Source: Streptomyces sp. NRRL WC-3605 (GTDB lineage: Bacteria > Actinomycetota > Actinomycetes > Streptomycetales > Streptomycetaceae). From it: a stretch of 64,000 nt of DNA. Of this stretch, positions 1-64,000 are shown piece after piece (within the stretch, counting starts at the first letter, position 1; each line of letters opens with the position of its first letter). A model generated the notes under the pieces. The model made no database searches, was not told where the DNA came from, and worked only from the letters and a program-made list of their open reading frames with translations. The stretch spans positions 1 through 64,000 of the forward strand of contig NZ_LLZN01000051.1 in assembly GCF_001509795.1 (NCBI RefSeq). Reading direction: 5' to 3'. The translations under genes were made by a program, and so were the position numbers.

Positions 1-2668
1 CGTTGTCGATGTCGAGGCATTTGCCGAGGGCGCGGAGGGTGTTGTCGGTGCCGACGGTCCAGCGCTGGGCGGCGGTGGTGTTGCAGGTCCAGATCTGCAT
101 CTTGGTGCCGTCGGCGGTGTTCGCGTTGTCGACGTCCAGGCACTTGCCGTTCACGCCCCGCACCTCACCCGAACGACTGCCCCCGCCGGTGGCCGTGCTG
201 AAGGAGAAGTCGTCCACGTCGAACAGGGCGCCGCTGCCGCCCTTGAAGACCAGGAAGAGAGGGGCCGAAGCGGCCGGCTGGTTGCTCAGGGACGTCGTGA
301 CGTCCTGAAAGGTCTCCCAGCCGCCGGTGACGGGCACGGTGACCGTGCCGAGCAGCGTGCCGGTCGCGGAGCCGCTCCGCACCTCGATGGTGCCGCCCGC
401 GCCCGCCGAGGAGACCCGTGCCGTGAAGGTCCGGGCGTTGGCGAGGTTGTACGGCGTGAAGGAGATCCAGTCGCCGTTGTGGATCTCACCGACCGTACGG
501 CCGCCGTGCGCCGGTGTCTTCTGGATGATCTGCACGCCCGCCGAGCCGCCGTAGTGCTCGGCCTGCCGATGGCTGGGCTGGGTGACCCGCTGGTCGTGTG
601 TCGTCAGCGCGGGCTGGCCCGCCGCGCCCTTGTCGGTGTACTCGGCGTCGACGACCCCGAAGATGTTGGCGTTCGGGTCGTGTTCCCCGTCCGCCAAGGT
701 CTGCAGGGTGCCCGTGCAGCCGGTGGCGGACGTCTGCGGGTGCCCGTGACTGTCGTGCCCGATGATGAAGTTGACCTTCACCCGGGAGCAGTCGATCGTC
801 CCGTCCTCCGGATCGGTGACCGTCACCTTGAACGGGATGGCGGCGCCGAAGTCGTAGATCTGCCCGTCGGCGGGCATGTCGATCCGCACGGTCGGGGCCG
901 TGTTGCCGACGGTGATCTGCACCGAGGCCGTGGCGGACTTGCCGCTCGGATCGGTGACCTTCAGCGTGGCCGTGTACTGGCCCTCGGCGGTGTAGGTGTG
1001 GGACGGATTCGCCGCGGTGGAGGTGGCGCCGTCGCCGAACGTCCACGCGTAGCCGAGCGTGTCGCCGTCGGGGTCGCTGCTGCCGGCCGACGAGAACGAC
1101 ACGGACAGCGGGGCCTTCCCGGAGGTGACGCTCGCCTTGGCCTGCGCCAACGGGGCGCGTCCGCCCGTCACGTGCTCGATGCGGTACAGCGCGGAGTTCT
1201 CGTCCCCGTTGAAGTACCCGGTGCCGTAGTCGAGGACGTACAGGGCGCCGTCCGGGCCGAACGCCATGTCCATCACCTGGGTCCCGGCCCAGGGGAACGC
1301 GTTGATGGACTGCACGGTGCCGTCGCCGCCGGCCTCGATGCGCTTGATCCAGCGGCGGCCGAACTCCCCGGCGAAGAAGTCGCCGTCGTACTCCTGCGGG
1401 AACTTCACGTCCGAGGAGGAGGCGGCGTCGTAGCGGTAGACGGGGCCGCCCATGGGGGACTCGGAGCCGTTGCCGAACTCCGGGACGGAAGCGCCGTCGT
1501 AGGGGATCCAGGCGGGCTGCGCGGGCGGCAGCTCGGTGAGGCCGGTGTTGCGCGGCGAGGTGTTCCTCGGCGCCGCGCAGTCGAACCGGGACCCGGACGT
1601 GCCGGTGGCGAAGTCGAAGTCCATGTAGGCGTCGTTCCTACCGGTGCAGTACGGCCAGCCGAAGTTGCCGGCCTTGGTGACCCGGTTGAACTCGACCTGT
1701 CCGGCGGGGCCGCGGGAGGGGTTGGCGGTGCCGGAGTCGGGGCCGTAGTCACCCACGTAGACGATGCCGGTGGCCCGGTCGACGCTCATGCGGAACGGGT
1801 TGCGGAAGCCCATCGCGTAGATCTCGGGCCGGGTCTTCGCGGTGCCGGGCGCGAAGAGGTTCCCGGACGGGATCGTGTACGAGCCGTCGGCGTTCACCTT
1901 GATCCGCAGGATCTTGCCCCGCAGATCGTTGGTGTTGCCGGCCGAACGCTGTGCGTCGTACGCCGGGTTGCGGGAGGCGCGTTCGTCGATCGGCGTGAAG
2001 CCGTCGGAGGCGAAGGGGTTGGAGTCGTCGCCGGTCGACAGATACAGGTTGCCCGCCGCGTCGAAGTCGATGTCGCCGCCGACGTGACAGCACAGGCCGC
2101 GCGAGGCGGGCACGTCCAGGATCTTCTTCTCGCTGGCGAGGTCGAGGGTGTTGTCGCTCTTCAGGACGAACCGCGACAGCCGGTTCACCCCGTCGAACGG
2201 GGTGAAGTCGGAGGCGCTTCCGTCCGAAGGGGCGTCCCCGCCCGGTGTGCTGAGCTTCGGGGCGTAGTAGAGGTAGACGAACCGGTTCGACGCGAAGCCC
2301 GGGTCGGCCGCGACGCCCTGCAGGCCCTCCTCGTCATGGTTGTAGACGTCGAGCCTGCCGGCCACGGCGGTGGAGCCGGCCGCGTCGGTGCGGCGCAGCG
2401 TGCCGTCCCGCGCGGTGTGCAGCACCGAGCGGTCCGGCAGTACCGTCATCGTCATGGGTTCGCCGGTCTCGGCGACCCCCTTGGCCAGGGTGACCTGCTG
2501 GAAGTCCTCGGCGGCCGCCGCGGGGGCGGCTTGTCTTTCGCCTGCGGCCGGTTCTCCGCCGGGGGCCGCCGCGGCGGCGGGGCCCAGCGGCAGGGCCAGG
2601 GCCAGGGCGCACACCACGGCCGGCAGCGCCGTACGGACACGTCTGAGCGAGGGCGATCTCGTGCGCAT
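1..2668 (-). CDS. Secreted PQQ-type sugar dehydrogenase with PKD, CBM6-like and ricin-lectin modules (partial)
   Basis: The gene reads leftward and runs off the left edge, so its C-terminus is missing. The start at 2668 has GGAG six bases upstream; another in-frame ATG lies at 2680. A signal peptide (about residues 1-35, Arg-rich then Leu/Ala-rich) precedes a glucose/sorbosone-dehydrogenase-like beta-propeller with GLCCHVGGDIDFD, GDDSNPF and GFRNPFRMSVD. A PKD domain follows (SSDPDGDTLGYAWTFGDG), then a Cys-containing spacer, a CBM6-like region (HNGDWISFTPYNL) and the start of a ricin-type lectin (GKCLDVDNANTADGTKMQIW). The family oxidises aldoses with PQQ; the extra modules suggest an enzyme anchored on extracellular polysaccharide. 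The architecture is clear from sequence; substrate is inferred only. Confidence 0.85.
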   Translation of the reverse strand, partial: MRTRSPSLRRVRTALPAVVCALALALPLGPAAAAAPGGEPAAGERQAAPAAAAEDFQQVTLAKGVAETGEPMTMTVLPDRSVLHTARDGTLRRTDAAGSTAVAGRLDVYNHDEEGLQGVAADPGFASNRFVYLYYAPKLSTPGGDAPSDGSASDFTPFDGVNRLSRFVLKSDNTLDLASEKKILDVPASRGLCCHVGGDIDFDAAGNLYLSTGDDSNPFASDGFTPIDERASRNPAYDAQRSAGNTNDLRGKILRIKVNADGSYTIPSGNLFAPGTAKTRPEIYAMGFRNPFRMSVDRATGIVYVGDYGPDSGTANPSRGPAGQVEFNRVTKAGNFGWPYCTGRNDAYMDFDFATGTSGSRFDCAAPRNTSPRNTGLTELPPAQPAWIPYDGASVPEFGNGSESPMGGPVYRYDAASSSDVKFPQEYDGDFFAGEFGRRWIKRIEAGGDGTVQSINAFPWAGTQVMDMAFGPDGALYVLDYGTGYFNGDENSALYRIEHVTGGRAPLAQAKASVTSGKAPLSVSFSSAGSSDPDGDTLGYAWTFGDGATSTAANPSHTYTAEGQYTATLKVTDPSGKSATASVQITVGNTAPTVRIDMPADGQIYDFGAAIPFKVTVTDPEDGTIDCSRVKVNFIIGHDSHGHPQTSATGCTGTLQTLADGEHDPNANIFGVVDAEYTDKGAAGQPALTTHDQRVTQPSHRQAEHYGGSAGVQIIQKTPAHGGRTVGEIHNGDWISFTPYNLANARTFTARVSSAGAGGTIEVRSGSATGTLLGTVTVPVTGGWETFQDVTTSLSNQPAASAPLFLVFKGGSGALFDVDDFSFSTATGGGSRSGEVRGVNGKCLDVDNANTADGTKMQIWTCNTTAAQRWTVGTDNTLRALGKCLDIDN

Positions 2669-2769
2669 GGAGTACTCCATGGGAGACGGGGTGGCGGCGG
2701 TCGCCGGAGGGACGCCGGACGACCGCCGGTGGGGGGTTGCGGGCGCGCGCCGTCGCGCCATCGAGCACA

Positions 2770-2792
2770 GGCCCCACGCATTCCGTGGGGCC
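2770..2792 (-). terminator. Perfect 9-bp hairpin, candidate terminator
   Basis: GGCCCCACG and CGTGGGGCC form a perfect stem around a 5-base loop. It lies between the methyltransferase stop and the upstream side of the sugar dehydrogenase, so it may end the methyltransferase transcript. There is no T-run, as is usual in Streptomyces. Confidence 0.4.
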
Positions 2793-2951
2793 TCAAGAAC
2801 GCTTCAATTCCCGGAAGTTAGCGGGCTTCGTCCGCGCTCGTAACCCCTTCCGCACAAGATCTCGCTACTTTTCTCATAACGGAGACAAAGTGGCGGTGCG
2901 GAGCCCCGCCCCCCTTGCGGAGGCTGGTCCCGCCTCTCCGGCGGAGAAGGC

Positions 2952-3740
2952 TCAGCGCACGCGCGCCACGCCCGCGTAGATGCCGCTGGGCTCCGCCTCG
3001 GCGGCGAGGGAGGACGGCGCCCACTCGGTCGCCGTCACCAGACCCGGCGCCACGAGGTCCAGCCCGTCGAAGAACCGCTCCACCTCCGGGCGGGGCCGGA
3101 ACGCGAGCCGGATGCCGCCCTTCGCGTACTCGGCGACCACCTGGTCCGAGAGCTCCGGGAACAGGTCGGACGAGGCGTGGGACAGGATCAGGTGGCTGCC
3201 CGACGGGAGGGTCTCCACCAGCGCGTGGACGATCCCGTGGGCGTCCTGCTCGTCGCTGATGAAGTGCATCAGGGCGATCAGGGACAGCGCGACGGGCCGG
3301 TCGAAGTCCAGCACGCGCCGGGCGTGCTCGACGATCGACTCGGGGTCGCGCACGTCCGCCTGGATGTAGTCGGTGGCCCCCTCGGGCGAGCTGACCAGCA
3401 GCGCCTCGGCGTGCCGCAGGACGATCGGGTCGTTGTCGGCGTAGACCACCTTGGCGGACGGCACGACGTTCTGCACGACCTGGTGGAGGTTCGGCTCGGT
3501 GGGGATGCCGGTGCCTATGTCCAGGAACTGGTCGGTGCCCTGGGAAGCGAGCCACGCGGCGGCCCGGTGCATGAACTGCCGGTTCTGGCGGGCACCGTCG
3601 CGTGCCTCCGGAGGCAGCCGCTCACCCACCGCCTCGTCCACGGGGTAGTTGTCCTTGCCGCCGAGCAGCCAGTCGTACACGCGGGCAGGATGGGCCCTGC
3701 TGGTGTCGATCTGCACGGACGGCTGGGAATCGGTCGTCAT
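2952..3740 (-). CDS. SAM-dependent methyltransferase, Methyltransf_19 (DUF574) family
   Basis: This is a 262-residue Rossmann-fold protein of a family greatly expanded in Streptomyces. The family signature SRAHPARVYDWLLGGKDNY lies at about 14-32, the SAM-binding FLDIGTGIP at 72-80 and the acidic YADNDP at 100-105. The start at 3740 is set by GGAG nine bases upstream (GGAGCTGAC-ATG); the reading frame is open further upstream but without another ribosome site. Family substrates are mostly unknown, so only the chemistry (methyl transfer from SAM) can be proposed. It stands alone, divergent from the GNAT gene at 3933. Confidence 0.9.
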   Translation of the reverse strand: MTTDSQPSVQIDTSRAHPARVYDWLLGGKDNYPVDEAVGERLPPEARDGARQNRQFMHRAAAWLASQGTDQFLDIGTGIPTEPNLHQVVQNVVPSAKVVYADNDPIVLRHAEALLVSSPEGATDYIQADVRDPESIVEHARRVLDFDRPVALSLIALMHFISDEQDAHGIVHALVETLPSGSHLILSHASSDLFPELSDQVVAEYAKGGIRLAFRPRPEVERFFDGLDLVAPGLVTATEWAPSSLAAEAEPSGIYAGVARVR

Positions 3741-3932
3741 GTCAGCTCCATCGCGCCGGTGGGGGAGAACGGACCGCGTTCGCGAATCGATCTTACGTCG
3801 CTCCACCATTTCCCGTGAGTACAGCCGGAGTTGAGGGAGGCCGGTCGTCTCGTCTCCGTCGGCGAGGAACAGGACGGCGACGGTATGGCGGGAGAGCGCA
3901 CGGACGGAACCACCTTCCCCTAGCCTGCCGGT

Positions 3933-4493
3933 ATGACCGTCCTCGGACCCGTGACCTGGCCACCCGCACCGATCAGGACCGAACGGCTCGTGCTGCGCGC
4001 CGCCGAGGCGCGGGACCGTGCGACCTTCATCGAGCTGCTGGCGGCGCCGGAGGTGCACACCTACCTCGGAGGCCCCCGGCAGCGCGACGAACTCGAGCGG
4101 GAGACGCCGGACGTGCCCGAGCGGTGGCCGGGCAGCTTCGTCGTCGAGCTCGACGGGCGGATGATCGGGCACGTCCTGGTCCGCAGGGTCACCGAGCACC
4201 GCACGGCGGCGGCCGTGGGGAAGGTCGACCTCGGCTATCTGTTCCTGCCGCGGGCGTGGGGGCGCGGATACGCCGCCGAAGCGTGCGCGGCGGCGCTCGA
4301 CTGGATCGACGCCTCCCTGCCCGGTGAGCCGGTGGTGCTCGCCACGCAGACCGCGAACGCCCGCTCCATGCGCCTCGCGGCGAAGCTCGGCTTCACCGAG
4401 GTGGAGGTGTTCCGGGCCTGGGGTGCCGAGCAGTGGCTCGGCCGGCGGGCGGCCCCGGCCTCGCACCATGTCACCACCGCGACACCGGAGTGA
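3933..4493 (+). CDS. GNAT-family N-acetyltransferase, RimJ/RimL type
   Basis: The 186-residue protein opens with the RimJ/RimL pattern IRTERLVLRAAEARD (14-28). The acetyl-CoA loop is WGRGYAAEA (109-117), and NARSMRLAAKLGF (142-154) is the usual C-terminal block. These enzymes acetylate N-terminal amines of proteins or small amines using acetyl-CoA. Nothing in the context indicates the acceptor. The gene is single, convergent with the SGNH hydrolase, whose stop is 18 bases away. Confidence 0.9.
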   Translation: MTVLGPVTWPPAPIRTERLVLRAAEARDRATFIELLAAPEVHTYLGGPRQRDELERETPDVPERWPGSFVVELDGRMIGHVLVRRVTEHRTAAAVGKVDLGYLFLPRAWGRGYAAEACAAALDWIDASLPGEPVVLATQTANARSMRLAAKLGFTEVEVFRAWGAEQWLGRRAAPASHHVTTATPE

Positions 4494-4511
4494 CCGCCCG
4501 GCGGGGCGTGC

Positions 4512-5843
4512 TCAGCGGGACGCCGACGCCGCCAGCATGGGCAGGGACACGATGTCCGCGAGGGCCTGCTGACCGGCGATGTTGGCGTGCACGCCGTCCC
4601 CGGTGTCGTACGGCGGGTTGATGCTGTTCGGCTTCACCGGGTCCCTCAGCACCTGGTCGAAGGGCAGCACCCCGTCACAGGTGGCGGCGCACGTGTTCCA
4701 CGTCGAGACGAACGTGCTGACGGTGTGCCGGTCCCGATTGTTCTGGTCCGTGTAGCCGGGGCGCGGGGTGATGGGCGTGACGTACACCTTGACGCCCGCG
4801 GCCCGCAGCCGCCGGAAGACGTCCCGGTAGCTGTCCAGGATCGGTGCGGCCTCGCACCCGGCCGCGAGGTCGTTGGTGCCGTAGTAGTACAGGACGCCCG
4901 TGACACCGTGCAGGTCGAGGACATCGCGTTCGAGGCGGGACACCGCGTCCAGGCCGCGCAGCGAGGGGTCCATGCGGGGGCAGGTGGCGGCGCTGGTGGT
5001 GCCGCCGACACCGGCGTTGGCGACGGTGAACTGCCGGTCGGCGGGCAGTTCTTCGGTGATGCGCCGCGCGACTCCGTCCGTCCACCGCAGATCCTCCCCC
5101 GGACGCTGACAGCCGGGCCCGCAGTCGGTCGACCCGGTCCCGTCGACCACCGAACTGCCGTACGCGACGAGCGTGCCGCGCAGCCGCGGGTTGTGCACGT
5201 CGACGGCGCTGACCAGATAGGTGGAGCCGGTCGTCCGCGTGTACGCGGCGCCCGAGGCGTCGGCGGTGTGGTCGCCGGAGCCGGGCGGGGTCAGGTAGTT
5301 GGTGCGGAAGGCGCTGTTGTGGATCCCCGCGTCCACGGTGCCGGACACGGAGACGGAAACCGCGACGTCGTCCTGGGCGGCCGTGCCGATCCGGGCCGGA
5401 TCGCTCCACACCTCACCCCCGGCCGGTACGACGACCGTGCGGCGCCCGGCGAAGGTGACGGCTACCGGGGCACCGTCCGTCGCCGCGCCGTCGCCGTCGC
5501 TGTGCGCGACGGTCGTCGCCGTCACCGTCAGCGGCGTCTTCCCGAAGGTGTTCTGCAGACGAACCCGCAGCGCGTCACCGCCCTGACTCAGATGGCTGAT
5601 CATGCGCACCGACTGGTCGTCCAACTGCTCAGAAGCGAGCCCCTGTTGGGAGCTTGCCCAGGACGTGAACCAGCCTTTCGAGGCCGACGGGCGCTGCGCC
5701 CCGGCCGCAGTGGGGGCGGAGGCGGCGATCACGGACGTCGTCAGGGCGAAGGCGAGGGCCGCGGCGAGGCGGCCTGCCCGGAGACGGCGGAGGCGGCGGA
5801 GCCGGTCGGGGCGGTGGGGGATGCGGGGGAGAAGAGAGCTCAT
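4512..5843 (-). CDS. Secreted SGNH/GDSL-family hydrolase
   Basis: A 443-residue exported esterase-like protein. An Arg-rich N-terminus and hydrophobic stretch (about 22-48) form the signal. The N-terminal beta-rich part (about 55-215) precedes the SGNH domain: block I is GSSVVDG (229-235), block II ANAGVGG (275-281), block III GTND (322-325) and block V DGVH (416-419). The usual GDS aspartate is replaced by Ser in block I, but nucleophile, oxyanion Gly/Asn and Asp-His are present. It resembles the XynE-like cell-wall/polysaccharide esterases. The start at 5843 has GGACAGGAACC upstream; an extension to 6053 is open but overlaps the divergent DinB gene. Confidence 0.88.
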   Translation of the reverse strand: MSSLLPRIPHRPDRLRRLRRLRAGRLAAALAFALTTSVIAASAPTAAGAQRPSASKGWFTSWASSQQGLASEQLDDQSVRMISHLSQGGDALRVRLQNTFGKTPLTVTATTVAHSDGDGAATDGAPVAVTFAGRRTVVVPAGGEVWSDPARIGTAAQDDVAVSVSVSGTVDAGIHNSAFRTNYLTPPGSGDHTADASGAAYTRTTGSTYLVSAVDVHNPRLRGTLVAYGSSVVDGTGSTDCGPGCQRPGEDLRWTDGVARRITEELPADRQFTVANAGVGGTTSAATCPRMDPSLRGLDAVSRLERDVLDLHGVTGVLYYYGTNDLAAGCEAAPILDSYRDVFRRLRAAGVKVYVTPITPRPGYTDQNNRDRHTVSTFVSTWNTCAATCDGVLPFDQVLRDPVKPNSINPPYDTGDGVHANIAGQQALADIVSLPMLAASASR

Positions 5844-5988
5844 TGGTTCCTGTCCTTCCCGTGGGACGGGTGTCACGAGCGTGAAGAGCCTTTCCCCGCC
5901 CCGGTGCGGGCAACCCCGCCCGAGCGCCATGCGTTCGTCGCGGGCGAAGTCACATACGCAGTAGGCCCGTTGCTGCCACGGTGGGGCC

Positions 5989-6522
5989 ATGGCGACGACC
6001 ACGACACCCGACGGACGGCCCGTTCCACCCCCGCACGCCGATGAACGCTCCATGCTGGAGGCGTGGCTCGACTTTCACCGCGCCACCCTCGCCCTGAAGT
6101 GCGCGGGCCTCGACGACGAGCGGCTGCGGCAGGCGGCGGTGCCCCCCTCCTCGATGACGCTGCTCGGCATCGTGCAGCACATGGCCGAAGTGGAACGCAA
6201 CTGGTTCCAGCGGATCTTCGCGTCCCTGGACGTCCCGCCCGTCTTCGGGGACGGCAACACCCTCGGCTTCACGCTCGACCCGGACCGCGGCCTCGAGGAG
6301 GTGACGGCTGCCTGGCGGAAGCAGATCGCCCGGGGCCGTGAGCTGACCGCCGAAGCCTCGCTCGACGACGCCGGGCGCCTGCCCGAGCGGGACGCCGCGA
6401 TCGTCGGCGACGCGGGCGTCTCCCTGCGCTGGATCCTGGTGCACCTGATCGAGGAGTACGCCCGTCACAACGGCCACGCCGACCTGATCCGCGAACGGAT
6501 CGACGGGGTCACCGGGACCTGA
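5989..6522 (+). CDS. DinB-like protein, DUF664 family
   Basis: This 177-residue four-helix protein has the DinB metal-site pattern: His in [13 protein letters not shown] (about 66) and the pair in [18 protein letters not shown] near the C-terminus. Members are mycothiol- or bacillithiol-dependent transferases or uncharacterised. A paralogous family member lies at 18007-18513. The last codons are part of a 35-bp duplication that continues past the stop. Confidence 0.88.
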
Positions 6523-6552
6523 CCCGCGATCGGATCGACGGAGTCACCGGCA
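6481..6552. repeat. 35-bp tandem duplication spanning a stop codon
   Basis: Bases 6481-6515 (GACCTGATCCGCGAACGGAT...) recur at 6516-6550 with about four mismatches. The first copy encodes the DinB protein's last residues ([13 protein letters not shown]); the second lies after its stop. The unit is not a multiple of three. Confidence 0.8.
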
Positions 6553-6856
6553 CACAGCGCTGCCCGACAGGGCGCGTGACCACCCGAGGCCGAAATCCCG
6601 CTCCCACCGCGCCCATTTGCCCGAGTTGCATGGTCAATTCAAGCCGTCGCATTGGCGGTCTCATGACAAATGCAAGGTCCGGTGTCACCCTTCTGCTCGA
6701 GTTCACCGTCCGTCCACGTGGTCACCACGTGGCGGGCGTTCCCACCCCCCACCTCCTTCCACCCGCATGCCGTGCAGCGCTAGGGACCGGCCCACCCCGC
6801 CGGTCCTCTCGTCCACGGCCCCCACACGGGCCGACCGTCGTCCTGAAGGAGTCACC

Positions 6857-9124
6857 TTGTCCCTGCGACACCGCGCCCTCGTCCGGCGCAGACGCGCAAC
6901 CGGGATAGCCCTCACCGCCGTCGGAGCCCTGCTGGCCCTGGCCGCTCCCGGCCTCGCCGCCGCCGCGCCGGCCGACCCGGGCCCCGCGAAGATCACCGCC
7001 ACACCCCGGGCGGGCGCCGCCCCGGCCGCCCTGACCCCCGCCCGCCGCACGGCCCTCATCAAGAGCGCCCAGTCGGCGGCGGCCGGCACCGCACAGCGGA
7101 TCGGTCTCGGCGGCAAGGAGAAGCTCCTCGTCAAGGACGTCGTCCGCGACGCCGACGGCACCACGCACACCCGCTACGAACGCACCTACGCCGGACTCCC
7201 CGTCCTCGGCGGCGACCTCGTCGTCCACGACAAGAGCGGCCGTGCGACCGTCACCAAGGCCAGCAAGGCGACCCTCGCGCTGTCCTCGCTCACCCCGAAG
7301 ATCACGGCATCCGGCGCGGCCGCCAAGGCCCTCGGCGCGTCCGAGAAGGCCGACGTCAAGAGCCCCGAGACGGAGCGGGCACCCCGCCTGGTCGTCTGGG
7401 CCGGCAGCGGCAAGCCCGTCCTCGCCTGGGAGACCGTCGTCGAGGGCGTCCAGAAGGACGGCACCCCGAGCGAACTCCAGGTCGTCACCGACGCCGCCAC
7501 CGGCAAGCAGCTCCTGTCCGCCGAGAAGGTGCACACCGGCTCCGGCACGGGCCAGTTCGTCGGAGAGGTCGAGATCGGCACCACCGCGTCAGGATCGACG
7601 TACCAGCTCGTCGACCCGGACCGGGCAAACCAGAAGACCTACGACCTGAACCAGGGCACCTCGGGCACCGGCACCCTCTTCACGGACGACAACGATGTCT
7701 GGGGCAACGGGCAGCCCTCCGACCGCCAGACGGCGGGCGTCGACGTGGCCTTCGGCGCCGCGGCGACCTGGGACTACTACAAGGACACCTACGGCCGCAA
7801 CGGCATCCGCAACGACGGCGTCGCCGCGTACAGCCGCGCCCACTACGGCAACAACTACGTCAACGCCTTCTGGCAGGACTCCTGCTTCTGCATGACGTAC
7901 GGCGACGGCGCCGGCAACAACCACCCGTTGACCGCGCTCGACGTGGCCGCCCACGAGATGAGCCACGGCGTCACCGCCGCCACCGCGGGACTGGTGTACT
8001 CCGGCGAGTCCGGCGGCCTCAACGAGGCCACCTCGGACATCTTCGCCGCGGCCGTCGAGTTCCACGAGAACCTGCCCGCCGACCCCGGTGACTACTTCGT
8101 CGGCGAGAAGATCGACATCAACGGTGACGGCACCCCGCTGCGCTACATGGACAAGCCCTCCAAGGACGGTGCCTCGAAGGACAACTGGAGCTCCACGCTG
8201 GGCGGCATCGACGTCCACTACTCCTCCGGTCCCGCCAACCACTTCTTCTACCTGCTGTCCGAGGGCAGCGGCCCGAAGACCGTCAACGGCGTCGACTACG
8301 ACAGCCCGACCTACGACGGACAGTCCGTCACCGGCATCGGCATCGAGAACGCCGCCGCCATCTGGTACCGCGCGCTGACGACGTACATGACGTCGACCAC
8401 CAACTACGCCGGGGCCCGCACCGCCACCCTGTCCGCCGCCGCGGACCTGTTCGGCGCCTACAGCCCGACCTACCTCGCCGTCGCCGACGCCTGGGCCGGC
8501 ATCAACGTCGGCAACCGCATCGCGCTCGGCGTGAACCTCGCCCCGGTCGCCGACCAGATCAGCGGCGTCAACCAGGAGGTCGGCCTCCAGCTGGACGCCT
8601 ACACCACCAACTCCGGGGCGAGCCTCACCTACGAGGCCGAGGGCCTGCCCGAGGGGCTGAGCATCAGCCCGACCGGACTGATCAGCGGCACCCCGGCCAC
8701 CCTCGGCACCAGTGACGTCACCGTCACGGTCACCGACAGCACGGGAGCGACCGCCTCGGACACCTTCACCTGGCAGATCGCCTACGTCTACGCGAACGCC
8801 ACCCGCGTGGACATCCCCGACAACGGGGCGGCCGTCCAGTCCCCGGTGACCATCACCGGCCGCGAGGGCAACGCCTCCGCGACCACCTCGGTCTACGTCA
8901 ACATCGTCCACACCTACCGCGGTGACCTGGTCGTCGACCTCGTCGGCCCCGACGGCACCGTCTACCCGCTGCTCAACCGCAGCGGTGGCTCCGCCGACAA
9001 CGTCGACCAGACCTTCACCGTCGACGCCTCGGCGCAGCCGCTCAACGGCACCTGGTCGCTGCGCGTGCAGGACCGGGCGTCCATCGACGTCGGCCACATC
9101 GCCCGCTGGACCCTGACCCCCTGA
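6857..9124 (+). CDS. Secreted M4 (thermolysin-family) metalloprotease with P-domain
   Basis: The 755-residue precursor starts at TTG 6857, with AAGGAG seven bases upstream; earlier in-frame starts lack a ribosome site. A signal peptide (RRRRATGIALTAVGALLALA) leads into an FTP/PepSY-type propeptide (to about 215), the M4 catalytic region with HEMSH (366-370, zinc His and catalytic Glu), zinc ligand Glu390 in GGLNEATSD and catalytic His454 in HYSSGPANHFFY, then a cadherin/Ig-like domain (about 565-650) and a C-terminal proprotein-convertase P-domain (ADNVDQTF, WTLTP end). All catalytic residues are present. It probably digests extracellular protein after self-cleavage of the propeptide. Confidence 0.95.
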   Translation: MSLRHRALVRRRRATGIALTAVGALLALAAPGLAAAAPADPGPAKITATPRAGAAPAALTPARRTALIKSAQSAAAGTAQRIGLGGKEKLLVKDVVRDADGTTHTRYERTYAGLPVLGGDLVVHDKSGRATVTKASKATLALSSLTPKITASGAAAKALGASEKADVKSPETERAPRLVVWAGSGKPVLAWETVVEGVQKDGTPSELQVVTDAATGKQLLSAEKVHTGSGTGQFVGEVEIGTTASGSTYQLVDPDRANQKTYDLNQGTSGTGTLFTDDNDVWGNGQPSDRQTAGVDVAFGAAATWDYYKDTYGRNGIRNDGVAAYSRAHYGNNYVNAFWQDSCFCMTYGDGAGNNHPLTALDVAAHEMSHGVTAATAGLVYSGESGGLNEATSDIFAAAVEFHENLPADPGDYFVGEKIDINGDGTPLRYMDKPSKDGASKDNWSSTLGGIDVHYSSGPANHFFYLLSEGSGPKTVNGVDYDSPTYDGQSVTGIGIENAAAIWYRALTTYMTSTTNYAGARTATLSAAADLFGAYSPTYLAVADAWAGINVGNRIALGVNLAPVADQISGVNQEVGLQLDAYTTNSGASLTYEAEGLPEGLSISPTGLISGTPATLGTSDVTVTVTDSTGATASDTFTWQIAYVYANATRVDIPDNGAAVQSPVTITGREGNASATTSVYVNIVHTYRGDLVVDLVGPDGTVYPLLNRSGGSADNVDQTFTVDASAQPLNGTWSLRVQDRASIDVGHIARWTLTP

Positions 9125-9150
9125 CCCCTGACGCCTGACCTCTGACCCAG
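9115..9150. repeat. CTGACCC-rich short tandem repeat over the protease stop
   Basis: Five imperfect CTGACCC units run from the last codons of the M4 protease (ACC CTG ACC CCC TGA) into the 3' untranslated region. It echoes the stop-spanning repeats at three other loci in this window. Confidence 0.6.
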
Positions 9151-9164
9151 GTCACCGCGTGCCC

Positions 9165-9193
9165 CCGTCCGGGCCCTTCGGGGGTCCGGACGG
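9165..9193 (+). terminator. Hairpin terminator with TTCG loop after the M4 protease
   Basis: CCGTCCGG pairs with CCGGACGG, and an inner CCC-TTCG-GGG closes on a stable tetraloop. It lies 40 bases past the protease stop and just before the PAP2 gene. Confidence 0.7.
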
Positions 9194-9217
9194 CGGTGCC
9201 GTCACGAGGCGGGGCGG

Positions 9218-10744
9218 GTGCCCGACGCGCTGCGGATGACCAGCGGAAAACGCCCTTCGGCGCCCGGATACGATGTGCGCACCGACGGCGGTCCCACCCA
9301 GGAGGGCACGCCGGGCGACGCGAAAGGTGGCTTGGTTGCCCATGACACATCGGGCCCAAAGGTGAGTTCCATATCGCAGCGGACCTCTCCGGGTGAAACG
9401 GACACGGCCGAACGCCCCGCCCTGTGGCGCCGGCCACGGGCGATGTTCTGGACCGCGGCCGGTCTGGCGGTCCTCGGCTTCCTGGTCGCGCTGGAGATCG
9501 CCGCGCGTCGCATCGGCGTCGAGGGACCGATGACCAGTCAGGTCAAGGACCTCGTGTACGCCCCCAAACCGGGACCGCTGTACGCCGGTCTGGCCCTGCT
9601 GATGGTGGTGCTCACCTGGCGGGAGCGCCTCCTCGCGGCAGGCGTCGCGATCGGCATCGACGTCGTCTTCGCCCTGATACGCCAGGCGTTCGGCGTCGCG
9701 GCTCCCAGCGAGTACTTCCTCGGCAGCGGCGCGCTCTGGGTGATCCTGGCGTTCGCGGTCATCGCCGTGATCCGCCGCACCGGCGCCGAACGCACCCTGC
9801 TGCTCAAGGGCGTGGGACTGGCCTTCCTGCTCATAGCGGGCCGCAAGACCGGGGACACCTGGCTGATCATCACGGCCAAGACCCACACGATGGTGCTCGA
9901 CCCCTATGTCGCCACCGCCGACCGCGCCCTCGGCGACCCGTCGTGGCTCGTCGGGCGGATGCTGGAGGCCACCGGTCCGGTCGGCAACACCGTCGTCCAG
10001 CTCGTCTACGCCCAGCTCGCCGTGGCCGCCGTCGTCGTCGCCCTCTACCAGCTGCGCAACGTGGCCGCCGAACGCCGCTTCCCGCGCCACCACCTGGTGC
10101 GCACCTTCCTGGTCATCGGCCTGCTCGGCCCGGCCTTCTACATGATCTTCCCGGTCGTCGGCCCCGTCTTCGCCTACGGCCCCGGCGCGTCCGGAACCGG
10201 TGGCGCGGAGTGGGCACTGGTCAACCTGTGGCCCCACACCCCGCCCGCCCTCAGCACCCCGCACCCGATGCCGTACGACGGGCTCACCCCCCGCAACTGC
10301 ATGCCGAGCCTGCACACGGCCTGGAGCATCGCGATCTTCATCCACACCCGCAGGGCCCCGCGACTGCTGCGCTACGCCGGCACCTTCTGGCTGGTCGCCA
10401 CCCTCACCGCCACCCTCGGCTTCGGCTACCACTACGGCGTGGACCTGCTCGCCGGCGTGGTGTTCGCGCTGACGATCGAGGGGGCGCTGCGGGCGCAGGT
10501 GCGAGGCTGGGACAGACGGGCGACCGCGCTGGTCTCGTACGGTACGACGGTGTTCGCCGCACTCCTGCTGAGCTACCGCTACCTGCCCGTGGAGATGGCC
10601 CTGCACCCGCGGATCTGGGGTCTGCTGCTGGTCCTGGCGATGGCCTCGGTGATCTACGTCTACATCCGCACGACCAGGCTCTGGGAGGCCGACGCGGGCC
10701 AGGTCCCGGCCCGGCAGCCGAGCCCGCACCCCGAACCGGCCTGA
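9218..10744 (+). CDS. PAP2-superfamily membrane phosphatase/phosphotransferase (AUR1-like)
   Basis: A polytopic membrane protein of 508 residues. After a hydrophilic N-terminal 70 residues there are about ten hydrophobic segments. The PAP2 phosphatase motifs are NCMPSLHT with His366 and GYHYGVD with His405, and the layout fits the inositolphosphotransferase/AUR1-like PAP2 branch. Enzymes of this group transfer or remove lipid-linked phosphate. The start is uncertain: GTG 9218 has GAGGCGGGG upstream, but ATG 9236 or a later TTG are possible because the first 70 residues are poorly conserved in type. Confidence 0.82.
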   Translation: MPDALRMTSGKRPSAPGYDVRTDGGPTQEGTPGDAKGGLVAHDTSGPKVSSISQRTSPGETDTAERPALWRRPRAMFWTAAGLAVLGFLVALEIAARRIGVEGPMTSQVKDLVYAPKPGPLYAGLALLMVVLTWRERLLAAGVAIGIDVVFALIRQAFGVAAPSEYFLGSGALWVILAFAVIAVIRRTGAERTLLLKGVGLAFLLIAGRKTGDTWLIITAKTHTMVLDPYVATADRALGDPSWLVGRMLEATGPVGNTVVQLVYAQLAVAAVVVALYQLRNVAAERRFPRHHLVRTFLVIGLLGPAFYMIFPVVGPVFAYGPGASGTGGAEWALVNLWPHTPPALSTPHPMPYDGLTPRNCMPSLHTAWSIAIFIHTRRAPRLLRYAGTFWLVATLTATLGFGYHYGVDLLAGVVFALTIEGALRAQVRGWDRRATALVSYGTTVFAALLLSYRYLPVEMALHPRIWGLLLVLAMASVIYVYIRTTRLWEADAGQVPARQPSPHPEPA

Positions 10745-10756
10745 GGCCGGTACGAC

Positions 10757-10787
10757 GGCGGGGCCCGGTCCAGGACCGGGCCCCGCC
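10757..10787. terminator. 15-bp perfect stem, bidirectional terminator
   Basis: GGCGGGGCCCGGTCC and GGACCGGGCCCCGCC are complementary around one base. The stem sits 12 bases after the PAP2 stop and 6 bases after the IF-1 stop on the other strand, so it can end both convergent transcripts. Confidence 0.88.
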
Positions 10788-10793
10788 TCCTGT

Positions 10794-11018
10794 CTAGTTC
10801 CGGTACCGGAACACGATCCGCCCCCGCGCCAGGTCGTACGGCGGAAGCTCCACCAGGACCCGGTCGCCCAGCATGATCCGGATGTAGTGCTTGCGGATCT
10901 TCCCGCTGATGTGCGCGAGGACCTGGTGCCCGTTCTCCAGCTCCACGGTGAACATGGCGCTGCGCAGGCACTCGACGACCTTGCCCTCGACCTCGATGAC
11001 GTTCTTGTGCCCCGTCAT
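10794..11018 (-). CDS. infA: Translation initiation factor IF-1 paralogue
   Basis: The 74-residue protein is a single S1/OB-fold domain with the IF-1 signatures [33 protein letters not shown] and [15 protein letters not shown]-1 binds the 30S A-site and aids initiator-tRNA selection. This copy is not in the rpmJ-rpsM ribosomal cluster, so it is an extra paralogue, as several Streptomyces carry. Its ATG overlaps the stop of the upstream acetyltransferase gene (ATGA), implying translational coupling. Confidence 0.95.
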
Positions 11019-11806
11019 CGGACCAGCTCCAGCGTGCTGCCCACCGGCCGCGCCCCCGCGCCCCGGAACAGCGCCGTCGCCGCCGGGTTCGAGGCGTCGA
11101 CCTCGGTCCACGCCTCGGAGATCCCGGCCCGGTGGAGCACACCCAGCGCGTGGGCGAGCAGAGCCCGCCCGACGCCACGGCGGCGGTCATCGGCCCGCAC
11201 CGCGAGCAGCCCGATCCGGGGCCGCTTCACCCGCACCACCCGGATCAGCCCCAGATAGCGTTCGTCCGTCGCGGCCACCGCGTACAGCGACGGGTCGACG
11301 ATGGTGTCGCCGTCGGCGCGGGGCACCACCTCGGCGGGCATCGCCCGCCAGCCGACGGTCGCCTCGACCTCGGCACGGATGGCGTGGTCCACCTCCCGCA
11401 GCATCTCCTCGTCCGCCTGTCCGGCGGGCACGAGGGTGACGCCTGGCGGCGGTACGGGCACACATAGCCCGGTGACCTCCGGGCCGGTGGGCACGGCGTA
11501 CTCCACCTCCCGGCGCGCGACCGTGAAACCGGCCCGCCGCCAGGCGGCCGCCAGCTCGCTGTCGGCCTCGTCGACCACGGTGTGCAGCGGCCCCGGAAGC
11601 GCCGCCGTCATCGCCTCGGCGAGCCGCGCGAAGGCGGCGTCGTGCCAGGCGTCGACACTGATGAACAGGCGGCCGTCCGGGCGGTGCTGCAGATGCCCCC
11701 GGCCGACCACCAGGTCGTCCTCCAGCGCGTGCCACTGCCCGTACGCGACCCGCGTGACCAGCGTCGCGTGTCCGGCCGGACCTGTTGCGTGAGTTCTCGA
11801 ATCCAT
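11015..11806 (-). CDS. GNAT-family acetyltransferase coupled to IF-1
   Basis: The 263-residue protein has a C-terminal GNAT domain with [18 protein letters not shown] (acetyl-CoA loop) and [19 protein letters not shown]. The N-terminal half is a second, weaker GNAT-like region. The acceptor is unknown. ATG 11806 has GGAAGGGG upstream; a longer start at 11899 has no ribosome site and overlaps a possible leader ORF. The gene ends in a 4-base overlap with infA, so the pair is one transcription unit. A hairpin and the leader ORF lie directly upstream. Confidence 0.88.
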
Positions 11807-11818
11807 CGGAGTCCCCTT

Positions 11819-11849
11819 CCAGGAGAGCCTCGATCTCAGGCGCTCCTGG
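11819..11849 (-). promoter_or_regulatory. Hairpin between leader ORF and acetyltransferase ribosome site
   Basis: CCAGGAG pairs with CTCCTGG and, inside a single mismatch, GCCT pairs with AGGC around a 7-base loop. The stem ends immediately before the GGAAGGGG ribosome site of the acetyltransferase. The position, after a short ORF with a very strong ribosome site, suits attenuation control. Confidence 0.5.
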
Positions 11850-11861
11850 CGACACCGAAGG

Positions 11862-11915
11862 TCAGCCGCCGGACCGTGACGGGATGAGGGAGCACCCATG
11901 GGTGACTGTGTTCAC
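11862..11915 (-). CDS. Possible 17-residue leader peptide
   Basis: GTG 11915 follows TAGGAGGTGAGCCCC, the strongest Shine-Dalgarno match noticed in the window, and encodes MNTVTHGCSLIPSRSGG before TGA. A hairpin follows 12 bases after the stop and then the acetyltransferase-infA pair. No homologue is recognised. A regulatory leader peptide is inferred from position, ribosome site and hairpin. Alternatively, the strong site could belong to a degraded start. Confidence 0.5.
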   Translation of the reverse strand: MNTVTHGCSLIPSRSGG

Positions 11916-12026
11916 GGGGCTCACCTCCTACGACGATTCGACGGTCCACCGCGAACCTAGCAGCGGCGCGGTGGGCCGCTCCACTCATTAACGTCCCGGC
12001 ACGCTCGACCGCCGTCCCCGCCCCGC

Positions 12027-13454
12027 TCAGGCGCGGCGCGGCTTGCCCTGCGAGAACAGCCAGGTCTGGAACAGGCCGCCCAGCCGCTTGCCCGACGTGG
12101 CCTCGGCGAGCTTCACGAACTGGGCCGTCGTGCCGTGCCCGTCACGGTGGCTCGTCGCCCAGGCCCGCAGGATGCGCAGGAACGTCTTGTCGCCGACCGC
12201 GCGCCGCAGTTCGTGCAGGGCCATCGCGCCGCGCGCGTACACGGGGGTCCCGAAGATGTTCTCGCCGCTGCCCGGATCGGCGGGCGGGTACGCCCACAGC
12301 TCGTCGCTCGCGGGGCGGGCGTACAGGGCGTCGAAGGTCTTCTGCGCGGTGTCGCCGCCGTGATGCTCGTCGTACAGCCATTCGGCGTACGTGGCGAAGC
12401 CCTCGTTGAGCCAGATGTCCTTCCACGTGGTCAGGGACACCGAGTCGCCGAACCACTGGTGGGCGCTCTCGTGCACCAGCGTGGCGAGGTCGGGCGCCGA
12501 GTCGTACACCGGCCGGGTCTGGGTCTCCAGCGCGTAGCCGACGTCCGGGGCGTGGTCGACGATCGAGCCCGCCGCGCGGAACGGGTAGGGCCCGAACAGG
12601 CCGCTCTCCCAGGAGAGGACCTCGGGCAGCTTCTTCAGCACCGGCGCGGCCGCCCGGGCCTCCCGTGGGTCGACGGCGTTGTAGACCTTGACGCCGTCGC
12701 GGGTGGTGTACTGCTCGACCTTGAAGGTGCCGACGGTGACGGTGGCCAGGTAGGCGGCCATGGGCTCGGCCGCGTGCCAGCGGAACGTGGTGCGGCCGTG
12801 CGCGGTGCGCTGCCCGCGCAGCACGCCGTTGGCCACCGCCGTACGTCCCTCGGGCACGGTGACGGTGAAGTCGTAAGTCGACTTGTCGGTGGGGTGGTTG
12901 TTCGCGGGGAACCACGTCATCGCGCCCTGCGGCTCGCCCGCCACGAAGGCGCCGTCGTCCGTGGGGATCCAGCCGTCGGGGGAGCCGTCCGGGTCGGTGA
13001 CCGGCTTCGGGGTGCCGTGGTAGTCGACGGTGACGCGGAACGCCCGGCCGGCGGGCAGCGCGCGGCGCGGGGTGACGACGAGTTCCTGCCCGGAGCGGCG
13101 GAAGTCCGCCGGCGCGCGGTCGACGGTGACCGAGGTGACCTTCAGGCCCTTGAGGTCGAGGTCGAAGCGGGTGAGGCGGTGCGTGGCGCGGGCGGTGAGG
13201 ACCGCCCGGCCCTCCAGACGGCGGCTGCCGGTGTCGTAGCGCAGCGTCAGGTCGTAGTGCCCCACGTGGTAGCCGCCGTTGCCGGCCAGTGGGAAGTACG
13301 GGTCACCGACGCCCGCCGAACCGGTGCCGTGGGCCACCGCGGGGCCCGCGCCGGCGAGGAGCGCCGTCACGGTCACGGGGACGGCGGCGAGGAGCGCCTT
13401 GCGGCGGAGCAGGGCGGGTATGCGCCGGGCGGGCTGGCTGCTCGGTGACGTCAC
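12027..13454 (-). CDS. Secreted M1-family metallopeptidase
   Basis: The 475-residue exported protein starts at GTG 13454 behind CAGGAG. A signal peptide (about 1-42) is followed by the M1 beta-saddle domain (about 50-240) and the thermolysin-like domain with HESAHQWFGD (zinc His328 and His332, catalytic Glu329) and zinc Glu351 in WLNEGFATY. The canonical GAMEN exopeptidase motif is not present; the equivalent stretch reads YALETQTRP. The C-terminal helical domain is short compared with the roughly 850-residue PepN type. It probably trims peptides outside the cell. Confidence 0.92.
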   Translation of the reverse strand: MTSPSSQPARRIPALLRRKALLAAVPVTVTALLAGAGPAVAHGTGSAGVGDPYFPLAGNGGYHVGHYDLTLRYDTGSRRLEGRAVLTARATHRLTRFDLDLKGLKVTSVTVDRAPADFRRSGQELVVTPRRALPAGRAFRVTVDYHGTPKPVTDPDGSPDGWIPTDDGAFVAGEPQGAMTWFPANNHPTDKSTYDFTVTVPEGRTAVANGVLRGQRTAHGRTTFRWHAAEPMAAYLATVTVGTFKVEQYTTRDGVKVYNAVDPREARAAAPVLKKLPEVLSWESGLFGPYPFRAAGSIVDHAPDVGYALETQTRPVYDSAPDLATLVHESAHQWFGDSVSLTTWKDIWLNEGFATYAEWLYDEHHGGDTAQKTFDALYARPASDELWAYPPADPGSGENIFGTPVYARGAMALHELRRAVGDKTFLRILRAWATSHRDGHGTTAQFVKLAEATSGKRLGGLFQTWLFSQGKPRRA

Positions 13455-13606
13455 GGGAACTCCTGAGGGGGTGGCTGAAGATCGGCTGGCCGCCAGACTA
13501 GAGGCGACGCGAGCCCGGTTTTCCCATGCTCGGGTCAATTCCCGTGAGGGTGCCGCCCGGAGTGGGCTGTCCAGCAGTCACCCTCACCCGTGCGGGTGGC
13601 ACGGGT

Positions 13607-13651
13607 CCGCGCGGCGGACGAGGGGGTGGGGTCCCGTCGTCCGCCGCGCGG
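13607..13651 (-). terminator. 15-bp perfect stem after the GH81 gene
   Basis: CCGCGCGGCGGACGA pairs perfectly with TCGTCCGCCGCGCGG around a 15-base loop, 50 bases past the glucanase stop. It separates the glucanase from the M1 peptidase gene on the same strand. Confidence 0.8.
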
Positions 13652-13700
13652 CCTTCCGGTCGGCTGAACGGCATCAGCTGACCGGAATCACTACGGCCGA

Positions 13701-16487
13701 TCAGCTGAAGGGGATCACCACCACCGACTTGTCGGTGCCGGTCTGCAGCTTCGAAGAACCGTTGCCGATGGCGCTCCACACCTCCAGGCGCACGGTGCCG
13801 CCCTTGAGGTTCCCCAGAGTGCCCGTGCTGGACCTGAGGCCCCGGGCCTGGCTGTACTCCTCCCACCCGGTGACCGGGTCGGTGGCGAAGTAGTTGTACG
13901 TCTCCGTCCGGTCGAAGGTGCCGTCACCGGTCAGGTCGTAGCTGATCCGGGCCTGCTGGCCGAGGCCGACCGTGGTGCCCGCGTCGACCTGGAGCCGGAA
14001 CGTGGTGCCGGCGCCCGAGGTGAGCGTGCCGTTCACTCCCCGCGCCTCGTAGACGAGGGGCTGGTACGGCGTGCCGTCGTGGTTGGTGCCGCCCGCCGAC
14101 GGGATCGTGTCGCTGCCCGCCGTACCGCCGGTCGAGGTCGTGAGGACGCCGCCGCCGCGCAGCTGGAAGACGTTCCCCGTGGGCGGGTCCTCCGGGTCGG
14201 GATCGGGGTCGGGGTCTTCCGAGCCGGCCCCTGTGCCGCTGGCCGTCGAACGCGCCGGCACCGACAGGGTCTTGCCGTCCGAGAAGGTGACGGTCCGGGC
14301 CGACGAACCGTGGTTGTGGGCCACGTAGGTGCGGGTCGAGCCCTTCGTGAAGACGGCGGAGGTCGGGATGTCCCCGGTGACGGAGGCGTCCGGGGCGCCG
14401 AGCGTGTCGAGGGTGCTGATCCAGTGGTACGTGTGCGCCTTCGACTCGCCCTCCTCCGGGGTGTAACCGCCGTTCCCGGCGTCCCACTTGGACTTGGCCG
14501 ACGCCGGGTCGGCGAAGGACTGGAACTCCCACAGGATGTCCCGCCATTCGACCGCCGGGCCGCCGTTCTCCCGTTCCATCTCGGCGATGTTGCGCCGGAT
14601 CGCGGCCTTCTCCCCGCCGAGGTGGAGCGAACCACCGGTCACGGGAAGGACGTTGATGCCGTGGATCTCCTCGGGGTTGGCCGTCCACCAGGTGGCGTAG
14701 GCGGCGCCGCTGCCCCACACCATGCCGGCCGTGTCGTGTCCGAAGGAGGACGGGAAGACCTGCTCGTCGGCGTCGAACCAGTACTGTGCTATCGCCTCCG
14801 ACTCTGTGGTCAGCAGGAAGGTGCCGAGGTCGCGCAGCGAGGTGTCACCGGTGGCCGACCCCCACAGGACGAGGGCCGCGCTGAGGTTGGTCGACTCGGA
14901 CGACGACTCCTGGTTGTTGCCGGCGGCGAACCCCTGGTGACCGGAGGCCCAGCTGTGCCCGGCGTAGACGTCGAAGCCGCGCAGGAAGGGGAACGCGGAG
15001 TCGGTGCGGCTCGGGTTGGCGGTGTCCCGGACGAGCGTCTTGACCATGCCGCCCCACGCGGAGTCGGCGGCCCAGGCCGGGTCGTACTGGGCGACGATCG
15101 CCGCCGCGTAGACGTAGTAGCCGTAGTGGAAGTGGTGGTCGTTCAGCTCGGTGTCGCTGCCGTAGGAGGCGGGGTAGCCGGTGAGCGTCTTCCAGTCCTT
15201 GTCGTAGCTGAACTCGTTGGCGCCGCCCGCCGTGAACCAGTCCTGCAGCTTGCCCTTCATCAGGTTCAGCATCCGGTCGCGGATGCCGGTCTCACCGATC
15301 TGCTCGGCGACGGGCACCAGTTGCGCGAGCCGGCCGAGAGCCTTGCCGGTCCAGTACGTGTCGGACGCCCCGGAGAACGGGTCGGAGGCGTTCACGACGT
15401 CGTTGAGGTAGCCGCGCAGCCGCGCCGCGTCCACCCCGCTCGACTTGGGCAGCGCGGGCAGCACCGCCGACGCCTTCTGGCTCGTGCTGAACGAGGCCCC
15501 CTCGCGGACCTTCATGGTGCCGCGCGGCGAGACGTAGGTGTACGAGGTCAGCGCGTCCGAGGTGTTCAGCCACTGGTGGCGGTAGAGGGCCTGGAGCGTG
15601 CCGCGCTCGCTCCCCTCCTTCGCCTCCGTGGTGAGGGTGTACGTGGCCCGCACGGTGCCGCCGCTGTAGTTCCAGGTCGCCTTGGAGTCGGTGACGAAGC
15701 TGAAGGCGTACTTCGCGAAGGTGGACAGGGCGCCGGTGGACGGCAGCACGGCGACCGAGAAGTAGTCCTTGCCGCCGAGCCCGGCGGTGACGGTGGAACC
15801 GGAGACGTTCCAGTCGCTGCCGCTCGGCGCGAACAGCGCGTAGTGGTGCCCGGCGACGGTGATGCCGAGGACGTTGCCCTGGTCGGCGAAGACGGTGGGC
15901 GCGCCCGCGGTGGTGATCTGGGCGTTGCCGCCCGTGCCCTTGGCGTATACGAACGGGGAGCCGTGGCCGATCGTGGTCCGCAGGGTGCGGGTGCCGTCGG
16001 ACCACAGGGGGGTGACCGTCCAGTCGGACCAGTCGTCGGCCTTCGTGTCGGGGGAGTTGAGGCCGGTCAGTCCGATGGTGAGGTCCCGCTTGTGGGCGTA
16101 CTCGTACTGGCGGCCGTCGCCGACGATCGCCGGGGAGGTCGGGTAGCCGACGTCGAGGCCGCCGGCCGTGGCCTGGTAGGTGAGCGGGTGGCCGTACATG
16201 GGGGTCGACCACGGGTTGTCGCCGTACCGCTGGAAGGCCAGGGAGGACCACCAGTCGTTGGTGGGGACGGGCCGGCTCCGGGCGGCGGACGTCACCTTGG
16301 GGGTGACGGGTGTCCCTGTGTTGGTGGTGGGGCCGGACGTGCCGGCGGGCCGGGTGTCGGAGTAACTGCCGTTGCCTACGGGCACGGTGGCCGCGGCCGC
16401 CGGAGTGGCGGCCGGGCCCAGACCGAAGGCGGCGAGGGCTGAGGCCAGCAGCAGGACGGCCGCCGGTCTGGTGCGTGGGGATCGCAT
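13701..16487 (-). CDS. Secreted GH81 endo-beta-1,3-glucanase with CBM56-like module
   Basis: The 928-residue precursor begins at ATG 16487 behind GAGGTG. After a signal peptide (to about 33), the GH81 catalytic region spans roughly 45-760: VPTNDWWSSLAFQ, the helical (alpha/alpha)6 part with DTELNDHHFHYGYY, and GNNQESSSESTNL carrying the likely catalytic Glu. A DPDPDPDPEDP linker leads to a C-terminal beta-1,3-glucan-binding module (VFQLRGGGVLTTSTGG to the end, CBM56 type). The enzyme should hydrolyse fungal or plant beta-1,3-glucan. A LacI-type operator lies 41 bases upstream of the start, suggesting sugar-responsive repression. Confidence 0.93.
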   Translation of the reverse strand: MRSPRTRPAAVLLLASALAAFGLGPAATPAAAATVPVGNGSYSDTRPAGTSGPTTNTGTPVTPKVTSAARSRPVPTNDWWSSLAFQRYGDNPWSTPMYGHPLTYQATAGGLDVGYPTSPAIVGDGRQYEYAHKRDLTIGLTGLNSPDTKADDWSDWTVTPLWSDGTRTLRTTIGHGSPFVYAKGTGGNAQITTAGAPTVFADQGNVLGITVAGHHYALFAPSGSDWNVSGSTVTAGLGGKDYFSVAVLPSTGALSTFAKYAFSFVTDSKATWNYSGGTVRATYTLTTEAKEGSERGTLQALYRHQWLNTSDALTSYTYVSPRGTMKVREGASFSTSQKASAVLPALPKSSGVDAARLRGYLNDVVNASDPFSGASDTYWTGKALGRLAQLVPVAEQIGETGIRDRMLNLMKGKLQDWFTAGGANEFSYDKDWKTLTGYPASYGSDTELNDHHFHYGYYVYAAAIVAQYDPAWAADSAWGGMVKTLVRDTANPSRTDSAFPFLRGFDVYAGHSWASGHQGFAAGNNQESSSESTNLSAALVLWGSATGDTSLRDLGTFLLTTESEAIAQYWFDADEQVFPSSFGHDTAGMVWGSGAAYATWWTANPEEIHGINVLPVTGGSLHLGGEKAAIRRNIAEMERENGGPAVEWRDILWEFQSFADPASAKSKWDAGNGGYTPEEGESKAHTYHWISTLDTLGAPDASVTGDIPTSAVFTKGSTRTYVAHNHGSSARTVTFSDGKTLSVPARSTASGTGAGSEDPDPDPDPEDPPTGNVFQLRGGGVLTTSTGGTAGSDTIPSAGGTNHDGTPYQPLVYEARGVNGTLTSGAGTTFRLQVDAGTTVGLGQQARISYDLTGDGTFDRTETYNYFATDPVTGWEEYSQARGLRSSTGTLGNLKGGTVRLEVWSAIGNGSSKLQTGTDKSVVVIPFS

Positions 16488-16527
16488 GGGGCACCTCAAG
16501 TCTTCACTGGAGGGGAGTCCGAGAGTT

Positions 16528-16541
16528 TGAGAGCGCTCTCA
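16528..16541. promoter_or_regulatory. LacI-family operator TGAGAGCGCTCTCA
   Basis: This is a perfect 14-bp palindrome upstream of the GH81 start. It differs at one symmetric position from the CebR operator TGGGAGCGCTCCCA known in Streptomyces, and has the central CG typical of LacI-family sites. No LacI gene is in the window, so the regulator acts from elsewhere. Confidence 0.8.
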
Positions 16542-16833
16542 GATGGCCGGAACGTAAATGCTGCGTAATGAGCGTGTCAATGCGTTGAACACAGCCGGTA
16601 GTTGAAATCCGTTTTGTCTTCGCAGGTTGATGGTCTGGTGTGAAGGGGGGTGTGGGGTGGGGGAGTTGGGGCGAAGGGGCTCAGTGGCTCGGCGGCTGCG
16701 GCTGCGGCTAGGGGAGGGGCGGGCCGACGGGTGCGCCGGTCGGGTGTCCCGGCGATCACGCCTCCCGGGGATCACGGCGGTGGTGGACGGGTGGCGCCCG
16801 TCGTGGCGGAAAGACGCGGGTCTTCCGGGCGGG

Positions 16834-16851
16834 TGGTAACAGCTGTTACCA
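16834..16851. promoter_or_regulatory. 18-bp perfect palindrome before the antitoxin
   Basis: TGGTAACAGCTGTTACCA ends 7 bases before the antitoxin ATG. It is the likely autoregulatory operator of the toxin-antitoxin pair. No Shine-Dalgarno fits between it and the ATG, so the mRNA may be leaderless with the operator over the promoter. Confidence 0.75.
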
Positions 16852-16858
16852 TGCCCGC

Positions 16859-17116
16859 ATGGCGAAGACACAGCTGGGCGCGCGCGTGGACGAGGACATC
16901 GCGGACCTCGCGAAGAAGCGTGCCGCGGACCTGGGACTGAGCGTCGGGGACTACCTCGCCCGGCTGGTCCAGGACGACGCGAGCGGGCTGCGCGCCCGCG
17001 CGGTGGAGGCCGCCGGACGGTTCCTCGCGGAGCACCAGGCGATCTTCGACGAGGCCGAGGAGGGGGCCGAGGGCGCCGGGCAGGCGCAGGCCGCCGGGGG
17101 AGCGCGCGCCGCCTGA
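16859..17116 (+). CDS. Antitoxin-like DNA-binding protein
   Basis: The 85-residue protein has a short N-terminal ribbon-helix-helix-like segment (TQLGARVDEDIADLAKKRAADL, about 4-25, then GLSVGDYLARLVQ) and a helical, Glu/Ala-rich C-terminus suited to toxin binding. Its stop overlaps the next ATG by one base (TGATG). The gene arrangement and upstream palindrome fit an autoregulated antitoxin. Confidence 0.75.
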   Translation: MAKTQLGARVDEDIADLAKKRAADLGLSVGDYLARLVQDDASGLRARAVEAAGRFLAEHQAIFDEAEEGAEGAGQAQAAGGARAA

Positions 17117-17493
17117 TGGACCTGCACATCGACGTCCCCTGGATCTTGCAGGTCACCGAGATCGCCGGGGCGAACGACCCCGCGCCCGACGACTACGGTG
17201 TCCCCGTCTCGGCGGTCGCCCGGCACCGGGCCGAGCTGTTCGAGCAGCCCGTCTACGACAGCCCCTACGCCAAGGCCGCGGCCCTGGTGCACACGCTCGG
17301 GCGGTGCCGCTGGCTGGAGCGCTCCAACATGGCCGTGGCGGCCGCGACCGGCGTCATGTACCTGGAGGCGGCGGGGATCACCGTCAAGCCGGCCCGCGAG
17401 CACGCCGTGGCTCTCAAGGACCTGCTCCTGGACCCGACGTGCACGGCCGGACGGATAGCGACGCTGCTGCGCGGCTGGCCCACGGCGACCTGA
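17116..17493 (+). CDS. Doc/Fic-like toxin with degenerate motif
   Basis: The 125-residue helical protein matches the type annotated in Streptomyces as Fic/Doc-family toxin. The expected HxFx(D/E)GNKR motif is replaced by RWLERSNMA (about 72-80): Glu and Asn remain, but His, Gly and the Lys-Arg pair do not. Doc phosphorylates EF-Tu and Fic proteins AMPylate targets; with the catalytic His missing, activity here cannot be assumed. It is translationally coupled to the antitoxin. Confidence 0.65.
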   Translation: MDLHIDVPWILQVTEIAGANDPAPDDYGVPVSAVARHRAELFEQPVYDSPYAKAAALVHTLGRCRWLERSNMAVAAATGVMYLEAAGITVKPAREHAVALKDLLLDPTCTAGRIATLLRGWPTAT

Positions 17494-17573
17494 GCGGGGG
17501 CGGCGCATCTGCGGGTTCCGGGGGCCCCGGTGATCCAGCCGCCACTGTCAGACCCTCTCGTTACGGTCGGAGC

Positions 17574-17981
17574 ATGAGAGCTACGGCAACTTTCACCGTC
17601 AAGGCGTTCGTTCCGACCGAGCTGAAGCCCGAGCCGGAGGTGTCCACCGGGCTGCCCGTGGGGGTCGCGACGATGGAGAAGAGCTACGAGGGGGAGGTCG
17701 TCGGGCGCTCGGCGACCCTGTTCACGGCCGCGTTCGACCAGGCGACCGGCGTCGGCACCTATGTGGCCATGGAGTCGTTCGAAGGCTCACTGCACGGACG
17801 GGAGGGCGCCTTCAACTTCGTGCACTCGGCGACCACTTCGGGCAGCGACCGCACGGCCGAGTTCTTCACCGTCGTGCCGTCGAGCGGCACCGGTGAACTC
17901 GCGGGGATCACCGGTGCCGGAGGGATGGCCGTGGACGCCGACGGCACGCACCGCATCTGGTTCGACTACACACTCGGCTGA
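17574..17981 (+). CDS. DUF3224 domain protein
   Basis: This 135-residue beta-barrel-like protein has the DUF3224 layout: ATFTVKAF, a YEGEVVGRS strand pair, GTYVAMESFEGSLHGREGAF and a GTGELAGITG turn. It is cytoplasmic, with no signal. Function is not known for the family (lipocalin-like fold suspected). Confidence 0.85.
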   Translation: MRATATFTVKAFVPTELKPEPEVSTGLPVGVATMEKSYEGEVVGRSATLFTAAFDQATGVGTYVAMESFEGSLHGREGAFNFVHSATTSGSDRTAEFFTVVPSSGTGELAGITGAGGMAVDADGTHRIWFDYTLG

Positions 17982-18006
17982 GGACCGCGATCGGCGCGCC
18001 GGCGGG

Positions 18007-18513
18007 TCAGGTCAGGACCAACCACCGTCGGCCGTCGAGCAGTTCGCGTGCCGCGTCGAGGTGCCCGGCGTGGCACGCCGTCTCGGTGATGACGTGCAGC
18101 AGGACGTCCCGGACGGTGTGCAGGTGCGGTGGGCCGAAGAGGTGGTGGGGCCACCAGGCCAGAGGGGCGTCCGCGTCCGTGGCGGCCACGACGGCGTCGG
18201 AGAGGCCCGCCTCGGTGCGGTACCGGTCGAGCACCTCGGTGTGCGGCACGCCGGGGGCCACCTGCCAGGCGTCCTGGATGTCGTCCAGGGCCTCGATGAC
18301 GGCCGGGTCGCCGGTGACGACGGCCCGGAACCAGAACCGCTCGACGTCGAGCGCCAGGTGCTGGACGAGCCCGAGGCAGTTCCATCCCGACGGCAGCACG
18401 GGCTGCCGCAGTGCCTCCGGCTCCAACCCGTCGAGGATGCCGAGGACGTGGCGACGCTGGGCGTCCAGGAAGGACAACAGGGCGTGCAGCTCGCTCTTCG
18501 CGGGCTCGGTCAC
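18007..18513 (-). CDS. DinB-like protein, DUF664 family
   Basis: The 168-residue helical protein carries GWNCLGLVQHLALDVERFWF and HVITETACHAGHLDAARE, which supply the DinB His triad. Its GTG start overlaps the stop of the upstream VOC gene (GTGA), so the two are translationally coupled and probably act together in detoxification. Thiol-dependent transfer is plausible from family knowledge but not shown. Confidence 0.85.
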   Translation of the reverse strand: MTEPAKSELHALLSFLDAQRRHVLGILDGLEPEALRQPVLPSGWNCLGLVQHLALDVERFWFRAVVTGDPAVIEALDDIQDAWQVAPGVPHTEVLDRYRTEAGLSDAVVAATDADAPLAWWPHHLFGPPHLHTVRDVLLHVITETACHAGHLDAARELLDGRRWLVLT

Positions 18514-18911
18514 TGTGCGATCTCCCAGATGTGGCCGCCCGGATCCCTGAAGCTGGCGGTACGGATGCCCCAGGGCCGGTCCATGGGGCCGTTCAGCAGC
18601 GTCACGCCACGGGCGGCCAGCTCCTTGCACATCGCGTCCACGTCGCCCACGGGAAGGGTGAGCTGAAGACGGGAGCCGGCGTCCGGCTCGGCGACGCGCG
18701 CGGGGTCGATCAGCTCGTGCGCCGCGGTGGACCGCAGGAGGTTGATGACGGTGTTCCCGAAGTCGAAGACAGCCGAGTCGTCGTCCTCGTAGGTCACCGG
18801 CAGACGGAACACGTCGCGGTAGAAGCGCTTCGTGGCCTCCAGGTCCTCCACGAAGAGGGTGAGGGCGCTGATCTTTCCGGGCCACGGGGTTTCGGATGTC
18901 GTATGGGTCAC
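18510..18911 (-). CDS. VOC-superfamily (glyoxalase/bleomycin-resistance-like) protein
   Basis: The 133-residue protein has the two beta-alpha-beta-beta-beta halves of VOC proteins: LTLFVEDLEATKRFYRDVF and, at the end, FRDPGGHIWEIAQ with the usual metal-ligand Glu. These are dioxygenases, isomerases or drug-binding proteins. The GTG start at 18911 has only a weak ribosome site. It forms an operon with the DinB gene. Confidence 0.85.
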   Translation of the reverse strand: MTHTTSETPWPGKISALTLFVEDLEATKRFYRDVFRLPVTYEDDDSAVFDFGNTVINLLRSTAAHELIDPARVAEPDAGSRLQLTLPVGDVDAMCKELAARGVTLLNGPMDRPWGIRTASFRDPGGHIWEIAQ

Positions 18912-19342
18912 GGAGACCGAGGATGTCCTACCGGGACGCCCGATGCATAGCCGACCGGGGAAATCGCATTCGGGCCTCGGAGGGGCGTCCGGTGGCCGGA
19001 GCGTGGGAGCTGTGGTGGGAGGACGAGGACGCCTGGGGACCACAGCCACCGGTCGCGGGCTACGTGCACCGGCTCATGGTGGACCGCGCCGCCGCCCCGC
19101 CCGGGACGGGCCGCACCCTGCTGCGGGCGGCCGAGCGGCGCGTGGCCGAGACGGGCCGGGCGTTCGTACGCCTGGACTGCCTGGCCGGCGACGCCTGACT
19201 GCACGCCTACTACCTGGACGCCGGTTACGGGGTCGTCGGTCACGAGGCCGGCAAGCCCCAACCCGGCGGTGGGCCCAAGTCGTTCGCCCTCATGGAGAAG
19301 GCCTGCCAGGTGACAGCCGGAGCGCGGGGGCGGCGACCCTGA
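18896..19342 (+). pseudogene. GNAT acetyltransferase split by an in-frame TGA and lacking its N-terminus
   Basis: The frame encodes GYVHRLMVDRAAAPPGTGRT (acetyl-CoA loop region) and RAFVRLDCLAGDA, then TGA at 19196-19198. The same frame resumes with LHAYYLDAGYGVVGHEAGKP, the standard C-terminal block, to a stop at 19342. Changing TGA to CGA (Arg) would restore the normal ARLHAYY pattern, so a C-to-T transition is the likely lesion. The first 40 residues do not resemble a GNAT N-terminus and overlap the VOC gene's 5' end, so the gene is doubly damaged. Confidence 0.75.
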
Positions 19343-19379
19343 CGAGGGCCCCGTCCACACCGCCCGCCACGTGAAATCG

Positions 19380-20273
19380 TCAGACGGCGGCCATGATCGC
19401 CCGGGTGACGGCCGTGACGGCCGGGGTCGCGCGGCCCGGTAGACGGGCCACCAGGATCCGGCGGATCTCGGGAGCCGCGCCCTCGACGTGCAGCAGGCTC
19501 ACCCCGGGCGGGAGCAGCGGTGCCAGGCGGGCGGGCACCGTCGTCACGCCGAAGCCGCCCGCGACCAGCTGCAGCTTCGTCAGCCAGTCACGGGTGGAGT
19601 GCACGATCCGCGGCCGGGCCGGCAGACCCGGCCAGACGCCGAGCAGCGGCTCGGACCGCGACGACGGCGCCGCGATCCACGGCGCGTCGGCCAGCTCGTC
19701 GACGTGAACGGCGCTGCGGCCCGCGAACGCGCCGCCCGAGGGAACCGCCACGACCAGCTCGGTGTCCTCCACGGTCTCGGTGTGCAGCCGGGGCGACTCG
19801 CCGTCCGGCGGCCGGTGGGGCGGTCGGGACGTCAGTACGGCGAGATCGACGGAACCCGCCCGCAGGGCCCGGGTCAGGCCGGGCGTGGTGCCCTCGACGG
19901 TCGTGACCGTGAGGTGCGGACGGGACGCCGCCAGCCGTCCGAGCATGACGGGCAGGATGGCCGACCCGGCGCTGAGGAACACCCCGAGCCGTACGACCTC
20001 GGTGCGCGGGGCGGCGCCGGTCAGGTCGCGCTCGGCCGTCGTGAGCGTGTCCAGGATCGTGCGAGCGTGCCGCAGCAGGGTCAGCCCGGCGGGAGTGAGC
20101 CGCACGCCGTCGGAGCGACGTTCGAACAGGGCCGTGCCGGCGCCGCGCTCGAGCGAGGCGGCCTGGCGCGACACCGCCGACTGCGTGTAGCCAAGCCGCG
20201 CGGCGGCCGCGGTGAAGCTGCCGGACTCCGCGATCTGCTGCAGGACCCGCAGGGCCGAACTGGAGACATCCAT
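19380..20273 (-). CDS. LysR-family transcriptional regulator
   Basis: This 297-residue protein has an N-terminal winged helix (LRVLQQIAESGSFTAAAARLGYTQSAVSRQ, about 8-37) and a periplasmic-binding-like effector domain (about 95-297). It is divergent from the dehydrogenase at 20383 with 109 bases between starts, the usual arrangement for a LysR regulator and its target. The intergenic region has short TGCGT/ACGCA-type repeats near the LysR start, which may be its box. Confidence 0.92.
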   Translation of the reverse strand: MDVSSSALRVLQQIAESGSFTAAAARLGYTQSAVSRQAASLERGAGTALFERRSDGVRLTPAGLTLLRHARTILDTLTTAERDLTGAAPRTEVVRLGVFLSAGSAILPVMLGRLAASRPHLTVTTVEGTTPGLTRALRAGSVDLAVLTSRPPHRPPDGESPRLHTETVEDTELVVAVPSGGAFAGRSAVHVDELADAPWIAAPSSRSEPLLGVWPGLPARPRIVHSTRDWLTKLQLVAGGFGVTTVPARLAPLLPPGVSLLHVEGAAPEIRRILVARLPGRATPAVTAVTRAIMAAV

Positions 20274-20382
20274 GCCGTATACGCATACCACGCATGCACG
20301 ATCGTCGCTTCCGGCATGGCTTGGCGGTGCCTAGCGTCGACCCCGGTGTCCCGCTGACAGGGACGGATGCGGAGGTCATGAC

Positions 20383-21471
20383 ATGCGAGCAGCGGTTCTG
20401 ACGGAGTTCGGCGCCCCGCTCACCGTGCGGGAGGTGCCCGATCCCGAGCCGGTGGGCGGGGAGGTGCTGGTGGAAGTGCTGGGCACCTGTGTGCTCCCGT
20501 ACGCGGCCGAGGTCTTCGGCGGCGTACGGAACTACCCCCTCGTCCCCCCGGTCGTCCCCGGCCTGGGCGGCGTGGGACGCGTCGTGCGCACCGGCCCGGA
20601 CGCCACCCGGCTGCGCGCCGGCGACCTCGTCTGGTGCGATCCCACGGTGCGCTCCCGGGACGACGCCCTGACGCCCGACATAGCGCTCCAGGGCTGGAGC
20701 TCCCGCGGTGACGGAGGTGCCGCACTCGCCCGGCACCTCCACGACGGTTCCTTCGCCGAGCTGATGCGCGTCCCGACGGAGAACGTCTTCCCGCTGCCCT
20801 CCGCCGCGGGTGACGACCCGGCCCGCTGGGCCGCGCTCGCGGTGCATGCCGTGCCCTACGGCGGCCTCACCGCCGGCGAGCTGAGGCCCGGAGAGACAGT
20901 GCTCGTCAGCGGCGCCACCGGAAACTTCGGCAGCAGCGCGGTCGCGGTCGGGCTCGCGATGGGGGCGGGCCGCGTGGTCGTCCCCGGCCGCAACCGGGAC
21001 GCCCTCGCCCTCCTCGTCGACCGGTTCGGACCGCGCGTCCGTCCGGTCACGCTGACGGGGGAGGAGGCCGCCGACCGCGCCGCGATGTCCGCGGCGGCCG
21101 ACGGTCCGATCGACATGGTCATCGACCTGCTCCCGCCGAGCGCACCCAGCTCCGCGGCCCGCGCGGCGGCCATGACCGTCCGGGAGTACGGCCGTGTCGT
21201 CCTCATGGGCGGCGTCGGCATGCTCGGCGGTGACGACCTCGCGCTGCCCTACCCCTGGATCATGCGAAACTCGATCACCGTGCGCGGCCAGTGGATGGCG
21301 CCGCGCACCGCCAACGTCGGCCTCATCCGGCTCCTCGCCTCCGGCGCACTGGATCTCGCCCCCGAACGCGTCCGGTCGTTCCCGCTCGACGCCGTCGTCG
21401 ACGCCGTCACGCACGCCGCCGCCCACACCGGCCCGTTCGACCGCACCGCCCTGACCCCGCGCACCGGCTGA
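20383..21471 (+). CDS. MDR-superfamily alcohol dehydrogenase/quinone reductase-like
   Basis: The 362-residue protein has a GroES-like domain (1-150) and a Rossmann domain with VLVSGATGNFGSSAVAVGLAMGA (about 172-194). The four-Cys structural zinc loop is absent and only one Cys (in GTCVLPYAAE) stands near the catalytic zinc position, so activity may be zinc-independent. It is probably controlled by the divergent LysR protein. The substrate is unknown. Confidence 0.87.
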   Translation: MRAAVLTEFGAPLTVREVPDPEPVGGEVLVEVLGTCVLPYAAEVFGGVRNYPLVPPVVPGLGGVGRVVRTGPDATRLRAGDLVWCDPTVRSRDDALTPDIALQGWSSRGDGGAALARHLHDGSFAELMRVPTENVFPLPSAAGDDPARWAALAVHAVPYGGLTAGELRPGETVLVSGATGNFGSSAVAVGLAMGAGRVVVPGRNRDALALLVDRFGPRVRPVTLTGEEAADRAAMSAAADGPIDMVIDLLPPSAPSSAARAAAMTVREYGRVVLMGGVGMLGGDDLALPYPWIMRNSITVRGQWMAPRTANVGLIRLLASGALDLAPERVRSFPLDAVVDAVTHAAAHTGPFDRTALTPRTG

Positions 21472-21707
21472 CGGACCCGGCCGGCCTCCGACGGCAACGG
21501 GCGCTTGAGCGCACCCATTTGCGGGGAGCGACGACATGCCCGTCACCGTCATCACTCGGCGACAGCGACGATGCCCCGCCCTCGGTTCTCCCCAGGCAAC
21601 GGTTGAGCATCCAAGTTACTTTGTACCGGTACGCCTCTCATGGGGAAAAGGGCGCTTTCGCATGCCGCGACATGCCTGTTTCCCTCTGTATCCAGCTGGA
21701 GGTACCC

Positions 21708-22496
21708 ATGCTCAAGGGATACACTGTCCCGCTTTCTCCGAAGGGCGAAGCGAACGAGGCCCCGGCACCCCCCTGGCATTACTCCGGAGACGTCATCGGG
21801 GTCGAATTCTTCACCGATCCCGCCGCCGCGGAGGCCACGCTCCCCGAGGGGCTGACCCCTGATCCGGAATCGTCCGGACGGGTCGTCGCCTATTTCTTCG
21901 ACTGGCAGTTCAACGGGGAGAACGACGAATACCTCGACCCGGTCTACAGCCAGTACCGCGAGTTCTTCGTCCTCGTCGACGCCCACTACGACGGGCAGCC
22001 CGTCTCATGGTGCCCGTACATCTATGTCGACAACCACCACGCGCTGGCACGCGGGCTGGTGCAGGGATTCCCGAAGAAGATCGGGCAGGTGCACCAGACC
22101 CGGGTCTTCGCCTCACCGGGGAAGGCGTCGCCCACGCTGTCGCCCGGCGCGCGCTTCGGCGCCAGCGTCTCCTGCGACGAGCGGACGCTCGCGCAGGCGA
22201 GGGTCACGCTGGAGAAGCCCCTGGAGGACCCGACGCCTCTGCTGAGCCGGGACACCATCAATCTGCGGCATTTCCCGACGCTCGAAGTGGGCAAGTACGA
22301 CAAGCCGGCGGTCCACGAACTGGTGCGGATGGAATACGGCGATCAGCAACTGGCGGACGTATGGATCGGCAGCAGCGAGATCGAGCTCTTCGACGCACCG
22401 CGCGAGGAACTCGCCGATCTCCGCCCGGTGCGTGCGGGCATGGGATTCCGGGGCTCGATGTCCTACAACGTGACGCAGGTCTTTCCGCTCACCTGA
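21708..22496 (+). CDS. Acetoacetate-decarboxylase-family enzyme
   Basis: The 262-residue protein starts at ATG 21708 behind CTGGAGG. The Schiff-base lysine motif GFPKKIGQ (120-127) matches the Lys pair of acetoacetate decarboxylase, and CPYIYVDNHHALARG precedes it as expected. Members decarboxylate acetoacetate or catalyse aldolase-dehydratase steps. The next gene, 57 bases on, is a pyruvate-oxidase-like enzyme on the same strand, so a two-step keto-acid pathway is likely. The 236 bases upstream contain a GTACCGGTAC palindrome at 21623-21632 but no clear gene. Confidence 0.85.
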   Translation: MLKGYTVPLSPKGEANEAPAPPWHYSGDVIGVEFFTDPAAAEATLPEGLTPDPESSGRVVAYFFDWQFNGENDEYLDPVYSQYREFFVLVDAHYDGQPVSWCPYIYVDNHHALARGLVQGFPKKIGQVHQTRVFASPGKASPTLSPGARFGASVSCDERTLAQARVTLEKPLEDPTPLLSRDTINLRHFPTLEVGKYDKPAVHELVRMEYGDQQLADVWIGSSEIELFDAPREELADLRPVRAGMGFRGSMSYNVTQVFPLT

Positions 22497-22553
22497 CGGG
22501 GGCGCCGTGCCCTCTGAACTCCCGCCAGCACACGAAACAGTTAGGTGCGCCAG

Positions 22554-24296
22554 ATGAGCACGACAGTTGCCGACTGCATGGTAGAGGCCCTCGCGGCCTC
22601 CGGAGTGCGCCGCGTCTACGGTCTCCCCGGCGACTCCCTCAACGGATTCACGGACTCTCTGCGCCGCAACGGCACCGTGCGGTGGGCGCACGTACGCCAT
22701 GAGGAGAGCGCCGCCTTCGCCGCCGCCGGGGAGGCCGCGCTCACGGGTGAACTCGCGGTGGTGGCGGGCAGTTGCGGTCCCGGAAACCTGCACCTGATCA
22801 ACGGTCTGTACGACGCGCAGCGCAGCCGGGTGCCGGTCCTGGCGATCGCCGCGCACATCCCGGCCGACGAGATCGGCGGCGAGTACTTCCAGGAGACCCA
22901 TCCCCAGGAGTTGTTCCGCGAGTGCAGCGTCTACGCCGAACTGGCCGCGACCGGCGAGCAGGTGCCGCGTCTGCTGCGGATCGCGATGCGCACGGCCCTG
23001 GAGCGCAGGGGCGTCTCCGTCCTGGTCGTCCCGGGCAACATGCTGCTCGCCCGCGGCGACGCGACGGCGTTCTCGCACCCCGTGCGGGCCACGGCCTCGC
23101 ACGTCACCCCGGACTCCGCCGCCCTGGAGGCGGCCGCGGACGTGCTCAACCGGGCCGAGCGGGTGACCATCCTGGGCGGGGCCGGATGCCAGGGCGCCCA
23201 CGACGAGGTCATGGCGCTGGCCGGAGCGCTGAAGTCCCCGATCGTGCACGCGCTGCGCGGCAAGGAGTTCCTGGAGTACGACAACCCGTACGACGTGGGG
23301 CTGACCGGTCTGATCGGCTACAGCTCCGGGTACCGGGCGATGGAGCACTGCGACGCCCTGCTCATGCTCGGCACGGACTTCCCGTACCGGCCGTTCTTTC
23401 CCGCCCCCGACGTCCCGGTGGTCCAGGTCGACATCCGTGGGGAGCACATCGGACGCCGGGTCGGCGTCAAGGTGCCGCTGGTCGGCACGGTCAAGGACAC
23501 CGCCGCCGCCCTGCTGCCGCTCATCCGGGCCAAGGACGACACGAAGTTCCTCGACAAGCTCACCGGGCACTACCGCACGGTGCGCTCCCGGCTCGACGAC
23601 CTCACCGAGGGCAAGCCGTCCGCGTCGATGATGCACCCGCAGCAGGTCGCGGCCGCCGTGGACCGGCACGCCTCCGCCGACGCCGTGTTCACCGCGGACG
23701 TCGGCACCCCCACCGTGTGGGCGGCGCGCTACCTCACGATGAACGGCCGGCGCCGGCTCATCGGTTCGTTCAACCACGGCAGCATGGCGAACGCCCTGCC
23801 CCAGGCCATCGGCGCCCAGTGCGCGTCGGGGAACGCGCGGCAGGCCGTGGCCCTGTGCGGGGACGGCGGGCTCAGCATGCTCCTGGGCGAGCTGATCACG
23901 CTGCGCCATCTCGACCTGCCCGTGAAGGTCGTCGTCTTCAACAACCGGGCCCTGTCGTTCGTGGAGCTGGAGATGAAGGCCGGGGGCATCGTCAACTACG
24001 GGACCGACCTGGAGGACCTGGACTTCGGCGCGATCGCCCGAGCGATCGGCCTCTTCGGGGCGCGCGTCGACCGCGCCGACCAGCTCGAGGAGACGATGCA
24101 GAAGGCGTTCGCCCACGAAGGGCCCGCGCTCGTGGACGCACGGACCGCCCGCCAGGAGCTGTCCCTGCCGCCCAACATCACGTTCGAGCAGATGAAGGGC
24201 TTCACCCTGTTCGCCACGCGCACGATCCTCACCGGCCGGGGCGACGAGATCGTGGAACTGGCCAAGACGAATCTGCGGCAGCTGCCCCTGTTGTGA
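22554..24296 (+). CDS. poxB: Thiamine-diphosphate enzyme, pyruvate oxidase / quinone-dependent pyruvate dehydrogenase type
   Basis: The 580-residue protein has the three ThDP domains: the Pyr domain with HVRHEESAAFAAAGEA (catalytic Glu near 47), the central FAD/nucleotide domain (about 185-325) and the PP domain with GDGGLSMLLGEL and, further on, VVVFNN, the ThDP/Mg site. Overall it follows PoxB, which turns pyruvate into acetate and CO2 and passes electrons to quinone. A C-terminal membrane-binding helix as in E. coli PoxB is not obvious. ATG 22554 is preferred; GTG 22545 is possible. It shares an operon with the decarboxylase-like gene. Confidence 0.85.
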   Translation: MSTTVADCMVEALAASGVRRVYGLPGDSLNGFTDSLRRNGTVRWAHVRHEESAAFAAAGEAALTGELAVVAGSCGPGNLHLINGLYDAQRSRVPVLAIAAHIPADEIGGEYFQETHPQELFRECSVYAELAATGEQVPRLLRIAMRTALERRGVSVLVVPGNMLLARGDATAFSHPVRATASHVTPDSAALEAAADVLNRAERVTILGGAGCQGAHDEVMALAGALKSPIVHALRGKEFLEYDNPYDVGLTGLIGYSSGYRAMEHCDALLMLGTDFPYRPFFPAPDVPVVQVDIRGEHIGRRVGVKVPLVGTVKDTAAALLPLIRAKDDTKFLDKLTGHYRTVRSRLDDLTEGKPSASMMHPQQVAAAVDRHASADAVFTADVGTPTVWAARYLTMNGRRRLIGSFNHGSMANALPQAIGAQCASGNARQAVALCGDGGLSMLLGELITLRHLDLPVKVVVFNNRALSFVELEMKAGGIVNYGTDLEDLDFGAIARAIGLFGARVDRADQLEETMQKAFAHEGPALVDARTARQELSLPPNITFEQMKGFTLFATRTILTGRGDEIVELAKTNLRQLPLL

Positions 24297-24303
24297 CGAA
24301 ACG

Positions 24304-25680
24304 TCAAAGCCGTCGTGCCTGCCGCACCATCGCCGCGACCGAGCGGTCGACGTCCGCCTCGGTCGTGGCATGACCGGACACCGAGATACGCATCAGCCGC
24401 CGCCCGCGCCAGGTCGTGGCCCCCACCCAGCAGGTGCCGTCCTCCTGCACCGCCTGGACGACGGCGTCCGTGCGGGCGTCCGACCCGAACCCGACGAGGA
24501 CCTGGTTGAGCGTCACCTCGTTGGCGACGTCGAAGCCCGCCGCCGACAGGCCGTCGCCGAAGCGCCTGGCGAGCGCGCAGCAGCGGTCGACGAGTTCGGT
24601 GACGCCGTCGCGGCCGAGCTCGCGGAGCGCCGCCCAGGTGGCGAACCCCCTGGCGCGGCGGGACGACTCGGCGGTGTAGTCGGCGCCGCCGGCCGGCGTC
24701 GCCTCGGCCCGCGTGAGATAGGAAGCGGAGTAGGACAGGGCGTCGGCGTGGACGGCGGGGCGGGAGCAGAAGGCGTACCCGCAGTCGTAGGGCACGTTGA
24801 GCCACTTGTGCCCGTCGCACGCCCAGCTGTCGGCCCGTTCGACACCGTCGACGAGGTGCCGGGTCGCCGGGCTCGCGGCCGCCCACAGGCCGAAGGCCCC
24901 GTCCACGTGCACCCAGCCCCCGGCCGCGTGCGTGAGGTCGCAGGCCGACCGGAGGTCGTCACAGGCGCCGGTGTTCACGTTGCCGGCCTGCGCGCACACG
25001 ATCGTGAGCGCGTCGGGGTCGGCGGCCAGGACGCGGCGCAGGTCCTCGGTGTCGAGCGCGCCGCAGTCGTCGGTGCGCACCGGCTGGAGACAGTCGGTGC
25101 CGAGGCCGAGCAGCCGCAGGGAGCGGTCGACGGTGGCGTGCCGCTCCTCACCCGCGACCACCCGCAGGCGCGGGGCACCGGCCAGGCCCTGGCGTCCGAC
25201 GTTCCAGCCTGCCTCGGCGAACAGGTGCTGGCGAGCCGCCGCGAGACCGGCGGTGTTGGCCGCCTGCCCGCCCGTGACGAACCCGGCGGACGCCGTCGAC
25301 GGCAGGCCGAGCAGCTCCTTCAGGCGCTCTCCCGCAGCCGCCTCCGCGGCGATCGCGGCGGGGGAGAGCACGGCGTTGAAGGCGTTCTGGTCCCAGCCGG
25401 TGGTGAGGATGTCGGCGGCGGTGGCGGCGGGCAGGGCGCCGCCGACGACGAACCCGAAGAAGCGCGGCCCCGCCGACGCGACGAGCCCCGGACCGGCTGC
25501 GGCCACCAGCTCGTCGATCACCGTGCGCGGGTCGGTGCCGGGGCGGTCGAGGGGCGCGGCGAAGGCGGCCCGCAGCGCCGCGTGGTCCACGGGCCGCGCC
25601 ACCGGCCGCTCGGACAGTGAGCGGCGGTAGTCGGCGGCCTGTTCGGCGGCGTGGTGGAGGATCGGCGTCAGCTCGTCCAT
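24304..25680 (-). CDS. PLP-dependent group II (aromatic/aspartate-type) decarboxylase
   Basis: The 458-residue fold-type I enzyme has the PLP lysine in ACDGHKWLN (Lys292), VHVDGAFGLWA for the pyridine-binding Asp, and GGQAANTAGLAAARQ for phosphate. The family removes CO2 from L-aromatic or acidic amino acids. It is a solitary gene, tail-to-tail with poxB (7 bases apart). The length and motifs are complete; the amino acid used is not evident. Confidence 0.9.
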   Translation of the reverse strand: MDELTPILHHAAEQAADYRRSLSERPVARPVDHAALRAAFAAPLDRPGTDPRTVIDELVAAAGPGLVASAGPRFFGFVVGGALPAATAADILTTGWDQNAFNAVLSPAAIAAEAAAGERLKELLGLPSTASAGFVTGGQAANTAGLAAARQHLFAEAGWNVGRQGLAGAPRLRVVAGEERHATVDRSLRLLGLGTDCLQPVRTDDCGALDTEDLRRVLAADPDALTIVCAQAGNVNTGACDDLRSACDLTHAAGGWVHVDGAFGLWAAASPATRHLVDGVERADSWACDGHKWLNVPYDCGYAFCSRPAVHADALSYSASYLTRAEATPAGGADYTAESSRRARGFATWAALRELGRDGVTELVDRCCALARRFGDGLSAAGFDVANEVTLNQVLVGFGSDARTDAVVQAVQEDGTCWVGATTWRGRRLMRISVSGHATTEADVDRSVAAMVRQARRL

Positions 25681-25814
25681 GGCCGCACCGTAACCAGCCC
25701 GCCGGGACGTCCGGAAGCGGCCGATCGGGGAGGATCGCGTCCCTGGAACGGCGTGTGAGCGGGCGTGAGCGGGACGACAGGCACCGCGTGACCGGTGTCT
25801 CACCCCGCCCACAT

Positions 25815-25838
25815 TGCTATGCAACGAGGTGCATAGCA
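25815..25838. promoter_or_regulatory. 9-bp inverted repeat, PadR operator
   Basis: TGCTATGCA and TGCATAGCA flank a 6-base spacer just before the PadR start at 25850. A tight symmetric site in front of a PadR gene is the normal autoregulatory arrangement. Confidence 0.75.
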
Positions 25839-25849
25839 GGATCGGGGGC

Positions 25850-26407
25850 ATGGCGCTCGAGCACGCGATCCTCGTCTCCCTGCTGGAGAAGCCGGGCTCC
25901 GGCTACGAACTGGCCCGGCGGTTCGAACGTTCCATCGGGTACTTCTGGACCGCCACCCACCAGCAGATCTACCGCGTGCTCAAGCGCATGGAGAGCGACG
26001 GCTGGGTCGACGTCCGGGACGTCCCGCAGTACGGGCGTCCCGACAAGAAGGAGTACTCGGTCGCCGCACCGGGACGGCAGGCGCTCTCCGCATGGCTCGG
26101 CGAACCGACCGAGCCCGAGAGCGTCCGCCACGACCTCGCCGTCAAGGTGCGCGGCGCCGCCTTCTCCGACCCGGCGGCCCTCATCGACGAGGTCGAGCGG
26201 CACCGCGAGGCCCACACCGCCCGCCTGGCCCACTACCGCGCGGGCGAGACCCGCGACTTCGGCACACCCCCGGCGGACGGCGGCCTCGACGCCGAACGGG
26301 AACTCCAGCACGTCGTCCTGCGCGGCGGCATCGCCTACGAGCAGATGATGATCGCCTGGCTCGACGACGTCCTCGCCACACTCGCCCGCTTCCGCACCGG
26401 CGACTGA
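25850..26407 (+). CDS. PadR-family transcriptional regulator
   Basis: This 185-residue regulator has the PadR winged helix (ALEHAILVSLLEKPGSGYELARR, then QQIYRVLKRMESDGWV) and a helical C-terminal dimerisation domain (PadR_C type). ATG 25850 is chosen because the fold starts there and an inverted repeat lies upstream. The next gene, an acyl-CoA dehydrogenase 96 bases on, is its probable target. Confidence 0.92.
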   Translation: MALEHAILVSLLEKPGSGYELARRFERSIGYFWTATHQQIYRVLKRMESDGWVDVRDVPQYGRPDKKEYSVAAPGRQALSAWLGEPTEPESVRHDLAVKVRGAAFSDPAALIDEVERHREAHTARLAHYRAGETRDFGTPPADGGLDAERELQHVVLRGGIAYEQMMIAWLDDVLATLARFRTGD

Positions 26408-26503
26408 CCGGTGCTTCCGCACCGTCGACCGACCTGCGGAGCAGGCCCTCCCGGGCCCCGGCCCGGACCCACCCTCACCCCTCCCAGCCGAAAGGCGGCT
26501 TCC

Positions 26504-28228
26504 ATGGCCGACGCGCTGCTCTTCAACCCGCGGACCTACGACCCCGCGCACTTCGACCCGGAGACCCGCAGGCTGCTGCGCGCCACCGTCGACTGGTTCG
26601 AGGAGCGCGGCAAGCGCCGGATCATCGAGGACTACCGCACCCGCGCCTGGCTCGGCGACTTCCTCGCCTTCGCCGCGAAGGAGGGGCTCTTCGCGACCTT
26701 CCTCACCCCCGCGTCCGCCGCGGGCGAGGGCGAGGGCGACAAGCGCTGGGACACCGCCCGCATCGCCGCGCTCAACGAGATCCTCGGCTTCTACGGCCTG
26801 GACTACTGGTACGCCTGGCAGGTCACCATCCTCGGCCTGGGCCCCGTCTGGCAGAGCGACAACGCCGCCGCACGCGCCCGGGCCGCCGAACTGCTCTCCC
26901 AGGGCGAGGTGTTCGCCTTCGGCCTGTCGGAGAAGGCCCACGGCGCCGACATCTACTCCACCGACATGCTCCTGGAGCCCGACGGCGAGGGCGGCTTCCG
27001 GGCGAGCGGCTCCAAGTACTACATAGGCAACGGCAACGCCGCCGGGCTCGTCTCCGTCTTCGGCCGCCGCACCGACGTCGAGGGCCCCGACGGGTACGTC
27101 TTCTTCGCCGCCGACAGCCGCCGCCCGGCGTACCACCTCGTGAAGAACGTCGTCGACTCCTCCAAGTACGTCAGCGAATTCCGCCTGGAGGACTACCCGG
27201 TCGCGGCCGAGGACGTCCTGCACACCGGGCGGGCCGCCTTCGACGCCGCGCTGAACACCGTCAACGTCGGCAAGTTCAACCTGTGCACCGCCTCGATCGG
27301 CATCTGCGAGCACGCCATGTACGAGGCCGTCACGCACGCGCAGAACCGCATCCTGTACGGCCGTCCCGTCACCGCCTTCCCGCACGTGCGCCGCGAACTG
27401 ACGGACGCGTACGTCCGGCTGGTCGGCATGAAGCTGTTCAGCGACCGGGCCGTCGACTACTTCCGCACCGCGGGCCCCGACGACCGCCGCTACCTCCTCT
27501 TCAACCCGATGACGAAGATGAAGGTGACCACCGAGGGCGAGAAGGTCATCGACCTGATGTGGGACGTCATCGCGGCCAAGGGCTTCGAGAAGGACAACTA
27601 CTTCGCCCAGGCCGCCGTCGAGATCCGCGGCCTGCCCAAGCTCGAGGGCACCGTCCACGTCAACCTGGCCCTCATCCTGAAGTTCATGCGCAACCACCTC
27701 CTCGACCCGGTCGCGTACGAGCCCGTCCCGACCCGCCTCGACGCCGCCGACGACGACTTCCTCTTCCGCCAGGGCCCGGCCCGCGGCCTCGGCTCGGTGC
27801 GCTTCCACGACTGGCGGCCGGCCTTCGACGCCTACGCCCACCTGGCCAACGTGACCCGCTTCCGCGAACAGGCCGACGCGCTCTGCGAGTTCGTGCGCTC
27901 CGCCGCACCCGACGAGGAGCAGAGCCGCGACCTCGACCTGCTCCTCGCCGTCGGGCAGCTCTTCGCGCTCGTCGTGCACGGGCAGCTGGTCCTGGAGCAG
28001 GCCGCCCTGTCGGACCTCGACGAGGACGTCCTCGACGAGCTGTTCGCCGTCCTCGTACGGGACTTCTCCACCCACGCCGTCGAACTGCACGGCAAGGACT
28101 CCGCGACCGAGGACCAGCAGCGGTGGGCCCTCGGCGCGGTCCGGCGCCCGGTCGTCGACGGCGACCGCTCGGAGCGCGTCTGGCAGCGCGTCGAGGCGCT
28201 GTCGGGGGCGTACGAGATGATGCCCTGA
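26504..28228 (+). CDS. Acyl-CoA dehydrogenase
   Basis: The 574-residue protein follows the long acyl-CoA dehydrogenase/oxidase pattern: N-terminal helices, FGLSEKAHGADIYSTDMLLE in the beta-domain (flavin binding), GSKYYIGNGNAAG, and a helical C-terminal part longer than the usual 380 residues. It should oxidise acyl-CoA thioesters with FAD. ATG 26504 has AAAGG upstream. Cotranscription with PadR is possible, and a terminator hairpin follows at 28265. Confidence 0.88.
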   Translation: MADALLFNPRTYDPAHFDPETRRLLRATVDWFEERGKRRIIEDYRTRAWLGDFLAFAAKEGLFATFLTPASAAGEGEGDKRWDTARIAALNEILGFYGLDYWYAWQVTILGLGPVWQSDNAAARARAAELLSQGEVFAFGLSEKAHGADIYSTDMLLEPDGEGGFRASGSKYYIGNGNAAGLVSVFGRRTDVEGPDGYVFFAADSRRPAYHLVKNVVDSSKYVSEFRLEDYPVAAEDVLHTGRAAFDAALNTVNVGKFNLCTASIGICEHAMYEAVTHAQNRILYGRPVTAFPHVRRELTDAYVRLVGMKLFSDRAVDYFRTAGPDDRRYLLFNPMTKMKVTTEGEKVIDLMWDVIAAKGFEKDNYFAQAAVEIRGLPKLEGTVHVNLALILKFMRNHLLDPVAYEPVPTRLDAADDDFLFRQGPARGLGSVRFHDWRPAFDAYAHLANVTRFREQADALCEFVRSAAPDEEQSRDLDLLLAVGQLFALVVHGQLVLEQAALSDLDEDVLDELFAVLVRDFSTHAVELHGKDSATEDQQRWALGAVRRPVVDGDRSERVWQRVEALSGAYEMMP

Positions 28229-28264
28229 GGGTGCGGTCGGCCCCTGATCCGACCTGACCCGACC

Positions 28265-28294
28265 CTGGCCCGGGGGCGGAGGCTCCCGGGCCAG
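28265..28294 (+). terminator. 10-bp stem after the acyl-CoA dehydrogenase
   Basis: CTGGCCCGGG and CCCGGGCCAG form a perfect stem around a 10-base loop, 36 bases past the stop. Confidence 0.75.
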
Positions 28295-28336
28295 TGGCTT
28301 GATCCATCGAGGTGCACTGCGTAAGGGTGTGCCCAT

Positions 28337-29587
28337 ATGCGTACGGGGGTTCGCACGGCGCTCGGTGCCGTGCTGGTGTCGTGGCTGGCGAGTGCGGCCT
28401 GTACGGCGGAGGGGCCGCCGAAGGCGAGCACCAGTGCCCGGATCGAGGTGGACCGGCCGGCGGCCTTCGTGGACGAGCCCGTCCACCTCCGCGTGACCGG
28501 GCTGCACGCCGGGGAGCCCGTCACCGTCACGTCCCGGGCCGTCGACGGCAAGGGGATGGAATGGTCGGGCCGCGCCCGGTACACGGCCGACGGTGACGGC
28601 GTCGTCGACCTGTCGCGACGCCGCCCGCTGAGCGGGACGTTCCAGGAGACCGACGGAATGGGACTGTTCTGGTCGATGCGCCCACGCAAGGGGGGGGCGG
28701 ACGAGAGCTGGTTCGCCTCAGGCCCGCCCACCACGCAGCCGTCGTACGAGGTGCGGTTCGCGGTGCGCAGCGGCGACCGGGAGATCGCGCACCGCACGGT
28801 GACCCGGCGGTGGCGGGCCGACGGGGTCCGGCACGAGCGGCTCACCGTCGAGGACGACCGCATGGACGCCCTGCTCTTCCTGCCGCCGTCCGGCGCCGCC
28901 CGCAAGGCCCCCGTCCTGCTGTTCGGCGGTTCGGAGGGGGGACGTTCCTTCGACGGGGAGGCCGCCCTTCTCGCCTCGCGCGGCCACCCGGCGCTGTCCC
29001 TGTGCTACTTCGCCTGCGCGGGCCGGCCGAAGGAACTGCGCGACATCGAGCTCGAGTACTTCGTCCGGGCCGCGCGCCTGCTGCGCAGCAGGTCCGGCGC
29101 CGAACGGGACGGGCTGGCGGTCGTGGGCGGATCGCGCGGGAGCGAGGCGGCGCAACTGCTCGCCCAGTACCACCCCGACCTCGTCCGGGACGCGGTGGCG
29201 CTGGCACCGGGCACCCGCACCGTCTTCCCGGGGCACGACCACGTGAGCTGGACGCGTGCGGGCCGCCCCGTGCGGTTCGAGACCATCCCGCTCGACCGCG
29301 TGCGCGGCACGGTCCTGGCCGTGGCCGGCGACAAGGACCGTCTGTGGCTCTCGTCAGCCGCCGCCGAGAGCATCGCGGGACGGGCCAACGCCTCCGGCAC
29401 CCGGCACGGGGCGCTCGTCTACGAGGGTGCCGGGCATGGAGTATCCGGAGTGCCCTACCAGGCCGCCGGCACATACATCCACGACCCGGCGGCGGACCGG
29501 TGGGGGGATCTGGGCGGCACGCAGGCCGCCGACGCCCGGGCGAAGGCGGACAGCTGGCCCCGGATCCTGCGTCTCCTGGACCGGTGA
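28337..29587 (+). CDS. Exported BAAT-type acyl-CoA thioesterase/acyltransferase-like hydrolase
   Basis: The 416-residue protein combines a beta-sandwich BAAT N-terminal domain (PAAFVDEPVHLRVTGLHAGE) with an alpha/beta-hydrolase domain. The triad is readable: Ser266 in GGSRGSE, Asp in AGDKDRLW and His in EGAGHG. The N-terminus (RTGVRTALGAVLVSWLASAAC) looks like a lipoprotein signal, so the enzyme is probably outside the membrane, which is odd for an acyl-CoA hydrolase. Esterase activity on other esters is equally possible. Confidence 0.82.
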   Translation: MRTGVRTALGAVLVSWLASAACTAEGPPKASTSARIEVDRPAAFVDEPVHLRVTGLHAGEPVTVTSRAVDGKGMEWSGRARYTADGDGVVDLSRRRPLSGTFQETDGMGLFWSMRPRKGGADESWFASGPPTTQPSYEVRFAVRSGDREIAHRTVTRRWRADGVRHERLTVEDDRMDALLFLPPSGAARKAPVLLFGGSEGGRSFDGEAALLASRGHPALSLCYFACAGRPKELRDIELEYFVRAARLLRSRSGAERDGLAVVGGSRGSEAAQLLAQYHPDLVRDAVALAPGTRTVFPGHDHVSWTRAGRPVRFETIPLDRVRGTVLAVAGDKDRLWLSSAAAESIAGRANASGTRHGALVYEGAGHGVSGVPYQAAGTYIHDPAADRWGDLGGTQAADARAKADSWPRILRLLDR

Positions 29588-29620
29588 CGGCCCGGCCGGG
29601 GACCGCGAATCGACGCCCCC

Positions 29621-29998
29621 TCAGAGGCGTTCGACGTACGGGGCCCGCCACGCCGGGGAGGGGTCCGCGCCCAGCTCGGTCCAGTACTCGCGGCCCTCGG
29701 TGATCAGCCCGTCCTCGACCGTCCAGAAGGACGCGACACGGTGGGTGCCCATCGTGTCGTGCGGCACCTGGACCTCGGACACCACGTCGCTGCCGGAAGC
29801 CACGATGCGCAGCACCTCGATCGACCATCCTTCCGGGTACTCCGCGTTGACGCGGACGTAGTTCTCCCGGCCCCGGATGCGTTCGCCGCTGACCGGCCAT
29901 TCCACGGTGACGTCGTCCGCGAGGAGGGCGCCTACGCCTGCCCAGTCGCGTGCCTGCATACGGTCCCAGAGCAACTGCACGGTCTTCGAAGCTTCCAT
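29621..29998 (-). CDS. SnoaL/limonene-epoxide-hydrolase-like (NTF2 fold) protein
   Basis: The 125-residue single-domain protein has the NTF2-like arrangement: helical N-terminus (VQLLWDRMQARDWAGVGALLADDVTVEWP), central RGRENYVRVN and C-terminal strands FWTVEDGLITEGREYW. The family includes polyketide cyclases and many proteins of unknown function. It precedes the WYL regulator's terminus on the same strand (34 bases), so they may be cotranscribed. Confidence 0.82.
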   Translation of the reverse strand: MEASKTVQLLWDRMQARDWAGVGALLADDVTVEWPVSGERIRGRENYVRVNAEYPEGWSIEVLRIVASGSDVVSEVQVPHDTMGTHRVASFWTVEDGLITEGREYWTELGADPSPAWRAPYVERL

Positions 29999-30032
29999 GC
30001 CGCCATCCTGCCGGGCACCACTGACAATGCCC

Positions 30033-31007
30033 TCAGGGCGTCCGGCCGGGTGGGCCGGCCACGGCGGCCGTGAAGCGGGCGGCGAGGTCGGCGACGGCCG
30101 TGCGCAGTTCCTCCCCGCCCTCCACACGGAAGGGGACGGGCAGCACCGCCAGCCATTCCTGCGCGTACATGGCCGGGTTGCGGGTGCTGCCCACCAGCAC
30201 GCTGCCGTCCCCCAGCGGTTCCAGACGTCCCATCGGCGGCCGGATCCAGCGGGCCACCTCGGCCGGCGGCAGGTCGAACACCACGCGCGTGGGGTACGCC
30301 CAGCCGACGCCCAGATTCTCCTCCAGCACCGCCACCGGGTCGAGCCCGGCGGGCGGTTCGAACCGCTGCGCGGTCGTCTCGACCGTACGGACCCGGTCGA
30401 CCCGGTAGGTGCGGACGGCGTCCGCGCGATGGCTGTGGCACAGCAGGTACCAGCGGCCGTAGCGGACGACGAGGGACCAGGGATCCACGTCCGCCACCCA
30501 CTCGGCACCGGCCTCGCTGCGGTAGGTGATGCGCACGCGGTGGCGCGCCGCGACGGCACCGACGAGCTCGCCGGTGATCGCCGGGTCCGGACGGGTGGCG
30601 TACGGGTCCGGCGCCGCCGACGCGTAGGCGTGCAGCAGGGCCGCCTGGCTGCCGACGCTCTCCGGCAGTGCCTTGACGACCTTGCCGAGGGCGGCGCTGA
30701 CCAGGTCCTCGGGGTCGGCGGCGCCCGGCTGGCCGCTGAGCACGGCCATCACCAGGCCGAGCGCCTCCGCCTGCGTGAAGTGCACGGGCGGCAGGCGCGT
30801 CCCGCGCCCCAGCCGGTAACCGCCGTGCGGCCCGCGGGTGGACGTCACCGGGATGCCGGCCTCGCGGAGGATCTCCACGTAACGGCGGGCGGCGCGCTCC
30901 GTCACCCCCAGTCGCTCGGCGAGTTCGGTCGCCGTCGTACCGGGGCGGACCTGGAGGATCTCCAGGGCGCGCAGGGCCCGGGCGGTGGGGCTGAGGTCGT
31001 TGGGCAC
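30033..31007 (-). CDS. WYL-domain (YafY-type) transcriptional regulator
   Basis: This 324-residue regulator has an HTH_11 winged helix (TATELAERLGVTERAARRYVEILREAG, about 24-50), a WYL domain (WSLVVRYGRWYLLCHSHRADAVRTYRVDRV) and a C-terminal WCX region. GTG 31007 begins the protein. It is divergent from an alpha/beta hydrolase; the 166 bases between hold a cluster of related inverted repeats likely to be its sites. Confidence 0.92.
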   Translation of the reverse strand: MPNDLSPTARALRALEILQVRPGTTATELAERLGVTERAARRYVEILREAGIPVTSTRGPHGGYRLGRGTRLPPVHFTQAEALGLVMAVLSGQPGAADPEDLVSAALGKVVKALPESVGSQAALLHAYASAAPDPYATRPDPAITGELVGAVAARHRVRITYRSEAGAEWVADVDPWSLVVRYGRWYLLCHSHRADAVRTYRVDRVRTVETTAQRFEPPAGLDPVAVLEENLGVGWAYPTRVVFDLPPAEVARWIRPPMGRLEPLGDGSVLVGSTRNPAMYAQEWLAVLPVPFRVEGGEELRTAVADLAARFTAAVAGPPGRTP

Positions 31008-31030
31008 CCGGGCAGGCTAGTCCGTCAACC

Positions 31031-31100
31031 CGGACGACCGCCCGAACGATCGTCCGACGACCGCCCGACGGTCGTCGGAAGACTGCCCGACGGTCGTCGG
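31031..31100. promoter_or_regulatory. Cluster of related inverted repeats between regulator and hydrolase
   Basis: CCGACGACCG (31054-31063) pairs with CGGTCGTCGG (31069-31078) around CCCGA. The right arm recurs at 31091-31100 after GCCCGA. A related imperfect site, CGGACGA and TCGTCCG, spans 31031-31055. The spacing of about 22 bases suggests repeated binding by the adjacent WYL regulator. Confidence 0.65.
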
Positions 31101-31173
31101 GGTGATCCGGCAGCCGATCGTCCGGATCTCCTCCTACGGTGGCGTCCGTCAACCGGCAGTAGGGGAGAGCATC

Positions 31174-31860
31174 ATGGACATCCTGCTCATCGGCGGCCTG
31201 TGGCTGCACGGCTCCGTGTGGGGCGGCGTCGCCTCCGCCCTGGAAGGGCTCGGCCACCGCCCGGTGCCGCTCACGCTGCCGGGGCAGGGGGACGGCTCCG
31301 TGCCCGCCACGCTGGACGACCAGATGGAGGCCGTGCTCGCGGCCGTGGACGCGGCACCCGGCAAAGTCGTGGTCGCGGGGCACTCCGCCGCCTGCTCCCT
31401 GGCCTGGCTGGCCGCCGACCGACGACCGGACAAGCTGGCCAGGGCCGTCCTGATCGGTGGCATCCCGACCCAGGACGGCCGGCCGTACGCCGACTTCTTC
31501 GAGGTGAGGGACGGGGTCATGCCGTTCCCCGGCTGGGAGCCCTTCGAAGGTGCCGACGCCGCCGATCTCGACGAGGAGGCCAGGAACGCCTTCACGGCCG
31601 CCGCGATCCCGGTGCCCGAAGGGGTGGCCCGGGGTGTGGTGCGGCTGACCGACGAACGGCGGTGGGACGTCCCCGTCGTGGTCGTGTGCCCGGAGTTCAC
31701 GCCCGAGCAGGCCCGGGAGTGGATCGACGCCGGAGAGGTACCGGAGTTGTCCCGGGCCAAGGAGGTTGAGTTCGCCGACATCGACTCCGGGCACTGGCCC
31801 ATGATCACGGCACCGGACGAACTGGCCCGGATCCTGGCAGCGGCGGCCGACACGACCTGA
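31174..31860 (+). CDS. Alpha/beta-fold hydrolase
   Basis: This 228-residue hydrolase has the nucleophile elbow VAGHSAAC (Ser71), the oxyanion GGLWLHGSVW (7-16) and the His in DSGHWPM. ATG 31174 has GGGGAGAG upstream. It is divergent from the WYL regulator and ends at a shared bidirectional terminator. The substrate is unknown. Confidence 0.9.
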   Translation: MDILLIGGLWLHGSVWGGVASALEGLGHRPVPLTLPGQGDGSVPATLDDQMEAVLAAVDAAPGKVVVAGHSAACSLAWLAADRRPDKLARAVLIGGIPTQDGRPYADFFEVRDGVMPFPGWEPFEGADAADLDEEARNAFTAAAIPVPEGVARGVVRLTDERRWDVPVVVVCPEFTPEQAREWIDAGEVPELSRAKEVEFADIDSGHWPMITAPDELARILAAAADTT

Positions 31861-31871
31861 CGGACCCGGGG

Positions 31872-31907
31872 GGCGGGCGGAGCCCTGATGGGAGAGCTCC
31901 GCCCGCC
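31872..31907. terminator. 12-bp stem, bidirectional terminator
   Basis: GGCGGGCGGAGC and GCTCCGCCCGCC pair perfectly across a 12-base loop, centred between the convergent hydrolase and phosphodiesterase stops. Confidence 0.85.
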
Positions 31908-31931
31908 ACGGGCCGACCGTGAGCCGGCGTG

Positions 31932-33869
31932 TCAGTGCGCCGCGGCCAGAGCGCGGGCGTCCTCGGCGATGAGTGCCGCCCGCTCCTTGTCCAGAGCCTT
32001 GCCCGACTGGACCTTCGCCCACGTGGCCAGCACCGAGTACTGCTTGAGCCCGAGCATCCCCGTCATCGAGCTGATCGCCGAGTTCTTGGCGCCCGAGGTG
32101 AAGATGAGGTGGGCCAGCCCGGTCGGGGTCGCCTTGAGCGTGAAGGTCAGCGTGTCCTCCGCGGTGCCGCCGTCACCCGAGGCCACGGCCCGCAGAGTGT
32201 GCGGTCCGGCCGCGAGGGTGGTCAGCTCCAGGGGCGCACCGGCGCGCACGGGGCGGCCGTCCAGGGTGAGCGCCACCGACGTGCTGTGCTCGCTCTGCAC
32301 CGTCGGCACCGGCGTCTGCGCGCGGTCGAGCACGGCGTCGGCGGCGGGGGAGGTGAAACGCACCGCAGGCTTGGCCGGTGGCTGCGCCTGACTCTGTCGG
32401 AAAGCGCTGTTCCAGCCGCTCAGTTCGGTCGGCCGGTTGGTGATCACGCCGTCGACACCGGCGCTCTCCAGGGCCTTCCAGCGGTCGGGGGCGTCCACGG
32501 TCCACACCATGACGGCCACGCCGGCCTTGTGCAGGTCGGCGATGACGGACGGCTTCTTGCTGAGCGCCCCGTCCTCCGGGTTGTAGGCGGCCAGGTGGAG
32601 TTCCTTCGCCAGGGCCACCGGGTCGGCGTCCAGGGTGCTGCGGAGCAGGCCGAGGGGCAGGTCCGGAGCGAGTTCGTGGGTGTAGCGCAGGGCGTCGACC
32701 TCGAAGCTCTGCACGAAGACGCGTCCGGTCATGCCGTGGGTGCGGATGGTGTCCACGATGGTGGCCACCTCCGCCTTGGTGTGCGCGCCCTTGATCTCGA
32801 GCAGGAGGTCGCCGACGCGGGTGCGCAGGTCGTCCAGCTGGGCGGCCAGCGTCGGGACCCGGGCTCCCTTGTAGTGCGGCGCGAACCACGAACCGGCGTC
32901 GAGCGCGTCGAGCTGGGCGGACGTCAGCGACCGGACGGGGCCGGTGCCGTCGGTCGTCCGGTCCACGGTGCTGTCGTGGAGGATGTACGGCACGCCGTCC
33001 TTGCTGGGCTGGACGTCGTTCTCGATGAAGTCGGCGCCGCCCCGGCGGGCGATCTCCTGCGACACCAGGGTGTTCTCGGGCGCGGCCGAGGAGGCGCCGC
33101 GGTGCCCGATGACGGTCAGCGGCGCTCCTGCGGGGCGGATGTAGCCCGCCGGCGGCAGCTCGGTCACCTTGAGGTCGTCGTACGAGGCCGAGGCCCCGTT
33201 GACCAGCAGGCCCTGCACGCCGTCGGCGGAGCGGGCGACGTTGGAGGTCCGCATGACCTCCTTGCCGTCGAAGTACCAGACGGCCTTGGTGCCGTGGACC
33301 TCGGCGGCTATCTTCACGTCCTTGCCGGTGCCGGCGGAGGAGGGCGCCGCGTGGGTGTCGGTGACGTTCCAGGTGTCCGCCGCGGTGCGCTGGGCGAACT
33401 CCAGGCCGTTGGCCGCCGTGGTCCCCGTGCGCATCGTGGCGATGGACCAGGGGACGGAGCCGTCCGCAGGGAGGTCGAGTCCCATGGCCGTCCAGCGGCC
33501 GGCGTCCACGACCGACTCGAAGCGCGCGGTGACCTCGATCCGGAAGTCGGTGAGGTGCTTGCCGAACGTGATCCGGCTCTGCTGCGAGGAGTTCGCCGAA
33601 GTTCCGTACAGGCGGCCGTTCTTGACCTGCCAGGTGCCGTCGACCGCCTTGAAGCCCTCGGGCAGCGAGGAGCCGGAGAAGTCGGCCGAGAGGACCACCC
33701 GGCTCGCCGGGGCGTCGGTGTCCGTGGCAGGGGTCGTGCCCTCGGCGTGGGCGGCGGCCGGCAGGGACACGGCGAGCAGCACGGAGGCCAGGAGCGCGAC
33801 GCGGGAGCGCGGAGCACGCCGTGGCCGCGTGGCCGGCGACAGCGTGGAAGAAGGTGAAGTGCTAGGCAT
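31932..33869 (-). CDS. Secreted glycerophosphodiester phosphodiesterase with N-terminal beta-sandwich domain
   Basis: The 645-residue precursor has a signal peptide (about 20-42), a concanavalin-like DUF1080-type domain (58-240), the GDPD TIM barrel beginning TVIGHRGASSAAPENT (catalytic His256-Arg257, Glu265-Asn266) and continuing ENDVQPSKDGVPYILHD, then an Ig-like region (about 460-545) and a helical tail. GDPD cleaves glycerophosphodiesters to glycerol 3-phosphate and alcohol. An exported enzyme with a lectin-like module suggests use of extracellular phospholipid headgroups or teichoic-acid fragments. Confidence 0.9.
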   Translation of the reverse strand: MPSTSPSSTLSPATRPRRAPRSRVALLASVLLAVSLPAAAHAEGTTPATDTDAPASRVVLSADFSGSSLPEGFKAVDGTWQVKNGRLYGTSANSSQQSRITFGKHLTDFRIEVTARFESVVDAGRWTAMGLDLPADGSVPWSIATMRTGTTAANGLEFAQRTAADTWNVTDTHAAPSSAGTGKDVKIAAEVHGTKAVWYFDGKEVMRTSNVARSADGVQGLLVNGASASYDDLKVTELPPAGYIRPAGAPLTVIGHRGASSAAPENTLVSQEIARRGGADFIENDVQPSKDGVPYILHDSTVDRTTDGTGPVRSLTSAQLDALDAGSWFAPHYKGARVPTLAAQLDDLRTRVGDLLLEIKGAHTKAEVATIVDTIRTHGMTGRVFVQSFEVDALRYTHELAPDLPLGLLRSTLDADPVALAKELHLAAYNPEDGALSKKPSVIADLHKAGVAVMVWTVDAPDRWKALESAGVDGVITNRPTELSGWNSAFRQSQAQPPAKPAVRFTSPAADAVLDRAQTPVPTVQSEHSTSVALTLDGRPVRAGAPLELTTLAAGPHTLRAVASGDGGTAEDTLTFTLKATPTGLAHLIFTSGAKNSAISSMTGMLGLKQYSVLATWAKVQSGKALDKERAALIAEDARALAAAH

Positions 33870-34298
33870 GCGGGCGACGTTAGGGACCGTCGGCGATCAT
33901 GCCGGGCCGGGTGGATGAACGCCAGGAGACGGCTCGACGTCGAGTGGGTCGCGTCGGGCCTCGGGTGGTACGGCAGGGGGAGGGCGGACCACCTGCCGCC
34001 CGGCATCTCCCGAGGAACGGCCCCGCCCCGTCCCCGCGCCTTCCCCCGCCCGCGCCCCCGCGCAGGGCAATGTGGTGCAGACGGGCGCGCAGCGGCGTCG
34101 TCGCGGGAGCGGAGGTGTCGTGCAGGTGCGGGTGGAAACCCTTCGCCGGGGGTGGTCAGCGGCTCGCTCATGGCTCCCGCGAACCGTCCGGTGTGGCCGT
34201 GACGATCCCGGTGCCGGAGGCCCTCGTCCACGCGACCGACCAGTTCGCCGCGCCCCTGGGCGCGCACGTGGCGGCTTTGACGCCCGCCGGATGAACCG
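33870..34298. other. 429-bp intergenic region without a confident gene
   Basis: Between the phosphodiesterase start and the CBS-BON stop no ORF shows a ribosome site plus a recognisable family. A plus-strand frame near 34201-34294 (VTIPVPEALVHATDQFAAPL) looks protein-like and could be a remnant. The stretch 34021-34070 is very C-rich. Confidence 0.4.
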
Positions 34299-34703
34299 TC
34301 AGACGGGTGGCGGTACAGCCTCCTGAGCGCCCACGTCACCGCCGGTGAGCTGCGGCTCGACGTCCACGACACCCTCGACGGCCCGCGCCAGACGTACGGC
34401 GAGGGGGACCAGGGCGGTGTCGCGGACCGGCCCGCGCAGGGTGACGACCCCTTCGCGCACGCTGACGTCGATGGAGTGGCCGGCGACCGGACGCAGGTGG
34501 GAGACGACCGTGCGGCGGACCTCGTCCGCGATCTGGTCGTCGGGCCGCAGGAAGACCTTCAGCAGGTCGGCCCGGCTCACGATCCCCTGCAGAATGCCGA
34601 CGCGGTCGACCGCGGGCAGCCGTTTGACGCGCCGCACCGCCATGATCCGGGCGGCCCGCGCGAGCGTGGCGTCCGGGTGGACGGTGACGGCGGGCGTGCT
34701 CAT
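34299..34703 (-). CDS. CBS-pair plus BON-domain protein
   Basis: The 134-residue product has two CBS motifs (MSTPAVTVHPDATLARAARIM and RVKRLPAVDR...GIVSRADLL) and a C-terminal BON domain (GHSIDVSVREGVVTLRGPV), a common Streptomyces combination thought to sense adenosyl ligands. ATG 34703 has CGGGGACCTC upstream. The same frame is open to TTG 34784 and would add residues (TLGATTAGDL) that resemble a natural CBS N-terminus. A good ribosome site and ATG at 34756 lie in a different frame and end by overlapping this ATG. Confidence 0.75.
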   Translation of the reverse strand: MSTPAVTVHPDATLARAARIMAVRRVKRLPAVDRVGILQGIVSRADLLKVFLRPDDQIADEVRRTVVSHLRPVAGHSIDVSVREGVVTLRGPVRDTALVPLAVRLARAVEGVVDVEPQLTGGDVGAQEAVPPPV

Positions 34704-34756
34704 GAGGTCCCCGGCCGTGGTCGCACCGAGCGTCCGAGCGTGCGTGACCGGGTCAT
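34700..34756 (-). CDS. 18-residue upstream ORF overlapping the CBS-BON start
   Basis: ATG 34756 follows AAGGGAGGACGCA and encodes MTRSRTLGRSVRPRPGTS. Its TGA overlaps the CBS-BON ATG (ATGA). It may be a coupling leader. Because the alternate frame carries a CBS-like N-terminus, it may instead mark a frameshift that separated the true start from the body. Confidence 0.4.
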   Translation of the reverse strand: MTRSRTLGRSVRPRPGTS

Positions 34757-34841
34757 TGCGTCCTCCCTTCGGATGGGCCGCCAAGGTACGGGGAGGCTTT
34801 CTCCGCGTCCCATCCCTGGTCCGTCCTCCGCCCGGACGTGC

Positions 34842-34887
34842 CGAGGGCCGTGGTCCGGGGCTTTCGCACCCCGGACCACGGCCCTCG
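34842..34887 (-). terminator. 19-bp perfect stem after the S37 peptidase
   Basis: CGAGGGCCGTGGTCCGGGG pairs perfectly with its complement across an 8-base loop, 26 bases past the peptidase stop. Confidence 0.9.
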
Positions 34888-34912
34888 CGTGAACGACCGC
34901 TGCCGCGCTCGC

Positions 34913-36346
34913 CTACGGACGCAGCGTCCGGTGCCGCTCGATGTCCCGCTTGTCGAGCTTGGCGTCGAACTTCGCCAGCGGCTTGGCCGCCGCCGGGTTC
35001 TCCTGCACCGCGGTCGGCGCGACGTCCGCCCAGTCGAGGATGCGGGCCGTGGCCAGCGCCTTCTCCTTCTCGACCAGACCGGCGACGTTCGCACCGTGGT
35101 TCATGCCGGGCGCGGTGAACACGTACGCGTCACGCGCCTTCTTGCCGACGCGGAACTGCTCGGCGCCCCACGGGTCGTTCTCGCCGTAGACGAACAGCAT
35201 GTGCCGGGCGTTGTGCCGCACCCAGGTGTCGACGTCCCGCATGGCCGACGGCTCGAACTTCATCGGGATGGAGCGCGGCACGAAGTTGCGGGGCGGCTGG
35301 TAGCCGTAGCGGATGTACTTCTTCTCGATGTGCGGGAAGTGGATGGTCGGCGCGCCCAGCTGCGTACCGGCCTGGTAGTAGTACGGCGTGTACGGCGTCA
35401 GGCCCTGGTCCGTGTAGGCCGAGAAGCCGGAGATCGTGTCGACGGAGGTCCAGATCGCGTCGTCGGTGGCGTTCTTGGCGTCGGCCGGGATGTCCGTGCA
35501 GTCGGCGAGGGTGCTGTACTGCCAGAAGCCCCAGACGTAGTCCAGGACGACCGCCTCGTAGGCCCGGTCCAGGCTGCCGATGGTGTCGAAGGTGTAGCCG
35601 TTCTCGGTGGCGTACGCGGCGTACTTCTTCTCCAGCGCGGTCCGGCGCACCAGCGCCTCGCGCTGCACGCCGTTCAGCCGGTCGCGGCACTCCTGGGTGC
35701 CGACGGTGCGGAAGAAGCGGTCGTAGGCCGAATCCTCCTTGTTCACCACGTCGTTGGGGGCGACGTAGGCGACGACGCCGTCCATGTCCTTGGGGTAGAA
35801 GCGCTCGTAGTAGGTGGCGGTCATGCCGCCCTTCGAACCGCCCGTGGAGATCCAGTTCTCGCTGTAGATCTTCTTCAGCGCCGAGAAGATGCGGTGCTGG
35901 TCGCTGGCCGCCTGCCAGATGTCCAGCTTCGACCAGTCGGCCGGCTCGGGTCGCGACGGAGTGAAGAAGCGGTACTCCATGGAGACCTGGTTGCCGTCCA
36001 CGATCTGCGTCGGCTCCGCGCGGCGCGGCGTCGTCGAGACGCTGTAGCCGCCGGTGTAGAACACCGTCGGCCGCGCGGTGTCCTTGTGCAGCACGGTGAT
36101 CCGCTGCTGGAACGTCCCCTTGGAGGGCCGGCGGTGGTCGACGGGCTGGGTGTAGTTGAGGACGAAGAAGCGGTACCCGGTGTACGGCTTCTCCTCGATC
36201 AGGCTCATGCCCGGGATCGAGAGCAGTCTCTCCTTGATGTCAGTGGTGCCGGTGGCCTCCGGCCCGGCGGCGGTGGCCGCCCCGGCCGAACTCAGTGTGC
36301 CTATGAGCACCGTGAGCGCCAGCAGCCATCTGAGCGCCTTGCGCAT
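34913..36346 (-). CDS. Secreted S37-family tripeptidyl aminopeptidase (PS-10 type)
   Basis: This 477-residue serine peptidase follows the Streptomyces S37 pattern: signal peptide (1-27), a short pro-region, then YRFFVLNYTQPVDH, the nucleophile region WISTGGSKGGMTATYYERFYP (Ser171), VYGENDPWGAEQF (Asp) and APGMNHG (His). It removes N-terminal tripeptides or prolyl residues from extracellular peptides. ATG 36346 is preceded by CAGGGGAG. Confidence 0.92.
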   Translation of the reverse strand: MRKALRWLLALTVLIGTLSSAGAATAAGPEATGTTDIKERLLSIPGMSLIEEKPYTGYRFFVLNYTQPVDHRRPSKGTFQQRITVLHKDTARPTVFYTGGYSVSTTPRRAEPTQIVDGNQVSMEYRFFTPSRPEPADWSKLDIWQAASDQHRIFSALKKIYSENWISTGGSKGGMTATYYERFYPKDMDGVVAYVAPNDVVNKEDSAYDRFFRTVGTQECRDRLNGVQREALVRRTALEKKYAAYATENGYTFDTIGSLDRAYEAVVLDYVWGFWQYSTLADCTDIPADAKNATDDAIWTSVDTISGFSAYTDQGLTPYTPYYYQAGTQLGAPTIHFPHIEKKYIRYGYQPPRNFVPRSIPMKFEPSAMRDVDTWVRHNARHMLFVYGENDPWGAEQFRVGKKARDAYVFTAPGMNHGANVAGLVEKEKALATARILDWADVAPTAVQENPAAAKPLAKFDAKLDKRDIERHRTLRP

Positions 36347-36598
36347 GCGCACTCCCCTGTGAGACATATGTGCGCCGGAAGCTACTCGACCAACTCCCCG
36401 CCACGCCAGGGGACATAGGGAAAACCCTGTGTGACGGGAGGGGTTCGAGGGTCGGCAGAAGGGGAAGCGGGCATCCCATGTCCCTGACGACGCAGGGGCA
36501 GGGCGCGTCCAAGCGCTTGCCGGACCGGCCCCGGACGTCCCGGGTGCCGGCGGACGCACGAATGCGGTCCGGGCTGAAGTAGGTGGCCCGGTCGGCGT

Positions 36599-37462
36599 TC
36601 ATCGCGGCAGCTCCATCAGGTGGCCCTCCGCGACGAGGCTGACATGGCCGCCCACGGTGACCCCGTGGCGCTGCGGGCCGATGTCGTAGGCGCCGATGCT
36701 CATCGAGCTGGGCCGGCCCATGTGGCGGCCCTGACGCAGTGTCACGGTCTCACCCGCGACGAGCCGCCCGTGCCGGCGCAGATAGGCGGCGACGCAGCCG
36801 GCCGCGCTGCCCGTGGCGACGTCCTCCAGGATGCCGTCGTTGTTCCAGTGCCGGCCTTCGAGCTCGTCGGCGTCGAGCAGGTAGGCGAACTGCGCGCCCA
36901 CCTGGCGGAGGGGCTCCGTGAGGTCGAAGCGGATGCGGGCCCTGTGCAGCAGCCCCGGCCGGACGGGGACGATGAGGTACCGCAGCCCGGTCGACACCAC
37001 CTGCGGCCGCAGGCCGGGGTGCAGATCCTGCACTTCCAGGTCGAACCACGAGGACAGCCCCTCGATCTCCGGCTCCCCGAGGAACGACGCCGGCCCCTGG
37101 TCCAGAACGCCCTCGTACGACTTGCCGTTCTGGCGGACCTTCACCCGCACCGTGCGCGCCTTCAGCTCCAGCTTCCAGTCGACCGGGCCACCCATGCCGG
37201 CGAGATGGTGCAGCACGGCGGCCGCGCCGATCACCGGGTGGCCCGCGAAGTCGAGTTCCTCGGACAGATCGAAGACCCGCGCCTGGAACCCGGGGCCGGC
37301 GTCGGCGTTCCAGGGGAGGAGGAAGACCGACTCGAAGTGGCGCAGTTCCTGCGTGATGCGGAGCATCTGCGCCGGGTCGAGGCCGGTTGCGTCGGGGAAG
37401 ACGGCGAGGCTGTTGCCGCCGTAGGGGACGTCACTGAAGACGTTGACGTGGAGGAATCGCAT
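36599..37462 (-). CDS. PhzF-family isomerase/epimerase-like protein
   Basis: The 287-residue protein has the two hot-dog-like halves of diaminopimelate-epimerase-fold enzymes. The start VNVFSDVPYGGNSLAVF and Glu44 in LRHFESVFLLP match PhzF's catalytic Glu45, and DVATGSAAGCVAAYL is the C-half signature. PhzF isomerises a dihydroxyanthranilate precursor in phenazine synthesis, but most family members are of unknown substrate and no other phz genes are present. Confidence 0.88.
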   Translation of the reverse strand: MRFLHVNVFSDVPYGGNSLAVFPDATGLDPAQMLRITQELRHFESVFLLPWNADAGPGFQARVFDLSEELDFAGHPVIGAAAVLHHLAGMGGPVDWKLELKARTVRVKVRQNGKSYEGVLDQGPASFLGEPEIEGLSSWFDLEVQDLHPGLRPQVVSTGLRYLIVPVRPGLLHRARIRFDLTEPLRQVGAQFAYLLDADELEGRHWNNDGILEDVATGSAAGCVAAYLRRHGRLVAGETVTLRQGRHMGRPSSMSIGAYDIGPQRHGVTVGGHVSLVAEGHLMELPR

Positions 37463-37574
37463 GTTCGGCCGGACTTTCGGGTGGATGTCGGGAGGGAGGA
37501 TGGGGGTGTGAGCCTGAGGCGCCGGGGTGTGAGCCTGAGCGTCTGAGGGCCATCCTCGGCGCCGATGTGCCGCG

Positions 37575-38705
37575 TCAGCGGTAGTTCAGCTCGGCGAGCT
37601 CCGTGGCGAGCTTGGTGCGGAACGGAGTGTGGCCGAGCATCTGCAGGGCGATGTTGCGGACACCACGGGCAGCCGGGCGGCGCGTGGTGGCCAGGCGTGT
37701 CATGCGGTCGGCGAGCCTGACCACCTGCTCGGCGACGGGCCGGCGCGTGGCCTCGTACGCGTCGAGGGTTCCCGAGGCAAGGGCCCGGCCGAGGGCGTAG
37801 CCGTCCTGGATGCCCGTGTTCATGCCCTGCCCTCCGGCGGGGCTGTGCACGTGTGCGGCGTCGCCGGCCAGGAAGAGCCGCCCGGCCCGGTAGGAGTCGG
37901 CGACGCGGTGGTGCACCCGGAACCGGGAGGACCAGTGCACCTCGTGCGCGGTGGCCTGCCCGGGGACGCGCTCGTCCAGCATCCGCTGCAGGAAGGCCAG
38001 GTCGGCGGTCTGGGGAGCGTCGTCGACCGTGGCGACGATGCGGTAGCGGTCGCCGGGCAGCGGCGCGACCACGATCAGTCCGGCGCTGTGGAAGTTCAGG
38101 GACACCTCGCGCGGGCCCGGCGCCCAGCGCATGTACACGTCGGCGAGGACGAAGGACTCCGCATAGGCGCTTCCGGTGAAGCCGATGCCGGCGGCCTCGC
38201 GGACCGTGCTGTGCATGCCGTCGGCGCCGACGACGTAGTCGGCCCGTACGGTCTCCCCGCTGGTCATCGTGACGGTGACGCCGGACTCGTCCTGGACGAC
38301 GGACGCCGCTTCGTAGGGACGGGAGGTGTCGGCACCCAGCTCCCGCAGCCGGGTGAGCAGGACGTCCTCGGTCTCGTTCTGCGCGACCATCAGCGTGTAC
38401 GGGTGCGGCGTCGGCAGGCCGTCGAAGGGAATCGCCATCAGAGCGCGGGCGCCGTCACGGACGGAGAAGCGGGTGACCTTGATCCCGCGGCGCAGCAGCT
38501 CGGCGCAGGCGCCGAGCTCGTCGAGCACCTCGAGGGTGCGGGCGTGCACCACCGCGGCCCGGGAGGTGTTCGCGCCCTCCGCCTGGCGGTCGACCAGGAC
38601 GAAGTCGACGCCCGCCTGAGCGAGGGTGATCGCCAGCGCCAGCCCGGTGGGTCCGGCGCCGATGATCGCGACGCGGGTGCGGGAGGGGAGTGCGGGCCGG
38701 TTCAT
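37575..38705 (-). CDS. FAD-dependent monooxygenase (aromatic-ring hydroxylase type)
   Basis: The 376-residue flavoprotein has the dinucleotide motif VAIIGAGPTGLALAI (12-26), the middle DG-type motif VVGADGMHSTVREAAG and GRLFLAGDAAHVHSPAGGQG for the FAD ribityl. It fits the group A hydroxylases that act on phenols or tetracycline-like drugs. ATG 38705 follows AAGAGA. The upstream 114 bases carry repeated TGTTGG palindromes, so expression is probably repressor-controlled. Confidence 0.9.
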   Translation of the reverse strand: MNRPALPSRTRVAIIGAGPTGLALAITLAQAGVDFVLVDRQAEGANTSRAAVVHARTLEVLDELGACAELLRRGIKVTRFSVRDGARALMAIPFDGLPTPHPYTLMVAQNETEDVLLTRLRELGADTSRPYEAASVVQDESGVTVTMTSGETVRADYVVGADGMHSTVREAAGIGFTGSAYAESFVLADVYMRWAPGPREVSLNFHSAGLIVVAPLPGDRYRIVATVDDAPQTADLAFLQRMLDERVPGQATAHEVHWSSRFRVHHRVADSYRAGRLFLAGDAAHVHSPAGGQGMNTGIQDGYALGRALASGTLDAYEATRRPVAEQVVRLADRMTRLATTRRPAARGVRNIALQMLGHTPFRTKLATELAELNYR

Positions 38706-38734
38706 GAGAATCTCTTGCTCCGTCGAAGATGTGT

Positions 38735-38819
38735 GCCAACATTTGTTGGCCATCGCTTGTTGTCATAGTGCGCCCTGGAGGCGCGCTAAGTCAACAGCTG
38801 TTGGCCTACGCTTGTTGGC
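38735..38819. promoter_or_regulatory. Repeated TGTTGG operator array
   Basis: GCCAACATTTGTTGGC (38735-38750, 7-bp arms) and CAACAGCTGTTG (38792-38803, perfect) are 55 bases apart. Each continues into a related segment ending in CGCTTGTTG, giving an 18/21-base direct repeat (38744-38764 and 38799-38819). The array sits directly upstream of the monooxygenase. No adjacent regulator gene accompanies it. Confidence 0.75.
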
Positions 38820-38897
38820 TCGACGGGTGGGAGGGTGCGCGGGCCCGCGCCGTCGGGCGCGCGCAGGGGCAGCCAAGCCCTCCGCCGAAACGGCCGA

Positions 38898-38928
38898 ACG
38901 CCGGCCCGGTCAGGCACCGGGCCGGCGT
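38898..38928 (-). terminator. 13-bp stem after the desaturase
   Basis: ACGCCGGCCCGGT and ACCGGGCCGGCGT form a perfect stem with a 5-base loop, 18 bases past the desaturase stop. Confidence 0.85.
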
Positions 38929-38945
38929 ACGACGTGCTCCCCGCG

Positions 38946-40007
38946 TCAGCTTCGCGCGGCGCGAAGCGGTTCACCGACGCTCCGGAGGTGGCGCAGCGCC
39001 TCCCGGTGGGAGTCGATGAGACCGGTCTGGTGGTACGGGATGCCCAGTTCCGCGCAGTACTGCTCGGTGATGGCCTGGGCGCGGCCGAGAGCCGGGGTGG
39101 GCATGCTCGGGAACAGGTGATGCTCGATCTGGTAGTTCAGCCCGCCCATGAAGACGTCGACCAGGGCGCCGCCGCGGACGTTGCGCGACGTGAGGACCTG
39201 GCGGCGCAGGAAGTCCAGCCGGGTGCCCTCCTCGATCATCGGCATCCCCTTGTGGTTCGGTGCGAACACCGACCCGAGGTAGATGCCGAACAGCCCCTGG
39301 TGGACGGCGATGAACGCCAGCGCCTTGCCCGGCGAAAGGACGGAGAAAAGGGCGCCGAAATACAGTCCGAAATGCATCACGAGCAGCGTTCCCTCGAGCA
39401 CGGGACGTTTCACCGAGCGGCTCCCCAGAGCCCGGAAACTGCTGAAGCTGAGATTCAGCCCTTCCAAGGTCAGCAGGGGAAAGAAGAGCGCCGCCTGATG
39501 CTTGCCGACGAAGCGGGGGAGGCCCTGCGCTTTACGGGCCTGTCGCCGCGACCAGACGAGAATGTCCGGCGCCACGTCGGGGTCCTTGCCTTCGTGGTTG
39601 GGATTCGCGTGGTGCCGGGTGTGCTTGTTCATCCACCAGCCGTAGCTCATGCCGAGCAGCAGGTCGGCGACCAGGAGGCCGCCCGCCTCGCTGGGCCGTC
39701 GGCGGGAGAACACCTGCCGGTGGGCGAGGTCGTGGGCGGCGAGCCCGAGCTGACCGAAGACCACGGCCAGGGCGACCGCGACGAGGAGCTGCCCCCAGCT
39801 GTCTCCCAGGGTGAAAAAGGCGACTGTCGACCAGGCGAGAGCAAGCGCCACCGCGCCGAAACGCACGGTGTAATACAGCGGGCGACGCCGGAGAAGACCG
39901 GCCGCGGTGATCCGGCGGGACAATTCGGAGAAGTCGCTTCCATCGCGCCGTTCGTCTTGCCTTCGTTGCGTGGGCGGACCTGCCGGAAGAACCGTGGGAT
40001 GCGTCAT
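38946..40007 (-). CDS. Membrane fatty-acid desaturase
   Basis: This 353-residue enzyme has the three His boxes of membrane di-iron desaturases: HDLAH, HTRHH in WWMNKHTRHHANPN, and QIEHHLFPSMP. Hydrophobic segments at about 50-95 and 195-240 give the usual four spans. It resembles the front-end/acyl-lipid (DesA-like) class and would insert a double bond into membrane acyl chains. ATG 40007 is chosen by family N-terminus. A long C/G-rich region precedes it. Confidence 0.92.
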   Translation of the reverse strand: MTHPTVLPAGPPTQRRQDERRDGSDFSELSRRITAAGLLRRRPLYYTVRFGAVALALAWSTVAFFTLGDSWGQLLVAVALAVVFGQLGLAAHDLAHRQVFSRRRPSEAGGLLVADLLLGMSYGWWMNKHTRHHANPNHEGKDPDVAPDILVWSRRQARKAQGLPRFVGKHQAALFFPLLTLEGLNLSFSSFRALGSRSVKRPVLEGTLLVMHFGLYFGALFSVLSPGKALAFIAVHQGLFGIYLGSVFAPNHKGMPMIEEGTRLDFLRRQVLTSRNVRGGALVDVFMGGLNYQIEHHLFPSMPTPALGRAQAITEQYCAELGIPYHQTGLIDSHREALRHLRSVGEPLRAARS

Positions 40008-40120
40008 GACGGTAAGTATCTGAACCGTGCACCGACCGCGGAATGACGGTCGCCCCCGAGGTGGGGGAGGGGGTAGCACCACCTTGAGGGTGTGGATTGC
40101 CCGGGGCCGCTCCCTTCGCG

Positions 40121-40207
40121 GCCTCGGGCGAGGGCGGTGACCGCCTCGGACGAGGGGGTGACCGCCTCGGGCGAGGGCGGTGACCGTCTCAGGCGAGGGC
40201 GGTGACC
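40121..40207. repeat. 22-bp tandem repeat, four copies, overlapping the DUF1772 stop
   Basis: Units at 40121-40142, 40143-40163, 40164-40185 and 40186-40207 share GCCTCGGGCGAGGGCGGTGA and differ at a few bases (one has lost a base). The last unit encodes the final VTALA and stop of the DUF1772 protein. Confidence 0.85.
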
Positions 40208-40635
40208 AGGAGTGTGAAGGCGGCGATGATGACGGCGACACGGACATAGTGGTAGCGGTCCCAGCGGTTCATCTGCTCCTTCCAGTCCGCCGGCCGGTTC
40301 TCGGGCGTCCACGTCTTGCCGCGGTTGTTGATCGGGACGAGCAGCAGGACCGACATGACGACACTGACCAGCAGCAGCGCACCGGCGACGACGAGGAGGG
40401 CCGTGCCGTCCTCGTTCCAGGTGACCGCGGCCCACAGTGCGGTGAGCAGCAGTGAGCCTATGTACCAGAACGGCATGAGCGCGCCGAGCATCCGGCCGCC
40501 GTGAGCACGGGCGAGTTGGTCGCTGTCCTCGGGGAGGGCGCTGAAGATCCGGTTCATGACGAAGGCGACCGCGAACTCCACCCCGACCATCAGTCCGACG
40601 ATCACGGTGGTGGCGACTTCCAGGACGTTGAGCAT
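40189..40635 (-). CDS. DUF1772 membrane protein
   Basis: The 148-residue protein has four hydrophobic segments, with FVMNRIFSALPEDSD between the first and second, and an RGKTWTPENRPADWKEQMNRWDRYHYVR region before the last, typical of DUF1772/anthrone-oxygenase-like proteins. Its ATG faces the TetR gene at 40728, with two palindromic sites between them, so it is the probable TetR target. Confidence 0.88.
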   Translation of the reverse strand: MLNVLEVATTVIVGLMVGVEFAVAFVMNRIFSALPEDSDQLARAHGGRMLGALMPFWYIGSLLLTALWAAVTWNEDGTALLVVAGALLLVSVVMSVLLLVPINNRGKTWTPENRPADWKEQMNRWDRYHYVRVAVIIAAFTLLVTALA

Positions 40636-40653
40636 GACGACCCCTCCGGCTAT

Positions 40654-40717
40654 CTAGCGTTGCTAGCTGACGGGTCAACGCTAACTCTGCCTACGCTCGA
40701 TTGTCTAGCGGTGCTAG
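40654..40717. promoter_or_regulatory. Two TetR operators CTAGCnnnGCTAG
   Basis: CTAGCGTTGCTAG (40654-40666) and CTAGCGGTGCTAG (40705-40717) lie 51 bases apart, one near each divergent start. They would let the TetR protein repress itself and the DUF1772 gene. Confidence 0.85.
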
Positions 40718-40727
40718 GATGGAAGTC

Positions 40728-41306
40728 ATGTCGGTCAAGGAACGCAAGGAACGCGAACGGGCGCAGCGCGAGCGCCTCATCGTCGCCACGGCCCGGGAGC
40801 TCGCCGAGGAACAGGGTTGGGACGCGGTCACCACCCGCCGGCTCGCCGAGCGCATCGAGTACAGCCAGCCCGTCCTGTACAGCCACTTCCGCGGCAAACG
40901 CGAGATCATCGGCGCCGTCGCCCGGGAAGGGGCGGCCGAGATGGCCGTGGCGGTGCGGGCCGCGGTGGCTGGCGCCGACGGCCCGCGTGACCGGGTCGCC
41001 GCCCTCGCCCGGGCCTACCTGGACTTCGCCGAGCGCAATCCGGCGGTCTACGACGCCCTGTTCGACCTCGACGGCGGCCTGGCGTTCGCGCAGGAGGACA
41101 CCCCCGGCGAGCTCAAGGACGCCTTCGCCGCCCTGCTGGAGACCCTGGGCGAGGTCGCCGGGGACGGTGTCCACCCGGGGCTGTTCACCGAGACGTTCTG
41201 GGCGTCCCTGCACGGACTGGCCACTCTGACCCGGGCGCGACGCCTGCCGCCGGAGGACACGGAGCGCAGGATCGAGCTGCTGGTGGACCGCCTCGCCGTG
41301 ATGTGA
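40728..41306 (+). CDS. TetR-family transcriptional regulator
   Basis: The 192-residue regulator has a TetR HTH (RLIVATARELAEEQGWDAVTTRRLAERIEYSQPVLYSHFRGKREII) and a helical ligand domain of the WHG type. ATG 40728 is preferred to 40719 because GGAAG precedes it. Two matching palindromes lie upstream. The ligand and the full regulon are unknown; the divergent DUF1772 gene and the convergent MFS transporter suggest a role in drug or hydrophobic-compound response. Confidence 0.9.
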   Translation: MSVKERKERERAQRERLIVATARELAEEQGWDAVTTRRLAERIEYSQPVLYSHFRGKREIIGAVAREGAAEMAVAVRAAVAGADGPRDRVAALARAYLDFAERNPAVYDALFDLDGGLAFAQEDTPGELKDAFAALLETLGEVAGDGVHPGLFTETFWASLHGLATLTRARRLPPEDTERRIELLVDRLAVM

Positions 41307-41310
41307 ACGT

Positions 41311-41401
41311 CAGCCCCGCCGGGCCGTATCGCGATTCAGCCCCGCCGGGCGGTATCGCGATTCAGCCCCGCCGGGCGGTATCGCGATTCAGCTCTGCCGG
41401 G
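41311..41401. repeat. 26-bp tandem repeat between TetR and MFS stops
   Basis: Three near-identical units (41311-41336, 41337-41362, 41363-41388) of CAGCCCCGCCGGGCGGTATC plus GCGATT are followed by a partial fourth that forms the MFS gene's last codons. They fill the whole space between two convergent genes. Confidence 0.88.
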
Positions 41402-42905
41402 AGTGCACAGGACTGTTCGCGACCTCCTGCGGACACTTCCGGTGCGGGGCCCGCGTCCGCCGGTCGCGGACCCAGTCCGACGTGGCCAGCGCCAGCGAGG
41501 CCAGCATGCCGACGATCCCGGTGCCCAGGGCGATGACGAGGGCGTTCTGGTAGTCCTTGCCGTCTCCGAGCACCATGTAGAAGAGGCCGGGCAGGGCGGC
41601 GGTGCCCACCGCGGCGCCGAGCCGCTGCCCCGTCTGCAGCGCCCCTCCGGCCGCGCCGGCCATGTGCACGGGCACGTCCCGCAGGGTCATCGTGATGTTC
41701 GGCGACACCACGAACCCCCCTGCGATGCCCCCGAGGAACAGCACGGGGGCGGCGATCCACGGAGCGACGTCGAGCGGCGCGAACCGCAGCAGCAGCGCGG
41801 CTCCGCCCAGCCCGCAGATCACCCCCGCCAGCCCGCACACGGTCAGCAGCCGGCCGAACCGGTCCACCAGCCGCCCCGCGAGCACCGCGGCCCCGGCCGA
41901 GCCGAGCGCGAACGGGGTCACGGCGAGCCCCGACTCCAGGGGCGAGAAGTTCCGCCCGTCCTGGTAGAAGAGGGCGAAGACGAGCCAGACGCCGCTGAAC
42001 CCGATGAAGTACAGCGTGCCGACACCGGCGCCCACGGCATAACCGCGCACCGTGGTGAACAGCCGTGGATCGAGCAGCGGCCTCGTCCCCCGGGCGACCA
42101 GACGGTACTGCCGGCGCACGAAGAGGAACAGGACCGCGGCGCCGACGAGGAACAGCCACCACAGCCGGCCCAGCCCGCCTGCCTCCGCCTGCACGAGCGG
42201 ATACATCAGGGCCAGGACGCCGAGCCCCAGGAGCAGCACACCGGGGACATCCACGTGTCCCCGCCCGGAGCGCCGGGTGCGCGGCAGGAGACGCCGTCCG
42301 AGCAGGACGGCGAGGATGCCGATGGGGACGTTGACGTAGAAGATCCAGCGCCACCCCTGCGCGCCGTCGGCCAGCGCCAGGATCATCCCGCCGACGAGAG
42401 GGCCGGACGCCGACGAGATGCCGACGGTCGCCCCGAAGTAGCCGAAGGCACGGCCGCGTTCCGCGCCGCGGAACATCTGCTGGATGAGCGCGGAGTTCTG
42501 CGGCGCCATGAATCCCGCGGCCAGGCCCTGCGCGAGACGGGCCACCACCAGGAGCGTGATGTCGGGAGCCGCACCGCAGGCCGCGCTGAAGAGCACGAAG
42601 CCGCACAACGCCGTCAGGAAGATACGGCGCCGGTCCAGGGCGTCGCCCAGCCGCCCGGCGGTGACCAGGGCGAGGGCGAACGTGAGGGTGTATCCCGACA
42701 CCACCCACTGCACCTGCGCGGGGGAGGCGTGCAGGTCGCGCTGCACGGTGGGCAGGGCCACCGCCACGATCGTGACGTCCAGCAGGCTCATGAAGCCCGC
42801 CACCAGGGTGACCCACAGCGCCCGCCACCGGCGCGGGTCCGGCTGATACTCGCCCGTCCGGCCACCGGGGTCCCGGTCGCCCGCCGCTGACGCCGACGCT
42901 GTCAC
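41388..42905 (-). CDS. MFS multidrug-efflux transporter, DHA2 (14-TMS) type
   Basis: The 505-residue transporter has about 14 hydrophobic spans. SLLDVTIVAVALPTVQRDL near the start (after a 30-residue hydrophilic N-terminus) is the DHA2 TMS1 motif D1, LGDALDRRRIFLTALCGF is motif A and GFMAPQNSALIQQMF leads into motif C-like ASGPLVGG. It should export hydrophobic drugs by proton antiport. GTG 42905 has AGAGGA upstream; a longer start would have no site. Confidence 0.9.
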   Translation of the reverse strand: MTASASAAGDRDPGGRTGEYQPDPRRWRALWVTLVAGFMSLLDVTIVAVALPTVQRDLHASPAQVQWVVSGYTLTFALALVTAGRLGDALDRRRIFLTALCGFVLFSAACGAAPDITLLVVARLAQGLAAGFMAPQNSALIQQMFRGAERGRAFGYFGATVGISSASGPLVGGMILALADGAQGWRWIFYVNVPIGILAVLLGRRLLPRTRRSGRGHVDVPGVLLLGLGVLALMYPLVQAEAGGLGRLWWLFLVGAAVLFLFVRRQYRLVARGTRPLLDPRLFTTVRGYAVGAGVGTLYFIGFSGVWLVFALFYQDGRNFSPLESGLAVTPFALGSAGAAVLAGRLVDRFGRLLTVCGLAGVICGLGGAALLLRFAPLDVAPWIAAPVLFLGGIAGGFVVSPNITMTLRDVPVHMAGAAGGALQTGQRLGAAVGTAALPGLFYMVLGDGKDYQNALVIALGTGIVGMLASLALATSDWVRDRRTRAPHRKCPQEVANSPVHSRQS

Positions 42906-43012
42906 ATGGAGTCCTCTCACACCGCCCGGTCGAACAGGTCCCCGGTTCCCCCGACGTACGCCGCGCACACCCGGCCGCCCTCGAACGGTCCACGCGCGGG
43001 GCGCCCCCGCAT

Positions 43013-43540
43013 TCAGCGAGGCGGTGGATAGATCAGCGAGCCGTCGACGACCTGGGCGTGAGGACTCAGCGTCCCCGGAGAGGACGAGGTCGCCGACATG
43101 ATGTGCACGACCTCCACACCGGCGACGATCAGGGCATCCGTGATCAGCCGCCGATGGCACCGCCACGGCACCGCCTCGCTGCACATGATCGCGGGCCGTT
43201 CACGTGCCGCCAGCTCCAGCAACTCGCCGAGCCCTTCGGCGAACGCGGGCGTGCTCATGTGGTCGGCGTAGTCACGGAAGGCCTTGACCCGCCAGGCCCC
43301 GTTCGGACTCGGCACCCCCACCGGAGTGTGCCGTCGGCCGCCCAGCTCCCGGATCCACCGATAGCCGATGTCGGGCGGCAGGGCCTCGACGACCGCTTCC
43401 TGGTTCCACTGCGGATGCTTCCGGGACGAGGGGTACGACCGGACGTCCACCAGACACGTGACGCCGTTGCCGCGCAGCATGCCGACGACGTCGTCGAAGC
43501 CGCGGGTGGAGTGCCCGATCGTGTACACGCGGTCCGTCAT
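43013..43540 (-). CDS. DUF488 family protein
   Basis: The 175-residue protein has the DUF488 signatures YTIGHSTRGFDDVVGML, VDVRSYPSSRKHPQWNQ, ELGGRRH and MCSEAVPWRCHR. The conserved Cys/His suggest an enzyme or metal site, but no function is established. The gene is 43 bases downstream of the DUF2945 gene on the same strand. Confidence 0.9.
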   Translation of the reverse strand: MTDRVYTIGHSTRGFDDVVGMLRGNGVTCLVDVRSYPSSRKHPQWNQEAVVEALPPDIGYRWIRELGGRRHTPVGVPSPNGAWRVKAFRDYADHMSTPAFAEGLGELLELAARERPAIMCSEAVPWRCHRRLITDALIVAGVEVVHIMSATSSSPGTLSPHAQVVDGSLIYPPPR

Positions 43541-43583
43541 CGCACTGCCTCGCCGCCCAAGCCGCTCCGGGAAAGCCTGCCGC

Positions 43584-43793
43584 CTACAGCTTCGTCAGTG
43601 CCCCGCCCTTGTGCATGGCGACATGACCGGTCTTGTCGCTCTTGATCTCGTACTGCGGATCCTCTTGCGAGCAGTGCCGGGTGTGCCCCTTGTACTCCAC
43701 GTCGCGCGTGTGCTCCTTGACGATGACGCCTTCGACGTGACCCGCCTCGGAATTCCACCGCACCCGTTGACCGAAGGCGAACTGGTCAGTCAT
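43584..43793 (-). CDS. DUF2945 (HVA1/Tudor-like) small protein
   Basis: The 69-residue protein matches DUF2945: FAFGQRVRWNSEAGHVEG, then HTRDVEYKGHTRHCSQEDPQYEIKSDKTGHVAMHKGGAL. It is a small SH3-like domain of unknown role and probably shares an operon with the DUF488 gene. Its start is ATG 43793. Confidence 0.85.
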   Translation of the reverse strand: MTDQFAFGQRVRWNSEAGHVEGVIVKEHTRDVEYKGHTRHCSQEDPQYEIKSDKTGHVAMHKGGALTKL

Positions 43794-43942
43794 CGCGATC
43801 TCCCTTCTCCCGGCGCGGCATCCGCTCCGTGCCCGACTTCTGGCCCTGCCGCGTCACGCCGCGCCGGGTGCCCCGGGCCACGGCGTCCAACCGTGCGGAA
43901 AACCGGTGTCCGCCGTCCGTCCCCCGGTGATAGACACCCGGT

Positions 43943-44719
43943 GTGACCATGACACTCGAGTTCTCCGACCTGCGGCGCCTGATCGACGAACGGTCCACCG
44001 CCTTCCGGGCCGCGATCGCTTCCGCGCCCAGTCTCGACGTGCGGGTGCCCACCTGCCCGGAGTGGACGCTGTTCGATCTGGTGCAGCACCTGGGCGGCGG
44101 AGACCGCTTCTGGGCCGCCGTCGTCGAGGCGGGACCCGCCGACGCGCCACCGGCGGAGGCCGTCGCCCTACGGGCCGCCGTGGCCGCGCCGCGGGAGCGT
44201 GAGGCGCTGCTGGCCTGGCTGGCCGAGTCGACGCGGCTGCTGCTGAGCGCGCTGGAGGAGGCGGGCCCGGATCACGGTTGCTGGACGTGGTGGCGTGCCT
44301 CGCAGTCCCCGCAGACCGCGGGCGGCGTCGCCCGGCACCGGGTCCAGGAGACCGCGGTGCACACCTACGACGTCCAGGTCACCCAGGGGACCCCGCGGCC
44401 ACTTCCGGACGAGGTGACGCTCGACGGCGTCGACGAGTTCCTGTCCACCTGCATCGCGACGCCGGCCGCCTGGCCGCACAAGCCCGCCACGATCGACTTC
44501 CACGCGACCGAGGGCCCCTCCTGGCGCCTCACACTCGACGCGGACGGGGCACGAGCCACGCGTCTTTCCGCCGACGTCGAGACCCCCGACCTCTCCGTCA
44601 CGGGAACCGCCGGCGAACTGATCCTCTGCTTCTACGACCGCATCCCGGCCGCCTCCCTCCGACTCGACGGAGACGCCGGCCTGCTCGACCTGCTCCGCGC
44701 CTGGGAGCCGGAGGAGTAG
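43943..44719 (+). CDS. Mycothiol-dependent maleylpyruvate-isomerase family protein
   Basis: The 258-residue protein has the MDMPI N-terminal helical metal domain (CPEWTLFDLVQHLGGGDRFWA, with the His triad completed by ARHRVQETAVHTYDV) and the MDMPI_C beta-domain. Family members use mycothiol. The target reaction is unknown. The start GTG 43943 has no clear Shine-Dalgarno, and the ATG at 43949 is equally likely, so the mRNA may be leaderless. Confidence 0.86.
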   Translation: MTMTLEFSDLRRLIDERSTAFRAAIASAPSLDVRVPTCPEWTLFDLVQHLGGGDRFWAAVVEAGPADAPPAEAVALRAAVAAPREREALLAWLAESTRLLLSALEEAGPDHGCWTWWRASQSPQTAGGVARHRVQETAVHTYDVQVTQGTPRPLPDEVTLDGVDEFLSTCIATPAAWPHKPATIDFHATEGPSWRLTLDADGARATRLSADVETPDLSVTGTAGELILCFYDRIPAASLRLDGDAGLLDLLRAWEPEE

Positions 44720-44783
44720 AGAGACAGGCGGACACCGCTTGCCGCGCGGCGCAGGCCGGTACTGATCCGTAAGCTCGGACGAC

Positions 44784-45179
44784 ATGGAGACAACGGCGTC
44801 CTTCGTCCATCATCTCGGGGTGTTCGCCTCGGACTTCGAGGCCGGCGAACGGTTCTACACCGCCGCGCTGGACGCGCTCGGCGTCGGCATCGGTTACCGG
44901 GCCGACGGCGTCGCCGAATACTGGAGCCCAGGGCAGGACACACCGTCGTTGTCCCTGGAGCAGGCGGAGACCGAGGATGCCGCCACCACGGGGGCGCACA
45001 TCGCGTTCACGGCGGTCAGCCGGGACGCGGTGGACGCCTTCCACGCGGCCGCGGTGGCGGCCGGGGGCGCCTCCCGGCACGCGCCCCGCTGGTGGAGCGA
45101 GTACCGCGCCTACTGCGCGTTCGTCAGCGACCCGGACGGCAACAACGTCGAAGCCGTCCACAAGGAGGGCTCCTCCTAG
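44784..45179 (+). CDS. VOC-superfamily protein
   Basis: This 131-residue glyoxalase-like protein has FVHHLGVFASDFEAGERFYTAALDALG at its start and YCAFVSDPDGNNVEAVHK at its end, giving the paired metal ligands of the VOC fold. It is a single gene, distinct from the VOC protein at 18510. The substrate is unknown. Confidence 0.88.
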   Translation: METTASFVHHLGVFASDFEAGERFYTAALDALGVGIGYRADGVAEYWSPGQDTPSLSLEQAETEDAATTGAHIAFTAVSRDAVDAFHAAAVAAGGASRHAPRWWSEYRAYCAFVSDPDGNNVEAVHKEGSS

Positions 45180-45193
45180 CGATCCAGTGCACG

Positions 45194-45769
45194 TCAGGGA
45201 TGCAGCTTCTCGCCCTTCGCGAGCATCGCCACGAACTTCTCGATCCGGCGGGCCCGGGTCTCCGGCTTCTTGGCGTCCTGGACGCGGTAGAGGATCGCGT
45301 AGCGGTTCTGCCGGTCCAGCGCCTCGAAGAACTCCGCGGCAGCCGGTTCGGCGGCCAGGGCCGCGGCGAGGTCGTCCGGCACCGTGGCGGTTCTGGAGCT
45401 GTCGTACGCGGCGTCCCAACGGCCGTCCGCCTTGGCCCGGTCGATCTCGGCCTGGCCCGCCGGCTGCATCCGGCCCTGCTCGATCAGGGCGGCCACCTTG
45501 TCCCGGTTCACCTTGGACCACTTGCTGCGCGCCGTGCGCGGCGTGAACCGTTGCAGCCACCACTGATCGTCCAGCCCAGCCTTCTGACCGTCGATCCACC
45601 CGTAGCAGAGGGCCACGTCGAGCGCCTGGGCGTAGTCCAGCGCCACGACTCCCGGGCTCTTCTTGCGCAGCTTGAGCCAGATGCCGGGCGAAACGGCGTG
45701 GTTCTCCCCGAGCCACGCCTCGAACGCCTCAGCGGATTCGAACGCCACGATCTCCAAGTTCTGAGTCAC
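45194..45769 (-). CDS. YdeI/OmpD-associated family protein (DUF1905-type)
   Basis: The 191-residue protein has AFEAWLGENHAVSPGIWLKL, then DVALCYGWIDGQKAGLDDQWWLQRFTPR, and a C-terminal helix with RNRYAILYRVQDAKKPETRARRIEKFV. It resembles the YdeI/bacteriocin-protection family. GTG 45769 fits the family start (TQNLEIVAFES); an upstream GTG at 45802 adds an unmatched 11 residues. Its neighbour on the plus strand overlaps only the untranslated region. Confidence 0.85.
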   Translation of the reverse strand: MTQNLEIVAFESAEAFEAWLGENHAVSPGIWLKLRKKSPGVVALDYAQALDVALCYGWIDGQKAGLDDQWWLQRFTPRTARSKWSKVNRDKVAALIEQGRMQPAGQAEIDRAKADGRWDAAYDSSRTATVPDDLAAALAAEPAAAEFFEALDRQNRYAILYRVQDAKKPETRARRIEKFVAMLAKGEKLHP

Positions 45770-45881
45770 CCCAGCAGCGAACCACACCGGGCCGATGGTC
45801 ACTGAGCAGTTTCAGGATCCGTCGGAGCGACTGGCATCGTCGGCCGGGTGGGTGTCAGTGCCGTGTGACAACCTCCGGGGC

Positions 45882-46235
45882 ATGACCTATGACCTTGCTG
45901 TCTGGGAAGGCGAGAGACCCGCGGACGACAAAACCGCCGGCCGGATCTTCAGCGACTTGTACGACTGCTACATCGAAGGTGCGGACGAACCTCCGTCGGA
46001 ACGCATAGAGGCTTACGTGACCGCGTTGCTCGAGCGGTGGTGCGACATCACCGAGGAAGAGGAGGACACCTCGCCCTGGTCGGCCGGCCCGTTGATCGAC
46101 GAAGCCAGTGGACCGCTGATCTATTTCGCCATGCGGTGGAGCATGGCGGAGGAGGCGTCGGCCTACGCGGCTTCACTGGCGGAGTCCATGGGCCTGGTCT
46201 GTTTCGACGTGCAACAGGACCGGCTCCGGCCGTAG
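45882..46235 (+). CDS. Hypothetical acidic protein
   Basis: The 117-residue protein is acidic, with TYDLAVWEGERPADDKTAGRIFSDLY at the start and a WSAGPLIDEASGPLIYFAMRWSMAEEASAYAASLAESMGL helical end. Proteins with the TYDLAVWEGE opening are common in Streptomyces, often near SUKH or polymorphic-toxin immunity-like genes, but no function is assigned. ATG 45882 has CCGGGG upstream. Confidence 0.75.
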   Translation: MTYDLAVWEGERPADDKTAGRIFSDLYDCYIEGADEPPSERIEAYVTALLERWCDITEEEEDTSPWSAGPLIDEASGPLIYFAMRWSMAEEASAYAASLAESMGLVCFDVQQDRLRP

Positions 46236-46372
46236 TTCAGTGCCCCCCGCCGGACAGGCAGGCCGACGACTGCGGCGCCCAGTAGCCGCGCTCGCCGCCA
46301 CACTCGGGCACCCCGTGACGCAGATACGTGCCCACATCTGAGGGGAAGACTCCGGCGTGCCAAGATCGGGGA

Positions 46373-46588
46373 ATGATCTTGAAGGTCGGGCGGACCGACG
46401 CGCGCACATCGCCGGACGAGCAGATGAAGGAGCTCTTCAGCGAAGGGTTCCCGGAGTTCATCACCGCCGATCGGCTGGTGAAACAGTTCATTGGCAGGGT
46501 CGGTGAGTGGTTCGCCGACCTGAACCTCATGCTGGTGGACGACCGCGGCCTACCAGTGGCCTCCGGCGGGGGCGTGCGGCACTGCTGA
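46373..46588 (+). pseudogene. N-terminal fragment of a GNAT-like acetyltransferase
   Basis: The 71-residue frame ILKVGRTDARTSPDEQMKELFSEGFPEFITADRLVKQFIGRVGEWFADLNLML matches the N-terminus of a Streptomyces GNAT-type protein. It then ends at GGGVRHC instead of the usual GWGVPLRW continuation and the acetyl-CoA-binding half. It is probably a truncated, non-functional gene. Confidence 0.55.
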
Positions 46589-46591
46589 ACG

Positions 46592-47089
46592 TCACTGAAC
46601 GGCGGCGGCCCGTCGTTCGACCACACAGCGGTCGATGCTGTCCACGACACCCGCGGTCGTGACGCGTACCCGGTAGGTTGTCGTCTCCTTCGCGGGCACC
46701 CATACAGGGTCCCTGGTCTTTACCATCTGGGAGCCCTGGGCGTACAGGAAGTCCATCTTCACGGCGAAGGTGCCGTCGCGCCCGTTCGGATTCGTGACTT
46801 TCACGGTGGCGCGCGGGTCCGACGGACTCGGACAGCTCACGAGTACCGCCGACCCGTCCTTCAACGGCTCGGCGGCCTCGGTGGAAGGGGAGGCGGGCGG
46901 CTGCGAGGCGGGTGTACTGGCGCTGTCGGCGGCGCTCGGCTCCGTCGTCGTGGCGCTGTCCGGCGAGGCACTGTCGGTCGTGCGTGCGGTGCCACTCCCC
47001 GCAGCGCATCCCGTCGACAGAACCGACAGGCTCACGACGATCGCCGCCGACACCGCGATGGACCTGGGCCTACGCCCCCTCATGTACAT
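46592..47089 (-). CDS. Putative lipoprotein with Ser/Thr/Pro-rich linker
   Basis: The 165-residue protein has a lipobox (VSLSVLSTGCAAG, Cys near 28), a low-complexity linker rich in Ser, Thr, Ala and Pro (about 33-75), and a beta-rich C-terminal half with two Cys residues (VLVSCPSPSDPRATVKVTNP...DRCVVERR). It should sit on the outer face of the membrane. No function is recognised. Confidence 0.8.
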   Translation of the reverse strand: MYMRGRRPRSIAVSAAIVVSLSVLSTGCAAGSGTARTTDSASPDSATTTEPSAADSASTPASQPPASPSTEAAEPLKDGSAVLVSCPSPSDPRATVKVTNPNGRDGTFAVKMDFLYAQGSQMVKTRDPVWVPAKETTTYRVRVTTAGVVDSIDRCVVERRAAAVQ

Positions 47090-47210
47090 GCCGTCACCCT
47101 ACCTGCGGATATCCCTCGCACCTGCCGCAGGTGGATGCACAGGCAGCACACCGCCGGCCGGTGGGACCTCGCACCGGTCGGCGGCGTGTGTCAGCGGGTG
47201 GTTCAGGGCG

Positions 47211-47597
47211 TCAGCACTCGCCCCTCCACACGACCCGGGTGATGGTCAGCCCCGCCTCGGCGTTCGCCTTGTACTTGCCCGGACCCGGGTTGTAGTGGAA
47301 GCAGTCCGTCGACGGCTGACCGCCGAGGTACGACGTCACGTCCACGTGGTCCGCGCCCGGGTACGCGACGCCGTTGTTGAAGATGGAGCCGACGGCCAGG
47401 TTCCCCGACCAGTTGCCCGCCACCCTGAGGACGAGCCGGCCCGACTGGTTGGCGCCGCTGTAGGCGCAGAAGTAGCCCTTCCCGCACCCGGCGGGATTGG
47501 GCTCGGCGGACGCCGACGGGGCCACGGCGAGAACCCCGGCGAAGGCGGCCGCCACAGCTCCGGCGCCCAGTGCGGTGAGTCGCTTTCCGGTCAGCAC
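47211..47597 (-). CDS. Secreted I36-family peptidase inhibitor-like protein
   Basis: The 128-residue precursor has a signal peptide (1-32) and a beta-gamma-crystallin-like I36 domain: GCGKGYFCAYSGANQSGRLVL, then SIFNNGVAYPGADHVDV and a terminal FHYNPGPGKYKAN...RGEC. Streptomyces metalloproteinase inhibitor (SMPI) defines this family. GTG 47597 has AAGGGA upstream. The gene is a tandem paralogue of the one at 47615. Confidence 0.85.
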   Translation of the reverse strand: MLTGKRLTALGAGAVAAAFAGVLAVAPSASAEPNPAGCGKGYFCAYSGANQSGRLVLRVAGNWSGNLAVGSIFNNGVAYPGADHVDVTSYLGGQPSTDCFHYNPGPGKYKANAEAGLTITRVVWRGEC

Positions 47598-47614
47598 GGT
47601 GAGTTCCCTTCGCC

Positions 47615-47989
47615 TCAGCACTCGCCGCGCCAAACGACCTTGACGACACGGGTGCCCGGGACCGCGTTCGCCTTGTAGGCGCCCGGACCCGGGTTGTAGT
47701 GCAGGCACGCGGTCTCGGTTCCGCCTTCGACGGTGTACGTCACGTTGACGTGGTCAGCGCCCGGGAAACGCACCCCGTTGTTGAACGCGGAGCGGAAGGC
47801 TACGCTTCCGCTCCAGTTTCCCTTGGTTTTCAGTACGAGTTGACCGGTCTGGTTCTCCCCGCTGTAGGCGCAGAAGTATTCCTTCCCGCAGCCCGGCGGA
47901 TCGGCCTCGGCCGCCGCGCCTGGCGCGTTGACCAGCACGGTGGCGAAGGCGGCGGCCGCCGCCGCCCCGATGGCAGCACGTGTGCGCAT
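47615..47989 (-). CDS. Secreted I36-family peptidase inhibitor-like protein
   Basis: The 124-residue precursor shares the layout of its neighbour: signal peptide, GCGKEYFCAYSGENQTGQLVL, SAFNNGVRFPGADHVNV and LHYNPGPGAYKANAVPGTRVVKVVWRGEC. Four Cys should form two disulfides. ATG 47989 follows GGGAAGAACCAC. Only 17 bases separate it from the next paralogue's start, so the pair is one operon and one recent duplication. Confidence 0.85.
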   Translation of the reverse strand: MRTRAAIGAAAAAAFATVLVNAPGAAAEADPPGCGKEYFCAYSGENQTGQLVLKTKGNWSGSVAFRSAFNNGVRFPGADHVNVTYTVEGGTETACLHYNPGPGAYKANAVPGTRVVKVVWRGEC

Positions 47990-48238
47990 GTGGTTCTTCC
48001 CCCTTGAACGACAGTGCGACAAGCCTTGTCGCACGCCATTCAGGCTGCCCGCCGGAGCCGGTCGCTGCCAGGTGATTCGGCGGCTGCCGAAAAAGCCTGC
48101 TGGTATGCCCGGACAGGCGTGCGCATCGGGCCGGTTGGCGTGAAAGGTGATATCGCGATCGCCATTGTCACGGGACCATTGGTACTGTCCCGCGCTGATT
48201 TCTTCAGTTGAACACGCGACTGACTGCGATGGAATTCC

Positions 48239-49225
48239 GTGCTCCGAGTCCATTTCACGCGAGAAGATCTGCTCCGAACCCGAGTCACCGACGCTCCCGA
48301 CCCTTTGTGGGAACTCGTACTCAGTGTGAACCTTTTGGCAACACGTCAGGGACGGGCCGTATTCGACATATGGCGCGCGGACGCCCGTAGAGCGCTGCGC
48401 CGACTGCCCCGCCACCAGCTGCACCTCGTCCGGGCGCTCGCTCCGCCCCGGGGCAGCTTCCCCGACTTCCTCAACCCGCCGGAGGCATCCCAGGGGCTGG
48501 CGGAGGGAGTCGAGGCCGTCCTGTCGACGCCGCGCCGCCGGCTGGGCCAGGAGATGACCGTGCTCGCCCGGGCACCGAGATGGCTGCGCCCGCTGGCCGA
48601 CGGCGAGCCCGCGGCGCTGGAGTTCCTCGGGAAGGCACTCCACGGCTACTTCCACGCCGCCCTGGCCCCGCACTGGCCGGCCGTCCGGGCACAGATCGAG
48701 GCCGACCGGGCGGTCCGCGCACGCGAGATGCTGCGCGGCGGCGTCGACGCACTGCTGTCCGGCCTGGGACCGTCGTTGCGCTGGCGTCCGCCGGTACTGG
48801 AGACCGCCTACCCGTTCGACCGCGATCTGCGCCTCGACGGCAGAGGGCTGCTCCTGTTGCCGTCCGTGTTCTGCTGGCAGACGCCCATCACGCTGACCGA
48901 CCCGGATCTGCCGCCCGTCCTCGTCTATCCGGTGGCCCGCTCGTACCGCTGGTGGCTGCCTCAGCAGACGGGGCCGGAGCCCCGCACGCTCGCCAGGCTG
49001 CTCGGCCACGGAAGGGCCGTCGTCCTACGGGCGTTGGAGGACGGGTGTACGACGAGCGAGGTGGCGCGGCGCGTGGGCGTGACCCCCGCGACGGCCAGCG
49101 AACATGTCGGCATCCTGCGGGAGGCCGGCCTGGCCGCCTCCGTCCGTGACCGCAACACCGTGCTGCACGTCCTCACCCCGCTGGGCGCGAGCCTCCTGAC
49201 GGCGAACGGATGCGGCCGGCAGTGA
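48239..49225 (+). CDS. ArsR-like winged-helix regulator with DUF5937-type N-terminal domain
   Basis: This 328-residue protein has a long helical ligand domain (LRVHFTREDLLRTRVTDAPDPLWELVLS onwards) and a C-terminal winged helix (TSEVARRVGVTPATASEHVGILREAGL). It is the Streptomyces ArsR-type regulator with an N-terminal DUF5937 domain. It is divergent from the I36 operon across 249 bases, so that operon is a possible target. GTG 48239 is the start. Confidence 0.85.
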   Translation: MLRVHFTREDLLRTRVTDAPDPLWELVLSVNLLATRQGRAVFDIWRADARRALRRLPRHQLHLVRALAPPRGSFPDFLNPPEASQGLAEGVEAVLSTPRRRLGQEMTVLARAPRWLRPLADGEPAALEFLGKALHGYFHAALAPHWPAVRAQIEADRAVRAREMLRGGVDALLSGLGPSLRWRPPVLETAYPFDRDLRLDGRGLLLLPSVFCWQTPITLTDPDLPPVLVYPVARSYRWWLPQQTGPEPRTLARLLGHGRAVVLRALEDGCTTSEVARRVGVTPATASEHVGILREAGLAASVRDRNTVLHVLTPLGASLLTANGCGRQ

Positions 49226-49250
49226 GCGCGGCATCGTAAGCCGGGGGAGG

Positions 49251-49803
49251 TCACTCGAGGGCTTCGAGGAAGTCGAGGAAGTCGAGGAGTGCGGTGTGCA
49301 GGATGCCGGGCTGTTCCAGGTGCAGGTCATGACCTGTGCCGGGGACGCACTGGGCCAACGTGTCGGGACGCCTCCGGAGCATGTCGTCGGCCTCCTGCTC
49401 CGGGAGGAAGCCGGACTGCGCCAGGACGAGCAGAGTCGGACACGTGACCCGCTCCCACTCGGACCAGAAGGACCTCTGGGCGTTCTCCGCCAGAGAGCGG
49501 ACCATGACCTCCCGGTCGAAGCGGGGCCACCATCCGTCCCCGCGCTCCTCTAGCCCCGCCGCCCAGCCCGCGCCGACCTGCCCGCCGCCGAAGAACGCGG
49601 CCGCCGCCTCGCGCGACGGAACGGCGTCGGCCACGAGTCGAGCCACGAGCCGATGGTGGCGGGAGCGTCCGGAAGCGGACCGCCGGCACCGGCCTCCACG
49701 AGCACCAGCCCGCGAACGAACCCGGGATGTGCGGCGGCCGTGAGCATCACCGTGTGCCCGCCCAGCGACGCCCGACGAGCCGCCCGGGCGCCCTGATGCC
49801 CGG
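49251..49803 (-). pseudogene. Alpha/beta hydrolase with frameshift and lost N-terminal half
   Basis: One frame carries the nucleophile end (ASLGGHTVMLTAAAHPGFVRGLVLVEAG, to SWLDSWPTPF). It shifts to another frame at about 49619, where SREAAAAFFGGGQVGAGWA and CVPGTGHDLHLEQPGILHT complete the domain. Restoring one C in TTCCG would join TPF to PSREAA, the family pattern. The usual N-terminal 90 residues are missing. It is probably a pseudogene, though a base-call error at one site is possible. Confidence 0.6.
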
Positions 49804-49961
49804 ATACCCGGGTCGAGGGTGCGTCCAGCGCGCCGTCGGGCCACGCCCGCCTCGGCGGGATGCCTCACCAATCGCACGGGCTGCCTCGTCAAGCCTCGGG
49901 ATTCCTCGTTCAGCTCTCGGGTACTCCCGGAAGCACCACTGTCCACCGATACCGGAGAGTC

Positions 49962-50144
49962 ATGACAGGCACGACGGAGAACGACCAGCTGAACCGCTTC
50001 TGCAAGGCGTGCGGCACGCCCGCCGGCGACGGGGAACTCTGCGCCCACTGCGGCGCGGTCCTGGATCTGCCCGACAAGGCGGGACTGGTCGAGGACCAGG
50101 GTGCCGGGGTCCGACGTGACCTCGGCGAAGAGACGCACACGTAG
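49962..50144 (+). CDS. Small zinc-ribbon protein
   Basis: The 60-residue protein carries a CxxC pair set, CKACGTPAGDGELCAHCG, a rubredoxin-like zinc ribbon. ATG 49962 has CGGAGAG upstream. The tail is acidic and unstructured. The role is unknown; similar small proteins often help nucleic-acid binding or metal storage. Confidence 0.65.
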   Translation: MTGTTENDQLNRFCKACGTPAGDGELCAHCGAVLDLPDKAGLVEDQGAGVRRDLGEETHT

Positions 50145-50211
50145 AACGGACTCTCCGGCTGGGCCGGCCGGGTGGGGGAGGCCGTGTGAGCAGCGCGTCG
50201 ATGGGTAGCCG

Positions 50212-50883
50212 GTGCGCGTGACGAAATCCCTCATCGCCGTCATCGACGTCGACGGCACGCTGATCGACTCCAACTACCACCACGCGCTCGCGTGGTACCG
50301 GGCCCTGCGCTCGGTGGGTGAGATCTGGCCCGTGTGGCAGCTGCACCGCTTGATCGGCATGGGCGGGGACCAGCTGGTCACCGCCCTGGGAGGCGAGGAT
50401 CTGGAGCGCCGGGTGGGCGACCGGGCCCGGGAGCAGCAGGGCCGCGAGGCCGACGCGCTGCTCGACGAGATGGCGCCGCTGCCCGGCGCGCGCGACCTGC
50501 TCCTGGCCATCAAGGAACGAGGTCACCGGCTGGTGCTCGCCAGCTCCGGCAAGGAGCGCCACGTGGACGCCTTCCTGGACAAGCTGGACGCCCGCGACAT
50601 CGCCGACGACTGGACCAGCAGCGCCGACGTCGAGGCATCCAAGCCCGCGCCGGACCTGCTGCACGTGGCCCTGAAGAAGCTGGGCGCGCCGCCCGACGCG
50701 GCGAGTGTGATGGTCGGCGACTCGGTGTGGGACGTAGAGGCGGCGAAGCGGGCCGGAATGCCGGCGATCGTCGTCCGCTCCGGAGGATTCGGCGACGACG
50801 AACTGCGGGACGCGGGCGCCATCGCCCTGTACGACACCCCCCGTGACCTCGTGAAGGCACTGGACGACACGCCCCTCGCCTGA
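50212..50883 (+). CDS. HAD-superfamily hydrolase
   Basis: This 223-residue phosphatase has the HAD motifs in order: DVDGTLIDSN (Asp nucleophile, about 12-21), LASSGK (motif II), KPAPD (motif III Lys) and VGDSVWDVEAAKRAG (motif IV). The helical cap class resembles beta-phosphoglucomutase-like proteins. The substrate is unknown. GTG 50212 or 50218 may be used. Confidence 0.9.
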   Translation: MRVTKSLIAVIDVDGTLIDSNYHHALAWYRALRSVGEIWPVWQLHRLIGMGGDQLVTALGGEDLERRVGDRAREQQGREADALLDEMAPLPGARDLLLAIKERGHRLVLASSGKERHVDAFLDKLDARDIADDWTSSADVEASKPAPDLLHVALKKLGAPPDAASVMVGDSVWDVEAAKRAGMPAIVVRSGGFGDDELRDAGAIALYDTPRDLVKALDDTPLA

Positions 50884-50937
50884 GGCGGGCCGACGCCGGG
50901 ATTCCGTCACCGCCGGCGGATGCACACTGGACCCACC

Positions 50938-51516
50938 ATGAGCAGCCACGCGTACCCGGCCTTGCCCGACGTCGTCGCCGAGGGCCTGGACGTCGTCTTC
51001 GTCGGGATCAATCCAGGGCTGGCGTCGGCGCTGCGGGGACACAGCTTCTCGACGCCCGGCAACAGAATGTGGCCGGCCCTGCACCGCTCGGGTTTCACAC
51101 CGCACCGGTTCCGGCCCGAGGAGGAGCGCGACCTGCTGGGGCTGGGCCTGGGCATCACGAGCATCGTGCGCAGGCCGACGGCCCGGGCGGCGGAGCTCAC
51201 GCCGGACGAGTTCCGGCAGGGCGGCGAAGACCTGGTCCGGCGGATGGACGCCCTGCGCCCCACGTGGCTGGCCTTCCTGGGGGTCACCGGCTACCGCGCG
51301 GCGTTCGGGGCGCGTGACGCGGGCGTGGGAGCCCAGCCGGCGTCCATCGGGGGCGCACGGGTGTGGGTGCTGCCCAACCCCAGTGGGCTCAACGCGCACT
51401 ACCCGCCGTCCGCGCTCGCCGTGGAGTTCGCCAAGCTCCGCGTCGCCACCGGCCTGCCCGACCGCTCCGGCCTGACCGGCGACGGCCCTTTCGAGCTCAA
51501 GGGGATCGGTAGGTGA
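50938..51516 (+). CDS. mug: G/U mismatch-specific DNA glycosylase
   Basis: This 192-residue uracil-DNA-glycosylase-superfamily protein has the GINPG active-site motif (23-27), FSTPGNRMWPAL and VLPNPSGLNAHYPP. Mug removes uracil or thymine opposite guanine, relevant in high-GC genomes where cytosine deaminates often. ATG 50938 has no strong ribosome site upstream, but no better start is visible. It has no apparent operon partner. Confidence 0.9.
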   Translation: MSSHAYPALPDVVAEGLDVVFVGINPGLASALRGHSFSTPGNRMWPALHRSGFTPHRFRPEEERDLLGLGLGITSIVRRPTARAAELTPDEFRQGGEDLVRRMDALRPTWLAFLGVTGYRAAFGARDAGVGAQPASIGGARVWVLPNPSGLNAHYPPSALAVEFAKLRVATGLPDRSGLTGDGPFELKGIGR

Positions 51517-51524
51517 CGGGACGG

Positions 51525-52238
51525 TCAGTCACCGGCGCTGCGGCCGCCGTCGACGGGGAGCGTCACACCAGTCACGAAGGACGCCGTCTCGAGATACGTG
51601 ACGGCCTCGACGACGTCGCTCACCTCGCCCATCCGGCGGAGCGGATGCCGCAGCGCGAGGTCCGCCTCGTCATCGCCCTCGTGCATGGGGGTGCTGATGA
51701 TGCCCAGCGCGACCGCGTTGCTGCGGATGCCGTGCGCCGCGAACTCGACGGCGAGTGACCGGCTGGCAGCCTGGAGGCCGCCCTTGGTCAGGGAGGCGAG
51801 GACCGAGGGCTCGGTGGACCGGGGGTGGTCGGCCAGGCTGGTCGTGATCTGGACGACGTGCCCACCGCCCTGCCGGAGCATCTGCCCGACGGCGAGCTGG
51901 GTGATCCGGAAGAAGCCGGTCAGATTGACGCCGACGATCGCTTCGTAGTCCTCCTGGGAGTACTCCGTGAACGGCTTGCCGATGAACAGGCCGGCGTTGT
52001 TCACCAGGGTGTCGATACGGCCGAACCGCTCGGTCGCTGCGGCACAGACACGGTCCGCAGTGGCCGGGTCCGCGATGTCGCCCCGGACCGTGAGCACATC
52101 GGCTTCGTCGGAGGGATCGATGGAGCGGGAGGTCGCGACGACCCGGTGCCCGAGCGCGCGAAAGGCGTCGACCAGTCCCGCCCCGATGCCTTGCGACGCA
52201 CCGGTGATCACGGCGACCTTGGCGTCAGGAGGATGCAT
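51525..52238 (-). CDS. Short-chain dehydrogenase/reductase, no catalytic Tyr
   Basis: The 237-residue SDR has TGASQGIG (12-19, NAD(P) binding), NNAG (80-83) and Ser134 in QITTSLAD. At the catalytic YxxxK site it reads ASLTK, keeping Lys152 but with Ala148 in place of Tyr. Some SDRs share this LASLTKGGL form and may have altered activity. It is convergent with mug (8 bases). Confidence 0.85.
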   Translation of the reverse strand: MHPPDAKVAVITGASQGIGAGLVDAFRALGHRVVATSRSIDPSDEADVLTVRGDIADPATADRVCAAATERFGRIDTLVNNAGLFIGKPFTEYSQEDYEAIVGVNLTGFFRITQLAVGQMLRQGGGHVVQITTSLADHPRSTEPSVLASLTKGGLQAASRSLAVEFAAHGIRSNAVALGIISTPMHEGDDEADLALRHPLRRMGEVSDVVEAVTYLETASFVTGVTLPVDGGRSAGD

Positions 52239-52372
52239 GGCAGGCTGCCTCGCTCTCGATCACCCCCCTGGTTCGGCCGCCCAGCCCTCACTGGGAGGTG
52301 GGACGTGCCCTCTCCATACTGACGCCGGACCGCGAAGCGCGCGCTCCGACGGGCGTCCGTACCCCGCCGTGG

Positions 52373-52558
52373 TCAGGACCCGCAGTCCTTCCCGGCGTCG
52401 CACTGCCAGCCCGAGAGGCCGCCCTCACGGGGGTTGTCGATGTCATGGTCGAACCGCAGGAAGCCCCATGCCACCCAGGCGATGAAGACGACGCACAGCG
52501 CGAGGAAGATCCACAGGGCAGACAGGCGGTGAGGGCCGTTGTCAGAGGCGTGTGTCAG
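52373..52558 (-). CDS. Small single-pass membrane protein (start uncertain)
   Basis: A frame of about 61 residues reads THASDNGPHRLSA, then a hydrophobic helix (LWIFLALCVVFIAWVAWGFL), then a short Cys-containing tail. The natural N-terminus seems to be the CTG at 52558, as no ATG, GTG or TTG is in frame nearby. It starts 10 bases from the divergent DUF6891-like gene. A non-canonical start or a lost start codon are both possible. Confidence 0.45.
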   Translation of the reverse strand: MTHASDNGPHRLSALWIFLALCVVFIAWVAWGFLRFDHDIDNPREGGLSGWQCDAGKDCGS

Positions 52559-52567
52559 AGTCTGGGC

Positions 52568-53485
52568 ATGCTCGAGATCACGGTGGAGACGGAGAACTGG
52601 GAGCGGCACGTGCGCGTGTCGGCCGACGAGTTGGGCGGGCTGGTCCGGCGCATCGGTGGGGACGGGGACCGGTTCCTGGTCATCCAACGGATACCCGACC
52701 TGCCCGACGTGTTCGCCCAGGTCTGGCACCGAGCGGGCGGTGCCTACACGGTGGAGCATCGCGACGGTGCCGCCGACCGGCATTTCCAGGCGACGGCCGA
52801 CACGGCAGAGGCGGTCATCGCGGTGCTCACCGGCTGGGCGCGCCGGCAGTCGGGATGGGACGAGGGCCTGATGTGGTCTCGGCTGGACATGGGACCGGTG
52901 CAGGAAGTCCCGCCGCTCGACCTGGAGGACGACGAGCGCGCGGAGTTGGAGCGGCGTGTGCGCCAGGTACTGGCGGGCGGCTATGCATCCCGGGCCGAAC
53001 TGGCCGAGCTCGCCGAGGACTACCTGGTCACCGCCGACCGCCGACCCGTCTCACACGAGCAGGCGATCGCGCTGGCCGACCGGCTGTGGCTGGAGCGCGT
53101 CGCGGAACAGGCCACATGGCAGGGCGATACCGACCCCGAGCGACTCACCCGCGCCTTCACGGCCTTGCAAGAGACCGGCATCACCGCCCGAGAGAACTTC
53201 TCCTGCTGCCGCAACTGCGGCGAGTCCGAGATCGGTGCCGAGGGCGCCCCCGACGCCCGCGGTTACGTCTTCTTCCACTCCCAGTCCACGGACTCCGCGG
53301 CGGCCGGTCACGGACTGGCCCTGTACTACGGCGGCTTCGACGGCTCGTCCGACACCACCGCGGCCATAGGCGCTGAAGTCGTGACTGCCCTCGAAGCGGT
53401 CGGCCTCCCCACGGAGTGGGACGGCGCCCCCGGCCGCGCCATCACCGTCACCCCACTGGACTGGCGCCGCCGCCTCGTCGGCTAG
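52568..53485 (+). CDS. DUF6891-type hypothetical protein
   Basis: The 305-residue protein has an N-terminal domain MLEITVETENWERHVRVSAD, an FLVIQRIPDLPDVFAQVWH region and a C-terminal domain with paired Cys (FSCCRNCGESEIG) and HGLALYYGGFDG. It belongs to a Streptomyces family without a known role (DUF6891-like). ATG 52568 lies close to a divergent small membrane gene. Confidence 0.75.
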   Translation: MLEITVETENWERHVRVSADELGGLVRRIGGDGDRFLVIQRIPDLPDVFAQVWHRAGGAYTVEHRDGAADRHFQATADTAEAVIAVLTGWARRQSGWDEGLMWSRLDMGPVQEVPPLDLEDDERAELERRVRQVLAGGYASRAELAELAEDYLVTADRRPVSHEQAIALADRLWLERVAEQATWQGDTDPERLTRAFTALQETGITARENFSCCRNCGESEIGAEGAPDARGYVFFHSQSTDSAAAGHGLALYYGGFDGSSDTTAAIGAEVVTALEAVGLPTEWDGAPGRAITVTPLDWRRRLVG

Positions 53486-53568
53486 CTCCTACGACCGTTC
53501 AACCGCTGTATCAGCCCAGGTGACAAACCCGGCGACGTCGGCGATCCGCCCCGGGATACTGGGCGTCC

Positions 53569-54315
53569 ATGGACGAGGTCGAAGTCGTCGTGGCTCATTC
53601 AGAGCGGGTGACTCTGCGCGTCGGCGACGTGTTCCTGAAGGTGGACGCCGATCCGGCCCGTCTGGACGCCGAAGTCGAGGCGATGTCCCTCGCGCCGGTG
53701 CCGACGCCGGAGGTCCTGTGGCGCAAGCCGTCCGTGCTCGCGACGGCCGCGGTCCGTGGGACGACGCTCGGGCGCCTCGGCGGCCCGTCGACCGGGTCAC
53801 CGGCGGCCTGGGCCGCCGCGGGCGCTGCCATCCGGCAGCTGCACGACGCACCCCTGCCACCCCGGCCGGGCGGGGCCGGGCGCAGCATCGCCACCCTGTC
53901 GGCGGAGCTGGACGCCGAGTGCGAACTCCTCGTGGCGAACGGCGTCTTGCCCGCAGACCTGGTCACCCGCAACCGCCAGATCGGTCAGGCCGCACTGCGC
54001 CCGTGGTCTCCGTGCTTCACACACGGCGACCTGCAGATCGCGCACGTCCTCGTCGAGGGGGAAGAGGTCACGGGCATCATCGACTGGTCCGAGGCGGGCC
54101 GGGGCGACGCCCTGTACGACCTCGCCACCTTCACACTCGGCCACGAGGCGCACCTCGACGACGTGCTCGCCGGCTACGGCACGGACGTCGATCGCGACGT
54201 GATCCGCGCCTGGTGGTCGTTGCGGAGCCTTCTGACGGTTCGATGGCTGATCGAGCACGGCTTCGACGCAGCGGCCCCGGGCTGCGAGATAGACGTGCTC
54301 AGAGCCCGGATGTGA
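53569..54315 (+). CDS. Aminoglycoside-phosphotransferase-like kinase
   Basis: The 248-residue protein follows the APH/choline-kinase fold with FLKVDADPARLDAEVEAM, CFTHGDLQIAHVLV (catalytic Asp in HGDLQ) and GIIDWSEAGRGDALYDLA (metal Asp). The nucleotide loop is short, as in several streptomycete APH-like enzymes. It may inactivate a small alcohol or amine, possibly an antibiotic, but no ligand is indicated. Confidence 0.88.
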   Translation: MDEVEVVVAHSERVTLRVGDVFLKVDADPARLDAEVEAMSLAPVPTPEVLWRKPSVLATAAVRGTTLGRLGGPSTGSPAAWAAAGAAIRQLHDAPLPPRPGGAGRSIATLSAELDAECELLVANGVLPADLVTRNRQIGQAALRPWSPCFTHGDLQIAHVLVEGEEVTGIIDWSEAGRGDALYDLATFTLGHEAHLDDVLAGYGTDVDRDVIRAWWSLRSLLTVRWLIEHGFDAAAPGCEIDVLRARM

Positions 54316-54390
54316 GGGGAGCGAAGAACACTGGGCACACGTCCTGAACGGTTACGGGACTGCGCCGTACGACGAAGAGGCCATGCGGAG

Positions 54391-54480
54391 TTGTGTGCAC
54401 TCGGAGCAACAGTTCAGGCCGGGCGTACGGACTGGATCACGATGCACGACCTCGATGGCAACGAGTCCGAGCGCAGCACA
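54391..54480 (+). pseudogene. Possible VOC-domain remnant
   Basis: A stretch reading LGATVQAGRTDWITMHDLDGN resembles the C-terminal block of a glyoxalase-like protein, but there is no complete gene around it. Neighbouring frames are also broken. It may be decayed coding sequence. Confidence 0.3.
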
Positions 54481-54562
54481 CACCGACGTCCCGTACGAGG
54501 TCATGTGCTGGTTCATGCACCAGGTCCTGGCGGACACGCGCACCGCGGTCCCCGAGGAAGCC

Positions 54563-55132
54563 TCACGACCAGACGAGCCGGCCCTCGACGACCTCACACG
54601 CCGGATGGTCGCCGGACGCGATCCTCTTCAGAAGCTCCGCCACCGAGTCGAAATAGTGAGCCAGCGACTCGTACTTACCCGTGACCGTGATGTCGCCGAC
54701 GAACCATGAGCCGACGCGTCCGTCCCGCACATCGACGAACAGCCCGTGCCAGCCGTCCTGGTCCGAGAAGAAGGGGATCCACTCGTTGCGCCAGAACGGA
54801 GCGTCCGGCTCGTCCGGCGGATCGAACCCTTCCGGCCTCGAGTGGTTCGCGTACAGCCTTTCCATGGCCCGGATGCCGAGAAGGAAGCTCGTCTCGTCCG
54901 GGAACCCGGCGTAGCCGCAGCACGCCACGTAGGGGTCCACGTCTTCCTCAGGAAGGTCCAGGTTGTTGAGCAGCAGCCACGCCCGCAGGTCCGGGTGGAG
55001 CGCAACTCCCATCCGTTCCTCGGCGGCCGCGAGCATCCGCTCCGTGGCGGGGCCGGGCAACTCCGCGTGATTGCCGGGGGCGTGCTGCCGAAGAAGACCC
55101 ATCAACCGGGACCAGCTCTCCACCACACCCAT
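54563..55132 (-). CDS. SUKH (SMI1/KNR4-like) protein
   Basis: The 189-residue protein has the SUKH pattern: a helical start (SWSRLMGLLRQH), EERMGVALHPDLRAWLLLNNL, then FPDETSFLLGIRAMERLY and IPFFSDQDGWHGLFVDVRDG. SUKH proteins are often immunity proteins in polymorphic-toxin systems, but this copy has no toxin gene beside it. ATG 55132 is preferred; GGGGAGGG lies upstream. Confidence 0.85.
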   Translation of the reverse strand: MGVVESWSRLMGLLRQHAPGNHAELPGPATERMLAAAEERMGVALHPDLRAWLLLNNLDLPEEDVDPYVACCGYAGFPDETSFLLGIRAMERLYANHSRPEGFDPPDEPDAPFWRNEWIPFFSDQDGWHGLFVDVRDGRVGSWFVGDITVTGKYESLAHYFDSVAELLKRIASGDHPACEVVEGRLVWS

Positions 55133-55181
55133 GTCCCACTGCCCTCCCCACGCGGATACCCGGAAGGGTACTCGCAGCTGA

Positions 55182-55796
55182 TCATGAGGCCTGAGCGTCC
55201 TCGGCGGTGAGGCGTCGGCGTTGGTAGTGGCGCGCCGCGCGGGCGCGGTTCCCGCAGGACGGCTTGCACCACTCCTGGCGCCCGTGGCTCCTGACGAAGT
55301 AGCGCACACAGCGGGGCGCGGAACAGGCCCGCAGACGAGTGCGCTGCGGCCCGCTCAGGAAGTCGATGGCGGCGCGGGCCAGCGCCGCAGGCAGCCGTAC
55401 CGCCGGATCCCCCTCGGTGGACACCAGGCGCACCACGGGACCACCCCCGGACGGCCAGTCCATCTGCGGGACGACCGCTTCGCGAGCGGCGACCGAGTTG
55501 ATGTACGTGAGCGCCCGGTCGGCCGGCATCAACCGGCCGGCGTCCGCCGAGCTGGGCGGATCGGGGCTGACCGCACGGGCGAAGAGGGCCCGGACCGCCT
55601 TCCGCAGTTCGACGATCTCCCTCCTGAGGCCGTCGTCGACTGCCACCTCCCCGACCACGACATGGCCGGCCAGCAGTTCGGCCTGCGCCTGGAGCCAGCG
55701 GTCCAGTCCTTGACGCGTCGCGAGGTCGTCGGCGACACCGCCGTCCCCGTCGTGGCGGATCGTGCTCGCCAGTTCCAGCGCCAGCCAGCGCTCCAT
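55182..55796 (-). CDS. CGNR zinc-finger transcriptional regulator (ABATE type)
   Basis: The 204-residue protein has the ABATE N-terminal domain (LALELASTIRHDGDGG, about 5-20) and the CGNR zinc finger (CSAPRCVRYFVRSHGRQEWC, then CGNRARAARHY). These are stress-responsive regulators. ATG 55796 follows AAGGAGG. It is divergent from a metallophosphoesterase, with a perfect 12-bp inverted repeat between them that is likely its operator. Confidence 0.92.
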   Translation of the reverse strand: MERWLALELASTIRHDGDGGVADDLATRQGLDRWLQAQAELLAGHVVVGEVAVDDGLRREIVELRKAVRALFARAVSPDPPSSADAGRLMPADRALTYINSVAAREAVVPQMDWPSGGGPVVRLVSTEGDPAVRLPAALARAAIDFLSGPQRTRLRACSAPRCVRYFVRSHGRQEWCKPSCGNRARAARHYQRRRLTAEDAQAS

Positions 55797-55827
55797 GAGC
55801 GCCTCCTTCCCTCCGATCGCCGACCAC

Positions 55828-55857
55828 TTGATCACACTCCCCCGCACACTCTAGGGT
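55828..55857 (+). promoter_or_regulatory. SigHrdB-like promoter TTGATC-N18-TAGGGT
   Basis: TTGATC (55828-55833) and TAGGGT (55852-55857) are 18 bases apart and point toward the metallophosphoesterase. The inverted repeat starts immediately after the -10, at the expected transcription start. Confidence 0.6.
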
Positions 55858-55890
55858 CTCTAACGGAAAACGCGAGAGTTTCCGTTAGAG
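55858..55890. promoter_or_regulatory. 12-bp perfect inverted repeat, CGNR operator
   Basis: CTCTAACGGAAA and TTTCCGTTAGAG are separated by 9 bases. The site overlaps the start region of the promoter above. By position it should be bound by the CGNR protein to repress the metallophosphoesterase and perhaps itself. Confidence 0.75.
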
Positions 55891-55919
55891 GGCGAGTCGG
55901 GGGACCGCACACCTCGGCG

Positions 55920-55946
55920 TACACGGCATACACGGCATACACGGCG
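55920..55946. repeat. 9-bp tandem repeat TACACGGCA, three copies
   Basis: Three contiguous copies, the last ending in G, lie in the 5' untranslated region of the metallophosphoesterase. It may be neutral slippage. Confidence 0.7.
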
Positions 55947-55976
55947 GCCCGGAGCCGTCAGGGGAGAGGACGGGGA

Positions 55977-56720
55977 ATGACGGTGTTGCTTGCCCAGATC
56001 AGCGACCTGCACCTGGACGGGAGTGAAAGGGCCACCGAACGCGCCGCCCGCGTCATGGACCATCTGCGGAACCTGCCGCGCCCGGTGGACGCGCTCCTCG
56101 TCACCGGCGACATCGCCGATCACGGTGCCGAAGCCGAGTACGAGGAGGCCGCCCGTCTGCTGACGGCACCCTTCCCGGTGCTCACCTGCCCCGGGAACCA
56201 CGACGTGCGTCCGGCCTACCGCAAGGCCCTGCTCGGAGAGGCGCCCGACGACGGCCCGATCAACCGCGTCCACCACATCGCCGGGACCGCGGTCCTGATG
56301 TGCGACTCCACCATCCCCGGCCGGGACGAAGGGCGCCTCGACGCCGAGACGCTGGGCTGGATCGACGCCCAGCTCACCGCACTGCCCACCGGCACCCCGG
56401 CGCTCGTCGCTTTCCACCAGCCGCCCGTCGCACTTCACCACCCCCTGCCCGACTCCGGCAGACTCGAACAGCCCGAGCAGCTGGCCGCCCTGCTGGAGGC
56501 GCACCCACAGGTGGCCGCCGTCCTGACCGGACACGCCCACACGGCAGCCGCCTCCACCTTCGCGAGCCGTCCCCTGATCGTCGGCCCCGCCATCACCTGG
56601 ACCCTGCGCATGCCCTGGGAGGGAGACCAAGCGGCCGACCGGGACCAGCCGCCGGCGCTGGCCTTCCACGTCCTGGACGACGACCGCCGCCTGACCACCC
56701 ACTACCGCGTGGTGCTCTGA
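55977..56720 (+). CDS. Calcineurin-like metallophosphoesterase (3',5'-cyclic-AMP phosphodiesterase-like)
   Basis: This 247-residue enzyme has the five metal motifs in order: QISDLHLDGS (Asp10, His12), VTGDIADHG, CPGNHDVR, FHQPP and TGHAHTA. The pattern fits the CpdA-like class that hydrolyses cyclic nucleotides. ATG 55977 has GGGGAGAGGACGGGGA upstream. The upstream inverted repeat indicates control by the divergent CGNR regulator. Confidence 0.92.
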   Translation: MTVLLAQISDLHLDGSERATERAARVMDHLRNLPRPVDALLVTGDIADHGAEAEYEEAARLLTAPFPVLTCPGNHDVRPAYRKALLGEAPDDGPINRVHHIAGTAVLMCDSTIPGRDEGRLDAETLGWIDAQLTALPTGTPALVAFHQPPVALHHPLPDSGRLEQPEQLAALLEAHPQVAAVLTGHAHTAAASTFASRPLIVGPAITWTLRMPWEGDQAADRDQPPALAFHVLDDDRRLTTHYRVVL

Positions 56721-56760
56721 CCGCGTCCGAAGCGGCTGCCCGACGCCTGGACGAGCGGTC

Positions 56761-56898
56761 TCAGTGCTGCTGCTGGGCGAGGTCGGCAGCGGTGAGACCT
56801 TCCGGGCTCGGACGCGCCTGCTCGAGCGGCACCACCTCGGCCACCGCGCCCCACCGCTCCGCCTGCTCGGCGGTGAAGGAGACCCGGGTCAGGATCAG
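56761..56898 (-). pseudogene. Enoyl-CoA hydratase C-terminal remnant
   Basis: The frame reads LILTRVSFTAEQAERWGAVAEVVP, close to the crotonase-family pattern LLTGxxFxAxxAxxWGxVxEVVP. It has no start or catalytic part nearby, so it is a fragment of a decayed gene. Confidence 0.5.
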
Positions 56899-56939
56899 AC
56901 AGCGAAGGCACGGTTGAGCGCCGTAGGACGAGGGGACCG

Positions 56940-57941
56940 TCAACCCCCCACCTTCCCGGCATCGATGCGCTGTCCGCGCGTCGCGTCCACCACGATGGGG
57001 ATGCCCTCTGGGATCTGCCCGTCCAGCCGGTCCATCAGGGATTTCACCGGAGGAAGCTCCCCTGGAGTGCGGACGTGGACGTGCAGGGTGCGGGAGTTCG
57101 AGTCCACGCTGGTCACGGACGCACCGGGCTCGGAGGCGAGCCACTCCCGCGCCACGTCCTTGGTGCGACCGGTCCAGGCGTTGAGCAGCAGCGTGGCCGC
57201 TGTGTTGGCCGCGAGGGGGACGAACACGACGGCGAACAGCAGCGCCATGGCCGCGGACGCCCTGCGGTCGGGGCGTCCGGCCGCCTGGTCCGCCTCCGCC
57301 GCGTAGCCGAGCGAGGCGAACACCACCATGCCGGCGAAGACCAGGGCGAAGAGGTTCGACACGAACAGCGCCAGTGATCCCAGCGCCAGCCATCAGGACA
57401 GCTTCCCCAGGCACACCCCCGTCACCACCAGCGGCGGGACGAGAGAGATGGCGATCGCGACGCCGGGCAGTACGGCGGCGACGTCGCGGCGGGCCAGGGC
57501 GATCGCACCGGCGAGGCCGGTCGCCAGCGCGGCGATCAGGTCCATCAGGTCCGGCGAGGTCCGCGACGAGATCTGACTGTTGGACAGCAGGTCGTAGTGG
57601 TTGGGCAGCGCCAGCGACATGACCATCCCGAGCGCGACGACGAGCAGGGCCCCGACGAGGACGACCGTGACGGAGCCGGTGCGGCGGCGCAGCACCGAGC
57701 CGAGGGCGATGCCCATGATCGGTGTGGACAGGGGCGCGATGATCATGGCGCCGATGACGGTGGCCGTCGAGTCGGTGAGGACGCCGGCGCCCGCGATGAC
57801 GGCCGCCAGCGTGAGCATCGTCCAGAACGCCGACCGCTTGGACGTGGTGTCGCCGGAGCGGAGAATCAGGTCCTCGGTCAGTTCGTCCAACGTCCGGCGC
57901 TGGGCGGACGGCAGGACACGGGCACGAACGCTGCTGAGCAT
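56940..57941 (-). pseudogene. DUF389 membrane protein interrupted by in-frame TGA
   Basis: The frame from ATG 57941 encodes MLSSVRARVLPSAQRRTLDE, then several hydrophobic segments (TVIGAMIIAPLSTPIMGIAL) to GVCLGKLS, then TGA at 57393-57395. The same frame continues WLALGSLALFVSNLFALVFAG and a soluble tail to 56940, as in intact DUF389 proteins. A single substitution (TGG, CGA or GGA to TGA) explains the break. The truncated product of 182 residues would lack the last helices. Confidence 0.72.
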
Positions 57942-58336
57942 GAGCCCAAACAACCACGACGGGGCCGGCCGGCGCGGGCAGGACACGGCGACGCGGCCGA
58001 CCGGCATCGCCGGCGAGCCTCACCGAGAGTCCCCGACTCGGCCAGGTCACCACCCGGCGCTTCCGCCATCCTCCCCCTGCGGATGCACATAGCGAAGGGC
58101 TCCGACTTCGTGGGCACCACCCTCTCCGGCTACGTCCTCCGCTCCCCGAGGCGATGCGACCGGGCACCTCCGTGTGCGGCCGCCGAGGATCATCGCGCCC
58201 ATGGCGGGTTCGGACCGGCAACAGCCAGTGGCACGGGCGAAGTTGACATACCGGCATCTTGCGGATGGTCGGGGTCAAGAGGGACGATCAAAGGGAAAGG
58301 TGCACGGTAGGTCGGACGGATACGCGAGGGGTGACG
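57942..58336. other. 395-bp region before the PLP enzyme
   Basis: No gene with a family match is seen. A short frame near 58083-58155 (HIAKGSDFVGTTLSGYVL) looks protein-like but has no partner. TTGACA at 58243-58248 is a possible -35 element with a weak -10 about 17 bases on, pointing toward the PLP gene. Confidence 0.35.
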
Positions 58337-59482
58337 GTGGTCGAGCGCAATCTCACGCAAGAGGAGGTGGACGCGCTCCCGTTCGAGCTCAATCTGTCGG
58401 ATGGACACGCCTTCCGCCCCTGGACCCGCGCCGAGTCCGAGATCATCGGCGATTCGGCACGCTTCTTCAGGGAGTCCGACCGCAGGGGCGGGCAGGAAGC
58501 CGAGGCCGAGTACATACGCCGCTACCTCGCTCTCGGAGCGCAGTCCTACATACCCGATCACTTCACCGGCCTGATGTCCTACTCCGCCTCGATGGCCGTC
58601 GAGATCGTGGCCAACGTACTGCGCCTCAGGGGGCTTTCGGCGGCGCTGATCGAGCCCTGCTTCGACAACATCGCGGACATCCTCCGGCGCCACCGCGTCC
58701 CCCTCCAGCCGATCCCGGAGACGGCACTGACGGCCGGGCCGGCCGCGCTGGAGCGGCTGCTCGGCACACTCACCGCGGATGTGATCTTCCTCGTCAGCCC
58801 CAACAACCCGACCGGGACCGTGGTCGGCGAGGAGGCGTTCACCCGGATCGTCGACCACTGCCGGACCGAGAACAAGCTCCTCGTCCTCGACGGCTGCTTC
58901 CGGGTCTACCTGTCCCTCGACGAGGTCTACGACCACTACGGCATCCTCGCCGCCTCGGGAATCGACTGCGTCGTCATCGAGGACACCGGCAAGGTCTGGC
59001 CCGCGGCCGAGCTGAAGGCTCCCTTCCTCTGCGTGTCACCGGGTCTGGTGCGCGAGGTCAAGGCGATGCACTCGGACTTCCTTCTCCACCTGTCGCCCTT
59101 CACCGTCCGGCTGATCACGGAGTTCCTGGGTCTCGCCGAGGCGGACGGCGGACGCCATCTCAGGGAGCTCGTGGCGCGCAACCGGACGCTCTTCCAGAGC
59201 ACGGTCCCCGGCTCGTTCCTGCGGACGGACGACACCGGGAAGCTGGGTCTGGCCTGGCTGAAGGTGGAGATGGACGGACTGGACGGCGAGGACGTCCGCA
59301 AGCTCCTCGCCCGGCACGGCGTCCACGTGCTGTCCGGCGAGAGGTTCTACTGGCGGTCCCCGCACCTGGGGCGGAAGCATCTGCGCATGGCCCTGCTGCG
59401 TGACCCGGACGTCGTCCAGCGGGCCGCCGAGGTGATCGCAGATCTCGGGGCCGAGGTCGCCGGCAGCCGCTCACGGAGCTGA
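58337..59482 (+). CDS. MppP/RohP-like PLP-dependent, oxygen-using arginine oxidase/hydroxylase
   Basis: The 381-residue fold-type I aminotransferase-like protein differs from ordinary aminotransferases. It has a mobile-type N-terminus with FELNLSDGHA (16-25), SYSASMAVEIVANVL (81-95), EPCFDNIADILR (106-117), SPNNPTG (154-160), VLDGCF (183-188), VVIEDTGKVWPAAELKAPF (Lys219 the PLP lysine) and HSDFLLHLSP. This set closely follows MppP (about 376 residues), which oxidises L-arginine to 4-hydroxy-2-oxoarginine or dehydroarginine using O2, and RohP of azomycin biosynthesis. GTG 58337 has GAGGGG upstream. The similarity is recalled, not aligned by program. No partner hydroxylase or NRPS gene is in the window. 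Confidence 0.8.
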   Translation: MVERNLTQEEVDALPFELNLSDGHAFRPWTRAESEIIGDSARFFRESDRRGGQEAEAEYIRRYLALGAQSYIPDHFTGLMSYSASMAVEIVANVLRLRGLSAALIEPCFDNIADILRRHRVPLQPIPETALTAGPAALERLLGTLTADVIFLVSPNNPTGTVVGEEAFTRIVDHCRTENKLLVLDGCFRVYLSLDEVYDHYGILAASGIDCVVIEDTGKVWPAAELKAPFLCVSPGLVREVKAMHSDFLLHLSPFTVRLITEFLGLAEADGGRHLRELVARNRTLFQSTVPGSFLRTDDTGKLGLAWLKVEMDGLDGEDVRKLLARHGVHVLSGERFYWRSPHLGRKHLRMALLRDPDVVQRAAEVIADLGAEVAGSRSRS

Positions 59483-61651
59483 GGGCACCTCCGCCAGGGC
59501 CTGGGCCGAACGCCGCGTGTCCGGGTGGTTCTCGCCCAGCACCCGGCGTCGCCGCTCCCACGTGTCCTGGTGGAGTTCCCGGGCGCGGGCGTACTCCTCG
59601 AGGGCGGACAGGTCGTCGGCGAGGCTGTACGCCGAGCGGAGTGTGTCGGGGTGGTCGTCGCCGTGGAGCTGCCGACGCCGGTTCCAGACCTCCTCGTTCA
59701 GCGTCCGGGCCTGGGCGTAGTCACCCATCCGGTGCAGGGTGATGGCCAGGTAGTGCCTCGAGCGCAGGGTGTCCGGGTGATCCGCGCCCAGTCGCTCGCG
59801 TCGCTGCCCCAGCACCCACAGCTCCAGCTCCCTCGCCCGTTCCAGCTCGCCCAGGTCGCAGAGATCCGATGCCAGGTGGTGCGCTGAGTGCAGCGTGTCG
59901 GGGTGGGTCTCGCCGAGGACCCGGCGCCGCCGCTGCCATACGTCCTCGTTGATGTCGCGGGCCTTCTCCCGCTCGCCGAGTTCGTACAGGTCGGAGCCCA
60001 GGTAGTGCGCCGACTGCAGGGTGTCCGGGTGGTCCTCGCCGAGCAGGCGGCGGTGGTGGCGCCACCCTTCCTCGTCCAGGGCGCGCGCCCCGGCGAAGTC
60101 GCCCAGGTCGCACAGGTCGGCCGCCAGCTGGTGCGCCGACCGGATGGTGTCGGGATGGTCCATCCCGAGGACCGAGCACCGCCGGTGCCAGACGTCCTGG
60201 TCGACCTCCCTCGCCTGTGCGTACTCACCCAGCTCGAAGAGGTTGGACGCGAGGTTGTAGCCGGAATGGAGCGTGTCGGGATGGTCGGGGCCCAGGCGGT
60301 CCGTCCAGGACTCCCGGGTGATCCGGCAGATGTCGACCGCGGACCGGGACTGGCCGGAGAAGTACAGATAGCGCTGGACCTTCAGGACCAGGGCGCGGAA
60401 ACCCTCCGCGTCCAGCTGGGGCCCGGGCAGGGACGCGGCGGACGACAGGAGCTCACGGACGTGCGGGACGATCATCCCGTACTCGGGCCAGGTCTCGGGG
60501 GTGTCCGGGTCGCCCAGCGTGATCGTGGCGAGCAGTTCCTCGGCGGCGTGGTGGGTCACCTCGTGCTCTTCGCGCGGGAGCCTCGCCCGGAGCAGGGCGT
60601 GCACGAGGCGGTGCATCTGCAGGGCGTTGTCGGCGTGCCGGGCCAGACCGAGGGTGACGATCTTGCGGACGGCGAGAGCGGCCGTCGCCGTGTCACCGAG
60701 CTGGACGCCGAACCGGGGTGCCGCGACGGCGGGGTCGGAGCCCAGCGGGATCGGCTCCGGCGCGAGGAACGCGAGCCGGTCGAGCAGGGTGGCGGCCGTC
60801 GGGCCGGCCGTCGCCATCAGCCGGTCTCGGCTGGTGGCCACCACCGACACCAGTCCGGGGTGCGCCGAGACGGTCCGGTCGTCCAGGCCGCTCGCCGTCG
60901 GCTGTGACTCCAGGAGCCTGAGGTAGTCGGACGTCTCCAGGCGGGTCTCGTCGAGGAAGCATCCGACCTGCTCCACCGAGAGGGGAAGGTCGCCCACCGC
61001 GGCGGCCACACGGTCGGCGTCCTCGGGGGACAGCGTGGGGCACCGGCGGGACAGCAGGCTGATCGACTCGTCGCGTTCGAACTCGGGGACGTCGATGCGT
61101 GTACCGATACGTCCGATACGGGGGTCGCGGCCGGTGATGAGCAGCTTTCCTCCGCTGGGAGGGAGGAGGTCGTTCATGGCGCCGAGATCGTCGAGGTTGT
61201 CGTACACCAGTAACCAGTCGCTCCTGGCGGACAGTTCCACCCAGAGTGCCCGTATGAGGAGCGACGGCTGGCCGGCGGTGAGTCCCAACTGCGAGGCCAG
61301 GGCGGTGAGGCTGGCCATGACGGCCGCCAGCTGGTCGGCCCCCACCCACCAGACCAGCCCGTAGTCATGGGCGTGGCGATGGGCGTACTCGAGAGCCAGT
61401 TGGGTCTTGCCGATCCCGCCCATGCCGATGAGGGAGACCACGCCGGGGTCGTCGCTGTGACCGTCCTCCTCGGAGCCCTGCATGCTGGCGGCGACGCGCT
61501 CCAGGAGGGCGGCCCGCCCGGTGAAGGCCTGGTTGCGTGACGGCAGGGCGCGGATCGGCCGCAGGCGGGTGGCCGGTTCGTGCGCATGCGGTGATACGAG
61601 GTGGAGGTGGTCGATGCGTTCGGCGACGACTCCACCGCCGATCGCTGCCAT
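59471..61651 (-). CDS. NB-ARC ATPase with C-terminal TPR array (NLR-like)
   Basis: The 726-residue protein has a short N-terminal segment with GGGVVAERIDHLHLVSP (about 5-21), an NB-ARC STAND ATPase (P-loop LIGMGGIGKTQLALE, Walker B WLLVYDNLDD, GKLLITGRD), a winged helix with an MHD-like HRLVHALLR and, from about 453 to the end, seven kinesin-light-chain-type TPR units with LGxDHPDTLxS. STAND proteins oligomerise on ligand sensing. The 3' end overlaps the PLP gene by 12 bases (convergent). Two genes upstream on the same strand look functionally linked. Confidence 0.9.
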   Translation of the reverse strand: MAAIGGGVVAERIDHLHLVSPHAHEPATRLRPIRALPSRNQAFTGRAALLERVAASMQGSEEDGHSDDPGVVSLIGMGGIGKTQLALEYAHRHAHDYGLVWWVGADQLAAVMASLTALASQLGLTAGQPSLLIRALWVELSARSDWLLVYDNLDDLGAMNDLLPPSGGKLLITGRDPRIGRIGTRIDVPEFERDESISLLSRRCPTLSPEDADRVAAAVGDLPLSVEQVGCFLDETRLETSDYLRLLESQPTASGLDDRTVSAHPGLVSVVATSRDRLMATAGPTAATLLDRLAFLAPEPIPLGSDPAVAAPRFGVQLGDTATAALAVRKIVTLGLARHADNALQMHRLVHALLRARLPREEHEVTHHAAEELLATITLGDPDTPETWPEYGMIVPHVRELLSSAASLPGPQLDAEGFRALVLKVQRYLYFSGQSRSAVDICRITRESWTDRLGPDHPDTLHSGYNLASNLFELGEYAQAREVDQDVWHRRCSVLGMDHPDTIRSAHQLAADLCDLGDFAGARALDEEGWRHHRRLLGEDHPDTLQSAHYLGSDLYELGEREKARDINEDVWQRRRRVLGETHPDTLHSAHHLASDLCDLGELERARELELWVLGQRRERLGADHPDTLRSRHYLAITLHRMGDYAQARTLNEEVWNRRRQLHGDDHPDTLRSAYSLADDLSALEEYARARELHQDTWERRRRVLGENHPDTRRSAQALAEVPSAP
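59474..60295 (-). repeat. 126-bp coding tandem repeat array
   Basis: Six 42-codon units plus a 22-codon tail encode the TPR region of the NB-ARC protein. DNA identity between units is visible throughout (GGACCACCCCGACAC blocks on the coding strand). Confidence 0.85.
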
Positions 61652-61695
61652 CCCGGCCGCGACCGGTGGCTGGGCAGGCGTCTCTCCGGGACCGC

Positions 61696-62154
61696 TTAGC
61701 CCTCGTGCGGCCCCGGGGTGGAAGGGTGGGCGCCGGTGGTCACTCCTCCCGAGACGTTGCCGCCGACGACGACGCCGCCCGTCTCGACGCGGAGGTCATG
61801 CGCCACGCTGATGCCGCTGTGGGGCGCGAGCCCTGCCTCGTGACGCTGCAGACGGTCGACGGACGCGGCCAGTTCGTCGGCGAAGCCGGAGTCGTCCTCC
61901 GCCCTGTCGGCGATCGCGTCCGTGGCCCGCCGTATCGTGCGCTCGGTCACCTCGCCGTCACCGGCCTGCTCCAGGAGCCGGGTGAGGGCGGGGTCTTCGC
62001 CGATGGCTCCAGCGACCAGTTCATGCAGGGCGTCCATGTTCTGGTCGAGGACGAGATCGGCTGGGACATCGCCACCGGCACCGATTCTGCGGGCCCGGCG
62101 CACGAGGTATCCGACCGCGGCTCCCGCCATGAGGTCCACTCCGGGTGTCGGCAC
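61696..62154 (-). CDS. Small helical protein with Gly/Val-rich tail, possible NLR-linked effector
   Basis: The 152-residue protein starts at GTG 62154 with GGGGGAGGAAGC upstream. It has a hydrophobic helix (LMAGAAVGYLVRR, about 7-20), an acidic helical middle (ADLVLDQNMDALHELVAGAI onwards), and a tail with SGISVAHDLRVETGGVVVGG, then NVSGGVTTG. Helical N-terminal domain plus short beta-prone C-terminal motif is the layout described for Bell-domain effectors that pair with NLR receptors through matching amyloid motifs. Its stop is 44 bases before the NB-ARC start, whose N-terminus also contains GGGVV. The assignment is by architecture only. Confidence 0.65.
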   Translation of the reverse strand: MPTPGVDLMAGAAVGYLVRRARRIGAGGDVPADLVLDQNMDALHELVAGAIGEDPALTRLLEQAGDGEVTERTIRRATDAIADRAEDDSGFADELAASVDRLQRHEAGLAPHSGISVAHDLRVETGGVVVGGNVSGGVTTGAHPSTPGPHEG

Positions 62155-62311
62155 GCTTCCTCCCCCATTGTCGGCTGAGACCATTTAACACCTTGACGGC
62201 ATGATTGCTGACGATTGCTTCCCGACAACGTCCGTCGCCCTGAGGTGTGTTGAGCGACGTTGAGCAGAGGCGCAGGAAGAGGCGTGTCGGCCATGCGGCC
62301 CGATCAAACGG

Positions 62312-64000
62312 TCACGGCATGTCCGGAGGAGCAGGGACCGCCCGGTCGATGGCGTTGAGAAGGGTGACGCTGAGCCGGGTGTCGGGGTGGTCCTCACCGA
62401 GGACGCGCCGTCGGCGTTCGGCCGTGTCGCGGGCGATCTGGAGGGCTTCGTCGATCCGGCCCAGCCCCGCAAGGCTGGCCGCCAGGTTGGACGCGGTGTC
62501 CAGAGTCTCGGGATGGTCGTCCCCCAGGACCTGCCGACGGCGGAGCAGAGTGTCCTCGGCCAGGGCGCAGGCCTCGGCCAGACGTCCCAGTTCCGACAGG
62601 TCCGTGGCCATGTTGGAGGCGGTGAAGAGCGTGTCGCGGTGGTCCTCGCCGAGGACCCGGCGCTGCCGGCTCACGGTGTCCTGGGCGAGGGCGAGGCCCT
62701 CCTCCAGGCGTCCCAGTCCGGCGAGGCAGGCCGCCACGGTGGATGCGACGGCCAGTGTCTCGCCATGCTCGTCGCCCACGACCCGGCGGTAACGGATCAG
62801 GGTGTCCCGGGCCAGTTCCAGGGCCTCTTCGGTCTGTCCGAGATCCATCAGGTCGGCGGCCACGTTCGCCGCCGTCCGCAGCACCGCGGGGTGGTCCTCG
62901 CCGAGTTCCTGCCGTTGCCGGCCCAGGAGGCCGCGGTTCAGGGCGAGGGCGCGGTCGTGGTCGGCGACGGCAGCGGCGGCGCGGGCGAGGCAGGCGGTGG
63001 CCCGGCGGGTGGCGGCGTGATCGGCTCCCAACTCGGCGGTCCAGGCGCGGTGCAGGCCCTCGAGCCGGGGGAGTACGGCTGCAGCGCTGCCGCGGTCGAC
63101 CAGGTACTGGCAGGCCTCGCAGGCCGCCAGGCGTGCGGCGTCCGTGACCAGATCGCCGGATGCGATCACGAGCAGATGCGGGAGCAGATCGGGCCGACCG
63201 GGCCAGGCGGCCGGGTCCTGGGCATCGCCAGGGAACGCGGCGGTGAGCAGCAGGCTGGCGTGACGAGCCGCGACGGCACGCTCAGGGCCGGTGAGCTGGT
63301 CCGCGATGACGGCCTGGGTGAGCCGGTGCAGGTGAAGGGCTCCGCCTTCCACTCGCGCCAGCCCGTGTCGCTGAAGCGCCGTCAGTACGCGGCTCCTCGT
63401 GGCCGGGTCGACCACGACTCGGCCGACAGTCGACGCACCGGCCGCCTCGCGGCCTCGCAGGACCGGCAGGGTGAACGGCTCCGGGGCCAGGAGCGCGCAG
63501 GCCTGGAGCACTTCGGTGGCCTGGGGGTCCTGCGCCCGCAGCCGCCGCATGCTGAGCCGTATCTGCGCGGCCAGCGTCGAGGGGCAGCCGAGCGGTTTGC
63601 CGGCGTCGGTCACCTCGCCCGCTCGGCCGGCGAGTTGCTCCAGGTAATCCGGCACGCTGGTCGTGGTCAGGACCTCGGCCGCCTGCACCAGGGCGAGAGG
63701 CCAGTCGTCCAGCGCCGCCGCGAGCCGGTCCGCTTCCGTCGTCGCCAACCAAGGTGTGCGGCCGAGCAGCAAGGCGATCGAATCCCTGCGCGCCAGCGCG
63801 CCGACGGCCATGGGGATGGCGCGCTCGTGCCAACGCGGGTCGCGTGAGGTGATCAGGACGTGTCCCGCGCCGGACGGCAGATGGGCGGTCACCGTTTCGG
63901 GGTCCTCGGCGTTGTCGAACACGATCAGCCAGCGCGTCCGCGACCGCAGCTCCGCGGCCAGCGCGGCTACGGCCTCCCGGGGGGACCTGGTCCGGTCGGC
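62312..64000 (-). CDS. Second NB-ARC/TPR protein (5' end beyond the window)
   Basis: The last 562 residues are visible and the gene continues off the right edge. Walker B WLIVFDNAEDP, GHVLITSRDP and the winged helix HRLTQAVIADQL mark the NB-ARC region. Six TPR units of 42 residues (LGEDHPxTLxxAxN type) occupy 62315-63031. The TPR units are more diverged than those of the neighbouring NB-ARC protein. It lies upstream in the same direction as the effector-like gene. Confidence 0.85.
   Translation of the reverse strand, partial: ADRTRSPREAVAALAAELRSRTRWLIVFDNAEDPETVTAHLPSGAGHVLITSRDPRWHERAIPMAVGALARRDSIALLLGRTPWLATTEADRLAAALDDWPLALVQAAEVLTTTSVPDYLEQLAGRAGEVTDAGKPLGCPSTLAAQIRLSMRRLRAQDPQATEVLQACALLAPEPFTLPVLRGREAAGASTVGRVVVDPATRSRVLTALQRHGLARVEGGALHLHRLTQAVIADQLTGPERAVAARHASLLLTAAFPGDAQDPAAWPGRPDLLPHLLVIASGDLVTDAARLAACEACQYLVDRGSAAAVLPRLEGLHRAWTAELGADHAATRRATACLARAAAAVADHDRALALNRGLLGRQRQELGEDHPAVLRTAANVAADLMDLGQTEEALELARDTLIRYRRVVGDEHGETLAVASTVAACLAGLGRLEEGLALAQDTVSRQRRVLGEDHRDTLFTASNMATDLSELGRLAEACALAEDTLLRRRQVLGDDHPETLDTASNLAASLAGLGRIDEALQIARDTAERRRRVLGEDHPDTRLSVTLLNAIDRAVPAPPDMP

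Follow-up and report, generated by a model that had tools for sequence, protein, structure and literature searches.

A PLP/O2-dependent arginine oxidase homologue linked to a STAND ATPase and a small helical protein in Streptomyces

In the window analysed here, the first 64,000 nucleotides of contig NZ_LLZN01000051.1 of Streptomyces sp. NRRL WC-3605, a gene for a homologue of the PLP/O2-dependent L-arginine oxidases (hereafter ArgOx) opens a conserved block of three genes, the others encoding a STAND ATPase with TPRs and a small helical protein, and does not lie alone as the initial annotation, made from the sequence letters, had proposed. The same order, with the oxidase and STAND genes pointing towards each other and the small gene following, was found in all four genomes with a readable close-oxidase locus, namely the window's own, G399 (locus L024), Streptomyces xylophagus (L021) and G619 (L083), so that the look at related genomes which the annotation had advised returned the same two partners beside the oxidase each time. 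Across the three other loci, identity to the window was 79-84% for the oxidase, 83-90% for the STAND protein and 71-83% for the small protein. Since G619 has the window's own flanks, the four genomes represent three sites. We tentatively read the three genes as a functional oxidase-STAND-adaptor module within which a working oxidase acts; the linkage is observed, and it suggests a joint function. This is the single most likely reading, although it is slightly outweighed by the two neighbour-only readings, which see no functional tie between oxidase and STAND pair, taken together.

Table 1. Features of the window discussed in the text
Feature	Position	Strand	Basis or closest match
ArgOx, PLP/O2-dependent L-arginine oxidase homologue, 381 aa	58337..59482	+	sequence, residues, tree, predicted fold
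STAND (NB-ARC) ATPase with C-terminal TPRs, 726 aa	59471..61651	-	NCBIfam FxSxx_TPR, 588 bits (cut-off 300)
Small protein, ~152 aa	61696..62154 (open frame to 62184)	-	structure prediction, domain scans
Inverted repeat TTGTCG (62168-62173) / CGACAA (62223-62228)	62168..62228		upstream of the small gene, by eye
Shared homology block	58250..62231		two other genomes, different sites, sharp ends on both sides, 82-83% DNA identity
Acetoacetate-decarboxylase (ADC)-family protein	21708-22496	+	the genome's one; closest PDB entry 4zbo, 'acetoacetate decarboxylase'

Limits and sites of the three-gene block

The block in the window matched positions 14573-18559 of the G399 locus at 82.7% DNA identity and, from position 58252, positions 9914-13891 of the S. 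xylophagus locus at 82.4%, and these two loci aligned with each other at 87.1% (L024 14566-18582 versus L021 9905-13914). Essentially this block of ~4.0 kb alone is common to the three, with conserved sequence extending just beyond the start regions of its first and last genes; the other matches among them were internal TPR repeats and one 114-base match between L024 and L021 about 10 kb away. The right flank of the G399 locus, followed to 18.4 kb past the block, had no match in the window, the rest of the window's contig, L083 or L021 (where the right flank runs 1.9 kb to the contig end), and what the G399 flank comparison returned outside the block alignments was short ATPase-region matches and sigma-factor-like paralogues of the left flank. 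From these differing surroundings we infer that the block has moved. A search of 61 genomes for an empty G399 site (E 1e-30, four candidates scored per genome) gave no clean one: the sequences to the left and to the right of the block had their matches at separate places, and the right-hand one matched in one other genome only. Integration directed by a tRNA was considered and rejected, a tRNA-Ser adjoining the block in one of the four loci and no duplicated end being visible by eye.

Purifying selection acts on all three genes: over six pairs per gene, NG86 dN/dS lies at 0.22-0.31 in the oxidase gene, 0.12-0.31 in the STAND gene and 0.18-0.29 in the small gene. This selection, together with the fit of the block limits to the three genes in each of three settings, argues against simple hitchhiking, in which functionally independent genes moved together by chance; the convergent gene order and the occurrence of the STAND/small pair alone elsewhere speak for it, and on balance we regard it as unlikely.

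Active site, family placement and pathway setting of the oxidase

In a comparison with PDB structures, the nearest solved relatives of ArgOx were RohP, MppP and Plu4, with ordinary aminotransferases far behind; Ind4 is absent from every sequence and fold comparison reported here. ArgOx is identical to MppP at 26 of 32 compared positions, which include the PLP lysine, the lid Thr/Glu pair and the equivalent of His29. The N-terminal lid is present, with T7, E10 and H24 as counterparts of MppP Thr12, Glu15 and His29, while K219 is the PLP lysine (MppP K221), D216 corresponds to Asp218, and R350, N157 and D185 correspond to Arg352, Asn160 and Asp188. We take Thr12 to be a functional lid residue of MppP, and Arg352, Asn160 and Asp188 presumably serve as functional residues of the same enzyme. 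The remaining six positions differ (A26S, V92M, S93A, S190C, G193V and H340Y in MppP numbering), and RohP likewise has C and Y at MppP positions 190 and 340. The 15 ArgOx positions that we highlight were chosen after all 32 had been viewed. A structure of the MppP E15A mutant is deposited as PDB 5bk7, and His29 is put forward in passages of PMC6411801 as a possible signature. As ArgOx scored 183 bits against the MppP equivalog model (NCBIfam TIGR04462), below its cut-off of 450, it should not be filed as MppP.

A search in which 7,999 candidates were scored yielded at least 191 proteins related to ArgOx at E 1e-10 or better, and among the best 120, at least 15 clusters (the window's own included) were 81-100% identical to ArgOx, the next being at 56%; the six of these clusters that bear an organism name are all from Streptomyces. 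In a quick tree of 69 rows (46 of the 120 proteins, 3 PDB enzymes, 19 locus genes and the query; no bootstrap), the close ArgOx clade comprised 12 rows with an SH-aLRT support of 100 and was nested, along with one 56% sequence, in a largely undescribed branch of 34 rows (support 99). The RohP branch (23 rows, 99) and the MppP branch (5 rows, 100) lay apart from it. Eleven rows were flagged as long, Plu4 being the longest, and their placement is unsure. In a second tree with outgroup, built from the same set minus 14 divergent rows, seven ordinary aminotransferases were split from 55 oxidase-like rows by a branch of support 100. A topology that groups the query clade with the aminotransferases on the same side of a branch was not rejected (p-AU 0.63), so the tree favours no one order of the oxidase clades near its root.

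Sequence, active-site residues, predicted fold and tree thus all bear out the initial annotation in placing the protein among the PLP/O2 arginine oxidases and apart from ordinary aminotransferases: the alignment with MppP and RohP that it had proposed as a check found the lid Thr/Glu, the His29 equivalent and the PLP lysine retained, and the phylogeny set ArgOx outside the aminotransferases, beyond the branch of support 100. ArgOx is therefore probably a working PLP/O2-dependent L-arginine oxidase, a view that draws on sequence and modelled structure. An aminotransferase-like PLP enzyme that has lost the O2 chemistry or uses another substrate would be consistent with the ~32% identity to characterised members and with the six differing positions; given the retained equivalents of the PLP lysine, lid Thr/Glu, His29, Asp218 and Arg352, and the seven aminotransferases lying beyond that branch, we consider it very improbable.

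Close copies of ArgOx are rare. At 80% identity or more they occurred in 2 of 392 genomes drawn from the genus (the window's own and G399), 3 of 394 from the family and 3 of 391 from the order (the same two plus G619 in both), these draws overlapping. A scan of genome contigs gave one locus, that of S. xylophagus, at 79%. No match was found in phages at 1e-10, and plasmids held two relatives only, both distant (37% and 30%).

Outside the block, 13 flanking genes on the window's contig were scanned, among them one for a short-chain dehydrogenase, and none looks like an enduracididine, azomycin or indolmycin partner, in agreement with the earlier remark that no known partner genes are visible. 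The accompanying suggestion that the enzyme might feed a distant pathway was pursued for one MppR-like candidate, the ADC-family protein in Table 1, and found no support there: this protein reached 176 bits with the MppR model, whose cut-off is 380, its nearest structure is 4zbo, and across 31 chosen genomes its occurrence does not match that of the oxidase (an 84% copy is present in G027, which has no close oxidase; G399 has the oxidase and a 42% relative only). The candidate was accordingly rejected as a partner. Elsewhere in the family, an operon that combines DUF6190, DHDPS-like and haem-oxygenase-like genes recurs in the RohP branch, and we take it to be azomycin-linked; these families occur in 10-11 of 18 compared oxidase loci (Pfam names taken from one locus), and none of these genes was found among the window-side flanking genes scanned. 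The 49% relative in G276 sits in an NRPS-like cluster, and relatives on a Streptomyces plasmid and on Bartonella plasmid pTLV-1 adjoin genes for an NAD(P)-dependent oxidoreductase and an ATP-grasp protein. As separate observations, the G276 oxidase gene (L025 ~9600-10822) has its N-terminal part and the rest in different frames, and the 30% relative on B. kosoyi pTLV-1 (L061 10798-11955), a plasmid typed as mobilizable, also lies near CoA-ligase-like and MATE genes.

These biosynthetic-looking surroundings (the RohP-branch operon, the NRPS-like cluster and the two plasmid clusters) favour an alternative in which ArgOx serves biosynthesis, supplying its oxidised arginine product to a pathway encoded elsewhere in the genome, with the STAND pair as a neighbour only. 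Two observations count against it, namely that in three genomes, at different sites, the oxidase is accompanied by the two STAND-system genes only, and that the distribution of the single MppR-like protein differs from that of the oxidase; we judge this alternative to be no likelier than hitchhiking.

The STAND/TPR gene, the small protein and the strength of their linkage to the oxidase

The STAND gene converges with the oxidase gene at its 3' end, with an overlap of 12 bases. In S. xylophagus its frame carries tandem CPYLRERR repeats at the end (L021 ~11011-11230) and runs further over the oxidase gene. The FxSxx-COOH label attached to the STAND protein is not to be taken as a sign of a RiPP system, because the genome lacks the radical SAM maturase FxsB (best score genome-wide 26.8 bits, cut-off 370). 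The small protein is predicted to form five helices with a low-confidence ETGGVVVGGNVSGGVTTG tail; it had no Pfam or NCBIfam match, and its predicted fold had no structural match at E 0.001. The inverted repeat upstream of its gene, a possible operator, has arms ~50 bases apart, with the outer site present in 4/4 loci and the inner one exact in 3/4. A second NB-ARC/TPR-type protein (62312-64000, minus strand, running past the window end; FxSxx_TPR 413 bits) adjoins the block; it is present in G619 (L083) and does not lie next to the block at the other two sites. A PADLOC scan of the oxidase, STAND, small and second TPR proteins gave no match at E 0.001.

In the draw of 392 genomes from the genus, the small protein had matches at 1e-8 in 14, and the only two copies above 55% identity were those of the two genomes having the close oxidase. 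Fifteen other small-protein loci (10.7-19.9 kb) contained no oxidase relative at 1e-6. In eight of these 15, all in the same genus, the next gene after the small one is of STAND type, as recognised for six by tblastn with the window's STAND protein (L046, L047, L049, L051, L053 and L058) and for two by Pfam (L045, nSTAND5 at 28.2 bits, below the cut-off of 34; L057, NACHT above its cut-off); of the remaining seven loci, the two scanned at this position (L052 and L054) had no Pfam family there. The STAND-type genes adjoining the small-protein family (L045-L059) are varied, comprising NB-ARC, nSTAND5-like and NACHT types, and the family looks like a general STAND partner that has no Pfam family of its own.

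From the oxidase side, searches at 1e-5 for the STAND, small and second TPR proteins found nothing in 47 loci of other oxidase relatives; as 28 of these loci have flanks of 1.5 kb and several repeat one gene, the informative count is 0/19 (flanks of ~8-12 kb). The linkage of oxidase, STAND and small genes was thus seen only in the close clade, where it is present in 4/4 loci. No published report of an oxidase-STAND linkage was found in literature that mostly excludes subscription journals.

Proposed module and comparison with known systems

The chemistry of the family, in which L-Arg and O2 give 2-ketoarginine and hydroxylated or desaturated products, is described in parts of PMC7497351 and PMC6411801. 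By family membership, and following the mechanism established for RohP and MppP, ArgOx would close its lid on the Arg-PLP aldimine, the quinonoid would then react with O2, and oxidised 2-ketoarginine products and reduced oxygen would be released, a hydroxylase-type and a desaturase-type outcome being indistinguishable by sequence. Within the module, the STAND ATPase may act as sensor or switch, the small helical protein as adaptor and the oxidase as metabolic output, in defence or stress signalling that consumes arginine and releases a reactive arginine derivative and/or H2O2. Speculatively, the convergent gene order may mean separate transcription, with control at the protein or metabolite level.

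The module reading is favoured by a block that recurs in all four close-oxidase loci at three sites and ends sharply just outside the three genes. It also draws on the family placement of ArgOx, the purifying selection on all three genes, the presence of the only two small-protein copies above 55% identity in genomes that have the close oxidase, the STAND-type neighbours of the small-protein family in 8 of 15 other loci, and the lack of pathway partners among the 13 flanking genes. Against it, there are only four genomes and three sites, the oxidase and STAND genes converge and so cannot form a single operon, small/STAND pairs without an oxidase in other genomes mean that such pairs need no oxidase in general, more distant oxidase relatives lack the pair, and neither a PADLOC match nor a clean empty site was obtained. 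In a more specific version, which we hold to be less likely than either neighbour-only reading, the oxidase would serve as effector in a STAND conflict module, activated or released by the STAND/adaptor complex upon infection or stress, consuming O2, depleting arginine and producing H2O2 and a reactive arginine analogue; if true, this would be the first PLP oxidase as an immune-type effector known to us.

PMC7497351 presents the PLP arginine oxidases MppP, RohP and Ind4 as enzymes of antibiotic pathways. A clade travelling with a STAND ATPase and a small partner suggests arginine-oxidase chemistry outside secondary metabolism, and the compact three-gene set is directly testable in laboratory Streptomyces.

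Compared with characterised oxidases, ArgOx falls in a different clade from RohP (Streptomyces cattleya, azomycin pathway; PDB 6c3a-6c3d), whose operon genes have no counterparts among the flanking genes scanned. It is 33-34% identical to MppP (S. wadayamensis, enduracididine; PDB 5dj1, 6c8t and others) and keeps equivalents of T12, E15, H29, D218, K221 and R352, whereas neighbours of the MppQ/MppR type are missing from the flanking genes scanned. Plu4, a PLP desaturase (PDB 7n79, 7rf9, 7rgb), shares the fold at 28-29% identity and is the most distant of the three. On the STAND side, sections of Kaur et al. 2020 (PMC7159879) and PMC8195603 present STAND ATPases with TPRs as parts of conflict systems in multicellular bacteria, and PMC8195603 also describes TRADD-N proteins encoded beside an AP-ATPase with TPRs; the main text of neither paper contains words beginning 'aminotransferase' or 'oxidase'. 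The block resembles these systems in joining an NB-ARC ATPase with TPRs to a small partner protein in an actinomycete, and differs from them in that the window neighbours scanned included no TIR, caspase, nuclease or peptide-processing gene, and a PLP oxidase is present nearby.
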